Origin: Piscinibacter lacus
GTDB lineage: Bacteria > Pseudomonadota > Gammaproteobacteria > Burkholderiales > Burkholderiaceae_C
Direction: 5' to 3'
Length of the DNA: 64,000 bases
NCBI RefSeq assembly: GCF_016735685.1
Contig: NZ_JAERRA010000001.1
Coordinates: forward strand, 620,001-684,000
In this document: piece by piece, positions 1 to 64,000 of the stretch
Layout: every line of letters starts with the position of its first letter
Position numbering within the stretch: position 1 is the stretch's first letter
Notes under the pieces: model-generated
What the model saw: the letters and a program-made list of their open reading frames with translations, nothing else
The model's database searches: none
Told to the model about the DNA's origin: nothing
Translations under genes and position numbers: made by a program

Positions 1-60
1 AACGGCGCTCACCCGCAGACCCCTGCCTGGTGAGCGTCGAACCCCGCGTCCTGCGGGTGG
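1..60 (+). promoter_or_regulatory. 3' end of an SAH riboswitch plus expression-platform hairpins upstream of ahcY
   Basis: The window opens with AACGGCGCTCAC, which matches from memory the conserved 3' segment of the S-adenosylhomocysteine riboswitch (J4 plus the 3' strand of helix P2). This class sits upstream of ahcY in Burkholderiales; the 5' part lies outside the window. Downstream, bases 29-38 are complementary to 4-13 (10 pairs, one G-T), and 15-18/23-26 extend that hairpin. Bases 11-18 are perfectly complementary to 51-58. The P2 3' strand therefore has a competing partner, which is what a ligand switch needs. No T-run follows, so control of translation or Rho access is more likely than intrinsic termination. 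Known members raise ahcY expression when SAH is high. The pairing is seen; the switching mechanism is inferred. Confidence 0.75.
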
Positions 61-102
61 GCCTTCCGGGTGGCTGTCGCGGTGAATCCCACCGGAGCTC
101 CC

Positions 103-1539
<1,437 letters not shown>

Positions 1540-1549
1540 GCCCCCCCTA

Positions 1550-1578
1550 CGGCCTTCGGCCGCCCCCTCAAGGGGGCG
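1550..1578 (+). repeat. Tandem-hairpin intergenic element after ahcY
   Basis: Two adjacent hairpins follow the ahcY stop: 1550-1562 (CGGCC/GGCCG around TTC) and 1561-1578 (CGCCCCC/GGGGGCG around TCAA). No T-tract follows, so this is not a textbook intrinsic terminator, although it could stop or stabilise the ahcY transcript. A similar pair, a GGCC hairpin followed by a CCCCC/GGGGG hairpin, lies at 27525-27568, suggesting a dispersed intergenic element. The rest of the gap to tlyA (1579-1706) shows no gene. Confidence 0.5.
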
Positions 1579-1706
1579 ACGCGGGTGGACCGGCGGAGCC
1601 GGATCTACCGCTTCTGTCGGGGGCATGCAGGGGTCTGCGTGCTTTGTTGCCGGCGCCGAGGCGTTCGCTGGAACCGCGCTGAGGTCCGGGTCGTCCTTCA
1701 TCTGTC

Positions 1707-2492
1707 ATGCCGCGAATTGATCAGTTGCTTGTGCAGCGCGGGCTGGCCCCGAGCCGTTCGGCTGCGCAGCGGCTGATCGAGCATGGCGCGGTGTGCTGGC
1801 GGATGGCGCCGGACCAGCCCTGGCAGCTTCCGCGCAAGGCCGGCGAGGCCTTGACGGAGGCCTGCGAGCTGCAAGTCACCGACGATGCCGAGACCCGCTG
1901 GGTTTCGCGCGGCGGGCTCAAGCTGGAATCTGCGCTGGCCTGCACCGGTCTCGACCCGGCCGGCTTGCAGGCACTGGACGTGGGCCAGAGCACCGGCGGC
2001 TTCAGCGAGCTGCTGCTGGCGCGCGGCGCGGCGCGGGTGGTCGGCTTCGATGTCGGCCACGGGCAGTTGCATCCGCGGCTGGCCGGGCATCCGCGATTGC
2101 TCGCGCTCGAAGGCCTGCATGTGCGGCAACTGGCCGGCTCGGCGCTGGCGGATGCGGCACCGGCCGGCGGCTTCGACCTGCTGGTCGGCGACCTGTCCTT
2201 CATCCCCATGAGCCGTGTGCTGCCCGATCTCGCGCCCTGGCTGCGGCCTGGCGGCCAGGCCCTGCTGCTGATCAAGCCGCAGTTCGAGCTGGGGCCCGAG
2301 CATGTCGGCCGCGGCGGCCTGGTCAAGGACGCAAGCTGCTTCCCGCGGCTGGAGCAGACCGTGCGAGCGGCCTGCGCCGCCCTGGCCTGGACGGTGCGCG
2401 ACTACTTTCCCAGCGCCCTGGCCGGTGGCGATGGCAATCAGGAATTTTTCGTCTGGGCGGTGGCCTCGCCGCCCGAGGAGTGCCTTTCATGA
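1707..2492 (+). CDS. tlyA: TlyA-family rRNA 2'-O-methyltransferase
   Basis: The 261-residue protein has an N-terminal S4-type RNA-binding segment (residues about 3-60, beginning RIDQLLVQRGLAPSR) and a FtsJ/RrmJ-like SAM-dependent methyltransferase domain (about 65-255). The SAM loop is DVGQSTGGFSELLL at 91-104. Candidate catalytic residues of the K-D-K-E set are K72 (RGGLKLESAL), D162 (VGDLSF), K190 (LIKPQFE) and the E of GNQEFFVW near 246. Family members methylate 16S/23S rRNA riboses; the old label haemolysin is misleading. It ends in a 4-bp overlap with metF. As a SAM consumer beside ahcY and metF it fits the methyl-cycle neighbourhood. No ribosome-binding site is obvious before the ATG. 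The exact target nucleotide cannot be read from sequence. Confidence 0.9.
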   Translation: MPRIDQLLVQRGLAPSRSAAQRLIEHGAVCWRMAPDQPWQLPRKAGEALTEACELQVTDDAETRWVSRGGLKLESALACTGLDPAGLQALDVGQSTGGFSELLLARGAARVVGFDVGHGQLHPRLAGHPRLLALEGLHVRQLAGSALADAAPAGGFDLLVGDLSFIPMSRVLPDLAPWLRPGGQALLLIKPQFELGPEHVGRGGLVKDASCFPRLEQTVRAACAALAWTVRDYFPSALAGGDGNQEFFVWAVASPPEECLS

Positions 2493-3349
2493 CTTCCCCC
2501 CCCTCCACCGCCGGCCGCAGCCTGCCGCTGCCGGTCAGCTTCGAGTTCTTCCCGCCCAACACCGAGGCCGGCGCCGAAAAGCTCAAGGCCGTGGTGCGCG
2601 AGCTGAGCCCGGTCGCGCCCGAGTTCTTCAGCGTCACCTATGGCGCGGGCGGCTCGACCCGCGAGCGCACGCTGTCGACCGTGGCCGACATCGCCGCCCT
2701 CGGCCACGAGGCCGCGCCGCACCTGTCCTGCATCGGCTCGACGCGCCAGAACATCGCTGAGATCCTCGACACCTACCGCAAGCAGGGCATCCGGCGCATC
2801 GTCGCCCTGCGCGGTGACCTGCCCAGCGGCACCGGCACGGCCGGCGAATTCCGCTATGCCAGCGAGCTGATCCACTTCATCCGCGAGACCCAGGGTCCGG
2901 AGCTGAAGATCGAGGTCGCCGCCTACCCCGAATACCACCCGCAGCAGCGCTATGCGCGCCGCGACATCGACTACTTCGCGCAGAAGGTCAAGGCCGGCGC
3001 GACGGCGGCGATCACCCAGTTCTTCTACAACGCCGACGCCTACTTCCACTTCGTCGAGGAAGCGCGCTCGCGCGGGGTCGACGTGCCCATCGTCCCGGGC
3101 ATCATGCCCTTCCACAACTACGCGCGGATCGCGCAGTTCGCGCAGCGCGACGGCATCGAGATCCCGCGCTGGGTGCAGCTCAAGATGGAGGGCTACATGG
3201 ACGATGTGGCCTCCATCCGCAGCTTCGGCCTGGAGGTGGTGACCCGGCTGTGCGAGCGCCTGATCTCGCACGGCGTGCCGGCCATCCACTTCTACACGCT
3301 CAACCAGTCGGCGCTGTCGCTGGAGATCTGCCAGCGCCTGATGCGCTGA
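2489..3349 (+). CDS. metF: 5,10-methylenetetrahydrofolate reductase
   Basis: MetF reduces 5,10-methylene-THF to 5-methyl-THF with a flavin, supplying the methyl group for methionine synthase. The 286-residue protein shows the MetF hallmarks: SFEFFPPNTEAG at the N-terminus, EFFSVTYGAGGSTRERT, the folate/FAD segment with RGD in VALRGDLP, and AYPEYHP. The ATG at 2489 overlaps the tlyA stop (ATGA), implying translational coupling; GAGGAG lies 8 bases upstream inside tlyA. With ahcY it makes a two-step link of the SAM/methionine cycle to folate one-carbon metabolism. It competes for methylene-THF with the serine-cycle genes elsewhere in this window. The open frame extends far upstream in antiquated high-GC fashion, but nothing upstream of 2489 resembles MetF. 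Confidence 0.97.
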   Translation: MTSPPSTAGRSLPLPVSFEFFPPNTEAGAEKLKAVVRELSPVAPEFFSVTYGAGGSTRERTLSTVADIAALGHEAAPHLSCIGSTRQNIAEILDTYRKQGIRRIVALRGDLPSGTGTAGEFRYASELIHFIRETQGPELKIEVAAYPEYHPQQRYARRDIDYFAQKVKAGATAAITQFFYNADAYFHFVEEARSRGVDVPIVPGIMPFHNYARIAQFAQRDGIEIPRWVQLKMEGYMDDVASIRSFGLEVVTRLCERLISHGVPAIHFYTLNQSALSLEICQRLMR

Positions 3350-3374
3350 GCCTGCGCGCTGCGCCGCACGGTCC

Positions 3375-3421
3375 TTGACCTGCGGCAAAGCGCGACCCGC
3401 GCCATCCTTGACGCGGCGCAA
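3375..3421 (+). promoter_or_regulatory. Two FNR/ANR-like half-matching boxes upstream of ompW
   Basis: TTGAC-CTGC-GGCAA (3375-3388) and TTGAC-GCGG-CGCAA (3408-3421) both approximate the FNR-type dyad TTGAT-N4-ATCAA. They start 33 bp apart, about three helical turns, and lie 65-110 bp before the ompW start. OmpW genes of several proteobacteria are known oxygen/FNR-responsive. The second half of each box is imperfect (GGCAA, CGCAA), so this is only a candidate; TTGAC could also be a sigma-70 -35 element. Confidence 0.35.
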
Positions 3422-3485
3422 GGCCCGGGCCGGGCCTGCGGCCTCCAATGGATCCATCCCTCGCGATGTTTCCCAGGAGTCCCGC

Positions 3486-4121
3486 ATGTCCCGCCCCGCT
3501 TGCCTTTCTCGCCCTTCCCGGCCCCAGGCCCTGCTTGCCCTGCTGCTTGCTGCAAGTGCCGGCCTTTCGGCCCTGCCCGCCGCGGCGGCCCCGGCCGAGG
3601 CCGGTGACTGGATCGTCCGGGCCCGCGCGGCCCGGCTCGACCCGCGCAACCACGACAGCACCGGCCTCGACCTGTCGATCAACGCGCGCTGGCTGCCCGA
3701 GCTGGACATCACCCGCTTCCTCACCCCGAACTGGGCCGTCGAGCTGGTGCTGACCACGCCGCAGAAGCAGCACCTGCGTTCGGCCGGCAGCGACATCGGC
3801 AGCCTGCGCCACCTGCCGCCGGTGCTGAGCTTGCAGTACCACCTGAGCGGCCTGGCCGGCTGGCGGCCCTATGTCGGCGCCGGCCTCAACTTCACCCGCT
3901 TCTCCAGCGTCGAGCTGCCGGCCGGCGTGAAGATCGACCGCAGCAGCGTCGGCCCGGCCCTGGGCGCGGGCGTGGACTTGCCGCTCGGCGGCGGCTGGCT
4001 GCTGAACCTGGATGTGAAGAAGGTCTGGCTCGACACCGAGGTCTCGGCCGGCGGCGCCCGCCTCGGCACCCTGAATGTGGACCCGATGCTGTGGAGCGTC
4101 GGCTTCGGTCGCCGCTTCTGA
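3486..4121 (+). CDS. ompW: OmpW-family outer-membrane protein
   Basis: This is a 211-residue predicted 8-stranded outer-membrane beta-barrel of the OmpW family, whose members are thought to form a narrow hydrophobic channel for small apolar molecules. A signal peptide is seen (residues 1 to about 36, ending LPAAAAPA), followed by the OmpW opening GDWIVRARAARLDP, the segment ITRFLTPNWAVELVLTTP, and a C-terminal GFGRRF ending in the aromatic residue that barrel insertion requires. The ATG at 3486 is preceded by AGGAG at 3475-3479; the frame is open further upstream but encodes no plausible signal peptide there. It is convergent with ppk2, with only 10 bases between the two stops. Two FNR-like boxes lie upstream. 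Barrel family certain; substrate unknown. Confidence 0.92.
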   Translation: MSRPACLSRPSRPQALLALLLAASAGLSALPAAAAPAEAGDWIVRARAARLDPRNHDSTGLDLSINARWLPELDITRFLTPNWAVELVLTTPQKQHLRSAGSDIGSLRHLPPVLSLQYHLSGLAGWRPYVGAGLNFTRFSSVELPAGVKIDRSSVGPALGAGVDLPLGGGWLLNLDVKKVWLDTEVSAGGARLGTLNVDPMLWSVGFGRRF

Positions 4122-4131
4122 GCGCAGGCCT

Positions 4132-4971
4132 TCAGCCGCCGTCGATGCGCAGGCCCTCCAGGGCCGGATCGGTCGGCGGCGCCTTGAGCTTGAGGGCGCG
4201 CAGCGCCTCGACCACCCGCTCGGCGACCATCAGGTTGCGGTTGCTCTTGCTGTCGGCCGGGATCAGGTGCCAGGTCGCCTGGGCGGTGGAGGTGGCGGCC
4301 AGCGCGGTCTCGTAGGCGGCCTGGTAGTCATCCCACTTCGCACGGGTGGCCAGGTCGCTGGCCTGGAATTTCCAGCGCTTGTCCGGATCGTCCAGCCGCG
4401 CTTGCAGGCGCTTGGCCTGCTCGGCCTTGGACAGGTGCAGGAAGCACTTGAGGACCGTCGTGCCGCTCTCGACCAGCAGGCGCTCGAAGGCCTTGATCTG
4501 GGCCAGGCGGCGGTCGCGCTCGGCGGCGTCGATCCCGCCCTCGACCACCGGCACCAGCACATCCTCGTAATGGCTGCGGTTGAAGACGACCAGCTCGCCG
4601 GCGCGCGGCACCTGGGCATGCACCCGCCAGAGGAAATCGCGGGCGCGCTCTTCCTCGGTCGGTGCCTTGAAGGCCGCCACCCGCACGCCCAGCGGGCTGC
4701 AGCGGCTGAAGACGGCGCGCGCCGTGCCGTCCTTGCCGCTGGTGTCCAGGCCCTGCAGCACCAGCAGCAGGCGCGGGGCACGCGCGGCCTGCGGGCCGGG
4801 CGCCTGGCCCTGGGCCCACATCAGGGTCTGGAGGCGGTCGATCTCCAGGGCCAGCGCGTCAAGCCGAGCCTGGTCGGCTTCGCGGCTGCTGCTGCGCGCC
4901 GGGCGGGCGTCGGGGTCGTGGTCGGCCAGGCGCAGCGGGCCGCGCACCGTCCAGGCGGTGTCGGCTTTCAC
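4132..4971 (-). CDS. ppk2: PPK2-family polyphosphate:nucleotide phosphotransferase
   Basis: PPK2 enzymes transfer phosphate from inorganic polyphosphate to nucleotides, regenerating GTP or ATP from NDP or NMP. The 279-residue protein has the family's P-loop fold: Walker A GLDTSGKDGT at 74-83 and the Walker B/lid region VVFNRSHYEDVLVP at about 128-141, followed by the RWKFQASDLATRAKWDDY segment. It carries one PPK2 domain, so it is a short single-domain type; NDP versus NMP preference cannot be read here. The start is a GTG at 4971 that overlaps the stop of the upstream cyclo-ligase (GTGA), implying translational coupling. It is convergent with ompW. Pairing of a polyphosphate-driven nucleotide kinase with an ATP-using folate enzyme may be incidental. 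Confidence 0.92.
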   Translation of the reverse strand: MKADTAWTVRGPLRLADHDPDARPARSSSREADQARLDALALEIDRLQTLMWAQGQAPGPQAARAPRLLLVLQGLDTSGKDGTARAVFSRCSPLGVRVAAFKAPTEEERARDFLWRVHAQVPRAGELVVFNRSHYEDVLVPVVEGGIDAAERDRRLAQIKAFERLLVESGTTVLKCFLHLSKAEQAKRLQARLDDPDKRWKFQASDLATRAKWDDYQAAYETALAATSTAQATWHLIPADSKSNRNLMVAERVVEALRALKLKAPPTDPALEGLRIDGG

Positions 4972-5588
4972 CTGCCGTCCCGCTGCCAGACCACGCCTTC
5001 CTCGGTCAGCAGGGTGTCAAGCGGGATGTCATGCGGCTCGGCCTCCAGCCAGGGGATGTGGCCGTGCGCATAGCCGATGCCCACGGTGTAGGGCCGCGGG
5101 TTCAGCGCGGCCAGGGTGCGGTCGTAGAAGCCGCCGCCATAGCCCAGGCGCAGGCCGCCGGGCCCGTGGCCCACGCAGGGCACGAGCAGCAGCGTCGGCG
5201 TGACCAGGTCGGTGCCCTGCGGCTTGGGGATGTCGTAGGCATCGTGCTCCATCGGGCAGCCCGGATACCACTGCAGGAAGCGCAGTTGCTTGGTCTCGCG
5301 GTTCATCACCGGCAGGCCGATGCGGCGCGGCGGGCCGTCGCCGGTGCCGTGGCCGCTGCCTTCCGTCCAGCGGTGCAGGGCGGGCAGGGGATCGAACTCG
5401 CCCTTGATCGGCCAGTAGGCGCCCAGGGTGTGGTCCTGGCGGCCGGCCAGCCAGATCCGCAGCACGCTCTGCAACTGCACGGCGCGCTCCAGGCGGTCGG
5501 GTAGGGCCTGGCGCTCTGCTTGCAGCAGGCGGCGCAGCTGCTTCTTGTCGCGCGGCAGGGACAGCGGGTCGAAGGGCAGGGGCGGCAT
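4968..5588 (-). CDS. 5-formyltetrahydrofolate cyclo-ligase
   Basis: This enzyme uses ATP to convert 5-formyl-THF into 5,10-methenyl-THF, recovering a storage/inhibitory folate for one-carbon use. The 206-residue protein has the N-terminal basic segment KKQLRRLLQAERQAL (nucleotide/substrate loop) and the diagnostic C-terminal GGLRLGYGGGFYDRTL. I start at the ATG at 5588, which has GAGGAA 5-10 bases upstream; an in-frame TTG at 5603 would add 5 residues but lacks a site. It is translationally coupled to ppk2. Its product, methenyl-THF, is the same intermediate handled by FchA and MtdA in the serine-cycle region. Confidence 0.93.
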   Translation of the reverse strand: MPPLPFDPLSLPRDKKQLRRLLQAERQALPDRLERAVQLQSVLRIWLAGRQDHTLGAYWPIKGEFDPLPALHRWTEGSGHGTGDGPPRRIGLPVMNRETKQLRFLQWYPGCPMEHDAYDIPKPQGTDLVTPTLLLVPCVGHGPGGLRLGYGGGFYDRTLAALNPRPYTVGIGYAHGHIPWLEAEPHDIPLDTLLTEEGVVWQRDGR

Positions 5589-5773
5589 CGGCTTCCTCGG
5601 CAAGGTCGGGGCGACGGCGGCGCGGGAGGCGCCGCCGTCAGACCGGCATTGTCCACAGGGCCGTGACCGGCCGTCCGCTGCGGCCCCGCAGCGCCCGGGC
5701 CCGGGGGGCTCGGGTACAGTGAAGCGCGATGGGCACGCATGCTGCGTCGCCCGGTCGTGATCCGGCTACCCGC

Positions 5774-7849
5774 ATGCTTCCGAACGTCCTTTCCTCCCGG
5801 CCGCTGGCCTTCCGCCGGCTGGGGTCGATCGGCCTCCCCGGTCTGCTGCTCGCCCTGGGCCTGGGGGTGGCCGCCGCGCCTGCCGCACCCCCCGCCGCGC
5901 CCCCGGCGCCGGCCGTGCTGGCGCCCGTGCCGCCGGAGGTGGCTGCCCTGCTCGTCGAGGCCCGCGAGGCTTTCCGCCGCCGCGACGGCGCCCGCCTCGC
6001 CCTGCTGCGCGACCGCGCCGCCGTCGGCGGCCACCCGCTGGCCGTCTGGCCCGACTACTGGGAACTGAGCGCCCGGCTGGAGCGCGCCAGCCAGGCCGAC
6101 CTGGACGCCTTCTACGCCCGCTGGCCCGGCAGCTACCTGGAAGACCGGCTGCGCAACGACTGGCTGCTGGAGCTGGGCCGGCGCCGCGACCGAGCCGCCC
6201 TGCTGGCCGAATACCCGCGCTTCGTGCTCGACGACGACCGCAAGGTGCATTGTCATGTGGCCCTGGCCCGCCTGGAGGCCGGCCTGCCGCAGGCCGGCGA
6301 ACCGGTGCGCCTCTGGTGGGCGCAGCGCGACGCCGACGAGGCCTGCCATGCCCTGGCCCTCGGCCTGCGCGAGGCCGGCCGCCTGCCCGACAGCGCGATC
6401 TGGCACAAGCTGCGCCTGAGCACCGAGGCCAACCGCCGCGCCGCCGCCGAGCAGGCTGCCAGCCTGCTCGACGTCCAGCCCGCGCTGCAGGCCATCTTCG
6501 ACCACCCGGCCCGCTACCTCGCGCGCCAGACCGGCCCGAGCGGCCCGCAGGCCCGGGAGCTGGCGGCGCTGGCCCTGATCCGCTTGGGCGCCCGCGAGCT
6601 CGACGAGGCCGTGCGCGCCATGCACGCCCGCTGGACCGAGGACCTGCCGCCGGCCACCGCCGGCTGGGTCTGGGCCAGCTTCGGCAAGCAGGCCGCGCTC
6701 AAGCTTTCGCCCGAGGCGCCGGACCATTTCCAGCGTGCCCAACGCTTGGGCCTCGGCCCGCACGGCGTGGCCGAGGACACCCACGCGTGGCAGGCCCGCG
6801 CCGCGCTGCGCGCCAACGGCGGCAAGGGCCGCTGGCAGCAGGTGCTGCAAGCCATCCAGGCCCTGCCGGCCGATCAGCAAGAGGACCCGACCTGGATCTA
6901 TTGGAAGGCCCGCGGCCTGCAGGCCATCGCGCCCGACAGCCAGGACGGCGCCCTGCTCGAAGCCGAGGCGCGGCGCCTGCTGGCCGGCATCGCCAGCCCC
7001 TTGAACTACTACGGCAAGCTGGCCTTGGAAGCCCTGGGCCGGCCGACCGTGCTGCCGCCGACGCCCGCGCCGCTCAGCCCGGCCGAGCGCGCCGAGGCCC
7101 TGGCCCGCCCCGGCCTGCAACGCGGCCTGGGCCTGATCGAGATCGGCCTGCGCAACGAGGGCGTGCGCGAGTGGAACTACAGCATCCGCGGCCTGGGCGA
7201 CCGCGAGCTGCTGGCCGCCGCGCAGATGGCCTGCGACCGCGAGATCTGGGACCGCTGCATCAACACCAGCGAGCGCACGCGGGTCGAGGTCGACATGCAG
7301 CAGCGCTTTCCCATGCCCTTCCGCAGCGAGGTCGTGGCCCGCGCCCGCGAGCAGGGCCTGGACCCGGCCTATGTCTACGGCCTGATCCGGCAGGAGTCGC
7401 GCTTCATCCTGGATGCGCGCTCGCATGTCGGCGCCTCGGGCCTGATGCAGATCATGCCCGCCACCGCCAAGTGGACGGCGCGCCAGCTCGGCCTCAAGCT
7501 CGACCCCCAGGCCATCACCGACCGCAACCTCAACCTGCGCATCGGCACCGGCTACCTGAAGCTGGTGCTCGACAGCTTCGAGGGCTCGCACCCCATGGCC
7601 GCCGCCGGCTACAACGCCGGCCCGGGCCGGCCGCGCAAGTGGCGCGAAGGCCCCTTGCTCGATGCCGCCGTCTGGACCGAGAACATCCCCTTCAGCGAAA
7701 CCCGCGACTATGTGAAGAAGGTGCTGTCCAACACCACCGCCTATGCCGCCCTGCTCAGCGGCCAGCCGCAATCGCTGCGCAGCCGCCTGGGCCCCACCAT
7801 CGGCCCGCGCCTGTCGGCCGAGAAGCCCGGCGAGTCCGAGCTGCCCTGA
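5774..7849 (+). CDS. slt: Soluble lytic murein transglycosylase (Slt70 type)
   Basis: Slt enzymes cleave the MurNAc-GlcNAc bond of peptidoglycan in the periplasm, forming 1,6-anhydro ends. The 691-residue protein has a signal peptide (residues about 1-35), a long helical Ala/Leu/Arg-rich superhelical region forming the Slt70 doughnut, and a C-terminal lysozyme-like domain. That domain shows the catalytic Glu in GLIRQESRF, then GASGLMQIMPATAKWTA and AAAGYNAGPGRPRKW. I chose the ATG at 5774 because it starts a clean signal peptide; an in-frame ATG at 5729 is only about 12 bases after a TACAGT -10-like hexamer (5711-5716), so it would be nearly leaderless. Divergent from the cyclo-ligase gene. 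Family certain, start moderately sure. Confidence 0.93.
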   Translation: MLPNVLSSRPLAFRRLGSIGLPGLLLALGLGVAAAPAAPPAAPPAPAVLAPVPPEVAALLVEAREAFRRRDGARLALLRDRAAVGGHPLAVWPDYWELSARLERASQADLDAFYARWPGSYLEDRLRNDWLLELGRRRDRAALLAEYPRFVLDDDRKVHCHVALARLEAGLPQAGEPVRLWWAQRDADEACHALALGLREAGRLPDSAIWHKLRLSTEANRRAAAEQAASLLDVQPALQAIFDHPARYLARQTGPSGPQARELAALALIRLGARELDEAVRAMHARWTEDLPPATAGWVWASFGKQAALKLSPEAPDHFQRAQRLGLGPHGVAEDTHAWQARAALRANGGKGRWQQVLQAIQALPADQQEDPTWIYWKARGLQAIAPDSQDGALLEAEARRLLAGIASPLNYYGKLALEALGRPTVLPPTPAPLSPAERAEALARPGLQRGLGLIEIGLRNEGVREWNYSIRGLGDRELLAAAQMACDREIWDRCINTSERTRVEVDMQQRFPMPFRSEVVARAREQGLDPAYVYGLIRQESRFILDARSHVGASGLMQIMPATAKWTARQLGLKLDPQAITDRNLNLRIGTGYLKLVLDSFEGSHPMAAAGYNAGPGRPRKWREGPLLDAAVWTENIPFSETRDYVKKVLSNTTAYAALLSGQPQSLRSRLGPTIGPRLSAEKPGESELP

Positions 7850-7928
7850 TCCGCCGCGAACGCATCCAACTCGCCCGCGCAGGCCGTCCCCGGCCCGCCC
7901 GGGCTCCACCCCTGACCTGGAAACTGCC

Positions 7929-8885
7929 ATGCCCAAGCTGCTGATCCTCGGCGGCACCGGCTTCGTCGGTACCGCCCTCTGCGAAGCCCTGCTGCGCCGC
8001 CACGGCCCCTCGACGGTGCTGCGCGTGCCCAGCCGCCGGCCCGACCGCGCCAAGGGCCGCATCGGCACCCTGCCCTCGGTCGAGCTGCTGGCGGCCGATG
8101 TGCATGACGAAGCCCAGCTTGCCCGGTTGATGCAGGGTTGCGAGGCCGTCTTCCACCTCGTCGCCATCCTGCATGGCAGCCCGGCGGCCTTCCAGCGCGT
8201 GCATGTCGAGCTGGCGGCCAAGGTCGGGCGGGCGGCGCGGGCGGCGGGCGTGGGCCGGGTGCTGCATGTCAGCGCGCTCGGCGTGGCGGCCGATGCGCCC
8301 TCGCACTACCTGCGCAGCAAGGCGGCCGGCGAGGCCGCGCTGCGCGAGGCCGGGGCGCCTGGGCTGACGATCCTGCGGCCCTCGGTCATCTTCGGCGCCG
8401 GCGACCGCTTCATGAACACCTTCGCCGCCCTCCAGACCCTGGCGCCGCTGCTGCCCCTGGCCGGCGCGGATGCGCGCTTCCAGCCGGTCTGGGTGCAGGA
8501 CGTGGCCGAGGCGCTGGTGCGCTGCCTGGACGACGCCAGCACCGCCGGCGAGACGATCGAGGCCGCCGGCCCGCGCGTCTGGACCCTGGCCGAGCTGGTG
8601 CGCCTGGCCGGTCGCCTGGCCGGCGTGCCGCGTCCGGTGCTGCCCATGCCCGACCTGGTCGGCCGCCTGCAAGCCGGCGTGATGGGCCTGCTGCCCGGCG
8701 AGCCGCTGATGAGTGCCGACAACCTCGATTCCATGAAGGTGCCCAACATCGCCAGCGGCCACCTGCCCGATCTGGCGCGCCTGGGCATCACCCCCACGGC
8801 GCTGGAGGCGGTGGCGCCGGGCTACCTGGGCGGCAGCGCCTCGGCCGGCCGGCTCGACGCCTGGCGCACGCTGGCCCGGCGCTGA
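7929..8885 (+). CDS. NDUFA9-like NAD(P)-dependent epimerase/dehydrogenase
   Basis: This 318-residue extended short-chain dehydrogenase resembles the complex I NDUFA9 subunit family. The N-terminal Rossmann motif is LILGGTGFVGTAL (residues 5-17), and the catalytic-type YxxxK is present as Y127-LRS-K131. A C-terminal part of about 100 residues (DLVGRLQAGVMGLLPG) is typical of bacterial NDUFA9-like proteins, which often sit near cca in Burkholderiales. Substrate and role are unknown; bacterial members have been suggested to act on quinone-related or lipid substrates, but this is inference. It lies 79 bases after slt and 14 bases before cca, so it probably shares a transcript with cca. Confidence 0.85.
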   Translation: MPKLLILGGTGFVGTALCEALLRRHGPSTVLRVPSRRPDRAKGRIGTLPSVELLAADVHDEAQLARLMQGCEAVFHLVAILHGSPAAFQRVHVELAAKVGRAARAAGVGRVLHVSALGVAADAPSHYLRSKAAGEAALREAGAPGLTILRPSVIFGAGDRFMNTFAALQTLAPLLPLAGADARFQPVWVQDVAEALVRCLDDASTAGETIEAAGPRVWTLAELVRLAGRLAGVPRPVLPMPDLVGRLQAGVMGLLPGEPLMSADNLDSMKVPNIASGHLPDLARLGITPTALEAVAPGYLGGSASAGRLDAWRTLARR

Positions 8886-8899
8886 GCGGCGGCCCGGCC

Positions 8900-10126
8900 A
8901 TGCAGCGCTACGAGGTCGGCGGCGCGGTCCGCGATGCCCTGCTCGGCCGGCCGGTGCACGACCGCGACTGGGTCGTCGTCGGCGCCACGCCCGCGCAGCT
9001 TGTCGAGGCGGGCTACTTGCCTGTCGGCCGCGACTTCCCGGTCTTCCTCGACCCGCAGACGCGCGAGGAAGTGGCCCTGGCCCGCACCGAGCGCAAGACC
9101 GCGCCCGGCTACCACGGCTTCGTCGTGCATGCCGCCCCCGAGGTCACGCTGGAAGAGGACCTGCTGCGCCGCGACCTGACCATCAATGCCATGGCGCGCG
9201 CGGCCGACGGCAGCCTGATCGACCCCCACGGCGGCCAGCGCGACCTGGCGGCCAAGGTGCTGCGCCATGTCTCGCCGGCCTTTGCCGAGGATCCGGTGCG
9301 CATCCTGCGCCTGGCCCGCTTCGCGGCGCGCTTCGACGATTTCCGCGTCGCCCCCGAGACCCTGGCACTGATGCAGGCCATGGTCGCCGCGGGCGAGGTC
9401 GATGCCCTGGTGCCCGAGCGCGTCTGGCAGGAAGTCGCCCGCGGCCTGATGGAAGCCCGGCCCTCGCGCATGTTCAACGTGCTGCGCGAGGCCGGCGCCC
9501 TTGCCCGCCTGCTGCCCGAGCTGGACCGGCTCTGGGGCGTGCCGCAGCGGGCCGATTACCACCCCGAAGTCGACACCGGCGTGCACGTGATGATGGTGAT
9601 CGACCATGCCGCCAGCCTGGGCGCGCCACTGACGGTGCGCTGGGCCGCCCTGGGCCATGACCTGGGCAAGGGCACGACGCCGCCGGACATCCTGCCGCGC
9701 CACCTGGGCCACGAAGGCCGCAGCGTCGAACTGCTGCGCGCCGTGCATGCCCGCCTGCGCGTGCCCCGGGACTGCGCCGAGCTGGCCGAGCGCGTCGCCC
9801 GCGAGCACGGCAATGTGCACGCCAGCGGCGGCTTCGGCGCCGCAGCCGTGCTGCGACTGCTGGAGCGCTGCGACGCCTTCCGCAAGCCGGCGGCCTTTGC
9901 CGAACTCTTGCAGGCCTGCCTTTGCGATGCGCGCGGCCGCCTGGGCCTGGGCGACGCGCCCTATCCGCAGGCCGGGCGCCTGGCCGCCGCGCTGGCCGCG
10001 GCCCAGGCCGTCGACACCGCAGCCGTGGCGGCGGAAGCCGCCGCCCGCGGGGCGCGCGGGCCGGCGGTCGGGGCGGCCATCGCGGCGGCGCGGGAAGCGG
10101 CGGTGGCTTGCGCGCTGGGCGCCTGA
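8900..10126 (+). CDS. cca: Multifunctional CCA tRNA nucleotidyltransferase
   Basis: Cca adds or repairs the 3'-CCA end of tRNAs without a nucleic acid template. The 408-residue protein begins with the class II nucleotidyltransferase head, [18 protein letters not shown] (residues about 7-24), with the metal-binding D-x-D in DRD. It then has the [11 protein letters not shown] and [16 protein letters not shown] motifs. A C-terminal HD domain is visible ([23 protein letters not shown]), matching the longer gamma/beta-proteobacterial form with phosphatase and phosphodiesterase activities. No good SD precedes the ATG at 8900, but it is only 14 bases after the previous stop and coupling is likely. 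The alanine-rich tail (about residues 370-408) is a low-complexity extension. Confidence 0.95.
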
Positions 10127-10142
10127 GCCCGGCCGCGCAGCA

Positions 10143-10514
10143 TCACTTCGCAGCCGCGTCGGCCACGCACTTCTTGACGAAGCTGCTGCGCGCGGCGCCG
10201 GCCAGCTTCTTGCCATCGGCCTGGGCCTGGCAGGCGGCTTGCGGTGCCGGCGAGGGCGCGGCGCCGGCTTCGCACTTCTTGAGGAAGCTGGTTCGGGCGG
10301 CGCCGGCCAGCTTCTTTTCCGCCGCCTGGGCGGCGCAGTCGCTGGGGCCGGCCTCGCGCTCGCACTTCTTGAGGAAGCTGTTCTTGGCCGCGCCGGCCAG
10401 CTTCTTCTCGCTGGCCTGGTCGGCGCAGCTCGGTGCCGCCTGGGCGCCCAGGCTGAACAGGCTGGCGGCCAGGAAGCTGGCCAGGGCGGGGCGGGCGAGG
10501 GCGGAGAGACGCAT
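10143..10514 (-). CDS. PsiF-repeat secreted protein with three C-x20-C units
   Basis: This 123-residue exported protein has a signal peptide (residues 1-26, ending LGAQA/A) followed by three near-identical 22-residue PsiF repeats: C30-C51, C60-C81 and C95-C116. Each contains KKLAGAA, then SFLKKC or SFVKKC. PsiF was named for phosphate-starvation induction in E. coli, but the biochemical role of the repeat is unknown. Each unit keeps its two cysteines, so intra-unit disulfides in the periplasm are plausible. It is convergent with cca, with 16 bases between the stops. The preceding PEP-CTERM gene on the same strand ends 73 bases upstream. No Pho box was recognised. Confidence 0.85.
   Translation of the reverse strand: MRLSALARPALASFLAASLFSLGAQAAPSCADQASEKKLAGAAKNSFLKKCEREAGPSDCAAQAAEKKLAGAARTSFLKKCEAGAAPSPAPQAACQAQADGKKLAGAARSSFVKKCVADAAAK
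10167..10427 (-). repeat. Three tandem PsiF repeats inside the coding region
   Basis: Three 66-bp coding repeats encode the C-x20-C units described for the host gene, separated by linkers of 8 and 13 residues. The first two are the most alike; the third has GKKLAGAARSSFVKKC, consistent with older divergence. Confidence 0.8.
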
Positions 10515-10587
10515 CGGGTTCCTTTCGGGCAGTAGGGTCGGGCTTCAACCCGCCGACTCTAGCTGCCGTCGACGACCGCCCGGTGCT

Positions 10588-10965
10588 TCAGAGCGGGTCG
10601 CGCCGCCGGGTCAGCCGTCGCCAGGCGAGCAGGGCGGCGCCGCCCAGCAGGGTCAGGGCGGTGGTGCTGGGCTCGGGCACGGTCGAGGGGCGGGTCTCGG
10701 GCTCGGGCGGGCGGCGCGCCGTCGCTGCGCCCGGGCGGTGTTCGGCCCCGATTTCCGGCCCCAGGCTGGCGGTCGGCAGGGCCCAGGCGCCCTGGACGGG
10801 GGCGGGCAGCGGCCGCTCGCGGTCCGCGCTGGCCTGCGGGCTGCGGGCGGGGGGCGGGTCCTGGGCCTCGGGCGGGCGGGGTTCGGCGGAGGCCCCCTGG
10901 GCGGCTCCGGCCAGGACGGCGGCGGCCAGCAGGCGGGGACCCGGGGGCTTGGCGTGGGGCTTCAT
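10588..10965 (-). CDS. Very small PEP-CTERM anchored protein
   Basis: This 125-residue protein has a signal peptide (MKPHAKPPGPRLLAAAVLAG, cleavage near residue 28), a proline/arginine-rich linker of about 70 residues, and a C-terminal PEP-CTERM sorting signal: VPEPS, a hydrophobic stretch ALTLLGGAALLAW, then RRLTRRR. Proteins with this tail are processed by exosortase (EpsH/XrtA type), usually in species that make exopolysaccharide. There is no recognisable functional domain between the signals, so it may be a structural or decorative surface peptide. The ATG at 10965 fits the signal peptide; no clear SD is present. The exosortase gene is not in this window. It is divergent from arsS. Confidence 0.75.
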   Translation of the reverse strand: MKPHAKPPGPRLLAAAVLAGAAQGASAEPRPPEAQDPPPARSPQASADRERPLPAPVQGAWALPTASLGPEIGAEHRPGAATARRPPEPETRPSTVPEPSTTALTLLGGAALLAWRRLTRRRDPL

Positions 10966-11275
10966 GGTGGGGTGGCGGTCGTGAGGGGTGCGATGCACAG
11001 CGGCCCGGCCGGCGGCCGGGGGCCTGCGCATCCCCGCTCTATCGGCCGCCGCCCGGCGCGGGCCAGGCCGTGGTCGTGACCCGCATCACGCCGCTGCCGG
11101 CCCAGGCCGACGGCGGCGGGCCGTCTGCCAAGTCCGTCACGGGCGACCCGACAGCCCTGCGGCGGACAGGCCATGCATCCGAATCCGCAGGTGTCGTGTA
11201 ACGATGCGACGATTTCTCCGACGGAGCCTCCGTGGCCGTCGTTCCGGCCCCGCCTTTTCCGAAAGACCCTGTCCG
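10966..11275. other. 310-bp divergent intergenic region between the PEP-CTERM gene and arsS
   Basis: No convincing gene is seen. It must hold the promoters of both flanking units. On the plus strand, TGCATCCGAA (11174-11183) followed by CGTGTAA (11195-11201) resembles the -35/-10 architecture of some ECF sigma factors, and would start transcription about 70 bases before arsS. A small inverted repeat TCGT-GTA-ACGA (11194-11204) overlaps the second element. No ArsR-type dyad was recognised. Confidence 0.4.
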
Positions 11276-12234
<959 letters not shown>

Positions 12235-12238
<4 letters not shown>

Positions 12239-14448
12239 GCGCGCCCGCCCCCTCGTCCGGTCCCACCCCGTCGCCGGCCGCCGCGCCGCGCAGCCGCCTG
12301 CCGCTGTTCATCGGCCTGATCTTGGTGGCCGGTCTGGCGCTCTGGGCCTGGCAGCATTTCGGCTTGGCCGAGCTGCTCACGCTCGATGCCCTCAAGGCCC
12401 GCCGGGCCGAGCTGGATGCCCTGGTTGCCGAACGGCCGCTGGCCACGGCGGCGGTGTATTTCGGCGTCTATGTCCTCGTCACCGCCCTGTCCTTCCCGGG
12501 TGCGGCCGTGCTGACCCTGGCTGGCGGCGCGATGTTCGGCCTGGGCTGGGGCCTGCTGCTGGTGTCCTTCGCATCCAGCCTCGGCGCGCTGCTGGCCTTC
12601 CTGGTCGCGCGCTACCTGCTGCGCGACCTGGTGCAGTCGCGCTTCGGCGCGCAGCTTGCGCCCATCAACGAGGGCATGCGCCGCGATGGCGTGCTCTACC
12701 TGCTGACCCTGAGGCTGGTGCCCGTCTTCCCCTTCTTCCTGGTCAATCTGCTGGCCGGCCTGACGCCGATCGGCGCCGGCCGCTTCTACTGGGTCAGCCA
12801 GCTCGGCATGCTGGCGGGCACCGCGGTCTTCGTGAACGCCGGCACCCAGCTTGCAAGCATCAGCTCGCCGGGCGATGTGCTGTCGCCGGGCCTGCTCGGC
12901 TCCTTCGTGCTGCTGGGCTGCTTCCCCCTGCTGGCCAAGGCCATCGTGGCCTGGCTGCAGCGGCGCAAGGTCTATGCGGGCTGGACGCGGCCGAGCCGCT
13001 TCGACCGCAACCTGGTCGTGATCGGCGCCGGCGCCGGCGGCCTGGTCAGCGCCTACATCGCCGCGGCGGTCAAGGCCAAGGTCACCCTGGTCGAAGGCCA
13101 CAAGATGGGCGGCGACTGCCTGAACTTCGGCTGCGTGCCGAGCAAGGCCCTGATCCGCTCGGCCAAGGCCGCCCAGGCCCTGCGCAAGGGCGAGGCCATG
13201 GGCCTGCGCGGCGTGCAGGGCCGGGTGGACTTCGCGGCGGTGATGGAGCGGGTGGCCGGCGTCGTGCGCGATGTCGAGCCGCACGACTCGGTCGAGCGCT
13301 ACACCAGCCTGGGCGTCGAGGTGCTGCAGGGCCATGCCCGCATGCTCACGCCCTGGACGGTCGAGGTGCGCGGGGCCGACGGCCGCACCCAGGTGCTGAG
13401 CACCCGCAGCATCGTGATCGCCGCGGGCGCGCGGCCCTTCATGCCGCCCATCCCCGGCCTTGCCGAGGTCGGCGCGCTCAATTCCGACACCGTCTGGGGC
13501 CTGCGCGAGCTGCCGGCCCGGTTGCTGGTGCTGGGCGGCGGGCCGATCGGCTGCGAGCTGGCGCAGAGCTTCGCCCGCCTCGGCGCCGAGGTGACCCAGG
13601 TCGAGCAGGGCGAGCGCCTGATGGCGCGCGAGGATGCCGACGCCGCCGCGCTGGTCACCGCTTCGCTGCGGTCCGATGGCGTGCGCGTGCTCACCGGCCA
13701 CCAGGCCCTGCGCTGCGAGCAGGATGCCCAGGGCAAGCGCCTGATCGTGCGGCATGGCGGGCAGGAGATCGCACTGCCCTTCGACCAGTTGCTCTGCGCC
13801 GTCGGCCGCACGCCGCGGGTCGAGGGCTATGGCCTGGAGGAGCTGGGCATCCCGCTGACGCCGCGCAAGACCATCGTCACCAACGGTCTGCTGCAAACCA
13901 AGTACCCGAACATCTATGCCGTGGGCGATGTGGCCGGGCCCTACCAGTTCACCCATGCGGCGGCCCACCAGGCCTGGTATGCGGCGGTCAATGCCCTGTT
14001 CGGTCGCTTCAAGACCTTCACCGCCGACTACCGTGTGATGCCCTGGACCACCTTCACCGACCCCGAGGTCGCGCGGGTCGGCCTGTCGGAGGACGAGGCC
14101 CGCGCCCAGGGCGTGGCCTACGAGCTGACGCGTTACGGTCTGGACGATCTCGACCGCGCCATCGCCGACGGCACCGCCCACGGTTACGTCAAGGTGCTGA
14201 CCGTGCCGGGCAAGGACCGCATCCTCGGCGTGACCATCGTCGGCGAACATGCCGGCGACCTGCTCGCCGAATTCGTGCTGGCGATGAAGCACGGCCTGGG
14301 TCTCAACAAGATCCTCGGCACCATCCACACCTACCCCACCCTGTCGGAGGCCAACAAGTACGTGGCCGGCGAATGGAAGCGGGCCCATGCCCCGCAAGGC
14401 CTGCTGTCCTGGGTGGCGAAGTACCACGCCTGGGAGCGCGGCGCATGA
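12235..14448 (+). CDS. Fusion: TVP38/TMEM64 membrane domain + mercuric-reductase-like flavoprotein
   Basis: The 737-residue protein joins two modules. Residues about 20-245 form a TVP38/TMEM64 (SNARE-associated/DedA-like) membrane domain with about six hydrophobic segments, including the conserved FPGAAVLTLAGGAMFG and LRLVPVFPFFLVN. Residues about 255-737 are a class I pyridine-nucleotide disulfide oxidoreductase: FAD motif GAGAGG at 264-269, redox disulfide C295-x4-C300 in GGDCLNFGCVPSK, a second GGGPIG nucleotide motif, and GDVAGP near the FAD ribityl site. It lacks the extra HMA domain and C-terminal Cys pair of true MerA. It overlaps arsS and the next gene by ATGA. Natural fusions of this type recur beside ArsS genes. 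The substrate is unknown; reduction of an arsenic species or a thiol at the membrane is a guess. Confidence 0.88.
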
Positions 14449-15347
14449 AACCGAAGCTTTGTTTGACCGCTCACCCGTCGCAGCCTGCGGCTGAGGCTCA
14501 GGCCCTGAGCCCGGCCCGCCGCCGCCTGCTGGGTGGCGCGATCGGCAGCCTGGCCCTGGCCGGCCTGGGGCCGCTGGCCGCCGGCCCGGCCGCGGCGGCC
14601 GAGGCCTTCGACCACGGGCCCTGGACGGCGCTGCTCAAGCGCCATGTCGTGCTGCTGCGCGGCGGCCAGGCCTCGCAGGTCCGCTATGCCGGCTTCGCGG
14701 CCGACCGGCCGGCGCTCAAGGCCTACCTGACCAGCCTGTCGGCCCTGCCGCGCGCGCGTTTCGAGGCCTGGACGCCGGCCGCGCAGATGGCCTTCCTGAT
14801 CAATGCCTACAACGCCTGGACGGTCGAGCTCATCCTCGGCCGCTACCCGCGCCTGGCTTCGATCAAGGACCTGGGAAGCCTGCTCAGCAGCCCCTGGAAG
14901 CCGGCCTGGATCCCGCTGCTCGGCGAGACCCTGTCGCTCGACGGCATCGAGCATGTCCGCCTGCGCGCCCGCGGCCGCTACGACGACCCGCGCATCCACT
15001 TCGCGGTCAACTGCGCCTCGGTCGGCTGCCCCATGCTGCGCGAGGAGGCCTTCCTGCCCGAGCGGCTCGACGCCCAGCTCGACGAGCAGACCGCCCGCTT
15101 CCTGGCCGACCGCAGCCGCAACCGCTACGACGCGGCCAGCGGCCGGCTCAAGGTCTCGAAGATCTTCGACTGGTATGGCGAGGACTTCCGCCTCGGCCAC
15201 CGCGGCATCCGCAGCCTGGCCGGCTTCTTCGCCAGCCAGGCCGAGCGCCTGGCCGAGGCCCCGGCCGACCAGGCCCGGCTGCGCGCCGGCAAGGTGCCGA
15301 TCGACTTCCTCGACTACGACTGGGCACTGAACGACGTGCCGGCATGA
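14445..15347 (+). CDS. DUF547 exported protein
   Basis: This 300-residue protein carries a DUF547 domain (residues about 75-260: WTPAAQMAFLINAYNAWT, RIHFAVNCASVGCPMLR and FDWYGEDF are typical). The N-terminus looks like a Tat-type or long Sec signal: ARRRLLGGAIGSLALAGLGP, then an Ala-rich cleavage region near residue 53. DUF547 has a transglutaminase-like (papain-like) fold with a conserved Cys, here in NCASVGCP, but no enzymatic role is established. It sits inside the arsS operon with ATGA overlaps on both sides. DUF547 genes commonly accompany TIGR04283-type glycosyltransferases. Confidence 0.85.
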   Translation: MKPKLCLTAHPSQPAAEAQALSPARRRLLGGAIGSLALAGLGPLAAGPAAAAEAFDHGPWTALLKRHVVLLRGGQASQVRYAGFAADRPALKAYLTSLSALPRARFEAWTPAAQMAFLINAYNAWTVELILGRYPRLASIKDLGSLLSSPWKPAWIPLLGETLSLDGIEHVRLRARGRYDDPRIHFAVNCASVGCPMLREEAFLPERLDAQLDEQTARFLADRSRNRYDAASGRLKVSKIFDWYGEDFRLGHRGIRSLAGFFASQAERLAEAPADQARLRAGKVPIDFLDYDWALNDVPA

Positions 15348-16054
15348 GCCCGAGCCCCGCCGACGCCGCCGCGGCCCGGCCGCGCCTGTCCATCGTCATG
15401 CCCATGCTCAATGAGGCCGCCGGCATCGAGGCCACGCTGCGCGCGCTGGCGCCGCTGCGGGCGGCCGGGCAGGAGCTGATCGTCGTCGACGGCGGCAGCC
15501 GGGACGACAGCCTGGCCCGCGCCCGACCGCTGGCCGACCGCGTGCTCGAAGGCCCGCGCGGCCGTGCCCGGCAGATGAATGCCGGCGCGGCCTGCGCGCG
15601 GGGCGAGCACTTGCTCTTCCTGCATGCCGACACCCGCCTGCCGCCCGGCGGCGCCGAGGCGCTGGGGGCCGCGCTCGACGCGGGCGCGCACTGGGGCCGC
15701 TTCGACGTGCGCATCGAAGGCCGCTCGCGCTGGCTGCCGGTGGTCGCCGCGCTCATGAACCGGCGCTCGCGCTGGACCGGCATCGCCACCGGCGACCAGG
15801 GCATCTTCCTGCGCGCCGAGACCTTCCGCGAACTCGGCGGCTTCCCCGAGCAACCGCTGATGGAGGACATCGAGCTCAGCCGCCGCCTGCTGCGCCGTGG
15901 CCTGCGCCCGGCCTGCCTGCGCCTGAAGGTGCAGACCGCCGGCCGGCGCTGGGACGAGCGCGGCGCCTGGCCGACCATCTTGCTGATGTGGCGGCTGCGC
16001 TGGCGCTACTGGCGCGGCGCCTCGCCCGAGGCCCTGGCCCGCGCCTACCGCTGA
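15344..16054 (+). CDS. Family 2 glycosyltransferase (TIGR04283 type)
   Basis: This 236-residue GT-A glycosyltransferase begins with LSIVMPMLNEAAGIEATL and has the metal/nucleotide motif VVDGGSRDDS (residues about 46-55) and the FLHADTRLP D-x-D region. GIATGDQGIFLR and LMEDIELSRRL follow; together these match the TIGR04283 subfamily, described as associated with arsenosugar biosynthesis. It lies in the arsS operon and shares its first bases with the DUF547 stop. Donor and acceptor are unknown. Confidence 0.87.
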   Translation: MSPSPADAAAARPRLSIVMPMLNEAAGIEATLRALAPLRAAGQELIVVDGGSRDDSLARARPLADRVLEGPRGRARQMNAGAACARGEHLLFLHADTRLPPGGAEALGAALDAGAHWGRFDVRIEGRSRWLPVVAALMNRRSRWTGIATGDQGIFLRAETFRELGGFPEQPLMEDIELSRRLLRRGLRPACLRLKVQTAGRRWDERGAWPTILLMWRLRWRYWRGASPEALARAYR

Positions 16055-16108
16055 AGCCGGGCCCCTGGCCCTTGCCCCGAGCCCCTGTTTCGAGCCCCTT
16101 CCCGACCC

Positions 16109-16747
16109 ATGCCCCCCCGCTTCCACCTGACGGTGCTCGCCAAGGCCCCCGTGCCGGGCTTGGCCAAGACCCGCCTCATCCCCGCCCTCGGCCCCGAAGG
16201 CGCCGCCGCGCTGGCCGAGCGCCTGCTTGACCATGCCCTGGACCAGGCCCTGGCCGCCGGCTTCGACACGGTCGAGCTGTGCGTCACGCCCGACGCCGAC
16301 CACCCCGCCGTGCAGCGCCAGGCCGCCCGGCCCGGCCTGCGCCTGAGCTTGCAGGGCGAAGGCGACCTCGGCGCCCGCATGGCCCGCGCGCTCGACCGCG
16401 CCCTGGCCGGCGGCGCGGCCGGGGCGGTGTTGATCGGCACCGACGCACCGGCCCTGGACGCCGCCCGGCTGCGCGCCGCCGCCCAGGCCCTGGCCCAGGC
16501 CGACGCGGTGACCGTGCCCGCGCACGACGGCGGCTATGCGCTGATCGGCCTGCGCCGGCCGGCGCCCGCGCTCTTCGAAGGCATGGCCTGGAGCACGGCC
16601 GGCGTGCTGGCCGCCACCCGCGCCCGCGCCGCCGCGGCCGGCCTGCGCCTGGCCGAGCTGGCGCCGCTGCACGACATCGACGAGCCGGCCGACCTCGTCC
16701 ACCTGCCGGCCGGCTGGCTGCCGGTGGGCCTGGGGGTGGGCGCATGA
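16109..16747 (+). CDS. TIGR04282-family (DUF2064) glycosyltransferase-like protein
   Basis: This 212-residue protein has the start TVLAKAPVPGLAKTRLIP, typical of DUF2064/TIGR04282 proteins, which resemble sugar-nucleotidyl or GT-A glycosyltransferases. Further family motifs are VLIGTDAPALDAARL (D-x-D-like metal site) and VPAHDGGYALIGLRRP, with HDIDEPADL near the end. The family is found next to TIGR04283 and ArsS genes, consistent with attaching a sugar or glycerol-type aglycone to an arsinoylribose. The spacer from the preceding gene is 54 bases; it overlaps the next gene by ATGA. Function is inferred from association only. Confidence 0.85.
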   Translation: MPPRFHLTVLAKAPVPGLAKTRLIPALGPEGAAALAERLLDHALDQALAAGFDTVELCVTPDADHPAVQRQAARPGLRLSLQGEGDLGARMARALDRALAGGAAGAVLIGTDAPALDAARLRAAAQALAQADAVTVPAHDGGYALIGLRRPAPALFEGMAWSTAGVLAATRARAAAAGLRLAELAPLHDIDEPADLVHLPAGWLPVGLGVGA

Positions 16748-17868
16748 ACGATCTCGTCCTCGTCGGCGGCGGCCATGCCCATGCCGAGGTGCTGCGCCGC
16801 TGGGCCCTGGCGCCGCTGCCGGGCGTGGCCCTGCATCTGGTCACGCCCGAGCCGCTGGCGCCCTATTCCGGCAGCGTGCCGGCCTGGCTGGCGGGCGAGG
16901 AAAGCAGCGCCTCCATCAGCATCGACATGGCCGCCCTGGCCCGCGCGGCCGGCGCCACCCTGCACCTCGACAGCGTGCAGGCCCTGGACCCGGCGGCGCG
17001 CCAGCTCACCCTGACCCGCGGCACGCGGCTGGGCTGGCGGCATCTCTCGCTGAATGTCGGCTCCACGCTGGAGCCGCCGGCACCGGCCGGCGTGCGCGTG
17101 CTGTCGATGCGCCCGCTGGGCGCCCTGCGTGCCGCCTGGGATGCGCTGCGTGCCGAGCTGGCCGTCTGGCCGCTGGACCGCCCGCTGCGCCTGGCCGCCG
17201 TGGGCGGGGGCGCGGCCGGCTTCGAGACCGTGCTGGCCGTCAGCGCCCGGCTGCGCCGCGAGCGGCCGGGCCTGCGCCTGCAAGCCCGGCTGCTCAGCCG
17301 CGGCCCGCTGCTGCCCGGCCTGGCGCCCGGCGCGCAGCGGGCGGCGGCGCGGGCCCTGGCGCGGGCCGGCATCGAGCTGCAACTCGGCCGCAGTTGGACC
17401 GAGGCCGAGGCCGCCGGCACCGATGTGATGCTCTGGGCCACCGGCGCCCGCGCCCATGCCTGGCAGCGCGACCCGGCCCGCCGCGGCGGCCTGGCGGTCG
17501 ACGCGGGCGGCTTCCTGGCCATCGACCGCCGGCTGCGCTCCATCTCGCATCCGGACATCTTCGCGGTGGGCGATTGCGCGGCCTGGTCACCCGCCCTGCC
17601 CAAGGCAGGCGTGTATGCCGTGCGCATGGGTCCGGTGCTGTCGGACAACCTGCGCGCCGCCTGCGGGGCCGGCGCCTGGCGCGAGCACGAACCCCAGGCC
17701 CGCGTGCTGGCCCTGCTGGCCACGGCCGACGGCCGCGCCATCGCCGCGCGCGGCGGCCTGGCCACCGAGGGCCGCTGGGTGCTGGCCTGGAAGCGCCACA
17801 TCGACCGTGCCTTCCTGCAGCGTTACCGTGTCGCCGACGCGCCGCGTCCCGCCCCCCTGGACGCCTGA
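16744..17868 (+). CDS. FAD-dependent oxidoreductase with GGGHAH motif (SelD-associated family)
   Basis: This 374-residue flavoprotein begins LVLVGGGHAHAEVLRRW, the variant dinucleotide fold (GGGHxH) of the oxidoreductase family that is often fused N-terminal to SelD (selenide, water dikinase). A second nucleotide motif AVGGGAAGFE is near residue 155, and the FAD site IFAVGDCAAW near residue 270. Here it stands alone with no SelD domain. It overlaps the preceding gene by ATGA and precedes the phosphorylase by 20 bases. It is NDH-2-like in fold; the electron acceptor and any link to selenium or arsenic are unknown. Confidence 0.83.
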   Translation: MNDLVLVGGGHAHAEVLRRWALAPLPGVALHLVTPEPLAPYSGSVPAWLAGEESSASISIDMAALARAAGATLHLDSVQALDPAARQLTLTRGTRLGWRHLSLNVGSTLEPPAPAGVRVLSMRPLGALRAAWDALRAELAVWPLDRPLRLAAVGGGAAGFETVLAVSARLRRERPGLRLQARLLSRGPLLPGLAPGAQRAAARALARAGIELQLGRSWTEAEAAGTDVMLWATGARAHAWQRDPARRGGLAVDAGGFLAIDRRLRSISHPDIFAVGDCAAWSPALPKAGVYAVRMGPVLSDNLRAACGAGAWREHEPQARVLALLATADGRAIAARGGLATEGRWVLAWKRHIDRAFLQRYRVADAPRPAPLDA

Positions 17869-17888
17869 ACCCTTCTGGAGAACGCCCC

Positions 17889-18734
17889 ATGCTTGCCGTC
17901 GTCGGAGGCACCGGCCTCTACGCGCTCGATGACTTCGAGCTGATCACCCGCCACGAGGGCGACACGCCCTTCGGCCGCCCCTCCGGCCCGGTGCTGCACG
18001 GCCGCTTCGGCGGGCGCGAGCTGCTCTTCCTGGCCCGCCACGGCGCCGGCCACCGCCTGCTGCCGCATGAGGTGAACTACCGCGCCAATGTGTTTGCGCT
18101 CAAGGCGGCCGGCGCCACCCACCTGCTGGGCTTCTCGGCGGTCGGCAGCCTGGTCGAGCCGGTCGCGCCGGGCCAGCTTGCCGTGCCCGGGCAGTACATC
18201 GACTGGACCCGCGGCCTGCGCGAGCGCAGCTTCTTCGGCGGCGGCGTGGCCGCGCATGTCTCCACCGCGCGGCCGGTGAGCGCGGCCATGGTCGACTGGA
18301 TCGCGGCCGGCGCCGCCCGGCTCGGCCTACCCCTGCACCGCGACCTGACCTATGCCTGCGTCGAAGGCCCGCGCCTGGGCACCCGGGCCGAGAGCTTCAT
18401 GCTGCGCCAGCTCGGCGGCCAACTGGTCGGCATGAGCAATGTGCCGGAGGTCTTCCTGGCCCGCGAGGCGCAGATGGGCTATGCCACCGTCGGCCTGGTC
18501 ACCGACTACGACTGCTGGATGGACGACCCCGCCCACCATGTCAGCGTGGCCGAAGTCTTCGCCCGCTACGGCGCCACCCTGGCCCAGGCCCGGCAACTGC
18601 TGCACACCCTGCTGGATCTGCCGCAGCCCGAGATCGAGCCCGAATCCCGCCAGGCGCTGGCCAGCGCCCTGATCACCCCGCCCGATCAGCTCGACGCCGC
18701 CCAGCGCGCCTGGCTGGCGGTGCTGCAAGCATGA
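17889..18734 (+). CDS. Purine nucleoside phosphorylase, MTA/MTI phosphorylase type
   Basis: This 281-residue trimeric-type nucleoside phosphorylase begins LAVVGGTGLYALDDFEL. It has the phosphate/substrate segments ARHGAGHRLLPHEVNYRAN and VEGPRLGTRAES, and MSNVPEVFLAREAQMGYA with TDYDCW, all typical of methylthioadenosine or methylthioinosine phosphorylases. In its operon the natural substrate may be the 5'-modified adenosine made by ArsS, phosphorolysed to adenine and a 5-arsinoyl-ribose-1-phosphate. Ordinary MTA salvage and clearing of 5'-deoxyadenosine are alternatives. A GGAG lies 11 bases before the ATG. It overlaps the DUF3047 gene by ATGA. Confidence 0.88.
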   Translation: MLAVVGGTGLYALDDFELITRHEGDTPFGRPSGPVLHGRFGGRELLFLARHGAGHRLLPHEVNYRANVFALKAAGATHLLGFSAVGSLVEPVAPGQLAVPGQYIDWTRGLRERSFFGGGVAAHVSTARPVSAAMVDWIAAGAARLGLPLHRDLTYACVEGPRLGTRAESFMLRQLGGQLVGMSNVPEVFLAREAQMGYATVGLVTDYDCWMDDPAHHVSVAEVFARYGATLAQARQLLHTLLDLPQPEIEPESRQALASALITPPDQLDAAQRAWLAVLQA

Positions 18735-19510
18735 GCGCCGGCGGGCCTGCGGGTGGTCGGCGGGCGGGCGCCGCGGTCTTCAGCCTGCTGGGGCTGCTGG
18801 CGCTGGTGGGCTTGGCGGTGGGCGCCGGCCCGGTGGCGGCGGCCGAGCCCGTCTGGGTCGGCCGCTTCGACGCCGGCCTTGAACCCTGGCGCGAGAAGGC
18901 ACTCAAGCCCGGCCTCACGCCCAACCGCCACCGCCTGCGCGCCTGGGACGGCCGCGCGGCGGTCGAGATCCGCTCGGCCAAGAGCTTTTCGCTGCTCGCC
19001 CGGCCCCTGGCGGTGGACCTGGCCGCCACGCCCGTGCTGTGCTGGGCCTGGCGCATCGACGCGCCGCTGAAGACCGCCCGGCTGGGCGACAAGGCCGGCG
19101 ACGACTATGCCGCCCGGCTTTACATCAGCCTGGCCATCCCGCCCGAGGACCAGGGCTTCGCCCTGCGCGCCAAGCTGGCCCTGGGCCGCTCGATCTTCGG
19201 CCCCGAGCTGCCCGATGCCGCGCTGAACTATGTGTGGGACGGCCAGGCCGCGGTCGGCACCGCCCAGCCCAATGCCTACACCGACCGGGCCATGATGATC
19301 GTGCAGCGCAGCGGCGCCGCCCAGGCCGGCACCTGGGTGCAGGAGCGCCGCGACATCGCGGCCGATGCGCGCCGCCACTTCGGCGCCAGCGCCCGGCCGG
19401 TGCAGATCGCCCTGGCCGTCGACACCGACAACACCGGCGAATCGGCCGAGGCCGGCTTTGCCGACCTGCACTTCGTCGCCGCCGACCAGCCCTGCGCGCC
19501 GCCGCCCTGA
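18731..19510 (+). CDS. DUF3047 exported protein
   Basis: This 259-residue protein has a signal peptide (residues about 1-37, hydrophobic FSLLGLLALVGLAVGAG, Ala cleavage region) and a DUF3047 domain. Typical stretches are CWAWRIDAPL, AARLYISLAIP, LNYVWDGQAAVGT and VDTDNTGESAEAGFADL; the fold is likely a beta-sandwich of carbohydrate-binding type. Function is unknown. It is the last gene of the arsS operon and is convergent with mcl across a terminator. Its translational overlap with the phosphorylase suggests that it belongs to the same pathway or its envelope end-stage. Confidence 0.82.
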   Translation: MSAGGPAGGRRAGAAVFSLLGLLALVGLAVGAGPVAAAEPVWVGRFDAGLEPWREKALKPGLTPNRHRLRAWDGRAAVEIRSAKSFSLLARPLAVDLAATPVLCWAWRIDAPLKTARLGDKAGDDYAARLYISLAIPPEDQGFALRAKLALGRSIFGPELPDAALNYVWDGQAAVGTAQPNAYTDRAMMIVQRSGAAQAGTWVQERRDIAADARRHFGASARPVQIALAVDTDNTGESAEAGFADLHFVAADQPCAPPP

Positions 19511-19520
19511 GCGGCGGCCG

Positions 19521-19555
19521 AAAAAAAACCCCCGGCCACAGTCGTGGACGGGGGC
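19521..19555 (-). terminator. Intrinsic terminator of the serine-cycle train
   Basis: Read on the minus strand, a GC-rich stem (CCCCG/CGGGG plus an inner CCAC/GTGG, bases 19529-19554) is followed directly by eight T (19528-19521). It lies about 110 bases after the mcl stop and just beyond the convergent DUF3047 stop. This is the clearest intrinsic terminator in the window; the stem would also form in the opposite transcript. Confidence 0.85.
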
Positions 19556-19663
19556 GGGTCGGGCGGGCCTGGTGCGGCGCCGCGCCGGAGGCGGGGGCGA
19601 TGTGCCCCCACCCCGAGGCCGTGGCGCGATGCGCGCCGCGGAACCTGGGGCCGGACGCGCGCT

Positions 19664-20641
19664 TCAGCGCGCGGCGGCGATCTGGTCGGCCTTGGCCAGC
19701 AGGGCTTCGGCCATGCGGATGGAGGCGATGTCGATCAGGCGGCCGTCGAGCGAGACGGCGCCCTTGCCCTCCTTGGCGGCCTGGGCCATGGCTTCCAGGA
19801 TGCGGCGGGCCTTGGTGACTTCGGCATCCGAGGGCGTGAACACGCGGTTGGCCAGCTCGATCTGCGAGGGGTGGATGGCCCACTTGCCCTCGTAGCCCAG
19901 CACGGCGCAGCGGTTGGCGGCGCTGAGGTAGCCGTCCGGGTCGCTGAAGTCGCCGAAGGGGCCGTCGATGGGGCGCAGGCCGTAGGCGCGGCAAGCCACC
20001 ATCATGCGGGTCTGGGCGGCATGCCAGGGGTCGGTCCAGAAGGCCTGGCGCTGGCCGTCGGCATCCTTGTCGCTCAGCACCACGCTGTCCTTGTTCACGC
20101 CGCCGATCACGGTGGTGCGGGCGCGGGTGGAGGCGGCGTAGTCGGCCACGCCGAAGCTCATGGCCTCCAGCCGCTTGCTGGCCTGGGCGATGGCCTCGAC
20201 ATTGGCCATGCCCAGGGCGGTCTCGATCAGCACCTCGAAGCCGATGCGCTTGGTGCGCTTCTTCGAGTTCTCGAGCTGGGTGACCATCATGTCGAGCGCA
20301 TACACGTCCTGCGGCACGCCGACCTTGGGGATCAGGATCATGTCCAGCCGCGGGCAGGCTTCGACGATGTCGACCACGTCGCGCACCATGTAGTGCGTGT
20401 CCAGGCCGTTGATGCGGACCATCATCGTCTTGCTGCCCCAGTCGATGTCGTTCAGGGCCTCGATGATGTTCTTGCGCGCCTGCTCCTTGTCGTCCGGCGC
20501 GACGGCGTCCTCGCAGTCGAGGAAGACGATGTCGGCCGCGCTCTTGGCGGCCTTCTCGAACATGCCGGGGTTGGAGCCCGGCACGGCCAGCTCGGAACGG
20601 TGCAGGCGGGGGGTGGCTTGTTCAACGGCGTAGAAGCTCAT
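19664..20641 (-). CDS. mclA: L-malyl-CoA / beta-methylmalyl-CoA lyase
   Basis: Malyl-CoA lyase splits malyl-CoA to acetyl-CoA and glyoxylate, the last step of the serine cycle, regenerating the glyoxylate acceptor. The 325-residue protein equals the length of methylotroph MclA. It shows the CitE-like TIM-barrel signatures: ELAVPGSNPGMFEKAA, the metal-binding DIVFLDCEDAVAP, LIPKVGVPQ, EVLIETALGM and GYEGKWAIHPSQIE. GGAGGAG lies about 9 bases before the ATG. It is the last gene of the long minus-strand train, 93 bases after ppc, and ends at a strong terminator. In other bacteria the same fold works in the ethylmalonyl-CoA pathway; the neighbours here fix the role. Confidence 0.95.
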   Translation of the reverse strand: MSFYAVEQATPRLHRSELAVPGSNPGMFEKAAKSAADIVFLDCEDAVAPDDKEQARKNIIEALNDIDWGSKTMMVRINGLDTHYMVRDVVDIVEACPRLDMILIPKVGVPQDVYALDMMVTQLENSKKRTKRIGFEVLIETALGMANVEAIAQASKRLEAMSFGVADYAASTRARTTVIGGVNKDSVVLSDKDADGQRQAFWTDPWHAAQTRMMVACRAYGLRPIDGPFGDFSDPDGYLSAANRCAVLGYEGKWAIHPSQIELANRVFTPSDAEVTKARRILEAMAQAAKEGKGAVSLDGRLIDIASIRMAEALLAKADQIAAAR

Positions 20642-20734
20642 GGATCGGGTCTCCTCCGGGGTGTCCGGCTGGGGGTGGGGTCCGGGGTCGGACCGGGTGG
20701 TGCGAAAGAAGGGGGTGCGGCGCGGGCTTGGGCC

Positions 20735-23473
<2,739 letters not shown>

Positions 23474-23607
23474 GGGGGCTCCCGCGGGGTGGAGGGATGG
23501 AGAAGGGGGGCGGAACGCCAGCCCGAGGCGGCACAGGGCGCCGCCGGGGCCGGACACACGGCGCGCCGTGCCGGGCGGCCCGGGGGCCGCCGCGGCAGGC
23601 GCAGGCT

Positions 23608-24498
23608 TCAGAGCACCTTGCTCAGGGCCTTGGCCACGGTCTCGCCAAGCTGGGCGGCGCTGGGCGAGACGTAGAGGCCGTAGGAGGCCATGATCTCGGC
23701 CTTCTCGGCGGCGGTGTCGCCCGCAGCCGAGACGATGGCGCCGGCATGGCCCATGCGACGGCCCTTGGGCGCCGTCAGGCCGGCCACATAGCCGACCACC
23801 GGCTTGCTCATGTGCGCCTTCACCCAGGCCGAGGCTTCGGCTTCCTGCGGGCCGCCGATCTCGCCGATCATGATCACGGCCTTGGTCTCGGGGTCCTGCT
23901 CGAAGCGTTCGAGGTGGTCGAGGAAGGACGAGCCGTTGATCGGGTCGCCGCCGATGCCGACGCTGGTCGTCACGCCGATGCCCAGGGCCTTCATCTGCGC
24001 TGCCGCTTCATAGCCCAGGGTGCCCGAGCGCGAAACGATGCCGACATTGCCGCGCATGTAGATGTTGCTCGGCATGATGCCCAGCATGGCCCGGCCGGCG
24101 CTGATGATGCCGGCGCAGTTGGGGCCGACGATGGTCGTGCGCTGGTCCTTGGGGTAGCGGCGCAGGTAGCGCTTGACCCGCATCATGTCCTGGGCCGGGA
24201 TGCCGTCGGTGATGATGCAGACCAGCTTGAGACCGGCGTCGGCCGCTTCCATCAGCGCATCGGCCGCATAGGGCGGCGGCACGAAGGCCAGGCTGGCCTC
24301 GGCGCCGGTCGCATGCACGGCGTCCTTGACGGTGTTGAAGACCGGACGGTCCAGATGCTTCTGGCCGCCCTTGCCGGGCGTGACGCCGCCGACCACGTTG
24401 GTGCCGTAGCCGATCATCTCCTTGGCGTGGAAGGTCGCCTTGTCGCCGGTGTAGCCCTGGACGATGACGCGGGTGGTTTCGTCGATGAGGATGCTCAT
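23608..24498 (-). CDS. mtkB: Malate-CoA ligase (malate thiokinase), alpha subunit
   Basis: MtkB is the CoA-binding subunit paired with MtkA; together they make L-malyl-CoA from malate, CoA and ATP. The 296-residue protein has the succinyl-CoA-synthetase alpha fold: VIVQGYTGDKATFHAKEM with a CoA-binding Rossmann domain, GGVTPGKGGQKH, VGPNCAGIIS, and the phosphohistidine in MGHAGAIVS (about residue 247). Distinction from succinyl-CoA synthetase rests on context (mtkA, mcl, ppc next door) rather than one residue. It lies 14 bases after mtkA, with AGGAGAGAG before the ATG. Confidence 0.93.
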   Translation of the reverse strand: MSILIDETTRVIVQGYTGDKATFHAKEMIGYGTNVVGGVTPGKGGQKHLDRPVFNTVKDAVHATGAEASLAFVPPPYAADALMEAADAGLKLVCIITDGIPAQDMMRVKRYLRRYPKDQRTTIVGPNCAGIISAGRAMLGIMPSNIYMRGNVGIVSRSGTLGYEAAAQMKALGIGVTTSVGIGGDPINGSSFLDHLERFEQDPETKAVIMIGEIGGPQEAEASAWVKAHMSKPVVGYVAGLTAPKGRRMGHAGAIVSAAGDTAAEKAEIMASYGLYVSPSAAQLGETVAKALSKVL

Positions 24499-24512
24499 GT
24501 TCTCTCTCCTGC

Positions 24513-25682
24513 TCAGGCGCTGAGTTCGCCACGGGCGGCGGCCACAGCCTTCTGGGCTGCGCTCGCCAGGTCATCGGCCAGGATGATGGGCAGGCCGGAT
24601 TCGCGGACGATCTTCATGCCCTCGTCCACATTCGTGCCGGCCAGCCGGACGATCAGCGGCACGCGCAGGCCCTTGGCGGCCTGCACCACGCCCTGGGCCA
24701 CCCAGTCGCAGCGGTTGATGCCGGCGAAGATGTTGACCAGGATGGCCTTGACGCCCGGGTCCGAGAGGACGAGGTTGAAGGCCTGGCCGACGCGCTCGGG
24801 CGAGGCGCCGCCGCCGACGTCGAGGAAGTTCGCCGGCTCGCCGCCGGAGTACTTGATCATGTCCATGGTCGCCATGGCCAGGCCGGCGCCATTGATGATG
24901 CAGCCGATGTCGCCGCTGAGGCCGACATAGTTCAGGCCGTGCTTGCCGGCCTGGGCCTCGCGCGGATCTTCCTCGGCCACGTCGCGCATCTCGGCGATCT
25001 GCGGGCGGCGGAAGAGGGCGTTGTCGTCGAAGCTCATCTTCGCGTCCAGCGCCAGCACGCGGTCGTCCTTGGTCACGACCAGGGGATTGATCTCGACCAT
25101 GGTCGCGTCGAGGTCGCGGAAGGCGCGGTAGCAGCCCAGGATGGCGGTGACCGCCTGGCTGACCTGCTTGATGTTCAGGCCCAGGCCGAAGGCCAGCTCG
25201 CGGGCCTGGAAGGGCTGCAGGCCGACGGCCGGCTCGACCTCGATCTGCATGATCGAGTCCGGGTTGTCATGGGCGATCTCCTCGATCTCCATGCCGCCCT
25301 GCGCCGAGGCGATCACGCGCACCCGCTCGGCCTTGCGGTCGAGCACGAAGCCCAGGTAGAGCTCGCGGACGAAGGCGGTGGCCTGCTCCACGTAAAGGCG
25401 GTTGACCACCTTGCCCTTGGGGCCCGTCTGGTTCGTCACCAGCGTGGCGCCGAGCATGGCCTTAGCCGCCGCGGCCACCTCGCCATAGGTGCGGCAGAGC
25501 TTGACGCCGCCGGCCTTGCCGCGGCCGCCGGAGTGGATCTGCGCCTTCACCGCCCAATGCCAGCCGCCGAGCTCGGTGGCCACGTAGACGGCCTGGTCGG
25601 GGCTGTAGGCCACGCTGCCGCGTGGGACGGGCACGCCAAAGCCTGCAAGCAGCTCCTTGGCCTGGTACTCGTGGATGTCCAT
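24513..25682 (-). CDS. mtkA: Malate-CoA ligase (malate thiokinase), beta subunit
   Basis: This 389-residue ATP-grasp subunit begins [20 protein letters not shown], as in SucC-type proteins. [17 protein letters not shown] (nucleotide site), EINPLVV and the carboxylate-binding [18 protein letters not shown] and [10 protein letters not shown] follow. It phosphorylates its partner MtkB and binds malate. AAGGAGACA lies before the ATG at 25682; the frame extends upstream but has no homology there. It is the first gene of the mtkA-mtkB-ppc-mcl half of the serine-cycle train and follows fchA by 157 bases. Confidence 0.94.
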
Positions 25683-25839
25683 GGGATGTCTCCTTCTCCG
25701 AATGCTTACGGATCGGCGTGGTGGCCCGCCGCGCGGCCGGGTGGGGGTGGCGGATCGCGCCGCCCCCACCGGGGGTTACCTCAAGGCTCGTGTGCCCGAG
25801 CTTGCTGAAAGAGGGGTCGGGATGCTCGTCCGAGGCGAC

Positions 25840-26478
25840 TCAGCCGAGCTTGGACTTGACGGTGTCGTGGACCTGCTCGGCGAGCGGTCCGCATTCATCG
25901 AGCAGGGCCTGCAGCTCGGCCAGCTTCGCGCCGGCGAAGGCCCGGTCCTTGAGCTGCGGGGCATTGATGTGCACGTTCAGGGCGGCGCTGCGCAGGGCGG
26001 CCCAGGCGGCCAGCACGCCGACGCCGGCATCGCTGATCACGTTCAGGTTGCCGACCGCGGCGGCCCGGGCCGACAGGCGCACGACCTCGGCGCAGGCCTT
26101 GGCGCAGTCCAGCGGCACCACCGTGGCGCCGGCCAGGCCGGCCTGGATGGCGGCGCTGCGCGCGGCCTTCTCCTCGTCGCTGGCCTTGGGCAGCTTGTAG
26201 CTGCCCATCAGCGCGTCGAAGGCGGTCTTGTCGTCCTCGATCATGGCGGTGAGGCGGGCGCGCACGTCCTCGGACGCTGCCAGCACGGCTTTCATCTCGT
26301 CCTCGACGGCCTCGTAGTTCTTCTTGCCGATGGTCAGGTTACAGACCATGGCCACGAGCGCGGCGCCCATGGCGCCCATCACGGCGGCGGCGCCGCCGCC
26401 GCCCGGGGTGGGCGCGGCGCTGGCCAGCTCGTCCAGGAAGGTCTGGACAGACAGGGATTCGATGCGATCGGTGCTCAT
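25840..26478 (-). CDS. fchA: Methenyltetrahydrofolate cyclohydrolase
   Basis: FchA interconverts 10-formyl-THF and 5,10-methenyl-THF, between FtfL and MtdA. The 212-residue protein belongs to the FTCD_C (formiminotransferase-cyclodeaminase C-terminal) fold: FLDELASAAPTPGGGGAAA (residues about 14-32), then MVCNLTIGKKNY and DDKTAFDALMGSYKLPK. GGAGG lies about 10 bases before the ATG. This is the methylotroph-type Fch rather than a FolD. It sits directly behind mtdA on the minus strand. The gap after it, 25683-25839, holds no visible gene. Confidence 0.94.
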   Translation of the reverse strand: MSTDRIESLSVQTFLDELASAAPTPGGGGAAAVMGAMGAALVAMVCNLTIGKKNYEAVEDEMKAVLAASEDVRARLTAMIEDDKTAFDALMGSYKLPKASDEEKAARSAAIQAGLAGATVVPLDCAKACAEVVRLSARAAAVGNLNVISDAGVGVLAAWAALRSAALNVHINAPQLKDRAFAGAKLAELQALLDECGPLAEQVHDTVKSKLG

Positions 26479-26589
26479 GTCAGGCAAGCCTCCGGCCAAG
26501 GTCGCGGATGCAGGCATCCGGACCGGCTGTTCAACAGTCGGGTGAGGGGAGCCGCGGCGCCAGGCGCCGCGGCCGGGGAGGGCGAGGGT

Positions 26590-27465
26590 TCAGCCCACCA
26601 TGGTCTTGGCGATGGCGAAGACCTCGTCGGCATCCAGCACGAGATCGTTCTGCTCGAACATGCGCGCGACGCAGGCGCGGTGCAGGGCGATCTTCAAGGC
26701 GCCGAAACCCAGCGCGCCGAAGACGACCTTGCCGTGGCGCTCGACGCCCTTATCCATCATGTCGACGCCCTCGATCCCCAGCGGCGGCGTCGCGTTCGCA
26801 TCGGCCAGCAGCTCAAGCGTCGGGGAATCCTTCCACTGCGCTTCGGTCAGCAACTGGGCGCTGGCGGCGCCGGCAGCGAAGATCACCTGGGCGCCGTCGA
26901 TGGCCGCCGCAAAACCGGCCGGGTCGCGGGCGACCACGGCCTTGACGCTCAGGCCGAAGCGGGTCTGGATGGCTTCGGCTGCGGCGCCGCCCTTGGCGGC
27001 GTCGCGCGAGGTGATGGTCACCTCGCAGCCTTCACGCGCCAGCATCACCGCGGCGCGCTGGCCGACCGGGCCGCTGCCGGCCAGCACAACAGCCTTCTTG
27101 CCGGCCAGGCTGCCGCCGCGCTTGGCCGCGGCATGCGCCAGCCAGGCCACACCGGCCGCGGCGGTGGTGTTGGAGCCATTGCTGTCGAGCATGACCGAGA
27201 CGCGGAAGCCGGCGAAGAACTTCTTGCGCACGGCCTTGAACAGGGCCTCGCCCTCGACCATGTTGCCGCCGCCGACGAAGATGGCGGTCAGCTTCTTGTC
27301 CTTGGGCGCACGGGTGAAGATGGCCCCGTCGACCAGGCCGCCGACATTGGCGGGCGTCACGCCGCCGTAGGCGGTGATGTGGTCGGCGCCGCCGTCGTAG
27401 CCGACGACGTTGTCGAAGACCGAGGGCATCGGGTCGGTGTCGAACTGGTAGAGCAGTTTCTTCAT
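26590..27465 (-). CDS. mtdA: NADP-dependent methylene-tetrahydrofolate dehydrogenase
   Basis: MtdA oxidises or reduces between methylene-THF and methenyl-THF with NADP(H); running reductively it supplies methylene-THF for serine. The 291-residue protein begins KKLLYQFDTDPMPSVFDNVV, the MtdA signature, with GGVTPANVGGLVDGAIFTR, MLDSNGSNTTAAA and the NADP Rossmann motif VLAGSGPVGQRAA. It can also use methylene-H4MPT in other methylotrophs; no H4MPT genes are visible here. GGAG lies 10 bases before the ATG. It is the third gene of the sgaA-led operon. Confidence 0.96.
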   Translation of the reverse strand: MKKLLYQFDTDPMPSVFDNVVGYDGGADHITAYGGVTPANVGGLVDGAIFTRAPKDKKLTAIFVGGGNMVEGEALFKAVRKKFFAGFRVSVMLDSNGSNTTAAAGVAWLAHAAAKRGGSLAGKKAVVLAGSGPVGQRAAVMLAREGCEVTITSRDAAKGGAAAEAIQTRFGLSVKAVVARDPAGFAAAIDGAQVIFAAGAASAQLLTEAQWKDSPTLELLADANATPPLGIEGVDMMDKGVERHGKVVFGALGFGALKIALHRACVARMFEQNDLVLDADEVFAIAKTMVG

Positions 27466-27524
27466 GCGGGTTCTCCGGGAGATCGGGCAAGGGGCTGCGA
27501 AATCGCAGGCGCGAGTTTGCCCGC

Positions 27525-27568
27525 CGCGGGGCCCGAAGGCCCCGCGTTCACGCCCCCGAGGGGGCGTG
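27525..27568 (-). repeat. Tandem hairpin element between hprA and mtdA
   Basis: Two perfect hairpins: 27525-27546 (9 bp, CGAA loop) and 27549-27568 (8-9 bp, loop CGAG). They lie 18 bases after the hprA stop and about 60 before mtdA. There is no T-tract, so it could tune downstream expression or stabilise the 5' mRNA rather than terminate. Similar in layout to 1550-1578. Confidence 0.5.
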
Positions 27569-27585
27569 GCCAGGGATGGTTCAGA

Positions 27586-28539
27586 TCAGGTGACCAGGTG
27601 CTGCGGCGTGCCGGCCGCCCAGCGCTCGACGTTGTCGATGAGCTGATCGGCCAGGAACTGCATCGCGCCGTCCGAGGCCCAGGCCACGTGCGGGGTCAGG
27701 ATGAAGTTCGGGCGCCGCAGGTCCAGCAGGGGATGGCCGTTCTTGGGCGGCTCGACCGTCAGCACGTCGAAGCCGGCGCCGGCGATCAGGCCTTCGTCGA
27801 GCGCGGTGATCAGCGCAGCCTCGTCGACCAGGCCGCCACGCGCGGTGTTGATCACCAGGGCATTGCGCTTCATCTTGCGGAACTGCTCGATGCCGATGAT
27901 GTTGCGCGTGCTCGGCGTCAGCGGGCAGTGCAGGCTGATCACGTCCGACTGGGCCAGCACCTCGTCGAAGGGCGTGAACTCGACCCCCGGCATCTTGGGC
28001 GGCTCATGGTCGGCGAACAGCACCTTCATGCCGAAGCCGCGGGCGATGGCTGCCGTGCCCTGGCCGAGCGCGCCTTCGCCGATGATGCCCAGCGTCGCGC
28101 CGTGCAGGTCGCCGATGTCGTGCGTGAAGAAGCAGAACTGGTCCGACTGCTGCCACACGCCCGCCTCCACATCCTGGCGGTAGGCCAGGATGTTGCGGCG
28201 CAGGGCCAGGATCAGCGCAAAGGCATGCTCCGGCACGGTGTGCACCGCGTAGTTGCGGATGTTGGCCACGGCGATGCCGCGGGCGCGGCAGGCCGGCACG
28301 TCAATCACGTCGTAGCCGGTGGCGGCCACGGCGATCATCTTCAGGTCGGGCAGTTGCGAGAGCACGTCCTCGCGCAGCGGCACCTTGTTGGTGATGGCCA
28401 CGGTCGCGCCCTTCAGGCGCTCGACGACTTGCTCCGGCGTGGTCTTCTCGTGCTCGACATAGCTGCCGCCCAGGGCCGGCGTGCGGACCTTGGCCTTCAG
28501 CGAGGCCCGGTCCAGGAAGACGACGTGGTGGGCACTCAT
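27586..28539 (-). CDS. hprA: Hydroxypyruvate reductase
   Basis: HprA reduces hydroxypyruvate to glycerate with NAD(P)H in the serine cycle. The 317-residue D-2-hydroxyacid dehydrogenase has the NAD motif LGIIGEGALGQGTAA (GxGxxG), the catalytic Arg in INTARGGLVDE, the Glu region DVLTVEPP and the His in LTPHVAWAS. The start ATG at 28539 overlaps the sgaA stop (ATGA), so the two enzymes that share hydroxypyruvate are translationally coupled. Length matches methylotroph HprA. Confidence 0.95.
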   Translation of the reverse strand: MSAHHVVFLDRASLKAKVRTPALGGSYVEHEKTTPEQVVERLKGATVAITNKVPLREDVLSQLPDLKMIAVAATGYDVIDVPACRARGIAVANIRNYAVHTVPEHAFALILALRRNILAYRQDVEAGVWQQSDQFCFFTHDIGDLHGATLGIIGEGALGQGTAAIARGFGMKVLFADHEPPKMPGVEFTPFDEVLAQSDVISLHCPLTPSTRNIIGIEQFRKMKRNALVINTARGGLVDEAALITALDEGLIAGAGFDVLTVEPPKNGHPLLDLRRPNFILTPHVAWASDGAMQFLADQLIDNVERWAAGTPQHLVT

Positions 28540-29753
28540 GCTGCGTTCTTCCCGGCGATCCAGTTGGCCATGTGCGCCGGCACATTCGCCGGGTCGCGCA
28601 GGAAGTTGCTGGCGGCGCCGACACCGCTGCCCGGCTCGACCTTGATGCCCACATCCAGCATGGCGGCCTCGGCACCCGCGATGGCGCCCAGCAGCATGCA
28701 CTCGTTCATGTCGCCGATGTGGCCGATGCGGAAGACCTTGCCCGCCACCTTGGACAGGCCGGCGCCCAGCGCCAGGTTGTAGCGGCGGAAGGCGCGGGAG
28801 ATCACGTCGGCGCCGTTGAAGCCTTCCGGCACCAGCACCGCGCTGACCGTGTCTGAATACCACTTCGGCTCCTTGGCGCAGACATCAAGCTTCCAGCCCT
28901 TCTGTACCGCCGCGCGCGTCGCGCCAGCCAGGTAGGCGTGGCGGGCGAAGACGTTGTCCAGGCCCTCTTCCTTCAGCGTGGCGATGGCTTCGCGCAGGCC
29001 GTAGAGCAGGGGCAGCGAGGGGGTGTAGGGGAAGTAGCCGGTCTTGTTGGCATTGACCATGTCGAGGTAGTCGAAGTAGCAGCGCGGCGCCTGGGCCGTC
29101 TTGCGCGCTTCGAGCGCCTTCTCGCTGACGCAGGTGATGCCCAGGCCGGCCGGCAGCATCAGGCCCTTCTGCGAGCCGCTGACGCAGACGTCCACGCCCC
29201 ACTCGTCCATGCGGAAGTCGACGCTGGCCAGCGCGCTGACCGAGTCGACGAAGAGCAGGGCCGGGTGGCCGCAGGCGTCCATGGCCTTGCGCACGCCGGC
29301 GATGTCGCTGTTCACGCCGGTGGCGGTCTCGTTCTGGGTGGCCAGCACGGCCTTGATCTTGTGGCCCTTGTCGGCCGCCAGGATCTCGGCATAGCGCTCC
29401 AGCGGCACGCCGGTGCCCCATTCGCAGTCCACGGTCTCGACGTTGAAGCCGAGGCGCTGGCACATGTCGATCCACAGGTGGCTGAACTGACCGAAGCGCG
29501 AGGCGAGCACGGTGTCGCCGGGGTTCAGGCAGTTGGTCAGCGCGGCTTCCCAGCAGCCGGTGCCGCTGGACGGGAAGATGATCGGCGTGCCGGTGGTGGT
29601 CTTGAAGATGTCCTTCAAGCCCTTGATGCAGTCAAAGGTGAGCTGCGAAAAGATCGGGGACCGATGGTCTTCCGACTGCACCGCCATCGAACGCAGGACG
29701 CGGTCGGGGATGTTGGTGGGACCCGGGACGAAAAGGAAGTTGCGGCCGGCCAT
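28536..29753 (-). CDS. sgaA: Serine-glyoxylate aminotransferase
   Basis: SgaA transfers the amino group of serine to glyoxylate, giving hydroxypyruvate and glycine, the entry point of glyoxylate to the serine cycle. The 405-residue class V PLP enzyme begins GRNFLFVPGPTNIPDRVLR and has the glycine-rich IIFPSSGTGCWEAALTN, the PLP Asp in LFVDSVSALAS and the Schiff-base Lys in VSGSQKGLMLP. GAGGAG (29761-29766 on the minus strand) precedes the ATG by 7 bases. It is the first gene of the eight-gene sgaA-to-mcl run, with 481 bases of non-coding DNA upstream that must hold its promoter. Confidence 0.96.
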   Translation of the reverse strand: MAGRNFLFVPGPTNIPDRVLRSMAVQSEDHRSPIFSQLTFDCIKGLKDIFKTTTGTPIIFPSSGTGCWEAALTNCLNPGDTVLASRFGQFSHLWIDMCQRLGFNVETVDCEWGTGVPLERYAEILAADKGHKIKAVLATQNETATGVNSDIAGVRKAMDACGHPALLFVDSVSALASVDFRMDEWGVDVCVSGSQKGLMLPAGLGITCVSEKALEARKTAQAPRCYFDYLDMVNANKTGYFPYTPSLPLLYGLREAIATLKEEGLDNVFARHAYLAGATRAAVQKGWKLDVCAKEPKWYSDTVSAVLVPEGFNGADVISRAFRRYNLALGAGLSKVAGKVFRIGHIGDMNECMLLGAIAGAEAAMLDVGIKVEPGSGVGAASNFLRDPANVPAHMANWIAGKNAA

Positions 29754-30234
29754 GGTTTGTCTCCTCAGGGGCTGATCTGGATGAAGGGCTCAGGCTTGCG
29801 GTCGTCGGACCGTCAGGCGCTGTTGCGACTGGGCGTGAGGGACCGGATCAACGGTCGGCCTGCCGACCGCATCGGGCCGGAACAGGTTGCCGCGAGGCCT
29901 CGGGCACGCGATCTGCGGGGCCCTGGCACGGTCCGGGCGCGCAAGGCCTTGTCCTGCCTCAGGCCATGAGCCTGAACCGGAGACACGGCGCCTGCGCGCG
30001 AGGGGGTGATTCGCTGGCCTGCCGGGCCGGGCCGCGATCCCGCCGGGCACGCGACCGCGACAGGGCGCGGTCGCGTCGGCAGGGATCGGAAGCAGTGCGG
30101 CATGGCAGGTCGATTCCTAGACGGGGGCGGGCGGCGGGGCCGCCCGGTGGATCGCGGCGCGCTGCGGCGCCTCTCGATCCGTTGAAGCCAGTCTAGGCCT
30201 CGCCCCCCGCCATGTGGGTTGGACTTTCTGACGC
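29754..30234. other. 481-bp non-coding region upstream of sgaA (candidate serine-cycle control region)
   Basis: No plausible gene is seen in this gap between folC and sgaA (both minus strand), the longest gap of the window. It contains a perfect 9-bp inverted repeat with a 6-base loop (30051-30074, GCGACCGCG...CGCGGTCGC), an 8-bp hairpin (30128-30146, CGGGCGGC/GCCGCCCG) and a 5-3-5 dyad TCTGA-CGC-TCAGA (30227-30239) that overlaps the folC stop. None has a T-tract. In Methylobacterium a LysR-type regulator, QscR, controls sga-led operons from such a region; no regulator gene or clear LysR box was found here. Confidence 0.55.
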
Positions 30235-31638
30235 TCAGACAAAGATCGCCTTATCCGCAGCCAGGCATCCGTTGGCTGCGGCGGCCACCGTGCCCTGCGC
30301 CGCTTCGACGCTGAGCATCTGCAGGGCGCTGCCCACGGTGACGAAGGAACCGCAGACGATCACGCGGTCCCGCGAGCCGGCATGGGCGCGGGCGCTGGCC
30401 AGCGCGGCGGCGATGTCGGCACAGGCCGTCACGGGGCCCTGGGCGCCGCCCTGGGTCAGGGCCAGGGCCAGTTCCTCGGCCGAGGCGCCGCGCCGCTCGG
30501 GGATGCCGGCGATGAACCAGCCCTGCACCTGCGGTGCAAGCGCCTGGACGACGCCGACCATGTCCTTGTCGCGCAGCATGGCCAGCACGGCCAGGGTGCG
30601 GCCGGCCACCGGCTGGCGGGCCAGGGTGGCGGCCAGGCGCTGGGCGGCATGCGGGTTGTGGGCCACGTCGAGGATGACCTCGGGCACGGTGCCGAAGCGC
30701 TGGAAGCGCCCGGCCAGTTGCACCCGGCGCAGGCCGGCCTGGATGGCGGCCAGCGGCACCGTCAGGCGCTCGCGCAGGCGGTCCAGCGCCATCAGGGCGG
30801 TGGCGGCGTTGTCGAGCTGGATCTCGCCCTCCAGGCCCGGCATGGGCAGGGGTTCGAGCACGCGGCAGTTCTCGGCATGCTGGGCGTCGACGCGCCAGAA
30901 GCGCCAGGCGGGCTGGCCGTCGGCATCCTCGCGGGCCGACCAGCCGTAGCCCGCGCCCTGCGACCACAGCGGCGCGCCCACGACGCCGGCCTGCTTCAAC
31001 AGGCCCAGCGGGGGGTGCGGATCGCCGCAGACCGCCGGCCGGCCGCTGCGGAAGATGCCCGCCTTCTCGTAGCCGATGGAGTCGCGGGTGTCGCCGAGGA
31101 AATCGGTGTGGTCGATGCCGATGCTGGTGACCACCGACACGTCAGCATCGACGATGTTCACGGCGTCGAGCCGGCCGCCGAGGCCGACTTCAAGCACCAG
31201 CACGTCGAGCGCCGCTTCGTCGAAGACGCAGAGTGCGGCCAGGGTGCCGAACTCGAAGGGCGTCAGCGGCAGGCTGCCGCGGGCGGATTCGACCCGCGCG
31301 CAGGCCGCCGCCAGGCGCTCGTCGGCCACCGGGATGCCGTCGATGCGCACCCGCTCGGTGGGGTGCAGCAGGTGCGGCGAGGTGTAGCAGCCCACCCGGT
31401 GCCCGGCGGACTGGAGGATGGACGAGAGCATGGCGCAGGTCGAGCCCTTGCCATTCGTGCCGCCCACCGTGATGACCGGCACCCGCGGCGCCAGGCCCAA
31501 GGCCTGGTAGACGGTGCGGACCCGGTCCAGCCCCAGCTCGATGGGCTGCGGGTTGAGCTGCTCCGCCCAGGCCAGCCAGCCAGCCAGGTCACCCAGCCGG
31601 GGCTGCATCGGGAGTTCGCTCGTGATGCCTTGCTCCAT
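30235..31638 (-). CDS. folC: Folylpolyglutamate / dihydrofolate synthase
   Basis: FolC adds glutamates to folates (and often makes dihydrofolate from dihydropteroate), retaining the cofactor. The 467-residue Mur-ligase-family protein has the P-loop VITVGGTNGKGSTCAML (about residues 57-73), YTSPHLLHPTERVRIDG, VLEVGLGGRLDAVN, GIDHTDFLGDT and VILDVAHNPHAA. GGGAGC lies before the ATG at 31638. It is 27 bases downstream of ftfL, in the middle of the one-carbon genes rather than beside accD as in many betaproteobacteria. It may therefore be an extra copy serving the THF-based methylotrophic flux; a second copy cannot be checked here. Confidence 0.93.
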   Translation of the reverse strand: MEQGITSELPMQPRLGDLAGWLAWAEQLNPQPIELGLDRVRTVYQALGLAPRVPVITVGGTNGKGSTCAMLSSILQSAGHRVGCYTSPHLLHPTERVRIDGIPVADERLAAACARVESARGSLPLTPFEFGTLAALCVFDEAALDVLVLEVGLGGRLDAVNIVDADVSVVTSIGIDHTDFLGDTRDSIGYEKAGIFRSGRPAVCGDPHPPLGLLKQAGVVGAPLWSQGAGYGWSAREDADGQPAWRFWRVDAQHAENCRVLEPLPMPGLEGEIQLDNAATALMALDRLRERLTVPLAAIQAGLRRVQLAGRFQRFGTVPEVILDVAHNPHAAQRLAATLARQPVAGRTLAVLAMLRDKDMVGVVQALAPQVQGWFIAGIPERRGASAEELALALTQGGAQGPVTACADIAAALASARAHAGSRDRVIVCGSFVTVGSALQMLSVEAAQGTVAAAANGCLAADKAIFV

Positions 31639-31665
31639 GCCCGCTCCCGATGCGATGCCGAAGGA

Positions 31666-33345
31666 TCAGAACAGGCCGACGACCTTGCCGTCGACCAGGT
31701 CGATCTTCTCGGCCGAGGGCACCTTGGGCAGGCCCGGCATGGTCATCACGTCGCCGCAGACCATGACGATGAATTCGGCGCCCGCGGCCAGCCGCACCTC
31801 GCGGATGTTCAGGGTGTGGCCGGTCGGCGCACCCTTGGCATTGGCATCGGTGGAGAAGCTGTACTGCGTCTTGGCGACGCAGACCGGGTAGCGGCCGTAG
31901 CCGGCTTCCTGCAGCTCGGCGATCTGCTTCTTGACCTTGGCATCGGCGCTGACGCCGGCCGCGCCGTAGATCTTGGTCGCGATGGCGGTCACCTTCTCCA
32001 TCAGCGTGGCCTCTTCCTCGTAGACGAACTTGAAGCCGCTCTTGCCCTCGTTCGCCTCGACCAGGCGCACCACCTCGTGGGCCACCGCTTCGGCGCCCTT
32101 GCCGCCTTCGGCCCAGTGACGGGCCACGACCACCGGCGCGCCCAGAGCGGCCATGCGCGCTTGCAGCAGGGCCAGCTCGGCCGGGGTGTCGGCGGTGAAG
32201 TTGTTGATCGAGACCACGCAGGGCAGGCCGTAGTGCTCGCGCACGTTCTGCACATGCTTCTCGATGTTGGCGATGCCCTTGGCCAGCGCGTCGAGGTTCT
32301 CGGTGTTGAGGTCTTCCTTCTTCACGCCACCGTGGAACTTGAGCGCGCGGATGGTCGCGACGATCACCACCGCATCCGGGCGCAGGCCCGACTTGCGGCA
32401 CTTGATGTCGATGAACTTCTCGGCGCCCAGGTCGGCGCCGAAGCCGGCTTCCGTCACCACATAGTCGGCCAGTTTCAGGCTGGCCTGGGTCGCGATGACC
32501 GAGTTGCAGCCGTGGGCGATGTTGGCGAAGGGGCCGCCATGCAGGATGGCCGGGTTGTTCTCCAGCGTCTGCACGAGGTTGGGCTGGATCGCGTCCTTGA
32601 GCAGCACGGTCATCGCGCCGTGGGCATTCAGCTCGCGGGCCGTCACCGGCTTGCCGGCGCGGGTGTAGGCGCAGACGATGTTGCCCAGGCGCTGCTTCAG
32701 GTCGTCGAGCGAGGTGGCCAGGCAGAAGATGGCCATCACCTCGGAGGCCACGACGATGTCGAAGCCGTCCTGGCGCGGGTAGCCGTTGGCCGTGCCGCCC
32801 AGGGCGATGGTGATGTCGCGCAGCGCGCGGTCGTTCATGTCGAGCACGCGCTTCCAGGTCACGCGGCGCACGTCGATGTCCAGCGCGTTGCCGTGGTGGA
32901 TGTGGTTGTCGATCACCGCGGCCAGCAGGTTGTTGGCGAGCTGGATGGCGTTGAAGTCGCCGGTGAAGTGGAGGTTGATGTCCTCCATCGGCACGACCTG
33001 GGCATAGCCGCCGCCGGCCGCACCGCCCTTGACGCCGAAGACCGGGCCCAGCGAGGGCTCGCGCAGGCAGACCAGGGCCTTCTTGCCGATGCGGTTGAGG
33101 GCATCGCCCAGGCCGACGGTGGTGGTGGTCTTGCCTTCGCCGGCCGGCGTCGGGCTGATGGCGGTGACCAGGATCAGCTTGCCGTTGGGGCGGTCCTTCA
33201 GGCTGTCGAGGTACTTCAGCGAGATCTTGGCCTTGTAGTGGCCGTAGGGCTCCAGGTGCTCGTCGGCGATGCCGAGCTTTTCGCTGGCGACCTGGGTGAT
33301 GCGCTGCAGCGTGGCGGCCTGGGCGATGTCGATGTCGGATGCCAT
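31666..33345 (-). CDS. ftfL: Formate-tetrahydrofolate ligase
   Basis: FtfL joins formate to THF with ATP, giving 10-formyl-THF, the entry of formate carbon to the serine cycle. The 559-residue protein has normal family length, the P-loop [20 protein letters not shown] (about residues 65-84), [28 protein letters not shown] and [21 protein letters not shown] precedes the ATG. With FchA and MtdA it completes formate to methylene-THF inside this window. It lies between gck and folC. Confidence 0.97.
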
Positions 33346-33450
33346 GGTCTTTGTCTCCTCGGGGATCGCGAAAGGGTTGGGGCTTGCGGGACCGGCCCCC
33401 CGCCCGCGTGTGACGGGCGAGGGGCGGGCCAGGGCGTCGCCTGCGGCGGG

Positions 33451-34719
33451 TCAGCCGATCAGGATCGCCCGGAAGTCGTTGACGTTGGTGAGCGTGGGGC
33501 CGGTGAGGATCAGATCGTCCACCCCGGCAAAGAAGCTGTAGCCGTCGTTGTTCGCCAGATGCGCCTTGGCGCTCAAGCCGCGGGCGGCGCCGCGCGCCAG
33601 GCTGTCAGGCGTGAGCACGGCGCCGGCGTTGTCCTCGGTGCCGTCGATGCCGTCGGTGTCGCAGGCGATGGCATGCACGCCGGGCAGGCCGTCCAGGGCC
33701 ACGGCCAGAGCGAGCAGGAATTCCGCGCAGCGCCCGCCGCGGCCCTGGCCGCGCACGGTGACGGTGGCCTCGCCGCCGGAGAGCAGCACGCAGGGCGCCG
33801 GCGCCGGCTGGCCGTGCTGCAGCACCTGGCGGGCGATGCCGGCATGCATCAGGGCCATGTCGCGGGCCTCGCCCTCGATGGCATTGCCCAGGATCAGCGG
33901 GGTGTAGCCGGCGGCGCGCGCCACGGCGGCCGCGGCCTCCAGCGACATCTGCGGCGTGGCGACCATGTGGGTCTCGGCCCGGGCCAGGCGCGGGTCGCCG
34001 GGCTTGGGCGTCTCGTCATGGCCGCGGCGGATGTAGTCCACCGCCACCTTGGGTTCGGTGATGCGGTACTTCTCCAGGATGGCCAGGGCATCCGCGCAGG
34101 TCGACGCATCCGGCACCGTCGGGCCGGAGGCGATGACCGAGGGGTCGTCGCCCGGCACGTCGGAGATGGTCAGCGTCACCACCCGGGCCGGCGCGCACAG
34201 GGCCGCCAGGCGGCCGCCCTTGAGCGCGCTGAGGTGCTTGCGCACGCAGTTCATCTCGGTGATGTTGGCGCCGCTCTTGAGCAGGGCCTTGTTCAGCGCC
34301 TGCTTGTCGGCCAGGGTCAGGCCTTCGGCCGGCGCGGCCAGCAGGGAGGAGCCGCCGCCCGAGATCAGGCAGAGCACCAGGTCGTCCTCCGTCAGGCCCT
34401 GCACGAGCCGGGCGATGCGGATCGCGGCCTCGGCGCCCGCGGCATCGGGCACCGGGTGGGCGGCCTCGACGATCTCGATCTGCTTCGTCGGCGCGGCATG
34501 GCCGTAGCGGGTGACGATGAGGCCGCTCAGCGGGCCGCCGCGCCAGTGCGCCTCGACCGCCGCGGCCATCGCACCGCTGGCCTTGCCGGCGCCGATCACG
34601 ATCGTGCGGCCCTTGGGCGGCTCGGGCAGGTGGGGGCCCAGCACCCGCATCGGATCGGCTGCCGCGACGGCAGCATCGAACATCGAGCGGAGCAGGGCAC
34701 GGCGGTCGGCAGCAGTCAT
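33451..34719 (-). CDS. gck: Glycerate 2-kinase (GckA / TtuD-type, MOFRL family)
   Basis: This enzyme phosphorylates D-glycerate to 2-phosphoglycerate, leading to PEP in the serine cycle. The 422-residue protein has the type II glycerate kinase fold: IVIGAGKASGAMAAA (residues about 40-54), CLISGGGSSLLAAPAEG, TISDVPGDDPSVIASGPT and the C-terminal MOFRL part with GDTDG-like ACDTDGIDGTEDNAGA and NDGYSFFA. Related TtuD proteins work in tartrate degradation, relevant because a tartrate dehydrogenase-like gene lies at 44437. It is 105 bases upstream of ftfL on the same strand. Confidence 0.95.
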   Translation of the reverse strand: MTAADRRALLRSMFDAAVAAADPMRVLGPHLPEPPKGRTIVIGAGKASGAMAAAVEAHWRGGPLSGLIVTRYGHAAPTKQIEIVEAAHPVPDAAGAEAAIRIARLVQGLTEDDLVLCLISGGGSSLLAAPAEGLTLADKQALNKALLKSGANITEMNCVRKHLSALKGGRLAALCAPARVVTLTISDVPGDDPSVIASGPTVPDASTCADALAILEKYRITEPKVAVDYIRRGHDETPKPGDPRLARAETHMVATPQMSLEAAAAVARAAGYTPLILGNAIEGEARDMALMHAGIARQVLQHGQPAPAPCVLLSGGEATVTVRGQGRGGRCAEFLLALAVALDGLPGVHAIACDTDGIDGTEDNAGAVLTPDSLARGAARGLSAKAHLANNDGYSFFAGVDDLILTGPTLTNVNDFRAILIG

Positions 34720-34743
34720 GGGCAGGCGCTAGGCGGCAGGGCG

Positions 34744-34765
34744 GTGGGGCCGTGAAAGGCCCCAC
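34744..34765 (-). other. 8-bp hairpin in the gck leader
   Basis: GTGGGGCC and GGCCCCAC flank a 6-base loop, 25 bases before the gck start. No T-tract follows. Upstream on the minus strand is TAGAAT (34782-34777), a 5/6 match to a -10 element, but no good -35 is seen. It may be part of a promoter/leader that separates the upstream transporter module from gck-ftfL-folC. Confidence 0.35.
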
Positions 34766-34853
34766 GCTGTCTGAAAATTCTAGGAAGGCCCCCGGGGGGT
34801 GGCCGATGCTTTTTCTGATCCGAGGCCAAAGAAGCGCTGACGCCCGGCGGGCC

Positions 34854-35618
34854 TCAGCCGTAGCGGTGGGCCAGCACGCCCAGGCCGTCGATCTCGACCT
34901 CGACCTCGCTGCCCGGCTTCATCGGCAGCACCCCCAGGGAGGTGCCGCAGAGGATCACGTCGCCGGGTTCCAGCGGCAGGTCTTGCGAAATGCGCGCCAC
35001 CAGCTCGGCCGGCGGGAAGAACATGTCGGCCAGGGCATAGGCCTGCCGCTCGCGGCCGCCGACGCGGGTGCGCAGCATGGCGGTGGACAGGTCCAGCGTG
35101 GTCTCGATCACCGGCCCCAGCACGCCGAAGCCGTTGAAGCCCTTGGCCCGCGTCCACTGCGGGAAGGCCGGGTCGCGGTTCAGCAGCTCAATCGCGGTCA
35201 CGTCGTCGGCGCAGGTGTAGCCCAGGATGTGGGCCGGCGCTTCGTCCACGCGGATGCGGTGCGCGCGCTGGCCGATCACCACGGCCAGCTCGCCCTCGAA
35301 GGCGACGCGGCCGACCTCGGCCGCCACCGCCGGGGTGACGCTTCCGTGGGCGGCCAGGCTGTTGGGGGTCTTGAGGAAGTAAAGCGGCTCGGTCGGCGGC
35401 GCCCAGCCGTTCTTCTCGGCCGCGGCGCGGAAGTTGTTCCACAGCGCCAGCACCTTGCCGACCTTGCAGGGCAGGCCCAGGGTGACCTCGTCGAGCCGCA
35501 GCGTGCCGCCCGTGGGATGGTGCTCGCCGAAGAGATCGCCGGTGTGGACCTGGATGGTGTCGCCTTCCAGGCTGCCGAAGCCTTCCGCCCCGGCATGGGT
35601 GAAGCGCAGCCATTTCAT
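34854..35618 (-). CDS. Fumarylacetoacetate hydrolase (FAH) family protein
   Basis: This 254-residue protein has the FAHD-type fold: KVLALWNNFRAAAEKNGW, YFLKTPNSLAAHG, FEGELAVVIG (metal-binding Glu residues), GYTCADDVTAIELLNRD and GVLGPVIETTLDL. Relatives hydrolyse acylpyruvates, decarboxylate oxaloacetate, or tautomerise enol-oxaloacetate. It follows the PanE-family gene by 13 bases, so it is part of the transporter/CoA-ligase module. In a serine-cycle cell oxaloacetate flux is high, so an oxaloacetate-directed role is plausible but not shown. Substrate unknown. Confidence 0.85.
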   Translation of the reverse strand: MKWLRFTHAGAEGFGSLEGDTIQVHTGDLFGEHHPTGGTLRLDEVTLGLPCKVGKVLALWNNFRAAAEKNGWAPPTEPLYFLKTPNSLAAHGSVTPAVAAEVGRVAFEGELAVVIGQRAHRIRVDEAPAHILGYTCADDVTAIELLNRDPAFPQWTRAKGFNGFGVLGPVIETTLDLSTAMLRTRVGGRERQAYALADMFFPPAELVARISQDLPLEPGDVILCGTSLGVLPMKPGSEVEVEIDGLGVLAHRYG

Positions 35619-35631
35619 CGGGCCGGCCTCC

Positions 35632-36639
35632 TCACAGCGGCAGCAGGGCCATGCGGCCGCGCTGCCCGGTGACGGTGTCGCTCAGCAGGCGGGCCGCGCC
35701 GTAGATGGCTTCCAGCTTGGGGGTGGGCGTGCCGGTGATGCGGCCCAGCTCGACGACGCTGCCGACCAGGGCCTCCAGCTCCAGCCCGCGGCCGGCTTCG
35801 ATGTCTTGCAGCATCGAGGTCTTGTGCGCACCCACCGCCTCGGCGCCGGCCAGGCGCTGCTCCAGGGTGATCTTGAACTTCACGCCCAGGGATTCGGCCA
35901 CGGCCTGCGCCTCGGCCATCATGGCGCGGGCCAGTTCGCGGCCGGCGGGGTGGCGGCAGATCTGCTCCAGCGTCGCATGGGTCAGCGCGCTGATCGGGTT
36001 GAAGGTGGCATTGCCCCAGAGCTTCACCCAGATCTCGCCGCGGATGTCCTTGCTGACGGGGCTCTTGAAGCCGGCGCCGATCATGGCCTTGGACAGGGCC
36101 TCGATGCGCTCGCTGCGCGAGCCGTCGGGCTCGCCCAGGGTGAAGCGATTGCCCTCGATCACCTTCACATGGCCGGGGGCCAGCAATTCGGCGGCCGGAT
36201 AGACCACGCTGCCGATCACGCGCTCGGGTTCGATGTGGCGGGCGATCACGCCGCCCGGGTCCACGCTGTCGAGGCTGCTGCCCTCATGGGCGCCGCCGAG
36301 CTTGTGGAAATACCACCAAGGCACGCCGTTGATCATGCTGACGACCAGGGTCTCCGGCCCGAAGAGCCCGCGCAGGCCGGGCAGCAGGTCGGCCACCTGG
36401 TGGGCCTTGACGGTCAGCAGCACGGCGTCCTGCGGGCCGGCCTCGGCCGGGTCCTGCACCGCCTTCACATTCGGCGCATGAACGGTCTCGCCGTTCTCCA
36501 GCGTCAGGCGGAAGCCGTCGCGGCGGATGGTTTCCAGGTTCTTGTTGCGGGCGATGAAGGTGACCTCCTCGCCCGCCCGCGAAAGCTGGGCGCCGAGGTA
36601 GCCCCCGATGGCGCCCGCACCGACGACGGTGATCTTCAT
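35632..36639 (-). CDS. PanE-family reductase; candidate oxalyl-CoA reductase
   Basis: This 335-residue protein has the ketopantoate reductase fold: NADP motif VGAGAIGGYLGAQLSRAG at the N-terminus, MINGVPWWYFHKLG near 103, the catalytic Lys region WVKLWGNATFNPISALT (K206) and a helical C-terminal domain. It is longer than typical PanE (about 290-305). The context is not pantothenate synthesis; it sits between tctA and an FAH-family gene, three genes from an AAE3-like CoA ligase. From memory, a PanE-like protein (PanE2) of Methylobacterium extorquens was reported to be an oxalyl-CoA reductase that makes glyoxylate. I infer the same possible role here; plain 2-oxoacid reductase is the alternative. 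It lies 3 bases after tctA. Confidence 0.72.
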   Translation of the reverse strand: MKITVVGAGAIGGYLGAQLSRAGEEVTFIARNKNLETIRRDGFRLTLENGETVHAPNVKAVQDPAEAGPQDAVLLTVKAHQVADLLPGLRGLFGPETLVVSMINGVPWWYFHKLGGAHEGSSLDSVDPGGVIARHIEPERVIGSVVYPAAELLAPGHVKVIEGNRFTLGEPDGSRSERIEALSKAMIGAGFKSPVSKDIRGEIWVKLWGNATFNPISALTHATLEQICRHPAGRELARAMMAEAQAVAESLGVKFKITLEQRLAGAEAVGAHKTSMLQDIEAGRGLELEALVGSVVELGRITGTPTPKLEAIYGAARLLSDTVTGQRGRMALLPL

Positions 36640-36642
36640 GCT

Positions 36643-38157
36643 TCAGGCCTCCTTGGCTTGCGCGGAGCGGCCCGCCAGCCGCGCCTTGGCCGCCGCGAAC
36701 AGCGGCCACAGCAGCATCAGCAGCGCCAGGCTGAAGATGGCACCGACCAGCGGGTTGGCCCAGAAGATGGACAGCGAACCCTGCGACAGCAGCATGGCCT
36801 GGCGGAAGCTGGCCTCGGCCATATCGCCCAGCACCAGGGCCAGCACCAGCGGCGCCAGCGGGTACTTGAGCTTCTTGAACAGGTAGCCGAGCACGCCGAA
36901 GACCATCATCAGCGCCACGTCGAACATCGAGCTGTGCACGGTGTAGGCACCGATCGCGCAGATCACGATGATCACCGGCGCGATCACCGCGAAGGGAATG
37001 CGCAGGATGGCCGCCCACCAGGGCACGGTCGAGAGCACGACGATCAGGCCGACGATGTTGCCCAGGTACATCGAGGCGATCAGGCCCCAGACGAAGTCCT
37101 TCTGCTCGATGAAGAGCATGGGGCCGGGTTGCAGGCCCCAGATCAGCAGGCCGCCCAGCAGCACAGCCGCCGTCGGCGAGCCCGGGATGCCGAGCGTCAG
37201 CATGGGCAGCAGGGCCGAGGTGCCGGCGGCATGGGCTGCCGTCTCGGGGGCGACGACGCCCTCGATCTCGCCCTTGCCGAAGTTCTGCGGGTTCTTCGAG
37301 ATGCGGCGGGCCATGCCGTAGCTCATGAAGCTGGCCGGCGTCGCGCCGCCCGGGGTGATGCCCATCCAGCAGCCGATGGCGGTGGAACGCAGGAAGGTGC
37401 GCCAGTGCTTGATCAGCAGGCCCCAGGTCTGGAAGACGACCTTGGGGCTGATCTTCGCGCTCTTGCCCTTGAAGGCCAGGCCCTCTTCCATGGTCAGCAG
37501 GATCTCGCCGATGCCGAACAGGCCGATGACCGCGATCAGGAAGTCGAAGCCGCGCATCAGGTCGGTCACGCCGAAGGTCATGCGCAGCGTGCCGGTCACC
37601 GCATCCAGGCCCACCGCGGCCAGGGCGAAGCCCAGCATCATCGCGGCGATGGTCTTGGCCGGTGGTTCCTTGCTCATGCCGACGAAGCTGCAGAAGGTGA
37701 GCAACTGCACGGCGAAGAATTCGGCGGGCCCGAACTTGAGCGCGAACTTGGCCAGCAGCGGCGCCAGGAAGGTGATCACCACCACGGCGATCAGCGCGCC
37801 GACGAAGCTGGAGGTGAAGGCCGCCGTCAGCGCCTGCGCCGCCTTGCCCTGCTGGGCCATGGGGAAGCCGTCGAAGGTGGTGGCCACGCTCCAGGGCTCG
37901 CCCGGGATGTTGAAAAGGATGGACGTGATCGCCCCGCCGAACAGCGCACCCCAGTAGATGCAGCTCAGCATGATGATCGCCGAGGTGGGGTTCATGCTGA
38001 AGGTCAGCGGCAGCAGGATGGCGACGCCGTTGGCGCCGCCCAGGCCGGGCAGCACGCCGATCAGCACGCCCAGCACGATGCCGATCAGCATGTAGAGCAG
38101 GTTGGGGCCGGTCAGCGCGACGCTGAAGCCCCCCATCAGGTTGCTGAGTTCTTCCAT
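36643..38157 (-). CDS. tctA: Tripartite tricarboxylate transporter, large permease (TctA)
   Basis: This 504-residue inner-membrane protein has about 12 hydrophobic segments and the TctA motifs: VLIGVLPGLGGANGVAILLP, WGALFGGAITSILFNIPGEP, and GITPGGATPASFMSYG followed by LTLGIPGSPTAAVLLGG. TctA is the large subunit of sodium- or proton-coupled carboxylate uptake systems. It is directly downstream of tctB (30-base gap) and 3 bases upstream of the PanE-family gene, which links transport to the reductase. The substrate cannot be deduced. Confidence 0.93.
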   Translation of the reverse strand: MEELSNLMGGFSVALTGPNLLYMLIGIVLGVLIGVLPGLGGANGVAILLPLTFSMNPTSAIIMLSCIYWGALFGGAITSILFNIPGEPWSVATTFDGFPMAQQGKAAQALTAAFTSSFVGALIAVVVITFLAPLLAKFALKFGPAEFFAVQLLTFCSFVGMSKEPPAKTIAAMMLGFALAAVGLDAVTGTLRMTFGVTDLMRGFDFLIAVIGLFGIGEILLTMEEGLAFKGKSAKISPKVVFQTWGLLIKHWRTFLRSTAIGCWMGITPGGATPASFMSYGMARRISKNPQNFGKGEIEGVVAPETAAHAAGTSALLPMLTLGIPGSPTAAVLLGGLLIWGLQPGPMLFIEQKDFVWGLIASMYLGNIVGLIVVLSTVPWWAAILRIPFAVIAPVIIVICAIGAYTVHSSMFDVALMMVFGVLGYLFKKLKYPLAPLVLALVLGDMAEASFRQAMLLSQGSLSIFWANPLVGAIFSLALLMLLWPLFAAAKARLAGRSAQAKEA

Positions 38158-38187
38158 GGTGTTCTCGTGTCGGGAGGGGGAGGGGGC

Positions 38188-38694
38188 TCAGAAGCCCAGC
38201 AACTGCTCGATCGGTCCCTTGTGCAGCGGCACCAGGAACCAGCGCTCGAAGACCAGGAAGAAGAAGAGCGGCACGCCGACCGACACGGCCGTCGTCAGCG
38301 GCCAGCCGTACTTGCCATGGCGGCGCATGAAGTAGCCGATCAGGCCGATCGAGGCCATGTAGAGACCCAGGAACCAGACGAAGCCCACATAGATGGTCAT
38401 GGGGATCGCCATCTGCATCACGCTGCGGATCTGGCTGCGCTCGGCAAAGGCCGGATTGCGCGTGCCCCAGCGGCGCAACTGGCCGACCAGCACCGAGCCG
38501 CTCGAGATGAGCAGGGCCAGGCCGATGTAGAAGGGGAAGTAGCCGGACTCGGGGCCGTCCTCGGCCCAGCCGGTGCCCACGCGCCGGCTGTCGACGATCA
38601 CGATCAGCGACAGGATGACCAGGAACAGGGCGACGAGCAGTTCGGGCCAGCGGGTGCCGACCACCGGGCCGGCGTCTTCGGTCGGGTCAGACAT
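38188..38694 (-). CDS. tctB: Tripartite tricarboxylate transporter, small permease (TctB)
   Basis: This 168-residue membrane protein has four predicted transmembrane segments (ELLVALFLVILSLIVIVDS, YFPFYIGLALLISSGSVLVG, IPMTIYVGFVWFLGLYMASI, TAVSVGVPLFFFLVFERWFL) and the GPESGYFPF motif of TctB. I start at the ATG at 38694 since GGAG lies 8 bases upstream; a second ATG at 38700 is too close to it. Small, poorly conserved partner of TctA. Confidence 0.88.
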   Translation of the reverse strand: MSDPTEDAGPVVGTRWPELLVALFLVILSLIVIVDSRRVGTGWAEDGPESGYFPFYIGLALLISSGSVLVGQLRRWGTRNPAFAERSQIRSVMQMAIPMTIYVGFVWFLGLYMASIGLIGYFMRRHGKYGWPLTTAVSVGVPLFFFLVFERWFLVPLHKGPIEQLLGF

Positions 38695-38722
38695 GACCAT
38701 CTCTCCAGGGGACAAGCTGCCA

Positions 38723-38739
38723 GGGGGCTTCAGGCCCCC
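38723..38739 (-). other. Hairpin between tctC and tctB
   Basis: A 6-bp GC stem (GGGGGC/GCCCCC) lies between tctC and tctB with no T-run. In other tripartite transporter operons the binding protein is made in excess, and such a hairpin could trim read-through or protect the upstream mRNA. Candidate only. Confidence 0.35.
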
Positions 38740-38808
38740 CGGGCAGCGGTTCATCGATCGTTGGGGGCAAGGCGGTGGCCGGATGCGGTCAGCGCCCCGC
38801 GCGCCGGT

Positions 38809-39804
38809 TTACTTGGCGAGGAAGCCGGCTTCCTTCATCAGCACCCGGTGCATCTGCTCGTTCTTGCCGAGCCACTCGAAGAAGGCGTCACCCGTCAGGG
38901 CCGACTGGTTGAAGGCGCCCTTCTGCATGAACTCCTTCCACTCCGGCAGCTCGCGGACCTTGGCGAACAGGTCCTGGTAGTACTTGACCTGCTCAGGCGT
39001 CACGCCCGGCGTCATGAAGATGCCGCGCAGCATCACGTACTCGATGGGCACGCCGGCCGAGGTGCAGGTCGGGATGGCCTTCCAGCCCTCGTAGGGCAGG
39101 GGCTGCTTGTCCATCACGCACAGGGGACGCAGCTTGCCGCCCTTCCAGTGGCTCTCGGCCTCGATGGGGTTGTTGACCGTCGAGTTCACATGGTTGCCGA
39201 CCAGTTGCACCGCCACGTCGCCGCCGCCCTTGAAGGGCACGTAGGTGACCTTCTTGCCGGCGGCCTTCTCGAACATCACGGTGATGATCTGGTCTTCCTG
39301 CTTGGAGCCGGTGCCGGCCATCTTGAAGGCGTTGTTGTCGCCCTTCTTGACGGCTTCGAAGTAGTCCTTGGCGGTCTTGTACGGCGAGTCGGCATTGACC
39401 CACAGCACGAACTGGTCAAGGGCCAGCATCTGCACCGGCGTCAGGTCGCGCCAGTTGAAGGGCACGCCGGTGGCCAGCGGGGTGGTGAAGAGGTTGGACA
39501 GGGTGATGATGATCTTGTGCGGATCGCCCTTGTCGCCCTTGACGGCCAGGAAGCCCTCGGCGCCTGCGCCGCCGGACTTGTTGACCACCACCAGCGGCTG
39601 CTTCATCAGGTTGTTCTTGGCGACCACGCCCTGGATGAAGCGGGCCATCTGGTCGGCGCCGCCGCCGGTGCCGGCCGGCACGATGAATTCGACCGGCTTG
39701 GTCGGCTCCCAGGCCAGGGCGGCCGGGCTGGCCGCCAGGCCCAGCAGGGCGAAGGCTGCGGTGATGGCGCTGCGCAGGGGGGATGCGTGCTTGGTTCTGG
39801 ACAT
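38809..39804 (-). CDS. tctC: Tripartite tricarboxylate transporter substrate-binding protein (TctC/Bug)
   Basis: This 331-residue periplasmic Bug-family protein has a signal peptide (residues 1-31, AASPAALA/WEP), then the opening KPVEFIVPAGTGGGADQMAR, typical of Bug proteins that bind carboxylates through two water-mediated contacts. GAGGAGACA precedes the ATG. It is upstream of tctB and tctA and 68 bases after the CoA-ligase gene. Several Bug proteins are known to bind C2-C6 carboxylates, so oxalate, tartrate, malonate or others are all possible. Confidence 0.92.
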   Translation of the reverse strand: MSRTKHASPLRSAITAAFALLGLAASPAALAWEPTKPVEFIVPAGTGGGADQMARFIQGVVAKNNLMKQPLVVVNKSGGAGAEGFLAVKGDKGDPHKIIITLSNLFTTPLATGVPFNWRDLTPVQMLALDQFVLWVNADSPYKTAKDYFEAVKKGDNNAFKMAGTGSKQEDQIITVMFEKAAGKKVTYVPFKGGGDVAVQLVGNHVNSTVNNPIEAESHWKGGKLRPLCVMDKQPLPYEGWKAIPTCTSAGVPIEYVMLRGIFMTPGVTPEQVKYYQDLFAKVRELPEWKEFMQKGAFNQSALTGDAFFEWLGKNEQMHRVLMKEAGFLAK

Positions 39805-39872
39805 TGCTGTGTCTCCTCAAGGGGGTGGTGTGGGGGCGGTCTGCATGCCGCCTTCGATCGTTGACTCGGTGT

Positions 39873-41402
39873 TCAGCCCGTCAGGCCCAGCTTGGCCGCA
39901 AGGCCGATGCGCTGCAACTTGCCGGTGGCCCCCTTGGGGATCTCGTCCATGAACAGGATCTTCTTGGGCACCTTGAAGTCGGCGGCGCGCTGGCCGATGA
40001 AGTCCTGCAGCTCGCGCTCGCTGAGCGCAGCACCCTCGCGCAGCACCACGCAGGCGGCGACTTCCTCGCCCAGCTTGGGATGCGGCATCGCGAAGGTCAC
40101 GACCTGGGCCACGGACGGGTGGTCCATCATGATCTCGTCGACCTCGCGCGGGCTGATCTTCTCGCCGCCGCGGTTGATGATCTCCTTCAGGCGGCCGGTC
40201 AGGCTGATGTAGCCCTCGGCATCCATCACGCCCTGGTCGCCGGTGCGGAACCAGCCGTTCGTGAAGGCCTCGGCATTGGCCTTGGGGTTGCTCTCGTAGC
40301 CGGCGGTCACATTGGGGCCGCGGATGACGATCTCGCCGATCGAGCCAGCCGGCAGGATCGTGCCGTCTTCGCCCATGATGCCCACCTCGGGGCCGGCAGC
40401 CAGGCCGACCGCACCGGGCTTGCGTGCCCGCGGCGGCAGCGGGTTGCTGGCCATCTGGTGGGTGGCCTCGGTCATGCCGTAGGCCTCGATCAGCGGGGCC
40501 TTGAAGACGGCCTCCAGCTCGGCGATGACCTGCGGCGGCATCGAGGACGAGGACGAGCGCAGGAAGCGCAGGGGATGGCGCGCGATGATCTCGGCGTTCT
40601 TGCCAGCCCGGGTCAGGATGGCCTGGTGCATGGTCGGCACGGCCGTGTACCAGGTGGGCTTGGCCTCGTCCATCCAGGCGAAGAACTTCAGGGCATTGAA
40701 GCCCGGAGTGCAGAAGACCTGCGAGCCGGCCGACAGCGGCGCCAGCACCCCGGCGATCAGGCCGTGGATGTGGAAGAGCGGCATGATGTTCAGGCCGCAG
40801 TCCTTGTCGGTGAACTGCAGGGTCGCGCGGATGTTCTGTGCCGAAGCGGCCAGGTTGCGCTGCGACAGCGGCACGATCTTGGGCCGCGAGGTGGTGCCCG
40901 AGGTGTGCAGCACCATCGAGACATCGTCGGGCTCGGCATCGCCGCCGTGCGCGGCCGGGCTGCCGCCTTCCGCGCCGTCGCGCGGTTGCAGGGTGAAGCC
41001 GCCGGCGGCCTCGCCGGGGATCAGGTCCAGCACGCGCACGCCCAGCTTCTGGGCCACCTCGATGGCCGGCGAGCTGCTGGCCTGCTCGACGATCAGCGCC
41101 TTGGCATTCAGGTCGGAGAGGTAGAACTCGAACTCGTCCGCGCGGTAGGCCGGGTTCAGCGGCGCGCTGGTCACGCCGCGGGCGCAGGCCATGTAGCAGG
41201 CGGCCATCTCGGGGCCGTTGGCCAGCACGATGGCGACCCGGTCGTTGCGGCCGATGCCCAGGCCGTTGAGGCGGGCGATCGTCGCGTCGATCAGGCTGCG
41301 CAGGCCGCTGAAGCTGAGCGGCGGACGCCCGGGGGCGGAAAGGGCGGTGGCGGTGTCGGCGCCGGTCGCTAGAAGCGACTTCAAGGTCGTTTGCATGGTC
41401 AT
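39873..41402 (-). CDS. AMP-forming CoA ligase, AAE3/Pcs60-like; candidate oxalyl-CoA synthetase
   Basis: This 509-residue ANL-family enzyme has the phosphate loop LHTSGTTSRPKIVPL, PLFHIHGLIAGVLAPL, the A5 motif EAYGMTEATHQMASNPLPP followed by RKPGAVGLAAGPEVGIM, GWFRTGDQG, and the C-terminal catalytic Lys in PKGATGKLQRI. The stretch with MTEATHQMASNPLPP and KPGAVG closely parallels, from memory, plant AAE3 and yeast Pcs60, which are oxalyl-CoA synthetases (about 514 residues). The ATG at 41402 is followed by a second ATG at 41396; the SD is weak. It is the upstream-most gene of the minus-strand train. A different short dicarboxylate or acyl substrate remains possible. Confidence 0.78.
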   Translation of the reverse strand: MTMQTTLKSLLATGADTATALSAPGRPPLSFSGLRSLIDATIARLNGLGIGRNDRVAIVLANGPEMAACYMACARGVTSAPLNPAYRADEFEFYLSDLNAKALIVEQASSSPAIEVAQKLGVRVLDLIPGEAAGGFTLQPRDGAEGGSPAAHGGDAEPDDVSMVLHTSGTTSRPKIVPLSQRNLAASAQNIRATLQFTDKDCGLNIMPLFHIHGLIAGVLAPLSAGSQVFCTPGFNALKFFAWMDEAKPTWYTAVPTMHQAILTRAGKNAEIIARHPLRFLRSSSSSMPPQVIAELEAVFKAPLIEAYGMTEATHQMASNPLPPRARKPGAVGLAAGPEVGIMGEDGTILPAGSIGEIVIRGPNVTAGYESNPKANAEAFTNGWFRTGDQGVMDAEGYISLTGRLKEIINRGGEKISPREVDEIMMDHPSVAQVVTFAMPHPKLGEEVAACVVLREGAALSERELQDFIGQRAADFKVPKKILFMDEIPKGATGKLQRIGLAAKLGLTG

Positions 41403-41761
41403 CCCGTGGAAGTGCGCGGGCAGGGCGACATGCGGTCGGCCTCCCCGGACACAGTACCTGGACCGTCCCCTGGACGGCCTGCTCATCTGGCGCCCCGCGG
41501 GCCGGCGGTCGGGCCGGTGCGGGACTGGGGCGGATCGCGCCCTCCCGCCGCACAGCACGCGGGTCACGGTGCCGGGAACGGGGTCCGTCATGCTTCGCCC
41601 GGGGCGGCCGATGCATGGACGAGCCGGACTGCGGTCGTGCCCGCGATCCGGAACCTCGGTTTATAACGAAAGCCTGACGCTTGCGGGATCAGGAAAGCTA
41701 GCGCACGCCTTCAGCAAGATTGACGGGCAAATCCCGCGGCGGCGCCGCATAAGCTCGCGCC
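41403..41761. other. 359-bp divergent intergenic region between the CoA ligase and the IMPACT-family gene
   Basis: No gene is seen. An AT-rich patch in GC-rich surroundings at 41660-41667 gives TATAAC on the plus strand and TATAAA on the minus strand, so it could be the -10 core of one or both divergent promoters; no good -35 was found for either. A TAAGCT hexamer at 41753-41758 lies immediately before the plus-strand start. Likely holds the promoter of the transporter/CoA-ligase module. Confidence 0.45.
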
Positions 41762-42373
41762 ATGCCGCTGAGCCTGTCTGCCGCCGTCCACAGCGAACTG
41801 CTGATCCAGAAGAGCCGCTTCCTCGGCTGCGTCGAACCGGTGGCCGACCGCCGCGAGGCCCAGGCCCGCGTGGCCGCGCGCTGGGCCGAGCACCCCGGCG
41901 CCAGCCATGTTTGCTGGGCCCTGCTGGCCGGCGGCCAGTCGGCCGCGGTCGACGACGGCGAGCCCGGTGGCACCGCCGGCCGGCCGATGCTGGAGGTGCT
42001 GCGCCACCAGGACCTGGATGGCGTGCTGGCCACCGTCGTACGCTACTACGGCGGGGTCAAGCTCGGCGCCGGCGGCCTGGTGCGGGCCTACACCGACGCC
42101 GTGGCCCAGGCCCTGCTGGGCGCCGTCAAGGTGCCGCGCCTGCGCTGGCTGCCGCTGGGCTGTCGCGTGCCCTATGCCCTGGAGGGCCGGCTGCGCCGCG
42201 AACTGGCCGCGGCCGGCGCGCGCAGCCTGCAAGTGCAGCATGGCAGCGAGGCGGTCGATTGCCGTTTCGAACTGCCCGACGCGCACCTGCCAGCCCTGCG
42301 GACCCAGCTCTATGCCATCGGCCAGGGCCGGCTGCTGTGGCACGCAGATGCCGCCCCCCCGGTCCACGGGTGA
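41762..42373 (+). CDS. IMPACT/YigZ family protein
   Basis: This 203-residue protein has the UPF0029/IMPACT N-terminal domain: KSRFLGCVEPVADRREAQ, DDGEPGGTAGRPMLEVL and VVRYYGGVKLGAGGLVRAY, all diagnostic. A C-terminal DUF1949-type domain follows (about residues 130-200). Bacterial YigZ proteins have an unclear role, possibly in translation-related or nucleotide-binding processes; eukaryotic IMPACT regulates GCN2. No SD is clear. Convergent neighbours are absent; it stands alone before a DUF4864 gene. Confidence 0.9.
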   Translation: MPLSLSAAVHSELLIQKSRFLGCVEPVADRREAQARVAARWAEHPGASHVCWALLAGGQSAAVDDGEPGGTAGRPMLEVLRHQDLDGVLATVVRYYGGVKLGAGGLVRAYTDAVAQALLGAVKVPRLRWLPLGCRVPYALEGRLRRELAAAGARSLQVQHGSEAVDCRFELPDAHLPALRTQLYAIGQGRLLWHADAAPPVHG

Positions 42374-42451
42374 CCCGCTGCGCGCCTCGGCCGCGCTTTG
42401 CTGTCATATTGCCTGCACAGGCCGCCGCTCCAGGTGGCACCGGAGCCTTCC

Positions 42452-42925
42452 ATGCACCCCCTGCCCACCTTGTTGCTGGCCGGTCTGCTGCCCCTGCTGG
42501 CGACGCCGGCCCTGCAAGCCGCCCCGCCCCAGGGCCGCGACGCGCCCTTGCATGCAGCCGCCGAGAAACTGCCCGGCGACGAGGCCGGTGAGGTGCGGGC
42601 CGTTGTGCAGGCCCAGCTCGACGCCTTTGCCGCCGACGATGCCGAAGCCGCCTTCCGCTTCGCGACGCCGGCCATCCAGCAGCGCTTCGGCAGCGCCGAG
42701 CGCTTTCTCATGACCGTGCGCGAGGCCTATCCGGCGGTCTACCGCCCGGCCTCGATCTTCTTCATGACCCCGATCCGCGTCGGCGACGAGGTGGTGCAGC
42801 AGGTCCGCCTCGTCGATGGCGACGGCGCGGTCTGGATCGCGATCTACACGCTCGAACGCCAGTCGGACCAGGCCTGGCGCATCCAGGGCTGCCAGCTCAG
42901 CCGCAGCGCGGGCCGGATGATCTGA
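42452..42925 (+). CDS. DUF4864 exported protein
   Basis: This 157-residue protein has a signal peptide (MHPLPTLLLAGLLPLLATPALQA, cleaved near residue 23) and a DUF4864 domain: VVQAQLDAFAADDAEAAFRFATP, IQQRFGSAERFLMTVREAYP and FMTPIRVGDEVVQQVRLVD. The fold is probably NTF2-like. Function unknown. The ATG at 42452 is chosen for GGAG 8 bases upstream and a good signal peptide. It is convergent with the UbiH-like gene, 15 bases apart. Confidence 0.83.
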   Translation: MHPLPTLLLAGLLPLLATPALQAAPPQGRDAPLHAAAEKLPGDEAGEVRAVVQAQLDAFAADDAEAAFRFATPAIQQRFGSAERFLMTVREAYPAVYRPASIFFMTPIRVGDEVVQQVRLVDGDGAVWIAIYTLERQSDQAWRIQGCQLSRSAGRMI

Positions 42926-42940
42926 GCCTGGCGGCGCGCC

Positions 42941-44233
42941 TCAGCGCCAGCCGAACATCATCTGCCGCGCCAGCGCCCGGCGCAGGGGTGCAAGCTGGCC
43001 GACGGCGGCCAGGCCCAGGCCGCGCAGCGTCGACAGCGCCGGCCCCGGCCAAGTGAAGCCGCGGGCCAGCAGATCGGTTGCGGCGATCAGGCTCCAGCGG
43101 TCGGGCGCGCGCTGCCACTCGATGCGGCGCAGCGCGGCGTCCAGGTCCAGCGGCCCGCCCTGGCGGTGGGCTTGCTCCTCGGCGGCGACCAGGGCGGCCA
43201 CCAGGGCCTGGGCATCGCGCAGGCCCAGGTTCAGGCCCTGGCCGGCCACCGGGTGCAGGGTCTGTGCGGCATTGCCGATGCGGACTTGCCGGCCGCGCAC
43301 CAGGCTGCGCTCGGCATTCAGGCCGAGCGCGAAGCTTTTCAGCGGGCTCAGGCCGGTCAGCGGGCCGACGGCGTCCGGGAAGAGGGTGTTCAGCAGGGCC
43401 AGGCGGCCGGCAGCGTCGAGTGGTGCCACCGGGTCGTCGGCGCTCGGCACACACCAGACCAGGGCCGCGCGCGGCTGGCCGTCGTCGGCCGAAGGCGTGG
43501 CGCCGCCAGCCGTCCCGGGCGGCAAGGGCAGCAGCGCGGCCGGGCCGCTGGCGGTGAAGCGCTCCACCGCCATGCCGTCCAGCGGCCGGGCCAGGGTGAC
43601 GGTGCCGACCCAGGCCGTCTGGCCGTAGTCGTGGCGCAGGGCCTTGCGGGCCTGCTCGGCGAAGACGCCGCCTTCGGCGATCACCGCCAGGTCGTGGGTC
43701 TCGACGATGCCGCAATCCAGCTCGACACCGCCGGCCCGCTCGCGCACCGCCGCCACCGGCGTGCCCAGGCGCAGCGCCAGGCGCTGCGGCTCGCGCGCGC
43801 AGGCGGCTTCCCACAAGTCTTGCAGCGGCGCGACCAGGGCGCCGTGCCGCATCACCGTGCCGAGCGCGGGCAGGCCCAGTTCCTCGGCCGCGATGCGCAC
43901 CACCGGCTCGCCCTCGGGCAGCAGCAGGGCGGCCAGCGGTCGCGGCAGCAGGCCGGGGCCCAGGGTCGGCGTCTGCTGCGAGACATGCACGCAGCGGATC
44001 GGCGTGCCCTGGGCCGCCATCGCCGCGCCCAGGCCCAGGGCCTCCAGCACCTGCACGCTGCCCAGCGAGAGCGCCAGCGTGCGCGGGTCGCGGCCCGGGT
44101 CGGCGCCGGGCGCGCGGGCGTCGAAGACGGTGATCGCGGCCTGCGGCAGCGCCGCGGCCAGTTGCAGGGCCAGGCTCAGGCCGACCGGGCCGGCGCCGAC
44201 GAGGGCCAGGGAGAGCGGGGCAGCAAGGGGCAT
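42941..44233 (-). CDS. UbiH/UbiF/COQ6-family FAD monooxygenase
   Basis: This 430-residue flavoprotein hydroxylase has the FAD motif LALVGAGPVGLSLALQLA at the N-terminus, the RTLALSLGSVQVLEALGL segment of the UbiH group, AVIAEGGVFAEQARKAL and the second FAD motif IGNAAQTLHPVAGQGLNLGLRD. The last closely matches the GNAAQTLHPVAGQGFNLGLRD of ubiquinone hydroxylases. A ring hydroxylation step of ubiquinone synthesis is thus likely; which carbon is unknown. I start at 44233 because the FAD fold begins three residues in. Divergent from the dehydrogenase at 44437. Confidence 0.85.
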   Translation of the reverse strand: MPLAAPLSLALVGAGPVGLSLALQLAAALPQAAITVFDARAPGADPGRDPRTLALSLGSVQVLEALGLGAAMAAQGTPIRCVHVSQQTPTLGPGLLPRPLAALLLPEGEPVVRIAAEELGLPALGTVMRHGALVAPLQDLWEAACAREPQRLALRLGTPVAAVRERAGGVELDCGIVETHDLAVIAEGGVFAEQARKALRHDYGQTAWVGTVTLARPLDGMAVERFTASGPAALLPLPPGTAGGATPSADDGQPRAALVWCVPSADDPVAPLDAAGRLALLNTLFPDAVGPLTGLSPLKSFALGLNAERSLVRGRQVRIGNAAQTLHPVAGQGLNLGLRDAQALVAALVAAEEQAHRQGGPLDLDAALRRIEWQRAPDRWSLIAATDLLARGFTWPGPALSTLRGLGLAAVGQLAPLRRALARQMMFGWR

Positions 44234-44436
44234 GGTCAGGCGGCAGGACAGGCCGTCACGGCAGTTCAGGCAGGGGCCGATGATGCCTGCGCCCGCCCGC
44301 CCGGGGCAGCGGCCGGGCCAATGCCCGCCCCGTGCATCGCCAGCCGCCTGCGGCCGGCCGGCGCTACGCAATCCCCGCAGGCCTGCGACCGCGCGGCCTG
44401 CCTAGCATCGGGGCCCCAAATGCGACGAGACCCGCC

Positions 44437-45534
44437 ATGAACCGACCCTTCCGCATCGCCGTCCTGCCCGGCGACGGCATCGGCACCGAGGTGATGCCCG
44501 AGGGCCTGCGCGTGCTGAAGCTGGCCGCCGCACGCCACGGCCTGCCGCTTGACGTGCAGGAATTTGACTGGGCCTGCGCCGACCACTGGCTGCGCCACGG
44601 CCGCATGCTGCCGGAGGATTGGTTCGAGACCTTGCGCGGCTTCGACGCGATCTACTTCGGCGCGGTCGGCTGGCCGGCGGTGGTGCCGGACCATGTCTCG
44701 CTGTGGGGCTCGCTGCTCAAGTTCCGCCGCGACTTCGACCAGTACGCCAACCTGCGCCCGGTGCGCCTGCTGCCCGGCGTGCGCAGCCCGCTGGCGGGCA
44801 AGCAGCCGGGCGACATCGACTTCCTCGTCGTCCGCGAGAACACCGAGGGCGAGTACAGCAGCGTCGGCGGCCGCATGTTCGAGGGCAGCGAGCGCGAGCT
44901 GGTGCTGCAAGAGGCCATCTTCACCCGCCATGGCGTCGACCGCATCCTGCGCCACGCCTTCCGCCTGGCGCAGCAGCGCCCCCGCAAGCGCCTGACGGCG
45001 GCGACCAAGAGCAATGGCATCGCGATCTCCATGCCCTACTGGGACGAGCGGGTCGAGGCCATCGCCGCCGAGTTCCCGGACGTGCAGTGGGACCGCCAGC
45101 ATGTCGACATCCTGGCCGCGCGCTTCGTGCTGCAGCCCGAGCGCTTCGACGTGGTCGTCGCCAGCAACCTCTTCGGCGACATCCTCAGCGACCTGGGCCC
45201 GGCCTGCACCGGCACCCTGGGCATGGCGCCCTCGGCCAACCTGAACCCCGACCGGCGCTACCCCAGCCTTTTCGAGCCGGTGCATGGCTCGGCGCCGGAC
45301 ATCGCCGGCCAGGGCATCGCCAACCCGATCGCGCAGATCTGGTCGGCCGCGCTGATGCTGGACTTCCTCGGTCAGGCGCCCGGCGCCGATGCGGCAGCCG
45401 GCCGGGCGGCGCACGATGCCATCGTCGCGGCCATCGAGCAGGTGCTGCGCACGGGGCCGCGCACGCGCGACCTGGGCGGCAGCGCCTCGACCCGCGAAGT
45501 CGGCGAGGCCGTCGCCGCCGCCCTGGCGGGCTGA
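44437..45534 (+). CDS. ttuC: Tartrate dehydrogenase / D-malate dehydrogenase family
   Basis: This 365-residue beta-decarboxylating dehydrogenase has [84 protein letters not shown] and [18 protein letters not shown]. The VSLWG and [13 protein letters not shown] forms separate tartrate/D-malate dehydrogenases from leuB and icd. Such enzymes oxidise tartrate or D-malate with NAD and can form D-glycerate from meso-tartrate, the substrate of the glycerate kinase at 33451. Divergent from the UbiH-like gene with 203 bases between. Confidence 0.85.
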
Positions 45535-45553
45535 GCGCGGCGCGGGCGGCGGC

Positions 45554-45883
45554 TCAGTGCAGCGCCTGGCGCGCGGGGGCGGCCTGGGCCGGATCGGCGT
45601 CGGCGCCCTCGCTCAGCATGCGCTGCCAGTGGCCGCGGATGCGCGCCAGGCTCAGGCGGAAAGTGGGGCTCAGCGCCGGGTGGGCGCAGAGCTGGTCGAG
45701 GTTGTGCCGCAGCTTGCCAAGCATCAGCCGGCTCTGCGCATGGCAGGCTGGCGGATGGCCGAGCGCGCAACGCTCGGCCACGGCCGTCATCAGGGCCAGG
45801 GTGCCGGCCAACAGGACTTCGACGGCGGGCGGGCGCTCCTCGGCCAGGGCGGGGGAGGCTTCGGGGGAGAGGCAGGCAGACAT
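45554..45883 (-). CDS. Small conserved protein of unknown function, probably Fur-controlled
   Basis: This 109-residue soluble protein has no recognised domain. Helical segments are likely: VEVLLAGTLALMTAVAERC, SRLMLGKLRHNLDQLC and SPTFRLSLARIRGHWQRML. Three cysteines lie in a short CALGHPPACHAQ patch and in LDQLC, suggesting a metal or Fe-S site. Similar short proteins occur near iron genes in Burkholderiales, from memory. A Fur-box-like dyad (45919-45937) lies 36 bases upstream, overlapping a plausible -10. It is convergent with the dehydrogenase, 19 bases apart. Role in iron limitation is inferred. Confidence 0.65.
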   Translation of the reverse strand: MSACLSPEASPALAEERPPAVEVLLAGTLALMTAVAERCALGHPPACHAQSRLMLGKLRHNLDQLCAHPALSPTFRLSLARIRGHWQRMLSEGADADPAQAAPARQALH

Positions 45884-45918
45884 GGTGCTCGCTCGGGCAG
45901 GGAAGAGGCGCCCATGCT

Positions 45919-45937
45919 AATGCGAACCATTCTCATT
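45919..45937 (-). promoter_or_regulatory. Fur-box-like dyad upstream of the 109-residue protein gene
   Basis: On the minus strand AATGAGAATGGTTCGCATT is a 7-1-7-type dyad (TGAGAAT-G-GTTCGCA) close to the Fur pattern and to the perfect copy at 56598. The TTAGCAT just downstream could be the -10, so Fur binding would block RNA polymerase. Confidence 0.6.
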
Positions 45938-45981
45938 TGAAGCATGACCCTGCCGGCCGCAGGGCGCCGGCCCGGCCGGGC

Positions 45982-46692
45982 TCAGAGCCCGCCGAAGACC
46001 TTCTTCAGGATCGCGCTGCCGGTGGCCACCGGATCCTTGCGGATCTTCTTTTCTTCCTCGCCGATCATGAAGTACAGACCGTCCAGCGCCTTGCCGGTCA
46101 CGTACTGCTCGATGTTGGCGTCCTGCTTCTTGACCAGGCCGAAGCCCGAGGCCTTGGCCGCGACCGCGTTGTACTTGGCGGCGAGGTCGACCTTCTCCGT
46201 CTCGCGGCTGACGATGGGCAGGAAGCGGCCGTTCAGCGGCTTGCGCGTCTTGTCGGCAAAGAAGGACGTGACCGAGGTGTCGCCGCCGCTCAGGATCTTC
46301 TTCGCATCGGCCACGCTCATGTCGCGCACGGCCTGCTTGAGCAGGCTGACCGACTCGGGCACCGCGCTCTCGGCCGCACGGTTCATGGCGGTGACCAGGC
46401 CCTCGACCCGCTCGCCCTGGCCCAGCTTCTTCATCAGCTTGGCGCCGCTCTCCAGCGCGCCCGGCAGGGGGATGCGCACCTTGGGGTTGCCGAGGAAGCC
46501 ATCGGTCTTGCCGAGCAGGCCGACGGCGACCTCGGCGCCGCGCTCCAGCGCGGCCTTGAGGCCGGCGCTGGCGTCGGCGTCGCTGAAGGACAGCGCGCGG
46601 GCCTGGGCGGCCCAGAGGCCGAGCAGCACGAACGTCGCCCCCCGGCTCATACACTGCCGGCGCAGCACGTCGCACGGGTCGATGGAACGCAT
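45982..46692 (-). CDS. DUF4197 exported protein
   Basis: This 236-residue protein has a signal-like N-terminus with an internal hydrophobic stretch (SRGATFVLLGLWAAQARA, cleaved near residue 33) and a DUF4197 domain: LSFSDADASAGLKAALERGA, TDGFLGNPKVRIPLPGAL, AVRDMSVADAKKILSGGDT and KDPVATGSAILKKVFGGL. Function unknown; typically periplasmic. The ATG at 46692 has AGGAG 7 bases upstream. A shorter start at 46650 would give a more standard signal peptide. Divergent from the TlpA-like gene. Confidence 0.85.
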   Translation of the reverse strand: MRSIDPCDVLRRQCMSRGATFVLLGLWAAQARALSFSDADASAGLKAALERGAEVAVGLLGKTDGFLGNPKVRIPLPGALESGAKLMKKLGQGERVEGLVTAMNRAAESAVPESVSLLKQAVRDMSVADAKKILSGGDTSVTSFFADKTRKPLNGRFLPIVSRETEKVDLAAKYNAVAAKASGFGLVKKQDANIEQYVTGKALDGLYFMIGEEEKKIRKDPVATGSAILKKVFGGL

Positions 46693-46782
46693 GGCGATCT
46701 CCTGGTTCTGAGGGCAGCCTGCCCGGTGGATCCGGCGCAGCGCCCGACCCGAATGCGCCCAGCCTACACAAAGCCCGCGACC

Positions 46783-47277
46783 ATGTCCCTCCGCCCCCGT
46801 CTTGCCGCCGCCCTGCTGGCCCTGGGCCTTGCCGCCGCCACCCTGCCGGGTTGCAGCCCGCAGCTTGCGCCCGAGGTTGGCTACACGCTGATCGACGGTC
46901 GCAAGGAACAGCTCAGCGCCCTGCGCGGCAAGGTCGTGCTGGTGAACTTCTGGGCCACCAGTTGCGCAAGCTGCGTGAAGGAGATGCCGGACCTCGCCGC
47001 CACCTACGGCAAGTACGCCGCCCGCGGCTACGACACGGTGGCGGTTGCCATGGCCTACGACCCGCCGGCCTATGTGCTGAGCTTCGCCAAGAGCCGCGCC
47101 CTGCCCTTCAAGGTCGCGCTCGACCACGATGGCGAGCTGGCCAAGCGCTTCGGCGACATCCAGCTCACGCCGACCTCGGTGCTGATCGACCGGCAGGGCC
47201 GCATCGTCAAGACCTATGTCGGCCCGCCGAACTTTGACGAGCTGAACAAGCTGGTCGAGAAGCTGCTGGCGGCCTGA
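46783..47277 (+). CDS. TlpA-like thiol-disulfide lipoprotein
   Basis: This 164-residue protein has a lipoprotein signal with lipobox LPGC (Cys24), then a thioredoxin/peroxiredoxin-like domain: LRGKVVLVNFWATSCASCVKEMP with redox C-x2-C (C66-x2-C69 region), and the cis-Pro in LTPTSVLID. TlpA/ResA-type proteins reduce disulfides in the periplasm, for example during cytochrome c or copper-site maturation. It would be anchored to the inner or outer membrane by its acyl group. Divergent from DUF4197, convergent with lipA. Confidence 0.88.
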   Translation: MSLRPRLAAALLALGLAAATLPGCSPQLAPEVGYTLIDGRKEQLSALRGKVVLVNFWATSCASCVKEMPDLAATYGKYAARGYDTVAVAMAYDPPAYVLSFAKSRALPFKVALDHDGELAKRFGDIQLTPTSVLIDRQGRIVKTYVGPPNFDELNKLVEKLLAA

Positions 47278-47322
47278 GGCAACAGGCCGGCCGCTCGCGG
47301 CACGGCGGGCTTGGCAGGGGCC

Positions 47323-48303
47323 TCAGGCCCCCACCCCGGCCGCATGCGCCTGCTGATCGGCGTGGTAGCTGCTGCGCACCATCGCGCCCACGGCGGCATG
47401 GCTGAAGCCCATGGCATGGGCCGCGTCCTCGAAGCGCTTGAAGGTGTCCGGGTGCACGTAGCGCTTGACCGGCAGGTGGTGGCCGCTGGGGGCCAGGTAC
47501 TGGCCCAGGGTCAGCATGTCCACATCGTGCGCGCGCAGGTCGCGCATCACGTCCAGGATCTCCTCGTCCGTCTCGCCCAGCCCCACCATGATCCCGCTCT
47601 TGGTCGGCACCTTGGGATGCAGGGCCTTGAACTTCTTGAGCAGGTTCAGGCTGAAGGCGTAGTCGCTGCCTGGGCGGACCTCCTTGTACAGGCGCGGCAC
47701 CGTCTCCAGGTTGTGGTTCATCACGTCCGGCGGGGCCTGGGTGAGGATGCCGAGCGCGCGGTCGTCGCGGCCGCGGAAGTCCGGGGTCAGAATCTCGATG
47801 GTCGTGGCCGGCGAGAGGGCGCGTGTCTGGCGGATGCAGTCGACGAAGTGGGCGGCGCCGCCGTCGCGCAGGTCATCGCGGTCGACGCTGGTGATGACCA
47901 CGTACTTGAGCTTCAGCGCGGCAATGGTCTTGGCCAGGTTGGCGGGCTCGTCCGCATCGAGCGGATCGGGCCGGCCGTGGCCGACATCGCAGAAGGGGCA
48001 GCGCCGCGTGCACTTGTCGCCCATGATCATGAAGGTGGCCGTGCCCTTGCCGAAGCACTCGCCGATGTTGGGGCAGCTCGCCTCCTCGCAGACGGTGTGG
48101 AGCTTGTGCTCGCGCAGGATCTGCTTGATCTCGTAGAAGCGGGTGGAGGGGCTGCCAGCCTTGACGCGGATCCATTCGGGCTTCTTCAGCACCTCGGCCG
48201 GGACGACCTTGATGGGGATGCGTGAAGTCTTGGCCTGGGACTTCTGCTTGACCGTGGGGTCGTAGGCCGGCTGCTCGGGGGTCTCGGGCAGGAGGGTGCT
48301 CAT
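47323..48303 (-). CDS. lipA: Lipoyl synthase
   Basis: LipA inserts two sulfurs into protein-bound octanoyl chains to make lipoate. The 326-residue radical SAM enzyme has both cluster motifs: the auxiliary C-x4-C-x5-C in [12 protein letters not shown] and the SAM cluster C-x3-C-x2-C in [26 protein letters not shown] and [10 protein letters not shown] follow. The C-terminal RSSYHA contains the third conserved Ser of the family. It follows lipB by 29 bases on the same strand. Supplies lipoate for PDH, OGDH and the glycine cleavage system, the last linked to one-carbon flux. Confidence 0.97.
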
Positions 48304-48332
48304 GGGGGAAGGCTCCGGGTGGGGGCGGGGGC

Positions 48333-49064
48333 TCAGTCGAGCTGCCGGATCAGGTGGGTGGCCAGGCTCCGGGCGACGGCCGTCGGTTCGACGACCACGC
48401 CGAGGCTAGCAAGGTCGACGGTATGCAAGCCTACGTAGCCGCACGGATCGATGCGGCCGAAGGGCGCCAGGTCCATGGCCACATTCAGCGCGACGCCGTG
48501 GTAGCTGCCCTGGCGGCTGATCTTCAGGCCCAGGGCGGCGATCTTGCCCAGGCCGCGGAAGGGGTCCTCGCCCGGCGCGGCGGGCGGCAGGCGGGCATGG
48601 CCGAAGGGGTCGGCCAGCCGCACGTAGAGGCCCGGCGCGCCGACCACGCGATGCGCGGTCACGCCCAGCTCGGCCAGGGTGCGCAGCACGGCCTCCTCGA
48701 TGCGGTGCACCAGCTCCTTCACGAAGTAGCCGCGCCGCCGCAGGTCGAGCAGCGGATACGCCAGTACTTGGCCGGGCCCGTGGTAAGTCACCTGGCCGCC
48801 GCGGTTGCTGGGCCGCACCGGGATGTCACCGGCGGCCAGCACATGCTCGGGCCGGCCGGCGGTGCCCTGGGTGAAGACGGGATCGTGCTCGGCCAGCCAC
48901 AGCTCATCGGGCGTCTCGGGCCCCCGTGCGGCGGTGAAGGCCTGCATGGCCTCGGCGCTCTGCGGCCAGGGCACGCGGCCCCAGTCGCGCAGCACCCAGG
49001 GGTGCCCGGCGGGGGAGGTCGGCTGCGCCACGGCAGGGGGCAGCTCGGGCAGGGCGGTGTCCAT
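48333..49064 (-). CDS. lipB: Octanoyl-ACP:protein octanoyltransferase
   Basis: LipB moves octanoate from ACP to lipoyl domains, the substrate for LipA. The 243-residue protein has [36 protein letters not shown], the Lys region [16 protein letters not shown] and the catalytic Cys in [12 protein letters not shown] (family NPCG). I start at the ATG at 49064, giving family length; the frame continues upstream without homology. Divergent from the DUF4331 gene. Confidence 0.95.
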
Positions 49065-49227
49065 GGACCGCCGATTGTCGCCAGCCCGGCCTTGTGTCTG
49101 GCAGGACACCGACCGCGCGCAGCCAAGACCGTACGCTGCACAAGGCTTTCGGACATCCAGCGGCCCGCCGCTGGCGTATCCAGCCTCGCTGCAGTCGACG
49201 AACTGCGCGCCCTCCAGGAGACTTCCC

Positions 49228-50817
49228 ATGCTCAAGTTCCTCTCGACGAGCCGCCTTGCGCTGCTCGGAGCCGCCCTGCTGGGCGCCACCGGCCTCAGCC
49301 TGGCCTCCAGCCACCGCGAAGCGCCCTTCATCACGACTTCGCCCAAGGTCGATGGCACGGACTTCTACATGTTCCGCAGCTACGAGCCGAACCGCGAAGG
49401 CTTCGTCACCCTGATCGCCAACTACCTGCCGCTGCAAGACCCCTACGGCGGCCCGAACTACTTCTCGCTGGATCCCAACGCGCTCTACGAGATCCACGTC
49501 GACAACAACGGCGACGGCCGCGAAGACCTGACCTTCCAGTTCCGCTTCAGCACGCCGCTGGCCAATGCCGGCGCCGGCCAGACGCTGCGCATCGGCGGCG
49601 CGGGCGCCAACGGCCGCACGGTGTCGATCCCGCTGCGCCAGATCGGCGGCGTGGATGCCCAGGGCGGCACGCTGAGCTACACCGAGGGCTACACCATGAC
49701 CCTGGTGCGCGGCGACCGCCGCAGCGGCACCCGCCAGGCCATCAATGGCGGCAGCACCTTCCCCAAGCCGGTCGACTACATCGGCGAGAAGACCCTTGGC
49801 AATGCCGAGGCCTACGAGAGCTACGCCAGCAGCTTCATCCGCAGCTTCACCGTGCCGGGTTGCAGCGCGTCGAACGCCAGCCAGGCCAAGGTCTTCGTCG
49901 GCCAGCGCAAGGAGGCCTTCTCGGTCAACCTCGGCACCATCTTCGACCTGATCAATGCGCCGGCCGCGGTGATCACCGACGAGGGCAATGCGTCCGCGCT
50001 CGGCAAGTTCGGCGAGCTCGACGACAAGAACGTCACCTCCATCGCCATCGAAGTGCCCATCGCCTGCCTGACCCAGGGCAGCGAGCCGGTCATCGGCGGC
50101 TGGACCACCGCCAGCCTGCGCCAGGCCCGCTTGCTCAACGGCCGCCCGGCCTCGGGCCTGCAGGCCAGCGAGAAGGTCGGCGGCGCCTGGGTGCAGGTCT
50201 CGCGCCTGGGCATGCCCCTTGTCAATGAAGTGGTCATCGGCCTGCCCGACAAGGACAAGTTCAATGCCACCAAGCCGATCGACGACGCCAGCCGCTTCGC
50301 CGATTACGTGACGAACCCGACGCTGCCGGCGCTGATCGAGGCGCTGTTCGGTGCGCCCGCTCCGACCAACTTCCCGCGCACCGACCTGGTCACCGCCTTC
50401 CTGACCGGCCTGCCGGGCATCAACCGGCCCAACAACAGCGCGACGACCCGGCCGCTGACCGAGATGCTGCGCCTGAACACCAGCACCGCGGTCACCCCCG
50501 TGGCCAGCCAGAGTCCGCTGGGCGTGCTGGCAGGTGACACGGCCGGCTTCCCCAACGGCCGTCGCCTGGGCGATGACGTGGTCGATGCCTCGCTGCGCGT
50601 GGCCATGGGCGTGCTGTGCGTCGCCACTGGCAGCACCGATGCCCTGGGTGTCGGCTGCCAGCCCTCGGATGCGCCGGCCGGCAACGTGCCCTTCGTCGAT
50701 GCGGTGCGGGCCTCGGCCGCGGACTTCAAGTCGGCCTTCCCCTACCTGAACACGCCGTTGCCGGGTGCCCTGTCGCCGGCCGTCATCGCGGCCCCGACGG
50801 CCGCCCGGGCGCGCTGA
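49228..50817 (+). CDS. DUF4331 exported protein
   Basis: This 529-residue protein has a signal peptide (residues 1-27, cleaved before SSHREAP) and a DUF4331 domain. Typical segments are [40 protein letters not shown], and the acidic loop [16 protein letters not shown], whose D-x-N-x-D-G-x-x-D spacing resembles calcium-binding loops. Function unknown; probably periplasmic or surface located. AGGAG lies 10 bases before the ATG. It heads a run with a small lipoprotein, a TPR protein, a HupE-like permease and a His-rich protein, ending near a TonB receptor. Confidence 0.87.
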
Positions 50818-50830
50818 GGAGTTGCCCATC

Positions 50831-51079
50831 ATGCGCACCACCTCACGCTCCCTGCGCCTGGCCGCGCCCCTGCTTGTCCTGCTGCTTGCCGCCTGCGGCG
50901 GCGGCAGTGACGACCTGAGCGTCGCCGAGGCCGTCCGCAGCGGCAGCACGGCCGTGTTCACCGCCTTCGTGGTCGAAGAGGCCGAACGCAGCCCCGAGAC
51001 GACCGAGCCGCTCTCGCTCGACAGCGTGCTCGGCGAGCTGCCGCCGACCAGCGAAACGGACGAGCCGCGCGAACTCTGA
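50831..51079 (+). CDS. Small acidic lipoprotein
   Basis: This 82-residue protein has a lipobox LLAAC (Cys about residue 22) after a short signal peptide, then GGGSDDLSVAEAV and an acidic, Thr/Glu/Ser-rich tail ending EPREL. No domain is recognised. GAGGAG precedes the ATG by 9 bases and it starts 13 bases after the DUF4331 stop, so the two are probably cotranscribed and functionally linked. Confidence 0.7.
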   Translation: MRTTSRSLRLAAPLLVLLLAACGGGSDDLSVAEAVRSGSTAVFTAFVVEEAERSPETTEPLSLDSVLGELPPTSETDEPREL

Positions 51080-51096
51080 TCGCGCGCTCTGCCGGC

Positions 51097-51131
51097 CCGG
51101 GGCCGTCCATCCTTGGGGTGGGCGGCCCCGG
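51097..51131 (+). terminator. Long GC hairpin after the small lipoprotein gene
   Basis: CCGGGGCCG (51097-51105) pairs with CGGCCCCGG (51123-51131) and the stem continues inward through CC.ATCC/GGGTGG with a 3-base loop, about 17 pairs in all with two G-T. No T-run follows. It lies 18 bases after the lipoprotein stop and 85 before the TPR gene, so it may be a Rho-assisted end or an attenuator within the cluster. Confidence 0.45.
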
Positions 51132-51215
51132 TCCACGTCCAGCATCTGCCGGCCTGCGGGCCCGGCTCGTGCAAGATGTTCCGGACCAGGTGCCCTGGCC
51201 TGTCCCCCCGCCCCG

Positions 51216-52481
51216 ATGCGATTTCTTCCCCTTCTTCTGCTGGCCGCCTGCCTCTTGCTGCCCCTGCGGGCCGCGGCGGCCGATGCGCGCGCCCAGCCCC
51301 ATGTGCCGACCGACCCCGAGCAAGTGGTCGCCCGGGTGCAGAGCACGCGGGCCGAAGCCGGCCGTCCCAAGCTGCGCACCTTGCGCCAGGCCTGGCGCAA
51401 GGCGCCGCGCGATCCGCAGGCCGTGCTGTCCTTCGTGCAGGCCGCCCTGCAGCAGGCCCGGCGCGATGGGGATCCGCGCCACCTCGGCGAGGCCGAGGCC
51501 GCCCTCGGCCCCTGGGCGCAGGCCGCCGAACCGCCGCCCGAGATCCGCCTGTGGCGCGCCACCGTGCGCCAGGCCCAGCATGATTTCCGCGGCGCCCTGG
51601 ACGATCTCGCCCCCCTGACCGGCCCGGCCGCGCGCGACCTGCCGCCGGCCCTGCGCGCCGTGGCCGAGCTCAACCGCGCCGCCGTGCTCCAGGTGCAGGG
51701 TCGCTACCTGGACGCCGCCAGCCACTGCGAGGCCCTGCTCGACCCGGCCCTGGCCCGGCCTGGCAGCGAGGCGGGCCTGGCCGGCTCGGCCTGCCTGGCC
51801 GAGCTGTCCACCTTGACCGGCCCGCCCGGGCCCGGCCGCCAGGTCCTGGCCCAGCTCGATGCCGGCGAACGCGGCCCCGCCTGGCTCGCCCTGCTGCGTG
51901 CCGAGGCTGCCGAGCGCGCCGGCGAGGCCGACGAGGCCCTGGGCCTCTACCGCCGGGCGCTTGCCGCCCAGCCCGAGGTCTACACCCGCGCGGCCCTGGC
52001 CGATGCCCTGATCGACCGCGGCCGCTGGGACGAGGTGCTTGCCCTGCTGGCCGACGCGCCCGCCGCCGAGGCCCTGCTGCTGCGCCGCGCCCGCGCCGAG
52101 CTGCAACTGCGCCGTCCCGAGGCACGCGACACCCTGGCCCGCCTGCGCGCCACCCGCGACGCGCAAGCCCTGCGCGAGGACCGCGGCCACGCCCGCGAAG
52201 CCGCCTGGCATGCCCTGCACCTCACGCGCGACGCACCCGCCGCCCTGGCCCTGGCCGAGCAGAACTGGGACCAGCAGCGCGAGCCGGTCGACGCCCGCCT
52301 GCTGATCGAGGCGGCCGCCGCCGCCGGCCGCCCCGCCGCGGCCGAGCCCGTGCGCCGCTTCCTGCGCGAGACCGGCTTGCAAGACCAGCGCCTGCGCAAG
52401 GCCCTGGCCGCGCTGGATGCTGCGGCCAGCCGCCCGGCCGCCTCGGCCCCCGAGCTCGCGCGCCCGGAGGCCCGCCGATGA
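51216..52481 (+). CDS. Exported TPR-repeat protein
   Basis: This 421-residue protein has a signal peptide (residues 1-22, [10 protein letters not shown]) followed by helical repeats rich in Ala, Leu, Arg. Several tetratricopeptide-like pairs are visible, for example [20 protein letters not shown] and [22 protein letters not shown], and a region of shorter repeats to about residue 400. TPRs are protein-interaction scaffolds; here it would act in the periplasm. It overlaps the HupE-like gene by ATGA, so the two are coupled. Confidence 0.8.
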
Positions 52482-53617
52482 GCCTGCGACGCTGCATCGC
52501 CTGGCTGCTGGCCGGCCTGCTGCTGCTGGCCGCGGGCGCCACCCGGGCCCACCAGCCCAGCGACAGCCTGCTCGAACTGCGCGTGCAGGGCCCGCGCATC
52601 GAGCTGGCCTGGGACATTGCGCTCAAGGATCTTGATGCCGAGCTGGATCTCGATGCCGACGAGGATGGCCTGCTGCGCTGGCGCGAGGTGCAGGCCCGCT
52701 GGGCCGACATCGAGGCCCTGGCCGCCGCCAGCCTGCGCCTGGGTGCGCCGGGCGGCGAGGCCTGCAGCGGGCTGCGCGGGCTCAAGCCCCAGCTCATCGA
52801 GCATGGCGCCGGGCCGCATGTCGCGCTGCGCGCGGTGCTGGATTGCGGCCAGCCGCCCGAGCGGCTGCAAATCGCGTACAGCCTCTTTGCCGGCAGCGAC
52901 CCCAACCACCGCGGCCTGCTGCGCCTGGTGCTTGAGGGCCAGGACCATGCGCTCGCCGCCGTGCTGCACCCGCGCGAGCCGGCGCGCGACTTTGCCCTGG
53001 CGGCCGGCCGCGGGCCGGGCTTTCTTGAATTCCTCGTCCAGGGCATCTGGCACATCGCGATCGGCTTCGACCACATCCTCTTCCTCGTCGCCTTGCTGCT
53101 GGTCTGCGTGCTGCGCTGGGATGGCCGGGCCTGGCAGCCGGCTGCCGAGCCGCGTGCGGCGGTGGCTGAGGTGCTGCGCGTCGTCACCGCCTTCACCGTC
53201 GCGCACTCGATCACCCTGAGCCTGGCCGCCACCGGGGTGCTGGCCCTACCGAGCCGCTGGGTCGAGGCCGGCATCGCCGCCAGCGTGCTGCTGGCCGCGC
53301 TGAACAATGTACGGCCGCTGGTGCAGGGGCCGCGGCGCTGGATGCTGGTCGCGGTCTTCGGCCTGGTGCACGGCTTCGGTTTCGCCAATGTGCTGCAGGA
53401 CCTGGGCTTGCGCGAGGGCGAGCTCGTCCTGCCCCTGCTGGGCTTCAACCTGGGCGTCGAGCTGGGCCAGTTGCTGGGCGTGGCCCTGTTGCTGCCGCTG
53501 GCCTGGTGGGCGCGCGGGCAGGTCTTCTACCGCCGCGGCGTGGTGGGCGGCGGCTCGCTGCTGATCGCGGCCCTGGCGGCCTACTGGTTCGTCGAGCGGG
53601 CTTTCGCGCTCGAATGA
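52478..53617 (+). CDS. HupE/UreJ-like membrane protein with an EF-hand-like loop
   Basis: This 379-residue protein has a signal peptide (residues about 1-24), an extracytoplasmic domain to about residue 180, and a C-terminal HupE/UreJ_2 membrane domain with six or seven segments. The family motif is GIWHIAIGFDHILFLVAL, with later TAFTVAHSITLSLAATG and VFGLVHGFGFANVLQDLGL, whose His and Asp residues may bind metal in the membrane. Residues 59-70 (DADEDGLLRWRE) match a 12-residue EF-hand calcium loop at positions 1, 3, 5, 6, 8 and 12. HupE/UreJ relatives are linked to nickel or cobalt uptake, but this subfamily is uncharacterised. It overlaps both neighbours by ATGA. Confidence 0.85.
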   Translation: MSLRRCIAWLLAGLLLLAAGATRAHQPSDSLLELRVQGPRIELAWDIALKDLDAELDLDADEDGLLRWREVQARWADIEALAAASLRLGAPGGEACSGLRGLKPQLIEHGAGPHVALRAVLDCGQPPERLQIAYSLFAGSDPNHRGLLRLVLEGQDHALAAVLHPREPARDFALAAGRGPGFLEFLVQGIWHIAIGFDHILFLVALLLVCVLRWDGRAWQPAAEPRAAVAEVLRVVTAFTVAHSITLSLAATGVLALPSRWVEAGIAASVLLAALNNVRPLVQGPRRWMLVAVFGLVHGFGFANVLQDLGLREGELVLPLLGFNLGVELGQLLGVALLLPLAWWARGQVFYRRGVVGGGSLLIAALAAYWFVERAFALE

Positions 53618-54186
53618 AGCCGCTGCGCAGCGCCCGCCCGCTTCGCCGGCCGCTGGGGCTGCTGCGGGTGCTGGGCGGCTTGCTGCTGGTCGCGCTGGTC
53701 GTGCAAGCCCTGGCGCTGGCCGCCCGGCACGGTGCTTTGCAGGGCCTGCACCTGCATCTGGAACTGCGGCTGGACACCCACCCCCTGCCGGCGCAGGCGG
53801 CCGCAGCCCCCCTGCCGCTGCCCAGCCTGAGCTGGCCGCCGGGGCCGGGCGAGCGGGTGGAGGCCATGCCCGCCCCGGCCGGTCCTTGGGCGGACGACCC
53901 GCGGCCCGCCCGCGAGGCCGCGCACGATCGGGCCCATGCCCTGGCGCATGCCCAGGGCCTGGCCGAGCACCGCCACGATTTGCTGCAGGCCGACTGGCTG
54001 GGTGCTGACCCCGACCCGGCCGAGGACAGCCGTTCGACCGGCCCCGCATGGCACCCCCCGCAGGCCGGTCCCGGCCTGCCCGCGGCCGCGCCCGGACAGG
54101 CCTTGCGCCGGCCGCGTCCCCGGGCGGAAGCCTGGGTCGACTGGCAGCCCGCGCCGCCCCAGCGTCCCCCTCGCGTGCGGGCCTGA
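53614..54186 (+). CDS. Small membrane-anchored His/Pro-rich protein
   Basis: This 190-residue protein has no recognised domain. An N-terminal transmembrane helix (GLLRVLGGLLLVALVVQALAL, residues about 14-34) is followed by a Pro-rich segment and a His-rich stretch AAHDRAHALAHAQGLAEHRH (about residues 102-121). The latter could chelate a transition metal. The C-terminus is Pro/Arg-rich and low in complexity. It starts inside the stop of the HupE-like gene (ATGA), so it is coupled to it. A role as metal buffer for the permease is inferred only. Confidence 0.6.
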   Translation: MKPLRSARPLRRPLGLLRVLGGLLLVALVVQALALAARHGALQGLHLHLELRLDTHPLPAQAAAAPLPLPSLSWPPGPGERVEAMPAPAGPWADDPRPAREAAHDRAHALAHAQGLAEHRHDLLQADWLGADPDPAEDSRSTGPAWHPPQAGPGLPAAAPGQALRRPRPRAEAWVDWQPAPPQRPPRVRA

Positions 54187-54191
54187 GTGCT

Positions 54192-54250
54192 GCCGCCGCC
54201 TGATGCGGCGGCCCCCAGGCCCGGGCCGCGGGCCCGCCGTGAGGCGGGCC
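54192..54250 (+). other. Two strong hairpins before the TonB receptor gene
   Basis: 54192-54212 is a perfect 8-bp stem (GCCGCCGC/GCGGCGGC, 5-base loop) and 54231-54250 another (GGCCCGCC/GGCGGGCC, GTGA loop). They fill the gap after the His-rich gene. No T-tract, so transcription may continue into the receptor gene; possible attenuator or mRNA barrier. Confidence 0.5.
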
Positions 54251-54307
54251 GGCCCGGCGATCGCCGCTGCTGACGGCCGGCTGCTGCCGGCCGGGGAATT
54301 GCCTGCC

Positions 54308-56530
54308 ATGTCTAACTTTTTGACCCTTCCCCGCCCGGCCCCCCGCCGTGGCGGCATCCGGCTGCACGCCGCCCGGCCCGCGGCCGTCCCCGCGCGTGCT
54401 GCCTGCCTCGGCACCTGGCTGGTCGCTCTGCTGGCCCCCCTGATGCCCGGGCCGCTCGCGGCCCAGGCCCTGCCGCCCGTCGCCGCGTCGGCCGCCGCCG
54501 CCGCTTCGGCAAGCCTGCCGGCCGTGCAGCTCCAGGGCCATTACGAAGCCGCCCCCGGCCAGGGCGATGCCGCCAGCGCGGGCACCGTCACCCAGCGCCT
54601 CATCGCCCACCGGCCGGTGCAGCGGCCGGCCGAGGTGCTGGAGTTCGTGCCCGGTCTGGTCGTCACCCAGCATTCGGGCGACGGCAAGGCCAACCAGTAC
54701 TTCCTGCGCGGCTTCAACCTCGACCACGGCACCGACTTCGCGACCTTCATCGACGGCATGCCGGTCAATGCCGTCAGCCATGCCCATGGCCAGGGCTACA
54801 CCGACCTGAACTTCCTGATTCCCGAGCTGGTCCGCCGCATCGACTACCGCAAGGGCCCCTATGCCGCCGAGGATGGCGACTTCGCCAGCGCCGGCAGCGC
54901 CCGCATCGTGCTGCTCGACCGGCTGGAGCGCGGCTTCGCCAGCAGCACCCTGGGCGAGGACGGCTACCGCCGCCTGCTGCTGGCCGACAGCTTCGAGGGC
55001 CCGGGCGGCCACTGGCTGGCCGCCGCCGAGGGTTTCATGAGCGACGGGCCCTGGACGGTGCCCCAGCGCCTGCGCAAGTCCAGCCTGCTGCTGCGCCATC
55101 GCGGTGGCACGCCGGGCCTGGGATGGCGCCTCGGCCTGATGCACTACAACAACCGCTGGACGGCAACCGACCAGATTCCCGCCCGCGCGGTGGCCGACGG
55201 CCGGCTCGGCCGTTTCGACAGCCTCGATCCCTTCAGCGGCGGCCGCACCGAGCGCTTCAGCCTGAATGCCGGCCTGGATGGCGAGACCGCCGACGGCGAC
55301 TGGCAGGCCAGCGCTTACTGGATCCGCTCGCGGCTGAACCTATGGTCGAACTTCACCTACGCGCTCGATTTCCCCACGGCTGGCGATCAGTTCGAGCAGG
55401 CCGAGCGCCGCCAGACCCTGGGCGGCGAAGCCCGCCGCAACTGGGCCTTCACGGCCGGCGGCCGGGCGCAGCGCCTGAGCCTGGGCGGCCAGATCCGCCA
55501 CGACCGGCTCGACCCGGTCGGCCTCTACCGCACGGTGGAACGCCGCCGCCTGGCCACGACCACCGAGAGCGAGCTCGACCAGACGATCGGCGGCCTGCAT
55601 GCTGAGCTGGCCACCTCCTGGAGCCCGCGCTTTCGCAGCGTGCTCGGCCTGCGCCACGACCGCGCGCAGTTCGAGGTGGCGCGCAGCAGCGTGGCCGAGA
55701 ACACCGGCCGCGCCGGCGACCATCAGACCAGCCCCAAGCTCGCGCTGATCTGGGGCCCCTGGACCGACTGGGCCGACAGCGAGCTGTTCCTGAACGCTGG
55801 ACGCGGTTTCCACAGCAACGATGCGCGCGGCACCGTGGCGCGGCTTGACCCCGTCAGCGGCGACCCGGTCGAGCGCGTGCCCGGCCTGGTCGCCAGCCGG
55901 GGCGCCGAGATCGGCTGGCGCGGCCAGCCCCTGGCCGGCCAGCAGACGGCCCTGGTGCTGTGGACGCTGAAGCTTGACTCCGAGCTGGTCTACATCGGCG
56001 ATGCCGGCAACACCGAGGCCCTGGGCGCCAGCCGCCGCCGCGGCCTGGAGCTGAACCACCATGGCCGGCTCGACGGCTGGACGATCCTGGGCACGCCGGG
56101 CCGCGACTGGCTGATCGACCTGGACCTGGCCTGGAGCCGTGCCCGCTTCGAGGCCGCGCCAGCCGGCGCCGACCGCGTACCGGGCGCGGCCAACCGGGTC
56201 GCCTCCTTTGGCCTGGGCTGGGCGCCCGAGGGTGGGCCCTGGCAGGTCCAGTTCCAGCTTCGCCACATCGGCCCGCGCGACCTGACGGAGGACGGCCGCC
56301 AGCGCTCGGCCTCGACCACCCTCGCCAGCATGCGCCTGGGCTGGCAGGCCCACCGCAATCTGCGCCTGGGCCTGGACGTGTTCAACCTCTTCGACCGTCG
56401 CGCCAGCGACATCGACTACTTCTACACCTCGCGCCTGCCCGGCGAGCCGGCCGAGGGCGTGGCGGACCGTCACTTCCACCCGGTCGAGCCGCGCAGCCTG
56501 CGGCTGACGGCGACGCTGAGCTGGGATTGA
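54308..56530 (+). CDS. TonB-dependent receptor, unassigned substrate
   Basis: This 740-residue outer-membrane receptor has an unusually long N-terminus (about 50 residues with signal-like hydrophobic stretch LVALLAPLMPGPLAAQA). A plug domain follows (RLIAHRPVQRPAEVLEFVPG, then the TonB-plug GFNLDHGTDFATFIDGMPVN and VSHAHGQGYTDLNFLIPELV), then a 22-strand barrel ending in an aromatic-rich TATLSWD. The SHAHGQGYTDLNFLIPE block is characteristic of a receptor clade found near HupE-type permeases, from memory. It may import a metal chelate. GGGGA lies before the ATG. It shares strand and proximity with the DUF4331-HupE run, separated only by hairpins. Confidence 0.85.
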   Translation: MSNFLTLPRPAPRRGGIRLHAARPAAVPARAACLGTWLVALLAPLMPGPLAAQALPPVAASAAAAASASLPAVQLQGHYEAAPGQGDAASAGTVTQRLIAHRPVQRPAEVLEFVPGLVVTQHSGDGKANQYFLRGFNLDHGTDFATFIDGMPVNAVSHAHGQGYTDLNFLIPELVRRIDYRKGPYAAEDGDFASAGSARIVLLDRLERGFASSTLGEDGYRRLLLADSFEGPGGHWLAAAEGFMSDGPWTVPQRLRKSSLLLRHRGGTPGLGWRLGLMHYNNRWTATDQIPARAVADGRLGRFDSLDPFSGGRTERFSLNAGLDGETADGDWQASAYWIRSRLNLWSNFTYALDFPTAGDQFEQAERRQTLGGEARRNWAFTAGGRAQRLSLGGQIRHDRLDPVGLYRTVERRRLATTTESELDQTIGGLHAELATSWSPRFRSVLGLRHDRAQFEVARSSVAENTGRAGDHQTSPKLALIWGPWTDWADSELFLNAGRGFHSNDARGTVARLDPVSGDPVERVPGLVASRGAEIGWRGQPLAGQQTALVLWTLKLDSELVYIGDAGNTEALGASRRRGLELNHHGRLDGWTILGTPGRDWLIDLDLAWSRARFEAAPAGADRVPGAANRVASFGLGWAPEGGPWQVQFQLRHIGPRDLTEDGRQRSASTTLASMRLGWQAHRNLRLGLDVFNLFDRRASDIDYFYTSRLPGEPAEGVADRHFHPVEPRSLRLTATLSWD

Positions 56531-56541
56531 GGGCAACCGCG

Positions 56542-56562
56542 GGCCGGCCATGACGGCCGGCC
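56542..56562 (+). terminator. Hairpin after the TonB receptor gene
   Basis: A perfect 8-bp stem GGCCGGCC/GGCCGGCC with loop ATGAC lies 12 bases after the stop. No T-run follows directly (a TTTTT occurs 27 bases later), so termination strength is uncertain. It separates the receptor from the haem promoter. Confidence 0.5.
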
Positions 56563-56579
56563 GCTCGTGACCCATGAAC

Positions 56580-56614
56580 TTGACATGGCTTTTTAATTGC
56601 GAATAATTCGCATT
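56580..56614 (+). promoter_or_regulatory. Sigma-70 promoter overlapped by a perfect Fur box (hmu operon)
   Basis: TTGACA (56580-56585) with a 16-bp spacer and AATAAT (56602-56607), a strong sigma-70 pair in an AT-rich island. The -10 sits inside TGCGAAT-A-ATTCGCA (56598-56612), a perfect 7-1-7 dyad matching the Fur pattern of high-GC betaproteobacteria. Iron-loaded Fur would directly block this promoter. A start near 56614 gives a leader of about 120 bases to hmuR. Confidence 0.88.
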
Positions 56615-56733
56615 CGCTAGATCTGAGGGTGCTCTGCCCTCAATCCCCTTGGTTCCCGACCTCAGCCAGCTGAACGGTGCGCGACTTCGGTCGACGCCTG
56701 CCCGCCGAGTGATTGCTCCGGCCCTGCCGGCTG

Positions 56734-59010
56734 ATGTCCATGTCCGCTCTCCGTCCCTGCCCGGCGGCGCTTGTGCGCCGCCACCATCCCTCACCGTGCC
56801 GCCTGCGGCCGCTCGGCCTTGGCAGCCTGGTGCTGCTTCATCTGGCCGCGGCGGACCTGCGCGCGGAGCCCTCGAACGCAGCGCGACTGGCCGCACCGTT
56901 ACCGCCCGTCAGCGTCAGCGCCACACGTGAGCGCCGCACGGTCGACGAGACCGCCTCCACGGTCACTGTGATCGAGGCCGAGGCCTTGGAAGAGGCCTTT
57001 GTCAAGGACCTCCGCGACCTGGTCCGCAATGAGCCTGGCGTGAGCGTGCGCCGCGCACCGGCCCGCTTCGGCTTGGCCCAGGGCACGACCGGCCGCGAAG
57101 GCAATGCCGGCTTCAACATCCGCGGCCTCGACGGCAACCGGGTGCTGATCCAGGTCGACGGCATCCGCGTGCCGGCGGCCTTCAGCTTCGGGGCCTCCAG
57201 CTTCGGTCGAGGCGACTTTATCGAACTGGGCAGCCTGCGAAGCGTCGAGATCCTGCGCGGCCCGGCGTCTACCCTTTACGGTTCGGACGGGCTGGCCGGT
57301 GTCGTCAGCTTCTACACCTTCGACCCGGCCGATCTGCTGGGCGGGGGCCCAGGCGCCCGGCATGCCAGCGTCGGTCTGGACTGGGCCCAGGAGGACCGCA
57401 GCTTTGGCCTGAACATGCGCGGCGCCGTGCGCCTGGCTGGCGATGCTGCGGCCGGGACCGAGCTGATGGCCATCGTCGATGGCCGCCACGGACATGCCCT
57501 GGAAAGCCAGGGCGGCCAAGGGGGCGACGGCGCCGCCCGCAGCGAAGCCAATCCGCAGCAGCGTGACAGCCGCAGCCTGTTGCTGAAGTGGGTGCATCGC
57601 CCGGACAGCCGTCAGCAGTGGCGCCTGACCCTGGACCACAGCCGCGCCGACATCGACACCGATGTGCGCAGCGGTCGCAGCGCCAGCGTCGCTCGCCTGG
57701 ATGCGCGCGACGACATCGACCGTGACCGCCTGTCCGTCGACGCCCGTTTTGACAGCCTGGGCTGGGCCCTGGCCGACCGGCTGCAGTTCGCCGTCTATGG
57801 CCAGGACGCCGAGACCCGCCAGTACAGCTTTGAGGATCGCAGCACCCTGGCCGACCGCAGCCGTGACAACCGCTACGAGGAACGCCTGCTCGGCCTGAAC
57901 CTGCAGCTCGACAAACAGGCCGACTGGGGCGGCTTCAGGCACCGTATCGTCTACGGCCTGGACCTGGCCCGTGCCCGCATCGACAACCTGCGCGACGGCA
58001 CCGTGCCGCCCAGCGGCGAGACCTTCCCGACCAAGGCCTTCCCGGCCACTGACTACACGGCGCTGGGGGTCTTCCTGTTGGACGAGCTGAGGCTTGCCGA
58101 GCGCTGGTTCCTGAGCCCGGCGCTGCGCTACGACCGCTTCAAGCTCGACCCTCGCGAGGACGTGCTCGGCGTCGAATCGGTGGCCCTCAGCGATGGCCGG
58201 CTCACACCCAAGCTGGCCCTGCGCTGGGTGGCCAGCGATTCCCTGTCGGCCTATGTGAACCTGGCCCAGGGCTATCGCGCACCCACGCCCGACCAGGTCA
58301 ACAACGGCTTTACCAACCTCAGCTCGCCCTTCTTTGCCTATCGGTCGATCGGCAACCCCGATCTCAAGCCCGAGCACAGTCGCACGCTGGAGCTGGGCCT
58401 GAACGGCCAGCAGGGCACGCTGCGCTGGTCGGCCGTGGTGTTCGAGGGCCGCTACAAGGACTTCATCGAGCGTGTCGTCGTCGGCGGCAGCGGCAGCGCG
58501 GACGATCCGCAGACCTTCCAGTTCGTCAACCTGGACGAGGCCCGCATCCGCGGCCTGGAGGGTCGGCTGGCCTGGCAGCCGCGGCCGGAGTGGAAGCTGG
58601 AAGCGGCCTACGCCCAGGCCCGCGGCGAAAGCGCTGACGGCAGCGAGGCTCCGCTGAACAGCATCGACCCGCCCAAGCTCAATCTGCGCGCCCTGTGGCA
58701 AGTCCGGCCCGACCTGCGCCTGGGCGCGACGCTCAACCATGTGCGCGCCAAGTCGCGGAGCCGCATCGACGCCAGTGCGCTGGCGGCCGGCACCGAGCCT
58801 TTCGCGCCCCCGTCCTTCACCACCCTGGACCTCAGCGCGAACTGGCGTGTCAACCGCCATCTAGATCTGGGCGCCGGCCTGTTCAACCTGACGGACAAGA
58901 CCTACTGGCACTGGGCCGACGTCGCCGGTCTGGCAGCCAACACCCCCGGCCTGGCGGCCTACACCCAACCCGGACGCAGCCTCGCGCTGCGCGTCCGGAT
59001 CAGCTACTGA
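56734..59010 (+). CDS. hmuR: TonB-dependent haem/haemoglobin receptor
   Basis: This 758-residue outer-membrane receptor has a short signal-like N-terminus, a plug (TASTVTVIEAEALEEAFVKD, FNIRGLDGNRVLIQVDGIRV, SVEILRGPASTLYGSDGLAG) and a barrel ending RVRISY. In the family used for haem, haemoglobin, transferrin or lactoferrin uptake, the FRAP and NPNL boxes flank a His ligand. Here they appear as YRAPTPD and NPDLKPE, but no His lies between them. It is the first gene of an hmuRSTUV operon with a Fur-overlapped promoter, so haem is the likely ligand. I start at 56734; ATG at 56740 is as likely, and neither has a clear SD. Confidence 0.88.
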   Translation: MSMSALRPCPAALVRRHHPSPCRLRPLGLGSLVLLHLAAADLRAEPSNAARLAAPLPPVSVSATRERRTVDETASTVTVIEAEALEEAFVKDLRDLVRNEPGVSVRRAPARFGLAQGTTGREGNAGFNIRGLDGNRVLIQVDGIRVPAAFSFGASSFGRGDFIELGSLRSVEILRGPASTLYGSDGLAGVVSFYTFDPADLLGGGPGARHASVGLDWAQEDRSFGLNMRGAVRLAGDAAAGTELMAIVDGRHGHALESQGGQGGDGAARSEANPQQRDSRSLLLKWVHRPDSRQQWRLTLDHSRADIDTDVRSGRSASVARLDARDDIDRDRLSVDARFDSLGWALADRLQFAVYGQDAETRQYSFEDRSTLADRSRDNRYEERLLGLNLQLDKQADWGGFRHRIVYGLDLARARIDNLRDGTVPPSGETFPTKAFPATDYTALGVFLLDELRLAERWFLSPALRYDRFKLDPREDVLGVESVALSDGRLTPKLALRWVASDSLSAYVNLAQGYRAPTPDQVNNGFTNLSSPFFAYRSIGNPDLKPEHSRTLELGLNGQQGTLRWSAVVFEGRYKDFIERVVVGGSGSADDPQTFQFVNLDEARIRGLEGRLAWQPRPEWKLEAAYAQARGESADGSEAPLNSIDPPKLNLRALWQVRPDLRLGATLNHVRAKSRSRIDASALAAGTEPFAPPSFTTLDLSANWRVNRHLDLGAGLFNLTDKTYWHWADVAGLAANTPGLAAYTQPGRSLALRVRISY

Positions 59011-59076
59011 GCCCGGACCGAGTCCGCGCAGGCCTGCTGCGATCCCGCTCGCCCGATTCCTTCTGGAGCCCCGACC

Positions 59077-60168
59077 ATGGACCCGATTGCCACCCGCCGC
59101 CTCCGCGGCGTCCCGCCGGCCGAGCAGCTCGATGCCTTCCTCGCCCTGCGCCGCGAGGCCCGGCTGCGCCACCGCGATGCCGCGGCCCGGCTCGGCCTGT
59201 CGGAAGGCCAGGCGGTGGCTGCGGCCGTGTCGGCTCCGCCACCCTTCAGCGCGGTGCGCCTGGCACCGCCCTGGCCGCGGCTCTTCGAGCGCATGCCCAG
59301 CCTGGGTCGGGTGATGGCGCTTACTCGCAACGAGGGGGCTGTGCATGAAAAGATTGGCATCTATGCCGACATGTCACACCGCGCCGACGTTGGCTTGGCC
59401 CTTGGGCCGGACATCGACCTGCGCATCTTCTACGCCGTTTGGGCCCATGTCTTTGCGGTGACCGAGCAGGCCGAGGACGGCACGCCCCAGCGCAGCCTGC
59501 AGGTCTTCGATGCCCAGGGCATGGCCGTGCACAAGGTCATCCTCAAGCCGGGCGCGGACCTGCCCGCCTGGGAGCGCTTCGTCAGCGCGTTCGCCCATGC
59601 CGACCAGGAGCCCGGCATGGCGCCCGAGTCGGCCGATCCTGCACCCCTCCCGCCACCTGACGGCGCCGTTGATGTGCCAGCCTTCCAGGCGGCTTGGCTG
59701 GCCCTTGCCGACACCCACGAGTTCTTTGGCCTGGTGCGGCGCTTCGGCCTGGCCCGCACCCAGGCCCTACGCCTGGCGCCACCCGGGCATGCCGAGCGGG
59801 TACCGGCTGCCGTGCTGGCCATGCTGCTGGAGGCGGCGGCTGCCGAAGGCCTGTCGATCATGGTCTTCGTCGGTAACCCGGGCATGATCCAGATCCACAC
59901 CGGCCCAGTGAGGACAGTCAAGCGCATGGGGCCCTGGCTGAATGTGCTGGACCCGGGCTTCAACCTGCACCTGCGCGAGGACTTGATCGACCAGGCCTGG
60001 ATCGTCCGCAAGCCGACGGCCGACGGAGTCGTCAGCTCGCTGGAACTGTTCGACGCGACCGGCGAGACCCTGGCCATGGTTTTTGGCGAACGCAAGCCCG
60101 GCCGTGCCGAGCTGCCGGCCTGGCGTGCACTGCTGGCCGCCCTGCCGCGTGAGGTGGCCTATGGTTGA
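59077..60168 (+). CDS. hmuS: Haem utilisation/degradation protein (HemS/HmuS)
   Basis: This 363-residue cytoplasmic protein is a HemS/ChuS-type double-repeat protein: an N-terminal half with MALTRNEGAVHEKIGIYADM and a second half with GNPGMIQIHTGPVRTVKRMG followed by WLNVLDPGFNLHLRE, both signatures of haem-binding or haem-degrading proteins. It binds imported haem and releases iron or hands haem on. Haem-ligating His cannot be fixed here. It lies 66 bases after hmuR and overlaps hmuT (ATG at 60161 within its last codons). Confidence 0.93.
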   Translation: MDPIATRRLRGVPPAEQLDAFLALRREARLRHRDAAARLGLSEGQAVAAAVSAPPPFSAVRLAPPWPRLFERMPSLGRVMALTRNEGAVHEKIGIYADMSHRADVGLALGPDIDLRIFYAVWAHVFAVTEQAEDGTPQRSLQVFDAQGMAVHKVILKPGADLPAWERFVSAFAHADQEPGMAPESADPAPLPPPDGAVDVPAFQAAWLALADTHEFFGLVRRFGLARTQALRLAPPGHAERVPAAVLAMLLEAAAAEGLSIMVFVGNPGMIQIHTGPVRTVKRMGPWLNVLDPGFNLHLREDLIDQAWIVRKPTADGVVSSLELFDATGETLAMVFGERKPGRAELPAWRALLAALPREVAYG

Positions 60169-61048
60169 ACATCGACCACTTCCGGCCGCCTTGCGCCGCC
60201 GCGACTGGCTGGCCGCAGCCGCCGGCGGCCTGGGCGTCGCCTTGGTCGGGCCATCCGCCCGGGCTGCCGCTGCGCCGCGCCTGCTCAGTGCGGGCGGTTC
60301 GATCACCGAGCTGGTCTACCGCCTGGGTGCGGGAGGGCAGTTGCTCGCCACCGACAGCACCAGCCTCTTTCCGGCCGAAGCTGCTCGCCTGCCCAAGCTG
60401 GGCTACCACCGCGCACTCTCGGCCGAGGGCCTGCTGGCCCAGCGCGCCGACCTGCTGCTGGCCTCAGCCGATGCCGGCCCGCCGCAGGTGCTGGACCAAG
60501 TCCAGGCGGCCGGCCTGCGGGTGCTGCGCGGTGTGCCCGGCCATGGCTTTGCGGCGTTGCAGTCGCAGATCGGCTGGCTCGCTGCTGCCCTGGGCCGACC
60601 AGCCGAGGGTAGGCAATTGGCTGGCTTCATCGAGGCCGAGCGCGCCCGCCTGGCGGCCGCGATTCGCCCGGGTCCGGTGGCGCCGCGTGTGCTCTTCGTG
60701 CTGTCGCATGCAGCAGGCAATGTGCAGGTGGCCGGGTCCGGCACCGCGGCGCAGACACTGATCGAGCTGGCCGGCGGGCGCAATGCCCTGCAGGGGGTGC
60801 AGGGCTACCGCCCGCTCTCCGCCGAGGCCGCGGTGGCCGCTGCGCCGGACTGGATCCTCGGCACCCTGCAAGGCCTGGACGCGCTGGGCGGCGTGCCCGC
60901 CCTGCTGGCCCGGCCCGGCCTGGCCCTCACGCCGGCGGGCCGCGCGGGCCGGGTGCTGGCCTTCGACGCGCTGTTGATGCTGGGCCACGGTCCGCGGCTG
61001 CCGCAGGCCATCGAGCAGCTCGCCCGCGGCCTGGGCACGCTGGCATGA
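60161..61048 (+). CDS. hmuT: Periplasmic haem-binding protein
   Basis: This 295-residue class III substrate-binding protein has a signal peptide with twin-arginine-like RRRDWLAAAAGGLGVAL, then PRLLSAGGSITELVYRLGAG, the typical start of Fe(III)-siderophore/haem-binding proteins. The haem-coordinating Tyr may be in LPKLGYHRALSAEG (about residue 85). It overlaps hmuS and hmuU, so the operon is translationally coupled. Confidence 0.93.
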   Translation: MVEHRPLPAALRRRDWLAAAAGGLGVALVGPSARAAAAPRLLSAGGSITELVYRLGAGGQLLATDSTSLFPAEAARLPKLGYHRALSAEGLLAQRADLLLASADAGPPQVLDQVQAAGLRVLRGVPGHGFAALQSQIGWLAAALGRPAEGRQLAGFIEAERARLAAAIRPGPVAPRVLFVLSHAAGNVQVAGSGTAAQTLIELAGGRNALQGVQGYRPLSAEAAVAAAPDWILGTLQGLDALGGVPALLARPGLALTPAGRAGRVLAFDALLMLGHGPRLPQAIEQLARGLGTLA

Positions 61049-62238
61049 ACCGGCTGGCCCCGCAGGCCGCAGGTCGGGTGGGCAGCGTGCCGGGTCCCGT
61101 CCGGCCCGGGGATGGCCCGGCGCCCTCGCATCCTGCCGCAGCCCCCGCACCTGCCGCGCGGCGCGCACGGGGCCGACTGCCGGCGCGCTGGCTCTTGCCG
61201 GCCCTGGCCCTGGCCCTGCTGCTGCTTGCCCTGTTGGCGGTGGGGCAGGGCGCCTATGCCATCCCGCCGCAGACCGTGCTGCACCTGCTCGGCCACAGCC
61301 TGGGCCTGGATCTCGGTCCGGTCGACATCCAGCAACTGGCGGTCCTGCAGGCCATCCGCCTGCCGCGGCTGGCGCTGGCCGTGTTGACCGGAGCCGGCTT
61401 GGCGACGGCCGGCGTACTGATGCAGGGCTTGTTCCGCAATCCCCTGGCCGACCCGACGCTGATCGGCAGCTCGGCTGGCGCGGCGCTGGCCGCTTCGGCC
61501 GTCATCGTGCTGCTGGGCCCCGGCGGGGCAGGAGGTGTGCTGCTGCTTCAGGGTCAGACCTCGAGCGCGCTGGGCTCGGCCACGCTGCCGCTGGCGGCCT
61601 TTGCGGGCAGCCTGCTGGCGACCGGACTGGTCGTGGTCATCGGCCGCGGAGGAGGCAGCGGGAGCATGTCTCTGGCCGGGGTGCTGCTGGCCGGCATCGC
61701 GGTCAATGCCCTGGCCATGGCCGGTGTCGGCTTGATGGCCTATCTGGCGAGCGACGAGCAACTGCGCACCCTGACTTTCTGGAATCTCGGTGCTCTCTCC
61801 GCTGCCAGTGGACCGGTGTTGCTGGCCGTGGCGCCCGCCGTCGGCCTGGCCCTGTTCGTCGCCTGGACCCTGGCGCCAGCGCTTAATGCCCTGGCCCTGG
61901 GCGAGGCGCGGGCGGGGCACCTTGGCCTGGCGGTCGGCCGCACCCAGGTCGGCGCGGTGCTTGCCGCTGCGCTTGCCACCGGTAGCGTGGTGGCATTCAC
62001 TGGAATGATTGGTTTCATCGGTCTGGTCGCGCCGCATCTGGTGCGCCTGCTGGCCGGCCCGGATCACCGTGTGCTGATCCCCGGCGCGGCCCTGCTTGGT
62101 GCTCTGCTGGTTCTTGGCGCCGACCTCCTGGCGCGCACCCTGGTTGCACCGGCCGAGCTGCCGATCGGCCTGCTGACCGCGCTGATCGGCGGCCCTTTCT
62201 TCATTGCCCTGCTGCGCCGCGCGCGCGGCCGATCCTGA
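61045..62238 (+). CDS. hmuU: Haem ABC transporter permease
   Basis: This 397-residue FecCD-family permease has about ten hydrophobic helices and the FecCD motif GLATAGVLMQGLFRNPLADP followed by TLIGSSAGAALAA, plus GFIGLVAPHLVRLLAGPDHR near the C-terminus, which couples to the ATPase. The N-terminus has a 40-residue Pro/Ala/Arg-rich extension before the first helix. It overlaps hmuT by ATGA and is followed by hmuV after 8 bases. Confidence 0.94.
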   Translation: MNRLAPQAAGRVGSVPGPVRPGDGPAPSHPAAAPAPAARRARGRLPARWLLPALALALLLLALLAVGQGAYAIPPQTVLHLLGHSLGLDLGPVDIQQLAVLQAIRLPRLALAVLTGAGLATAGVLMQGLFRNPLADPTLIGSSAGAALAASAVIVLLGPGGAGGVLLLQGQTSSALGSATLPLAAFAGSLLATGLVVVIGRGGGSGSMSLAGVLLAGIAVNALAMAGVGLMAYLASDEQLRTLTFWNLGALSAASGPVLLAVAPAVGLALFVAWTLAPALNALALGEARAGHLGLAVGRTQVGAVLAAALATGSVVAFTGMIGFIGLVAPHLVRLLAGPDHRVLIPGAALLGALLVLGADLLARTLVAPAELPIGLLTALIGGPFFIALLRRARGRS

Positions 62239-62246
62239 GTTCCGCC

Positions 62247-63134
62247 ATGGCCCTGCTGCATCCGCTCGCCCGTTTCCGTCGCAAGGCGCCGCGCACCCCC
62301 TCCGGCTCGCCCCTGCTGCGCTGCCAGGGCCTGAGCCTGCGGCAGGCCGGCGGCCCCACCCTGATCGAGCCGCTCGACCTGCAACTGCGGGCCGGCGAGC
62401 TGCTGGTGCTCCTGGGCGAGAACGGCGCAGGCAAGACCAGCCTACTGCGCCTGCTGGCCGGCGAGCCGCCCGCGCCCGGCCTGCAAGTCGGCGGCACGGT
62501 TGAGCTGGCCGGCCGGCCGCTGGCCGACTGGTCGCCGCGTGCCCTGGCTCGCTGCCGTGCCGTGCTGCCCCAGCACACCGACCTGGCCTTCGACTTCCAT
62601 GCGCTGGAAGTGGTCGCGCTGGCTCGCCATCCCCATGGCGATCCGCCCGCTGTCGCCCGCGCGCGGGCAGCCGAGGCCCTGGCGCAGGTCGGCGCCTCGG
62701 CCTTCGCAGGGCGTGGCCTCCGCGAACTGTCGGGCGGCGAGCGGGCGCGGGTCTTCCTGGCGGCGGCCCTGGCCCAGATCGCCTCGCCGGACGCGGCGCA
62801 GCCGCGCCTGCTGCTGCTTGACGAGCCGACGGCTGCGCTCGACCTGGCCCAGCAGCACCGCCTGCTGGCCACGGTGCGGGACCTGACGGCCGACAGCGGC
62901 GTCGGCGTGGTCGCCATCGTCCATGACTTGAACCTGGCTGCGCAGTACGCCGACCGCGTGCTCCTGCTGGCCGGAGGCCGCCGCCTCGCCGAAGGGCCGC
63001 CCGCCCGCGTGCTGCGCCCTGCGCTTATCGCCAGGGGCTTCGGCGTGCGTGCCGCCTGCCTGAGCCATCCGCTCGTACCGACGCAGGCGCTCATTGCCAC
63101 CGCCCGTGCTGCGGCGCAGTGGGTGGAGGCATGA
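62247..63134 (+). CDS. hmuV: Haem ABC transporter ATPase
   Basis: This 295-residue ABC ATPase has Walker A GENGAGKTSLLRLLAG (about residues 57-72), the signature LSGGERARVFLAAALAQ, Walker B LLLLDEPTAALDL and the switch His in VAIVHDLNLAAQYADR. It energises haem uptake through HmuU. A 20-residue basic N-terminal extension precedes the domain. It overlaps the downstream regulator by ATGA. Confidence 0.94.
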   Translation: MALLHPLARFRRKAPRTPSGSPLLRCQGLSLRQAGGPTLIEPLDLQLRAGELLVLLGENGAGKTSLLRLLAGEPPAPGLQVGGTVELAGRPLADWSPRALARCRAVLPQHTDLAFDFHALEVVALARHPHGDPPAVARARAAEALAQVGASAFAGRGLRELSGGERARVFLAAALAQIASPDAAQPRLLLLDEPTAALDLAQQHRLLATVRDLTADSGVGVVAIVHDLNLAAQYADRVLLLAGGRRLAEGPPARVLRPALIARGFGVRAACLSHPLVPTQALIATARAAAQWVEA

Positions 63135-64000
63135 GGGCGCCGCGCGCCAGGCTGAGCTTGCAGCTCGTCGAGCCACCGCCCGACGGCCTGCCCGATCCCA
63201 TCGCGCTGCAGCACCCCTTGTTTGCCCTGCTGGAGGCGCTCGACGCCCTGGGTTCGCTGCAGCACGCTGCGCGCAGCCTCGGCTTGTCCTACCGCCATTG
63301 CTGGGGTGAGCTGCACCGCTGGGAGGGGCAGCTCGGCCAGCCCCTGGTGCGCTGGGCCCGTGGCCAGCGCGCAGTGCTGACGCCCGAGGGCCGGACTCTG
63401 CTTCAGCGCGAGCGCCTGTGCCGCGCGCGCCTGAGCGGATCCATCGGCCAGTTGCAGCAGGCGCTGGATGCGCTCTTCCTGCCGGTGGATGCGCCAGTCC
63501 TGCGCCTGGCCGGTGCCGCCGATCCGCTGCTGGGTCGCTTGCAGCTTCAGGCCCGTGCCATCGGGCTGGCCTTGCCCGTCCAGCCGGCGCGTCCGGCCGA
63601 GGCCCTGCAGGCGGTGGTCCGCGGTCGCTGCGACGCTGCCGTCCTGTCCCTGCGCGAAGGCCTGCGGCGAGACGGGCCGAGCGCACGGGCGCTGCGCGCG
63701 GGACTCCGACCCGGCGCGCAGAAGCTGATCCAGCTCGGCCAGCGCAGCCTCGGTCTGATGCTGCCGCCCGGCAACCCGGACCGGGTGACCGGCTTGGCTG
63801 ACCTGGACCGGCTTCCCTGCCTGCGCTCGCCCGAGGACAGTGCAGAGCATCTGACCTTGGCCGAGCTGCGCGCCCAAGCCGGGCTGCCGCCCCCGCCCGA
63901 GGGGGCGGAAGAGCCGTGCCCCGAGGCACTGGCCGAGCAGTTGCGTGCCGGGCATGCCGCCCTGGCCTTCGGCCCCGAGGTCGCGGCCCGGGCGGCTGGC
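63131..64000 (+). CDS. ModE-type HTH regulator fused to a substrate-binding-like domain (truncated by window end)
   Basis: An open frame starts at 63131 (ATGA overlap with the hmuV stop) and runs without a stop for 290 codons to the edge, so the 3' end is missing. Residues about 27-95 form a ModE/LysR-type winged helix (FALLEALDALGSLQHAARS, LSYRHCWGELHRWE, LVRWARGQRAVLTPEG). From about 120 on it resembles a periplasmic-binding-protein fold of the type attached to ModE HTHs (LAGAADPLLGRLQ, AVVRGRCDAAVLSL). Such one-component regulators respond to molybdate-, tungstate- or other small-ligand-like effectors. Its coupling to hmuV suggests cotranscription, but its target may lie downstream. Confidence 0.75.
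   Translation, partial: MRAPRARLSLQLVEPPPDGLPDPIALQHPLFALLEALDALGSLQHAARSLGLSYRHCWGELHRWEGQLGQPLVRWARGQRAVLTPEGRTLLQRERLCRARLSGSIGQLQQALDALFLPVDAPVLRLAGAADPLLGRLQLQARAIGLALPVQPARPAEALQAVVRGRCDAAVLSLREGLRRDGPSARALRAGLRPGAQKLIQLGQRSLGLMLPPGNPDRVTGLADLDRLPCLRSPEDSAEHLTLAELRAQAGLPPPPEGAEEPCPEALAEQLRAGHAALAFGPEVAARAAG

Follow-up and report, generated by a model that had tools for sequence, protein, structure and literature searches.

A candidate oxalate-to-glyoxylate gene module adjoining the serine-cycle cluster of Piscinibacter lacus

Analysis of a 64,000-nucleotide stretch of the Piscinibacter lacus genome (GCF_016735685.1, contig NZ_JAERRA010000001.1, positions 620,001-684,000 of the forward strand; from here on called the window, to which all positions refer) points to a six-gene module that would import oxalate, activate it to oxalyl-CoA and reduce it to glyoxylate. 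We put the probability of this chemistry, as judged from sequence, at about 0.8. The module adjoins a full serine-cycle cluster, and coupling of the two is partly supported, the basis being adjacency in one genus and co-occurrence across genomes.

Organization of the locus

All module genes are encoded head to tail on the minus strand and are followed by gck-ftfL-folC and then by the genes from sgaA to mcl. The six module genes are:

Ligase, 39873..41402, minus strand: ANL-superfamily enzyme, probable oxalyl-CoA synthetase (oxalate--CoA ligase)
TctC, 38809..39804, minus strand: periplasmic solute-binding protein (PF03401)
TctB, 38188..38754, minus strand: small membrane subunit (PF07331)
TctA, 36643..38157, minus strand: large membrane subunit (PF01970)
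panE, 35632..36639, minus strand: PanE/ApbA-family enzyme, probable glyoxylate-forming oxalyl-CoA reductase (PF02558 and PF08546)
FAH, 34854..35618, minus strand: FAH-family enzyme by fold (PF01557 and PF10370), of a subfamily frequent in oxalate loci

All six products pass their Pfam cut-offs (AMP-binding and AMP-binding_C, TctC, TctB, TctA, ApbA and ApbA_C, FAA_hydrolase and Rv2993c-like_N, respectively), and the third-position GC of the genes, 0.93-0.96, is coding-like. Intergenic gaps from the ligase to FAH measure 68, 54, 30, 3 and 13 bases, with 134 bases between FAH and gck. Gene order and strand recur unchanged in G001, the other genome of the genus (94% identity for both the ligase and PanE, 87% for FAH and 97% for MtkA), so the order is not an assembly accident. 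The arrangement first proposed by the sequence-only reading, with six closely spaced genes on one strand and a serine-cycle set downstream, is thereby confirmed. Scanning found no promoter-like sites, no excess of terminator-like sites over shuffled sequences and nothing above chance at Rfam gathering cut-offs, and the FAH-gck gap showed no RNA-folding signal (z of -1.58 in the window and 0.16 in G001).

The downstream genes are:

gck, 33451..34719, minus strand: glycerate 2-kinase family (DUF4147 and MOFRL); best NCBIfam model glycerate 2-kinase, 229.4 bits, missing the cut-off of 550
ftfL, 31666..33345, minus strand: formate--tetrahydrofolate ligase (NF010030, 905 bits, above the cut-off of 652)
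folC, 30235..31638, minus strand: bifunctional folylpolyglutamate/dihydrofolate synthase (NF008101, 422 bits, above the cut-off of 360)
sgaA, 28536..29753, minus strand: glyoxylate aminotransferase of class V; the closest model is BhcA (582.5 bits, below the cut-off of 650)
hprA, 27586..28539, minus strand: hydroxypyruvate-reductase-like D-2-hydroxyacid dehydrogenase (PF02826 and PF00389); no NCBIfam model over cut-off
mtdA, 26590..27465, minus strand: methylene-H4F/H4MPT dehydrogenase family (PF09176)
fchA, 25840..26478, minus strand: methenyl-H4F cyclohydrolase (NF045657 over cut-off)
mtkA, 24513..25682, minus strand: malate--CoA ligase beta (NF010647, 714 bits, above the cut-off of 604)
mtkB, 23608..24498, minus strand: malate--CoA ligase alpha; matches succinate-CoA ligase alpha models and adjoins mtkA
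ppc, 20735..23473, minus strand: phosphoenolpyruvate carboxylase (NF000584, 764 bits, slightly below the cut-off of 815)
mcl, 19664..20641, minus strand: malyl-CoA lyase family (HpcH/HpaI, PF03328), named by place; no NCBIfam model over cut-off

Curated models of the same name are passed by ftfL, folC, fchA and mtkA, the other names being given by family and place. Read in this way, the serine-cycle set is complete (sgaA, hprA, mtkAB, ppc, mcl, ftfL, mtdA, fchA and a glycerate kinase). The genome also contains fae, and the host carries genes for life on one-carbon compounds.

The ligase resembles oxalyl-CoA synthetases

The solved enzymes nearest to the ligase are AtAAE3 (5ie0, 435.8 bits), the grass-pea oxalyl-CoA synthetase (6qjz, 429.6 bits) and Pcs60 (8aff, 361.5 bits), all of them eukaryotic, whereas the window ligase is bacterial. 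Malonyl-CoA synthetase reached 215.8 bits, half the AAE3 score, and has no His at position 315. In a 73-row tree the ligase, AAE3, LsOCS and Pcs60 form one group (95/84) with malonyl-CoA synthetase outside, Pcs60, L097 and L109 being long rows of unsure placement. H211, the RSSSS stretch and H315 of the ligase align with H214, S289 and H319 of AtAAE3 (numbering as used here), which we take to be the oxalate contacts. The ligase carries the motifs FHIHG and TEATH, and FHxHG and TEAxH are kept in every row shown that is at least 46% identical. The motif His is also present in L097 (40% identity), in whose 4.4-kb piece no panE was seen; L109 carries a Pro at this position, yet the tree places it on a long branch within the ligase group. 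Bit scores, motif residues and tree thus weaken an assignment as malonyl-CoA synthetase or another ANL ligase, and the window enzyme is probably an oxalyl-CoA synthetase of the AAE3/Pcs60 type. Phylogeny had been set beforehand as a test of the oxalate proposal, and its outcome is favorable: the ligase joins AAE3/Pcs60 and stays apart from enzymes that activate other acids.

PanE and its genome neighborhood

PanE has the ketopantoate-reductase family fold and keeps the family Lys and Glu, which are presumably catalytic, features that do not separate ketopantoate reduction from oxalyl-CoA reduction (among 54 ligase-linked rows, the C-terminal Glu pattern missed 4 and the Lys pattern 1). In the tree it belongs to an oxalate-linked subfamily whose members lie beside oxc, frc, an antiporter or the ligase; among the 25 rows grouped without a linked gene are L098, whose ligase lies on the adjoining piece L099, and loci truncated at a contig end. 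The window protein carries an NGVPWW loop, and the corresponding NG-x-P-[WYF]-W loop is missing in 4 of 5 comparison proteins. Identity is 52% to a Cupriavidus metallidurans relative (L105) and 57% to one from Methylobacterium bullatum, congeners that stand in for the assayed ApbA2 and PanE2.

Neighborhoods of panE were compared across 80 loci from other genomes, many of which end early. The ligase lies on the same strand as panE in 48 loci and on the opposite strand in none. oxc was found in 7 of the 80 loci (over the equivalog cut-off in L050, L057, L077, L080 and L082; BLAST calls in L064 and L074) and frc in 8 (over cut-off in L057 and L082). Four loci have a relative of the oxalate/formate antiporter, which passes the cut-off in L044, L047 and L050. 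Such an antiporter adjoins subfamily members in Methylobacterium and Collimonas. The ligase, oxc, antiporter and TctA queries all lacked a match nearby in 20 of the 80 loci, 16 of them from Nostocaceae. Subfamily and neighborhood point to a probable glyoxylate-forming oxalyl-CoA reductase.

Transporter and FAH-family enzyme

By Pfam, TctC, TctB and TctA make up a full tripartite tricarboxylate transporter set. TctCBA systems carry many carboxylates, and binding proteins of the TctC type act in uptake. Near panE, TctA with 60% identity or more was found in 28 of the 80 loci and TctC relatives (61-70% identity) in 6 of the 7 oxc loci with panE, and it is this gene neighborhood that suggests oxalate as the substrate.

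This PanE reductase is often accompanied by the FAH-family enzyme, which occurs near panE in 20 loci, in 10 of them on the opposite strand. The FAH-family enzyme has A66 and K69 where the usual H-x-x-E pair stands, a pair that its subfamily lacks.

Distribution and relation to the serine cycle

Of 399 family genomes, 54 carry the ligase, and 48 of these have no true mtkA. The ligase is present in 6 of 8 serine-cycle genomes vs 48 of 391 others (Fisher p 1e-4), the eight comprising 3 genera and hence few independent lineages. The module adjoins a full serine-cycle cluster in this genus only (two genomes); in four relatives that have both sets, these lie about 1.08 Mb apart (G085) or on different contigs (the other three). 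A count of gck, ftfL, sgaA, hprA, mtkA and mcl at 60-70% identity, up to 12 kb from panE, gave a single gck (L009) as the only match in the 80 loci. Given this lone gck and the distance in G085, the module can do without the cycle, and as it occurs in other genomes that have no such cycle, it does not belong to the cycle exclusively. Genome co-occurrence and panE neighborhoods thus reject a conserved tie across genera. The claim that the locus makes up an oxalate module feeding the serine cycle is strongly supported for activation and reduction, by phylogeny, residues and neighborhoods, and in part for the link to the cycle.

Alternative readings

A serious contender, though one to which we give less than even odds, keeps the conversion of oxalate to glyoxylate and differs in role only: the placement beside the serine cycle would be chance in one lineage, and the module would serve detoxification or a general supply of glyoxylate (malate synthase, glycine). 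The distribution of the ligase and the lone gck described above favor such a reading, as does isocitrate lyase, which is present in the genome and can already supply glyoxylate. This enzyme likewise led us to reject the idea that the module makes up for an absent way of regenerating glyoxylate; no Ccr was found over cut-off in the genome. Chance placement has to be set against the higher frequency of the ligase in serine-cycle genomes and against an arrangement that the two genomes of the genus share in strand and order.

Three further readings, all improbable, would change the chemistry itself. PanE could be the housekeeping ketopantoate reductase, its place in the locus being incidental; this reading keeps some weight because panE is the only ApbA_C gene found while panB is present, and the family catalytic residues are kept. 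However, panB is carried by 15 of 17 relatives that have no ApbA_C match and in which pantoate is presumably made by a different enzyme, and both the subfamily and its loop argue for oxalate. Judged by panB, panE is also not linked to pantothenate genes, panB lying on contig C2 and panE on C1. About equally unlikely is that the substrate of ligase and reductase is a different small acid, such as malonate, tartronate or mesoxalate, from which they would give the matching semialdehyde. The breadth of TctCBA substrates and the difficulty of inferring ANL specificity from sequence speak for this; the poor malonyl-CoA synthetase match speaks against it, as do the oxc, frc and oxalate/formate antiporter genes that stand in for the ligase or the transporter in related loci. 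Hardly more probable is a module working in reverse, with glyoxylate oxidized to oxalyl-CoA and oxalate exported so that the cell is guarded from glyoxylate. An uptake-type binding protein, an ATP-using synthetase that points to activation and the lack of any oxc or frc over cut-off in the genome to pull reverse flow all argue against it, whereas PMC7486775 treats the oxalyl-CoA/glyoxylate reaction as reversible and proposes ApbA2 in the glyoxylate-oxidizing direction.

Comparison with known systems

Schneider et al. reportedly described in 2012 an oxalyl-CoA reductase route (PanE2) in Methylobacterium extorquens, an organism that has oxc and frc for energy as well. As proposed for the window, oxalyl-CoA is reduced there to glyoxylate, which enters the serine cycle. 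PanE2 is presented as a characterized oxalyl-CoA reductase in PMC8411744. The M. bullatum locus (L104) has the order antiporter-fah-panE-ligase, with the antiporter over cut-off, and so shares fah-panE-ligase with the window but has an antiporter in place of TctCBA; tblastn with the window's serine-cycle proteins gave no match in its 29-kb stretch. Cupriavidus necator ApbA2 is likewise a PanE-family enzyme for the oxalyl-CoA/glyoxylate step, there tested by deletion: according to PMC7486775, the apbA2 deletion slowed growth on oxalate, growth was lost without Frc-Oxc, and glyoxylate is burnt through a malate cycle. Unlike in the window, frc-oxc adjoins ApbA2 there, and glyoxylate enters the glycerate pathway. 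In plants, the AAE3 step is followed by an oxalyl-CoA decarboxylase (PMC8004701 and PMC9090294), whereas a reductase follows in the window. Polaromonas and Ramlibacter loci of the type frc-oxc-tctCBA-panE (L057, L064, L074, L077 and L082) share TctCBA and panE, and L064, L077 and L082 also FAH, but where the window has the ligase they carry frc and oxc, with no serine-cycle genes seen nearby. Titles and abstract starts in a literature search yielded no paper on this locus. The reaction is already known from PanE2 and ApbA2; what is new is that TctCBA replaces the antiporter and that the module stands against a full serine-cycle cluster.

Proposed function and implications

We propose that TctC would capture periplasmic oxalate and that TctBA would move it across the inner membrane, steps suggested by the neighborhood. 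The ligase would then convert oxalate, ATP and CoA to oxalyl-CoA, as its clade and residues indicate, and the PanE-type enzyme would reduce this to glyoxylate, in keeping with its subfamily and neighborhood. Glyoxylate accepts the amino group in the SgaA reaction, so every oxalate taken up could stand in for one glyoxylate that would otherwise have to be regenerated from acetyl-CoA.

The sequence-only reading noted no oxc or frc in the window, and genome-wide neither exceeds its cut-off (best oxc match 192.4 bits vs 739.4; best frc match 156.2 and 65.8 bits, two stretches in one frame, vs 504.2). The usual route from oxalate to formate and reducing power should thus be closed, and oxalate may serve mainly as a glyoxylate co-substrate or supplement during C1 growth, not as food. 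This reading is weaker than the chemistry because glyoxylate could be burnt via a malate cycle, as in C. necator, and because the search for oxalate-degrading genes covered oxc and frc, oxalate oxidase, decarboxylase and oxidoreductase being other routes.

At its boldest, and tentatively, the locus may equip the serine cycle with a glyoxylate supply of its own in a bacterium lacking Oxc and Frc: oxalate would be imported only to load the acceptor while C1 oxidation pays, module and cycle would be co-regulated, and the A66/K69 FAH would play an undescribed part, for example in handling oxalate or oxo-acid by-products. If true, this would be an oxalate route for assimilation only, unlike that of the Frc-Oxc-dependent C. 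necator. TctCBA, antiporter and ABC-type transporters are all found beside the same ligase-reductase pair, and the locus draws attention to an FAH subfamily that may take part in oxalate metabolism. Ligase, reductase and transporter would also offer a compact gene set for feeding glyoxylate into laboratory serine-cycle strains.

Gene layout and synteny of the candidate oxalate module

The window belongs to contig C1; the genome measures 3.03 Mb and is 99.22% complete. All genes that the sequence-only reading had named as a candidate oxalate-to-glyoxylate module upstream of the serine cycle were found on the minus strand where it had placed them, and its family names agree with the Pfam and NCBIfam results. 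The features referred to here are:

39873-41402 (-), CoA ligase, followed by tctC, tctB and tctA
35632-36639 (-), PanE-family reductase
34854-35618 (-), FAH-family enzyme
34720-34853 (-), gap between FAH and gck
28536-29753 (-), sgaA
44440-45531 (+), tartrate dehydrogenase

The module is compact, with gaps of 68, 54, 30, 3 and 13 bases from ligase to FAH and 134 bases between FAH and gck. Downstream, ftfL, folC, fchA and mtkA were confirmed by model and the remaining serine-cycle genes by family and place. For gck, hprA and mcl no NCBIfam model passed, ppc scored slightly under the cut-off of its model and the top model for sgaA, BhcA aspartate-glyoxylate aminotransferase, stayed below its cut-off (582.5 vs 650). 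Gene order is identical in the second genome of the genus (G001), with a DNA identity of ~90-92.5% across three long aligned stretches. In both genomes the FAH-gck gap contains a GC-rich hairpin; compared with shuffled sequences, the gap shows no gain in folding in G001 and a weak one in the window. Another dicarboxylate enzyme, a tartrate dehydrogenase that scores over the cut-off of TIGR02089, is encoded ~3 kb from the ligase.

The ligase groups with oxalyl-CoA synthetases

Among solved proteins, Arabidopsis AAE3 (5ie0, 435.8 bits) is nearest to the ligase, followed by the grass-pea oxalyl-CoA synthetase LsOCS (6qjz, 429.6 bits) and yeast Pcs60 (8aff, 361.5 bits), with malonyl-CoA synthetase behind these at 215.8 bits. 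The proposed kinship with AAE3 and Pcs60 held in a tree of 73 rows, where the window ligase, AAE3, LsOCS and Pcs60 fall into one 62-row group (95/84) and malonyl-CoA synthetase lies outside; the branches of Pcs60, the more distant locus L097 and the plasmid protein L109 are long, and the exact position of these three is unsure. In the alignment, FHIHG, RSSSS and TEATH of the window ligase stand opposite AtAAE3 H214, S289 and H319 (our own numbering), which we take to be oxalate-contacting residues. FHxHG and TEAxH are kept in every displayed ligase row with an identity of at least 46%, and malonyl-CoA-synthase-like and acetyl-CoA-synthetase-like rows are without that histidine. L097, a 40% relative, keeps the histidine, with PTHHIHG instead of PLFHIHG, and has no panE within the 4.4 kb fetched. 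Among the ligase relatives listed, 10 of 120 carry the source-given name oxalate-CoA ligase.

Reductase neighborhoods and reductase identity

With the PanE protein as query, a scan of species genomes gave 359 confirmed loci, the best 80 of which were analyzed, with a ligase counted as neighbor at an identity of at least 44%. Ligase and panE share a strand in 48 of these best 80 of 359 loci and lie on opposite strands in none; TctCBA is located between them in 19, 23 are adjacent (gap <300 bases) and 6 have a gap of 1.0-4.2 kb. The 32 loci of this set without a ligase include 7 with oxc, 2 with an oxalate-antiporter relative and 3 with TctA only, leaving 20 of the 80 with none of these near panE: 16 from Nostocaceae, L081, the frc-carrying L049, and L012 and L031, whose contigs break off next to panE. 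Curated models were passed by oxc and frc in L082 and L057, by oxc in L050, L077 and L080, and by the oxalate/formate antiporter in L044, L047, L050 and Methylobacterium bullatum L104. The order in L104 is antiporter-fah-panE-ligase, the antiporter standing where the window has TctCBA.

Nostoc-group cyanobacteria and Chloroflexota also pair ligase with panE (L052, L061, L062, L067-L072, L075), and one relative, G018, has oxc-frc and ligase-panE loci at separate places (L084 and L094). A conserved small protein, 138 aa long in L082, is encoded ahead of fah or panE in oxc/frc/antiporter-type loci (L044, L049, L050, L056, L057, L064, L074, L077, L081, L082). One further row is:

L044 5581-15972 (Collimonas sp. 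OK242), oxalate/formate antiporter, succinate/malate-CoA-ligase-like pair, fah, panE, formate dehydrogenase

The CoA-ligase-like pair of L044 may perhaps carry out ADP-forming activation of oxalate.

In a reductase tree of 94 rows, whose bootstrap is not fully settled, ligase-linked and oxc-linked reductases form one large group, the ligase-linked rows making up no single clade. Four of five comparison ApbA proteins are outside; the fifth, PDB 3ghy (putative function), is inside on a long branch. All 54 ligase-linked rows have an NG-x-P-W-W loop, and the version NG-x-P-[YF]-W is present in 7/7 oxc-linked and 3/3 antiporter-linked rows; 4/5 comparison rows have neither. Excerpts of published work describe M. 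extorquens PanE2 as a characterized oxalyl-CoA reductase (PMC8411744) and Cupriavidus necator ApbA2, 51% identical, as the same enzyme type, its role tested by deletion, which raised the doubling time on oxalate from 6.5 to 10 h (PMC7486775).

The most serious rival concerning the reductase is that panE encodes the housekeeping ketopantoate reductase, as no second ApbA_C gene was found in the genome and panB is present; however, panB also occurs in 15 of 17 relatives having no ApbA_C match. It is also quite possible that the module serves general or detoxifying oxalate use with no special tie to the serine cycle.

Transporter and FAH-family enzyme

TctCBA relatives are found in 6 of the 7 oxc loci among the best 80 of 359 panE loci (TctA 65-79%, TctC 61-70%). 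Other panE loci have the antiporter instead, or an ABC transporter in Rhodobacteraceae SC52, a third transporter kind with the same ligase-panE pair:

L106 3085-8981 (Rhodobacteraceae SC52 plasmid), ABC transporter genes with NMT1-like binding protein, immediately before ligase-panE

The neighborhoods point to oxalate as the TctCBA substrate, short of proof.

An FAH protein of at least 40% identity lies near panE in 20 of the best 80 of 359 loci, equally divided between the panE strand and the opposite one (10 each). The window protein belongs to a subfamily (with L044, L047, L064, L082, L104) encoded beside oxalyl-CoA-reductase-type genes and marked by WNNF and CGTS motifs, the latter replacing GTP. 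Metal-ligand positions and the ExE, D and K positions are kept. The H-x-x-E pair of HpcE-type enzymes, catalytic in FAHD1-type enzymes, is replaced in 12/12 aligned rows; its first residue becomes A or L, across the subfamily also M, and its second K or Q. The predicted structure (mean pLDDT 86.3, 65-85 around the replaced pair) has the FAH fold, with 3rr6 and 4pfz nearest and YisK with oxalate (8sky) among the matches.

Rarity of the arrangement

The ligase and mtkA searches covered 399 family genomes each, presumably one and the same set to judge from the handles. The ligase is present in 54/399 and true mtkA (at least 85% identity) in 8/399; mtkA matches at 52-57% look like succinyl-CoA synthetase. 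Six of the 8 mtkA genomes, which represent only 3 genera, have the ligase vs 48 of 391 others (Fisher p 1e-4); it is missing from G339 and G273, draft genomes of ~610 and ~210 contigs. Among the 399 genomes, module and serine cycle stand together only in both genomes of this genus (mtkA to ligase ~15.3 kb); they are ~1.08 Mb apart in G085 and on different contigs in G196, G397 and G078. A search for gck, ftfL, sgaA, hprA, mtkA and mcl near panE in 80 other-genome loci (best 80 of 359) returned a single gck (L009). The arrangement described in the sequence-only reading is therefore real, rare among the genomes and loci examined, and recent or lineage-bound.

The route from oxalyl-CoA via glyoxylate to the serine cycle is already known from M. 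extorquens, where Schneider reportedly described it in 2012. Titles and abstract starts of open-licence PMC papers yielded neither TctCBA with a ligase-reductase pair nor such a pair beside serine-cycle genes, though reports may exist in print. In excerpts of a 2026 survey, oxalyl-CoA reductase is counted among the assimilation enzymes and OxlT is the one transporter named (PMC12927642).

Predicted oxalate and C1 metabolism of the organism

The absence of the decarboxylating branch from the window extends to the whole genome, with neither gene over cut-off. The top oxc score is 192.4 bits vs 739.4, in a range found in nearly every genome searched and taken for acetolactate synthase, and for frc two stretches score 156.2 and 65.8 bits vs 504.2. 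Excerpts of the C. necator study report that strains without frc-oxc do not grow on oxalate, which the authors ascribe to missing reducing power, and that glyoxylate is burnt by a malate cycle (PMC7486775). Because of the former, oxalate alone is predicted, by analogy, not to support growth of this organism; a malate cycle could weaken that prediction. Since isocitrate lyase (359.5 and 283.6 bits, two stretches) and fae are present and no crotonyl-CoA carboxylase/reductase scores over cut-off, the genome suggests a C1-using organism able to regenerate glyoxylate via isocitrate lyase.
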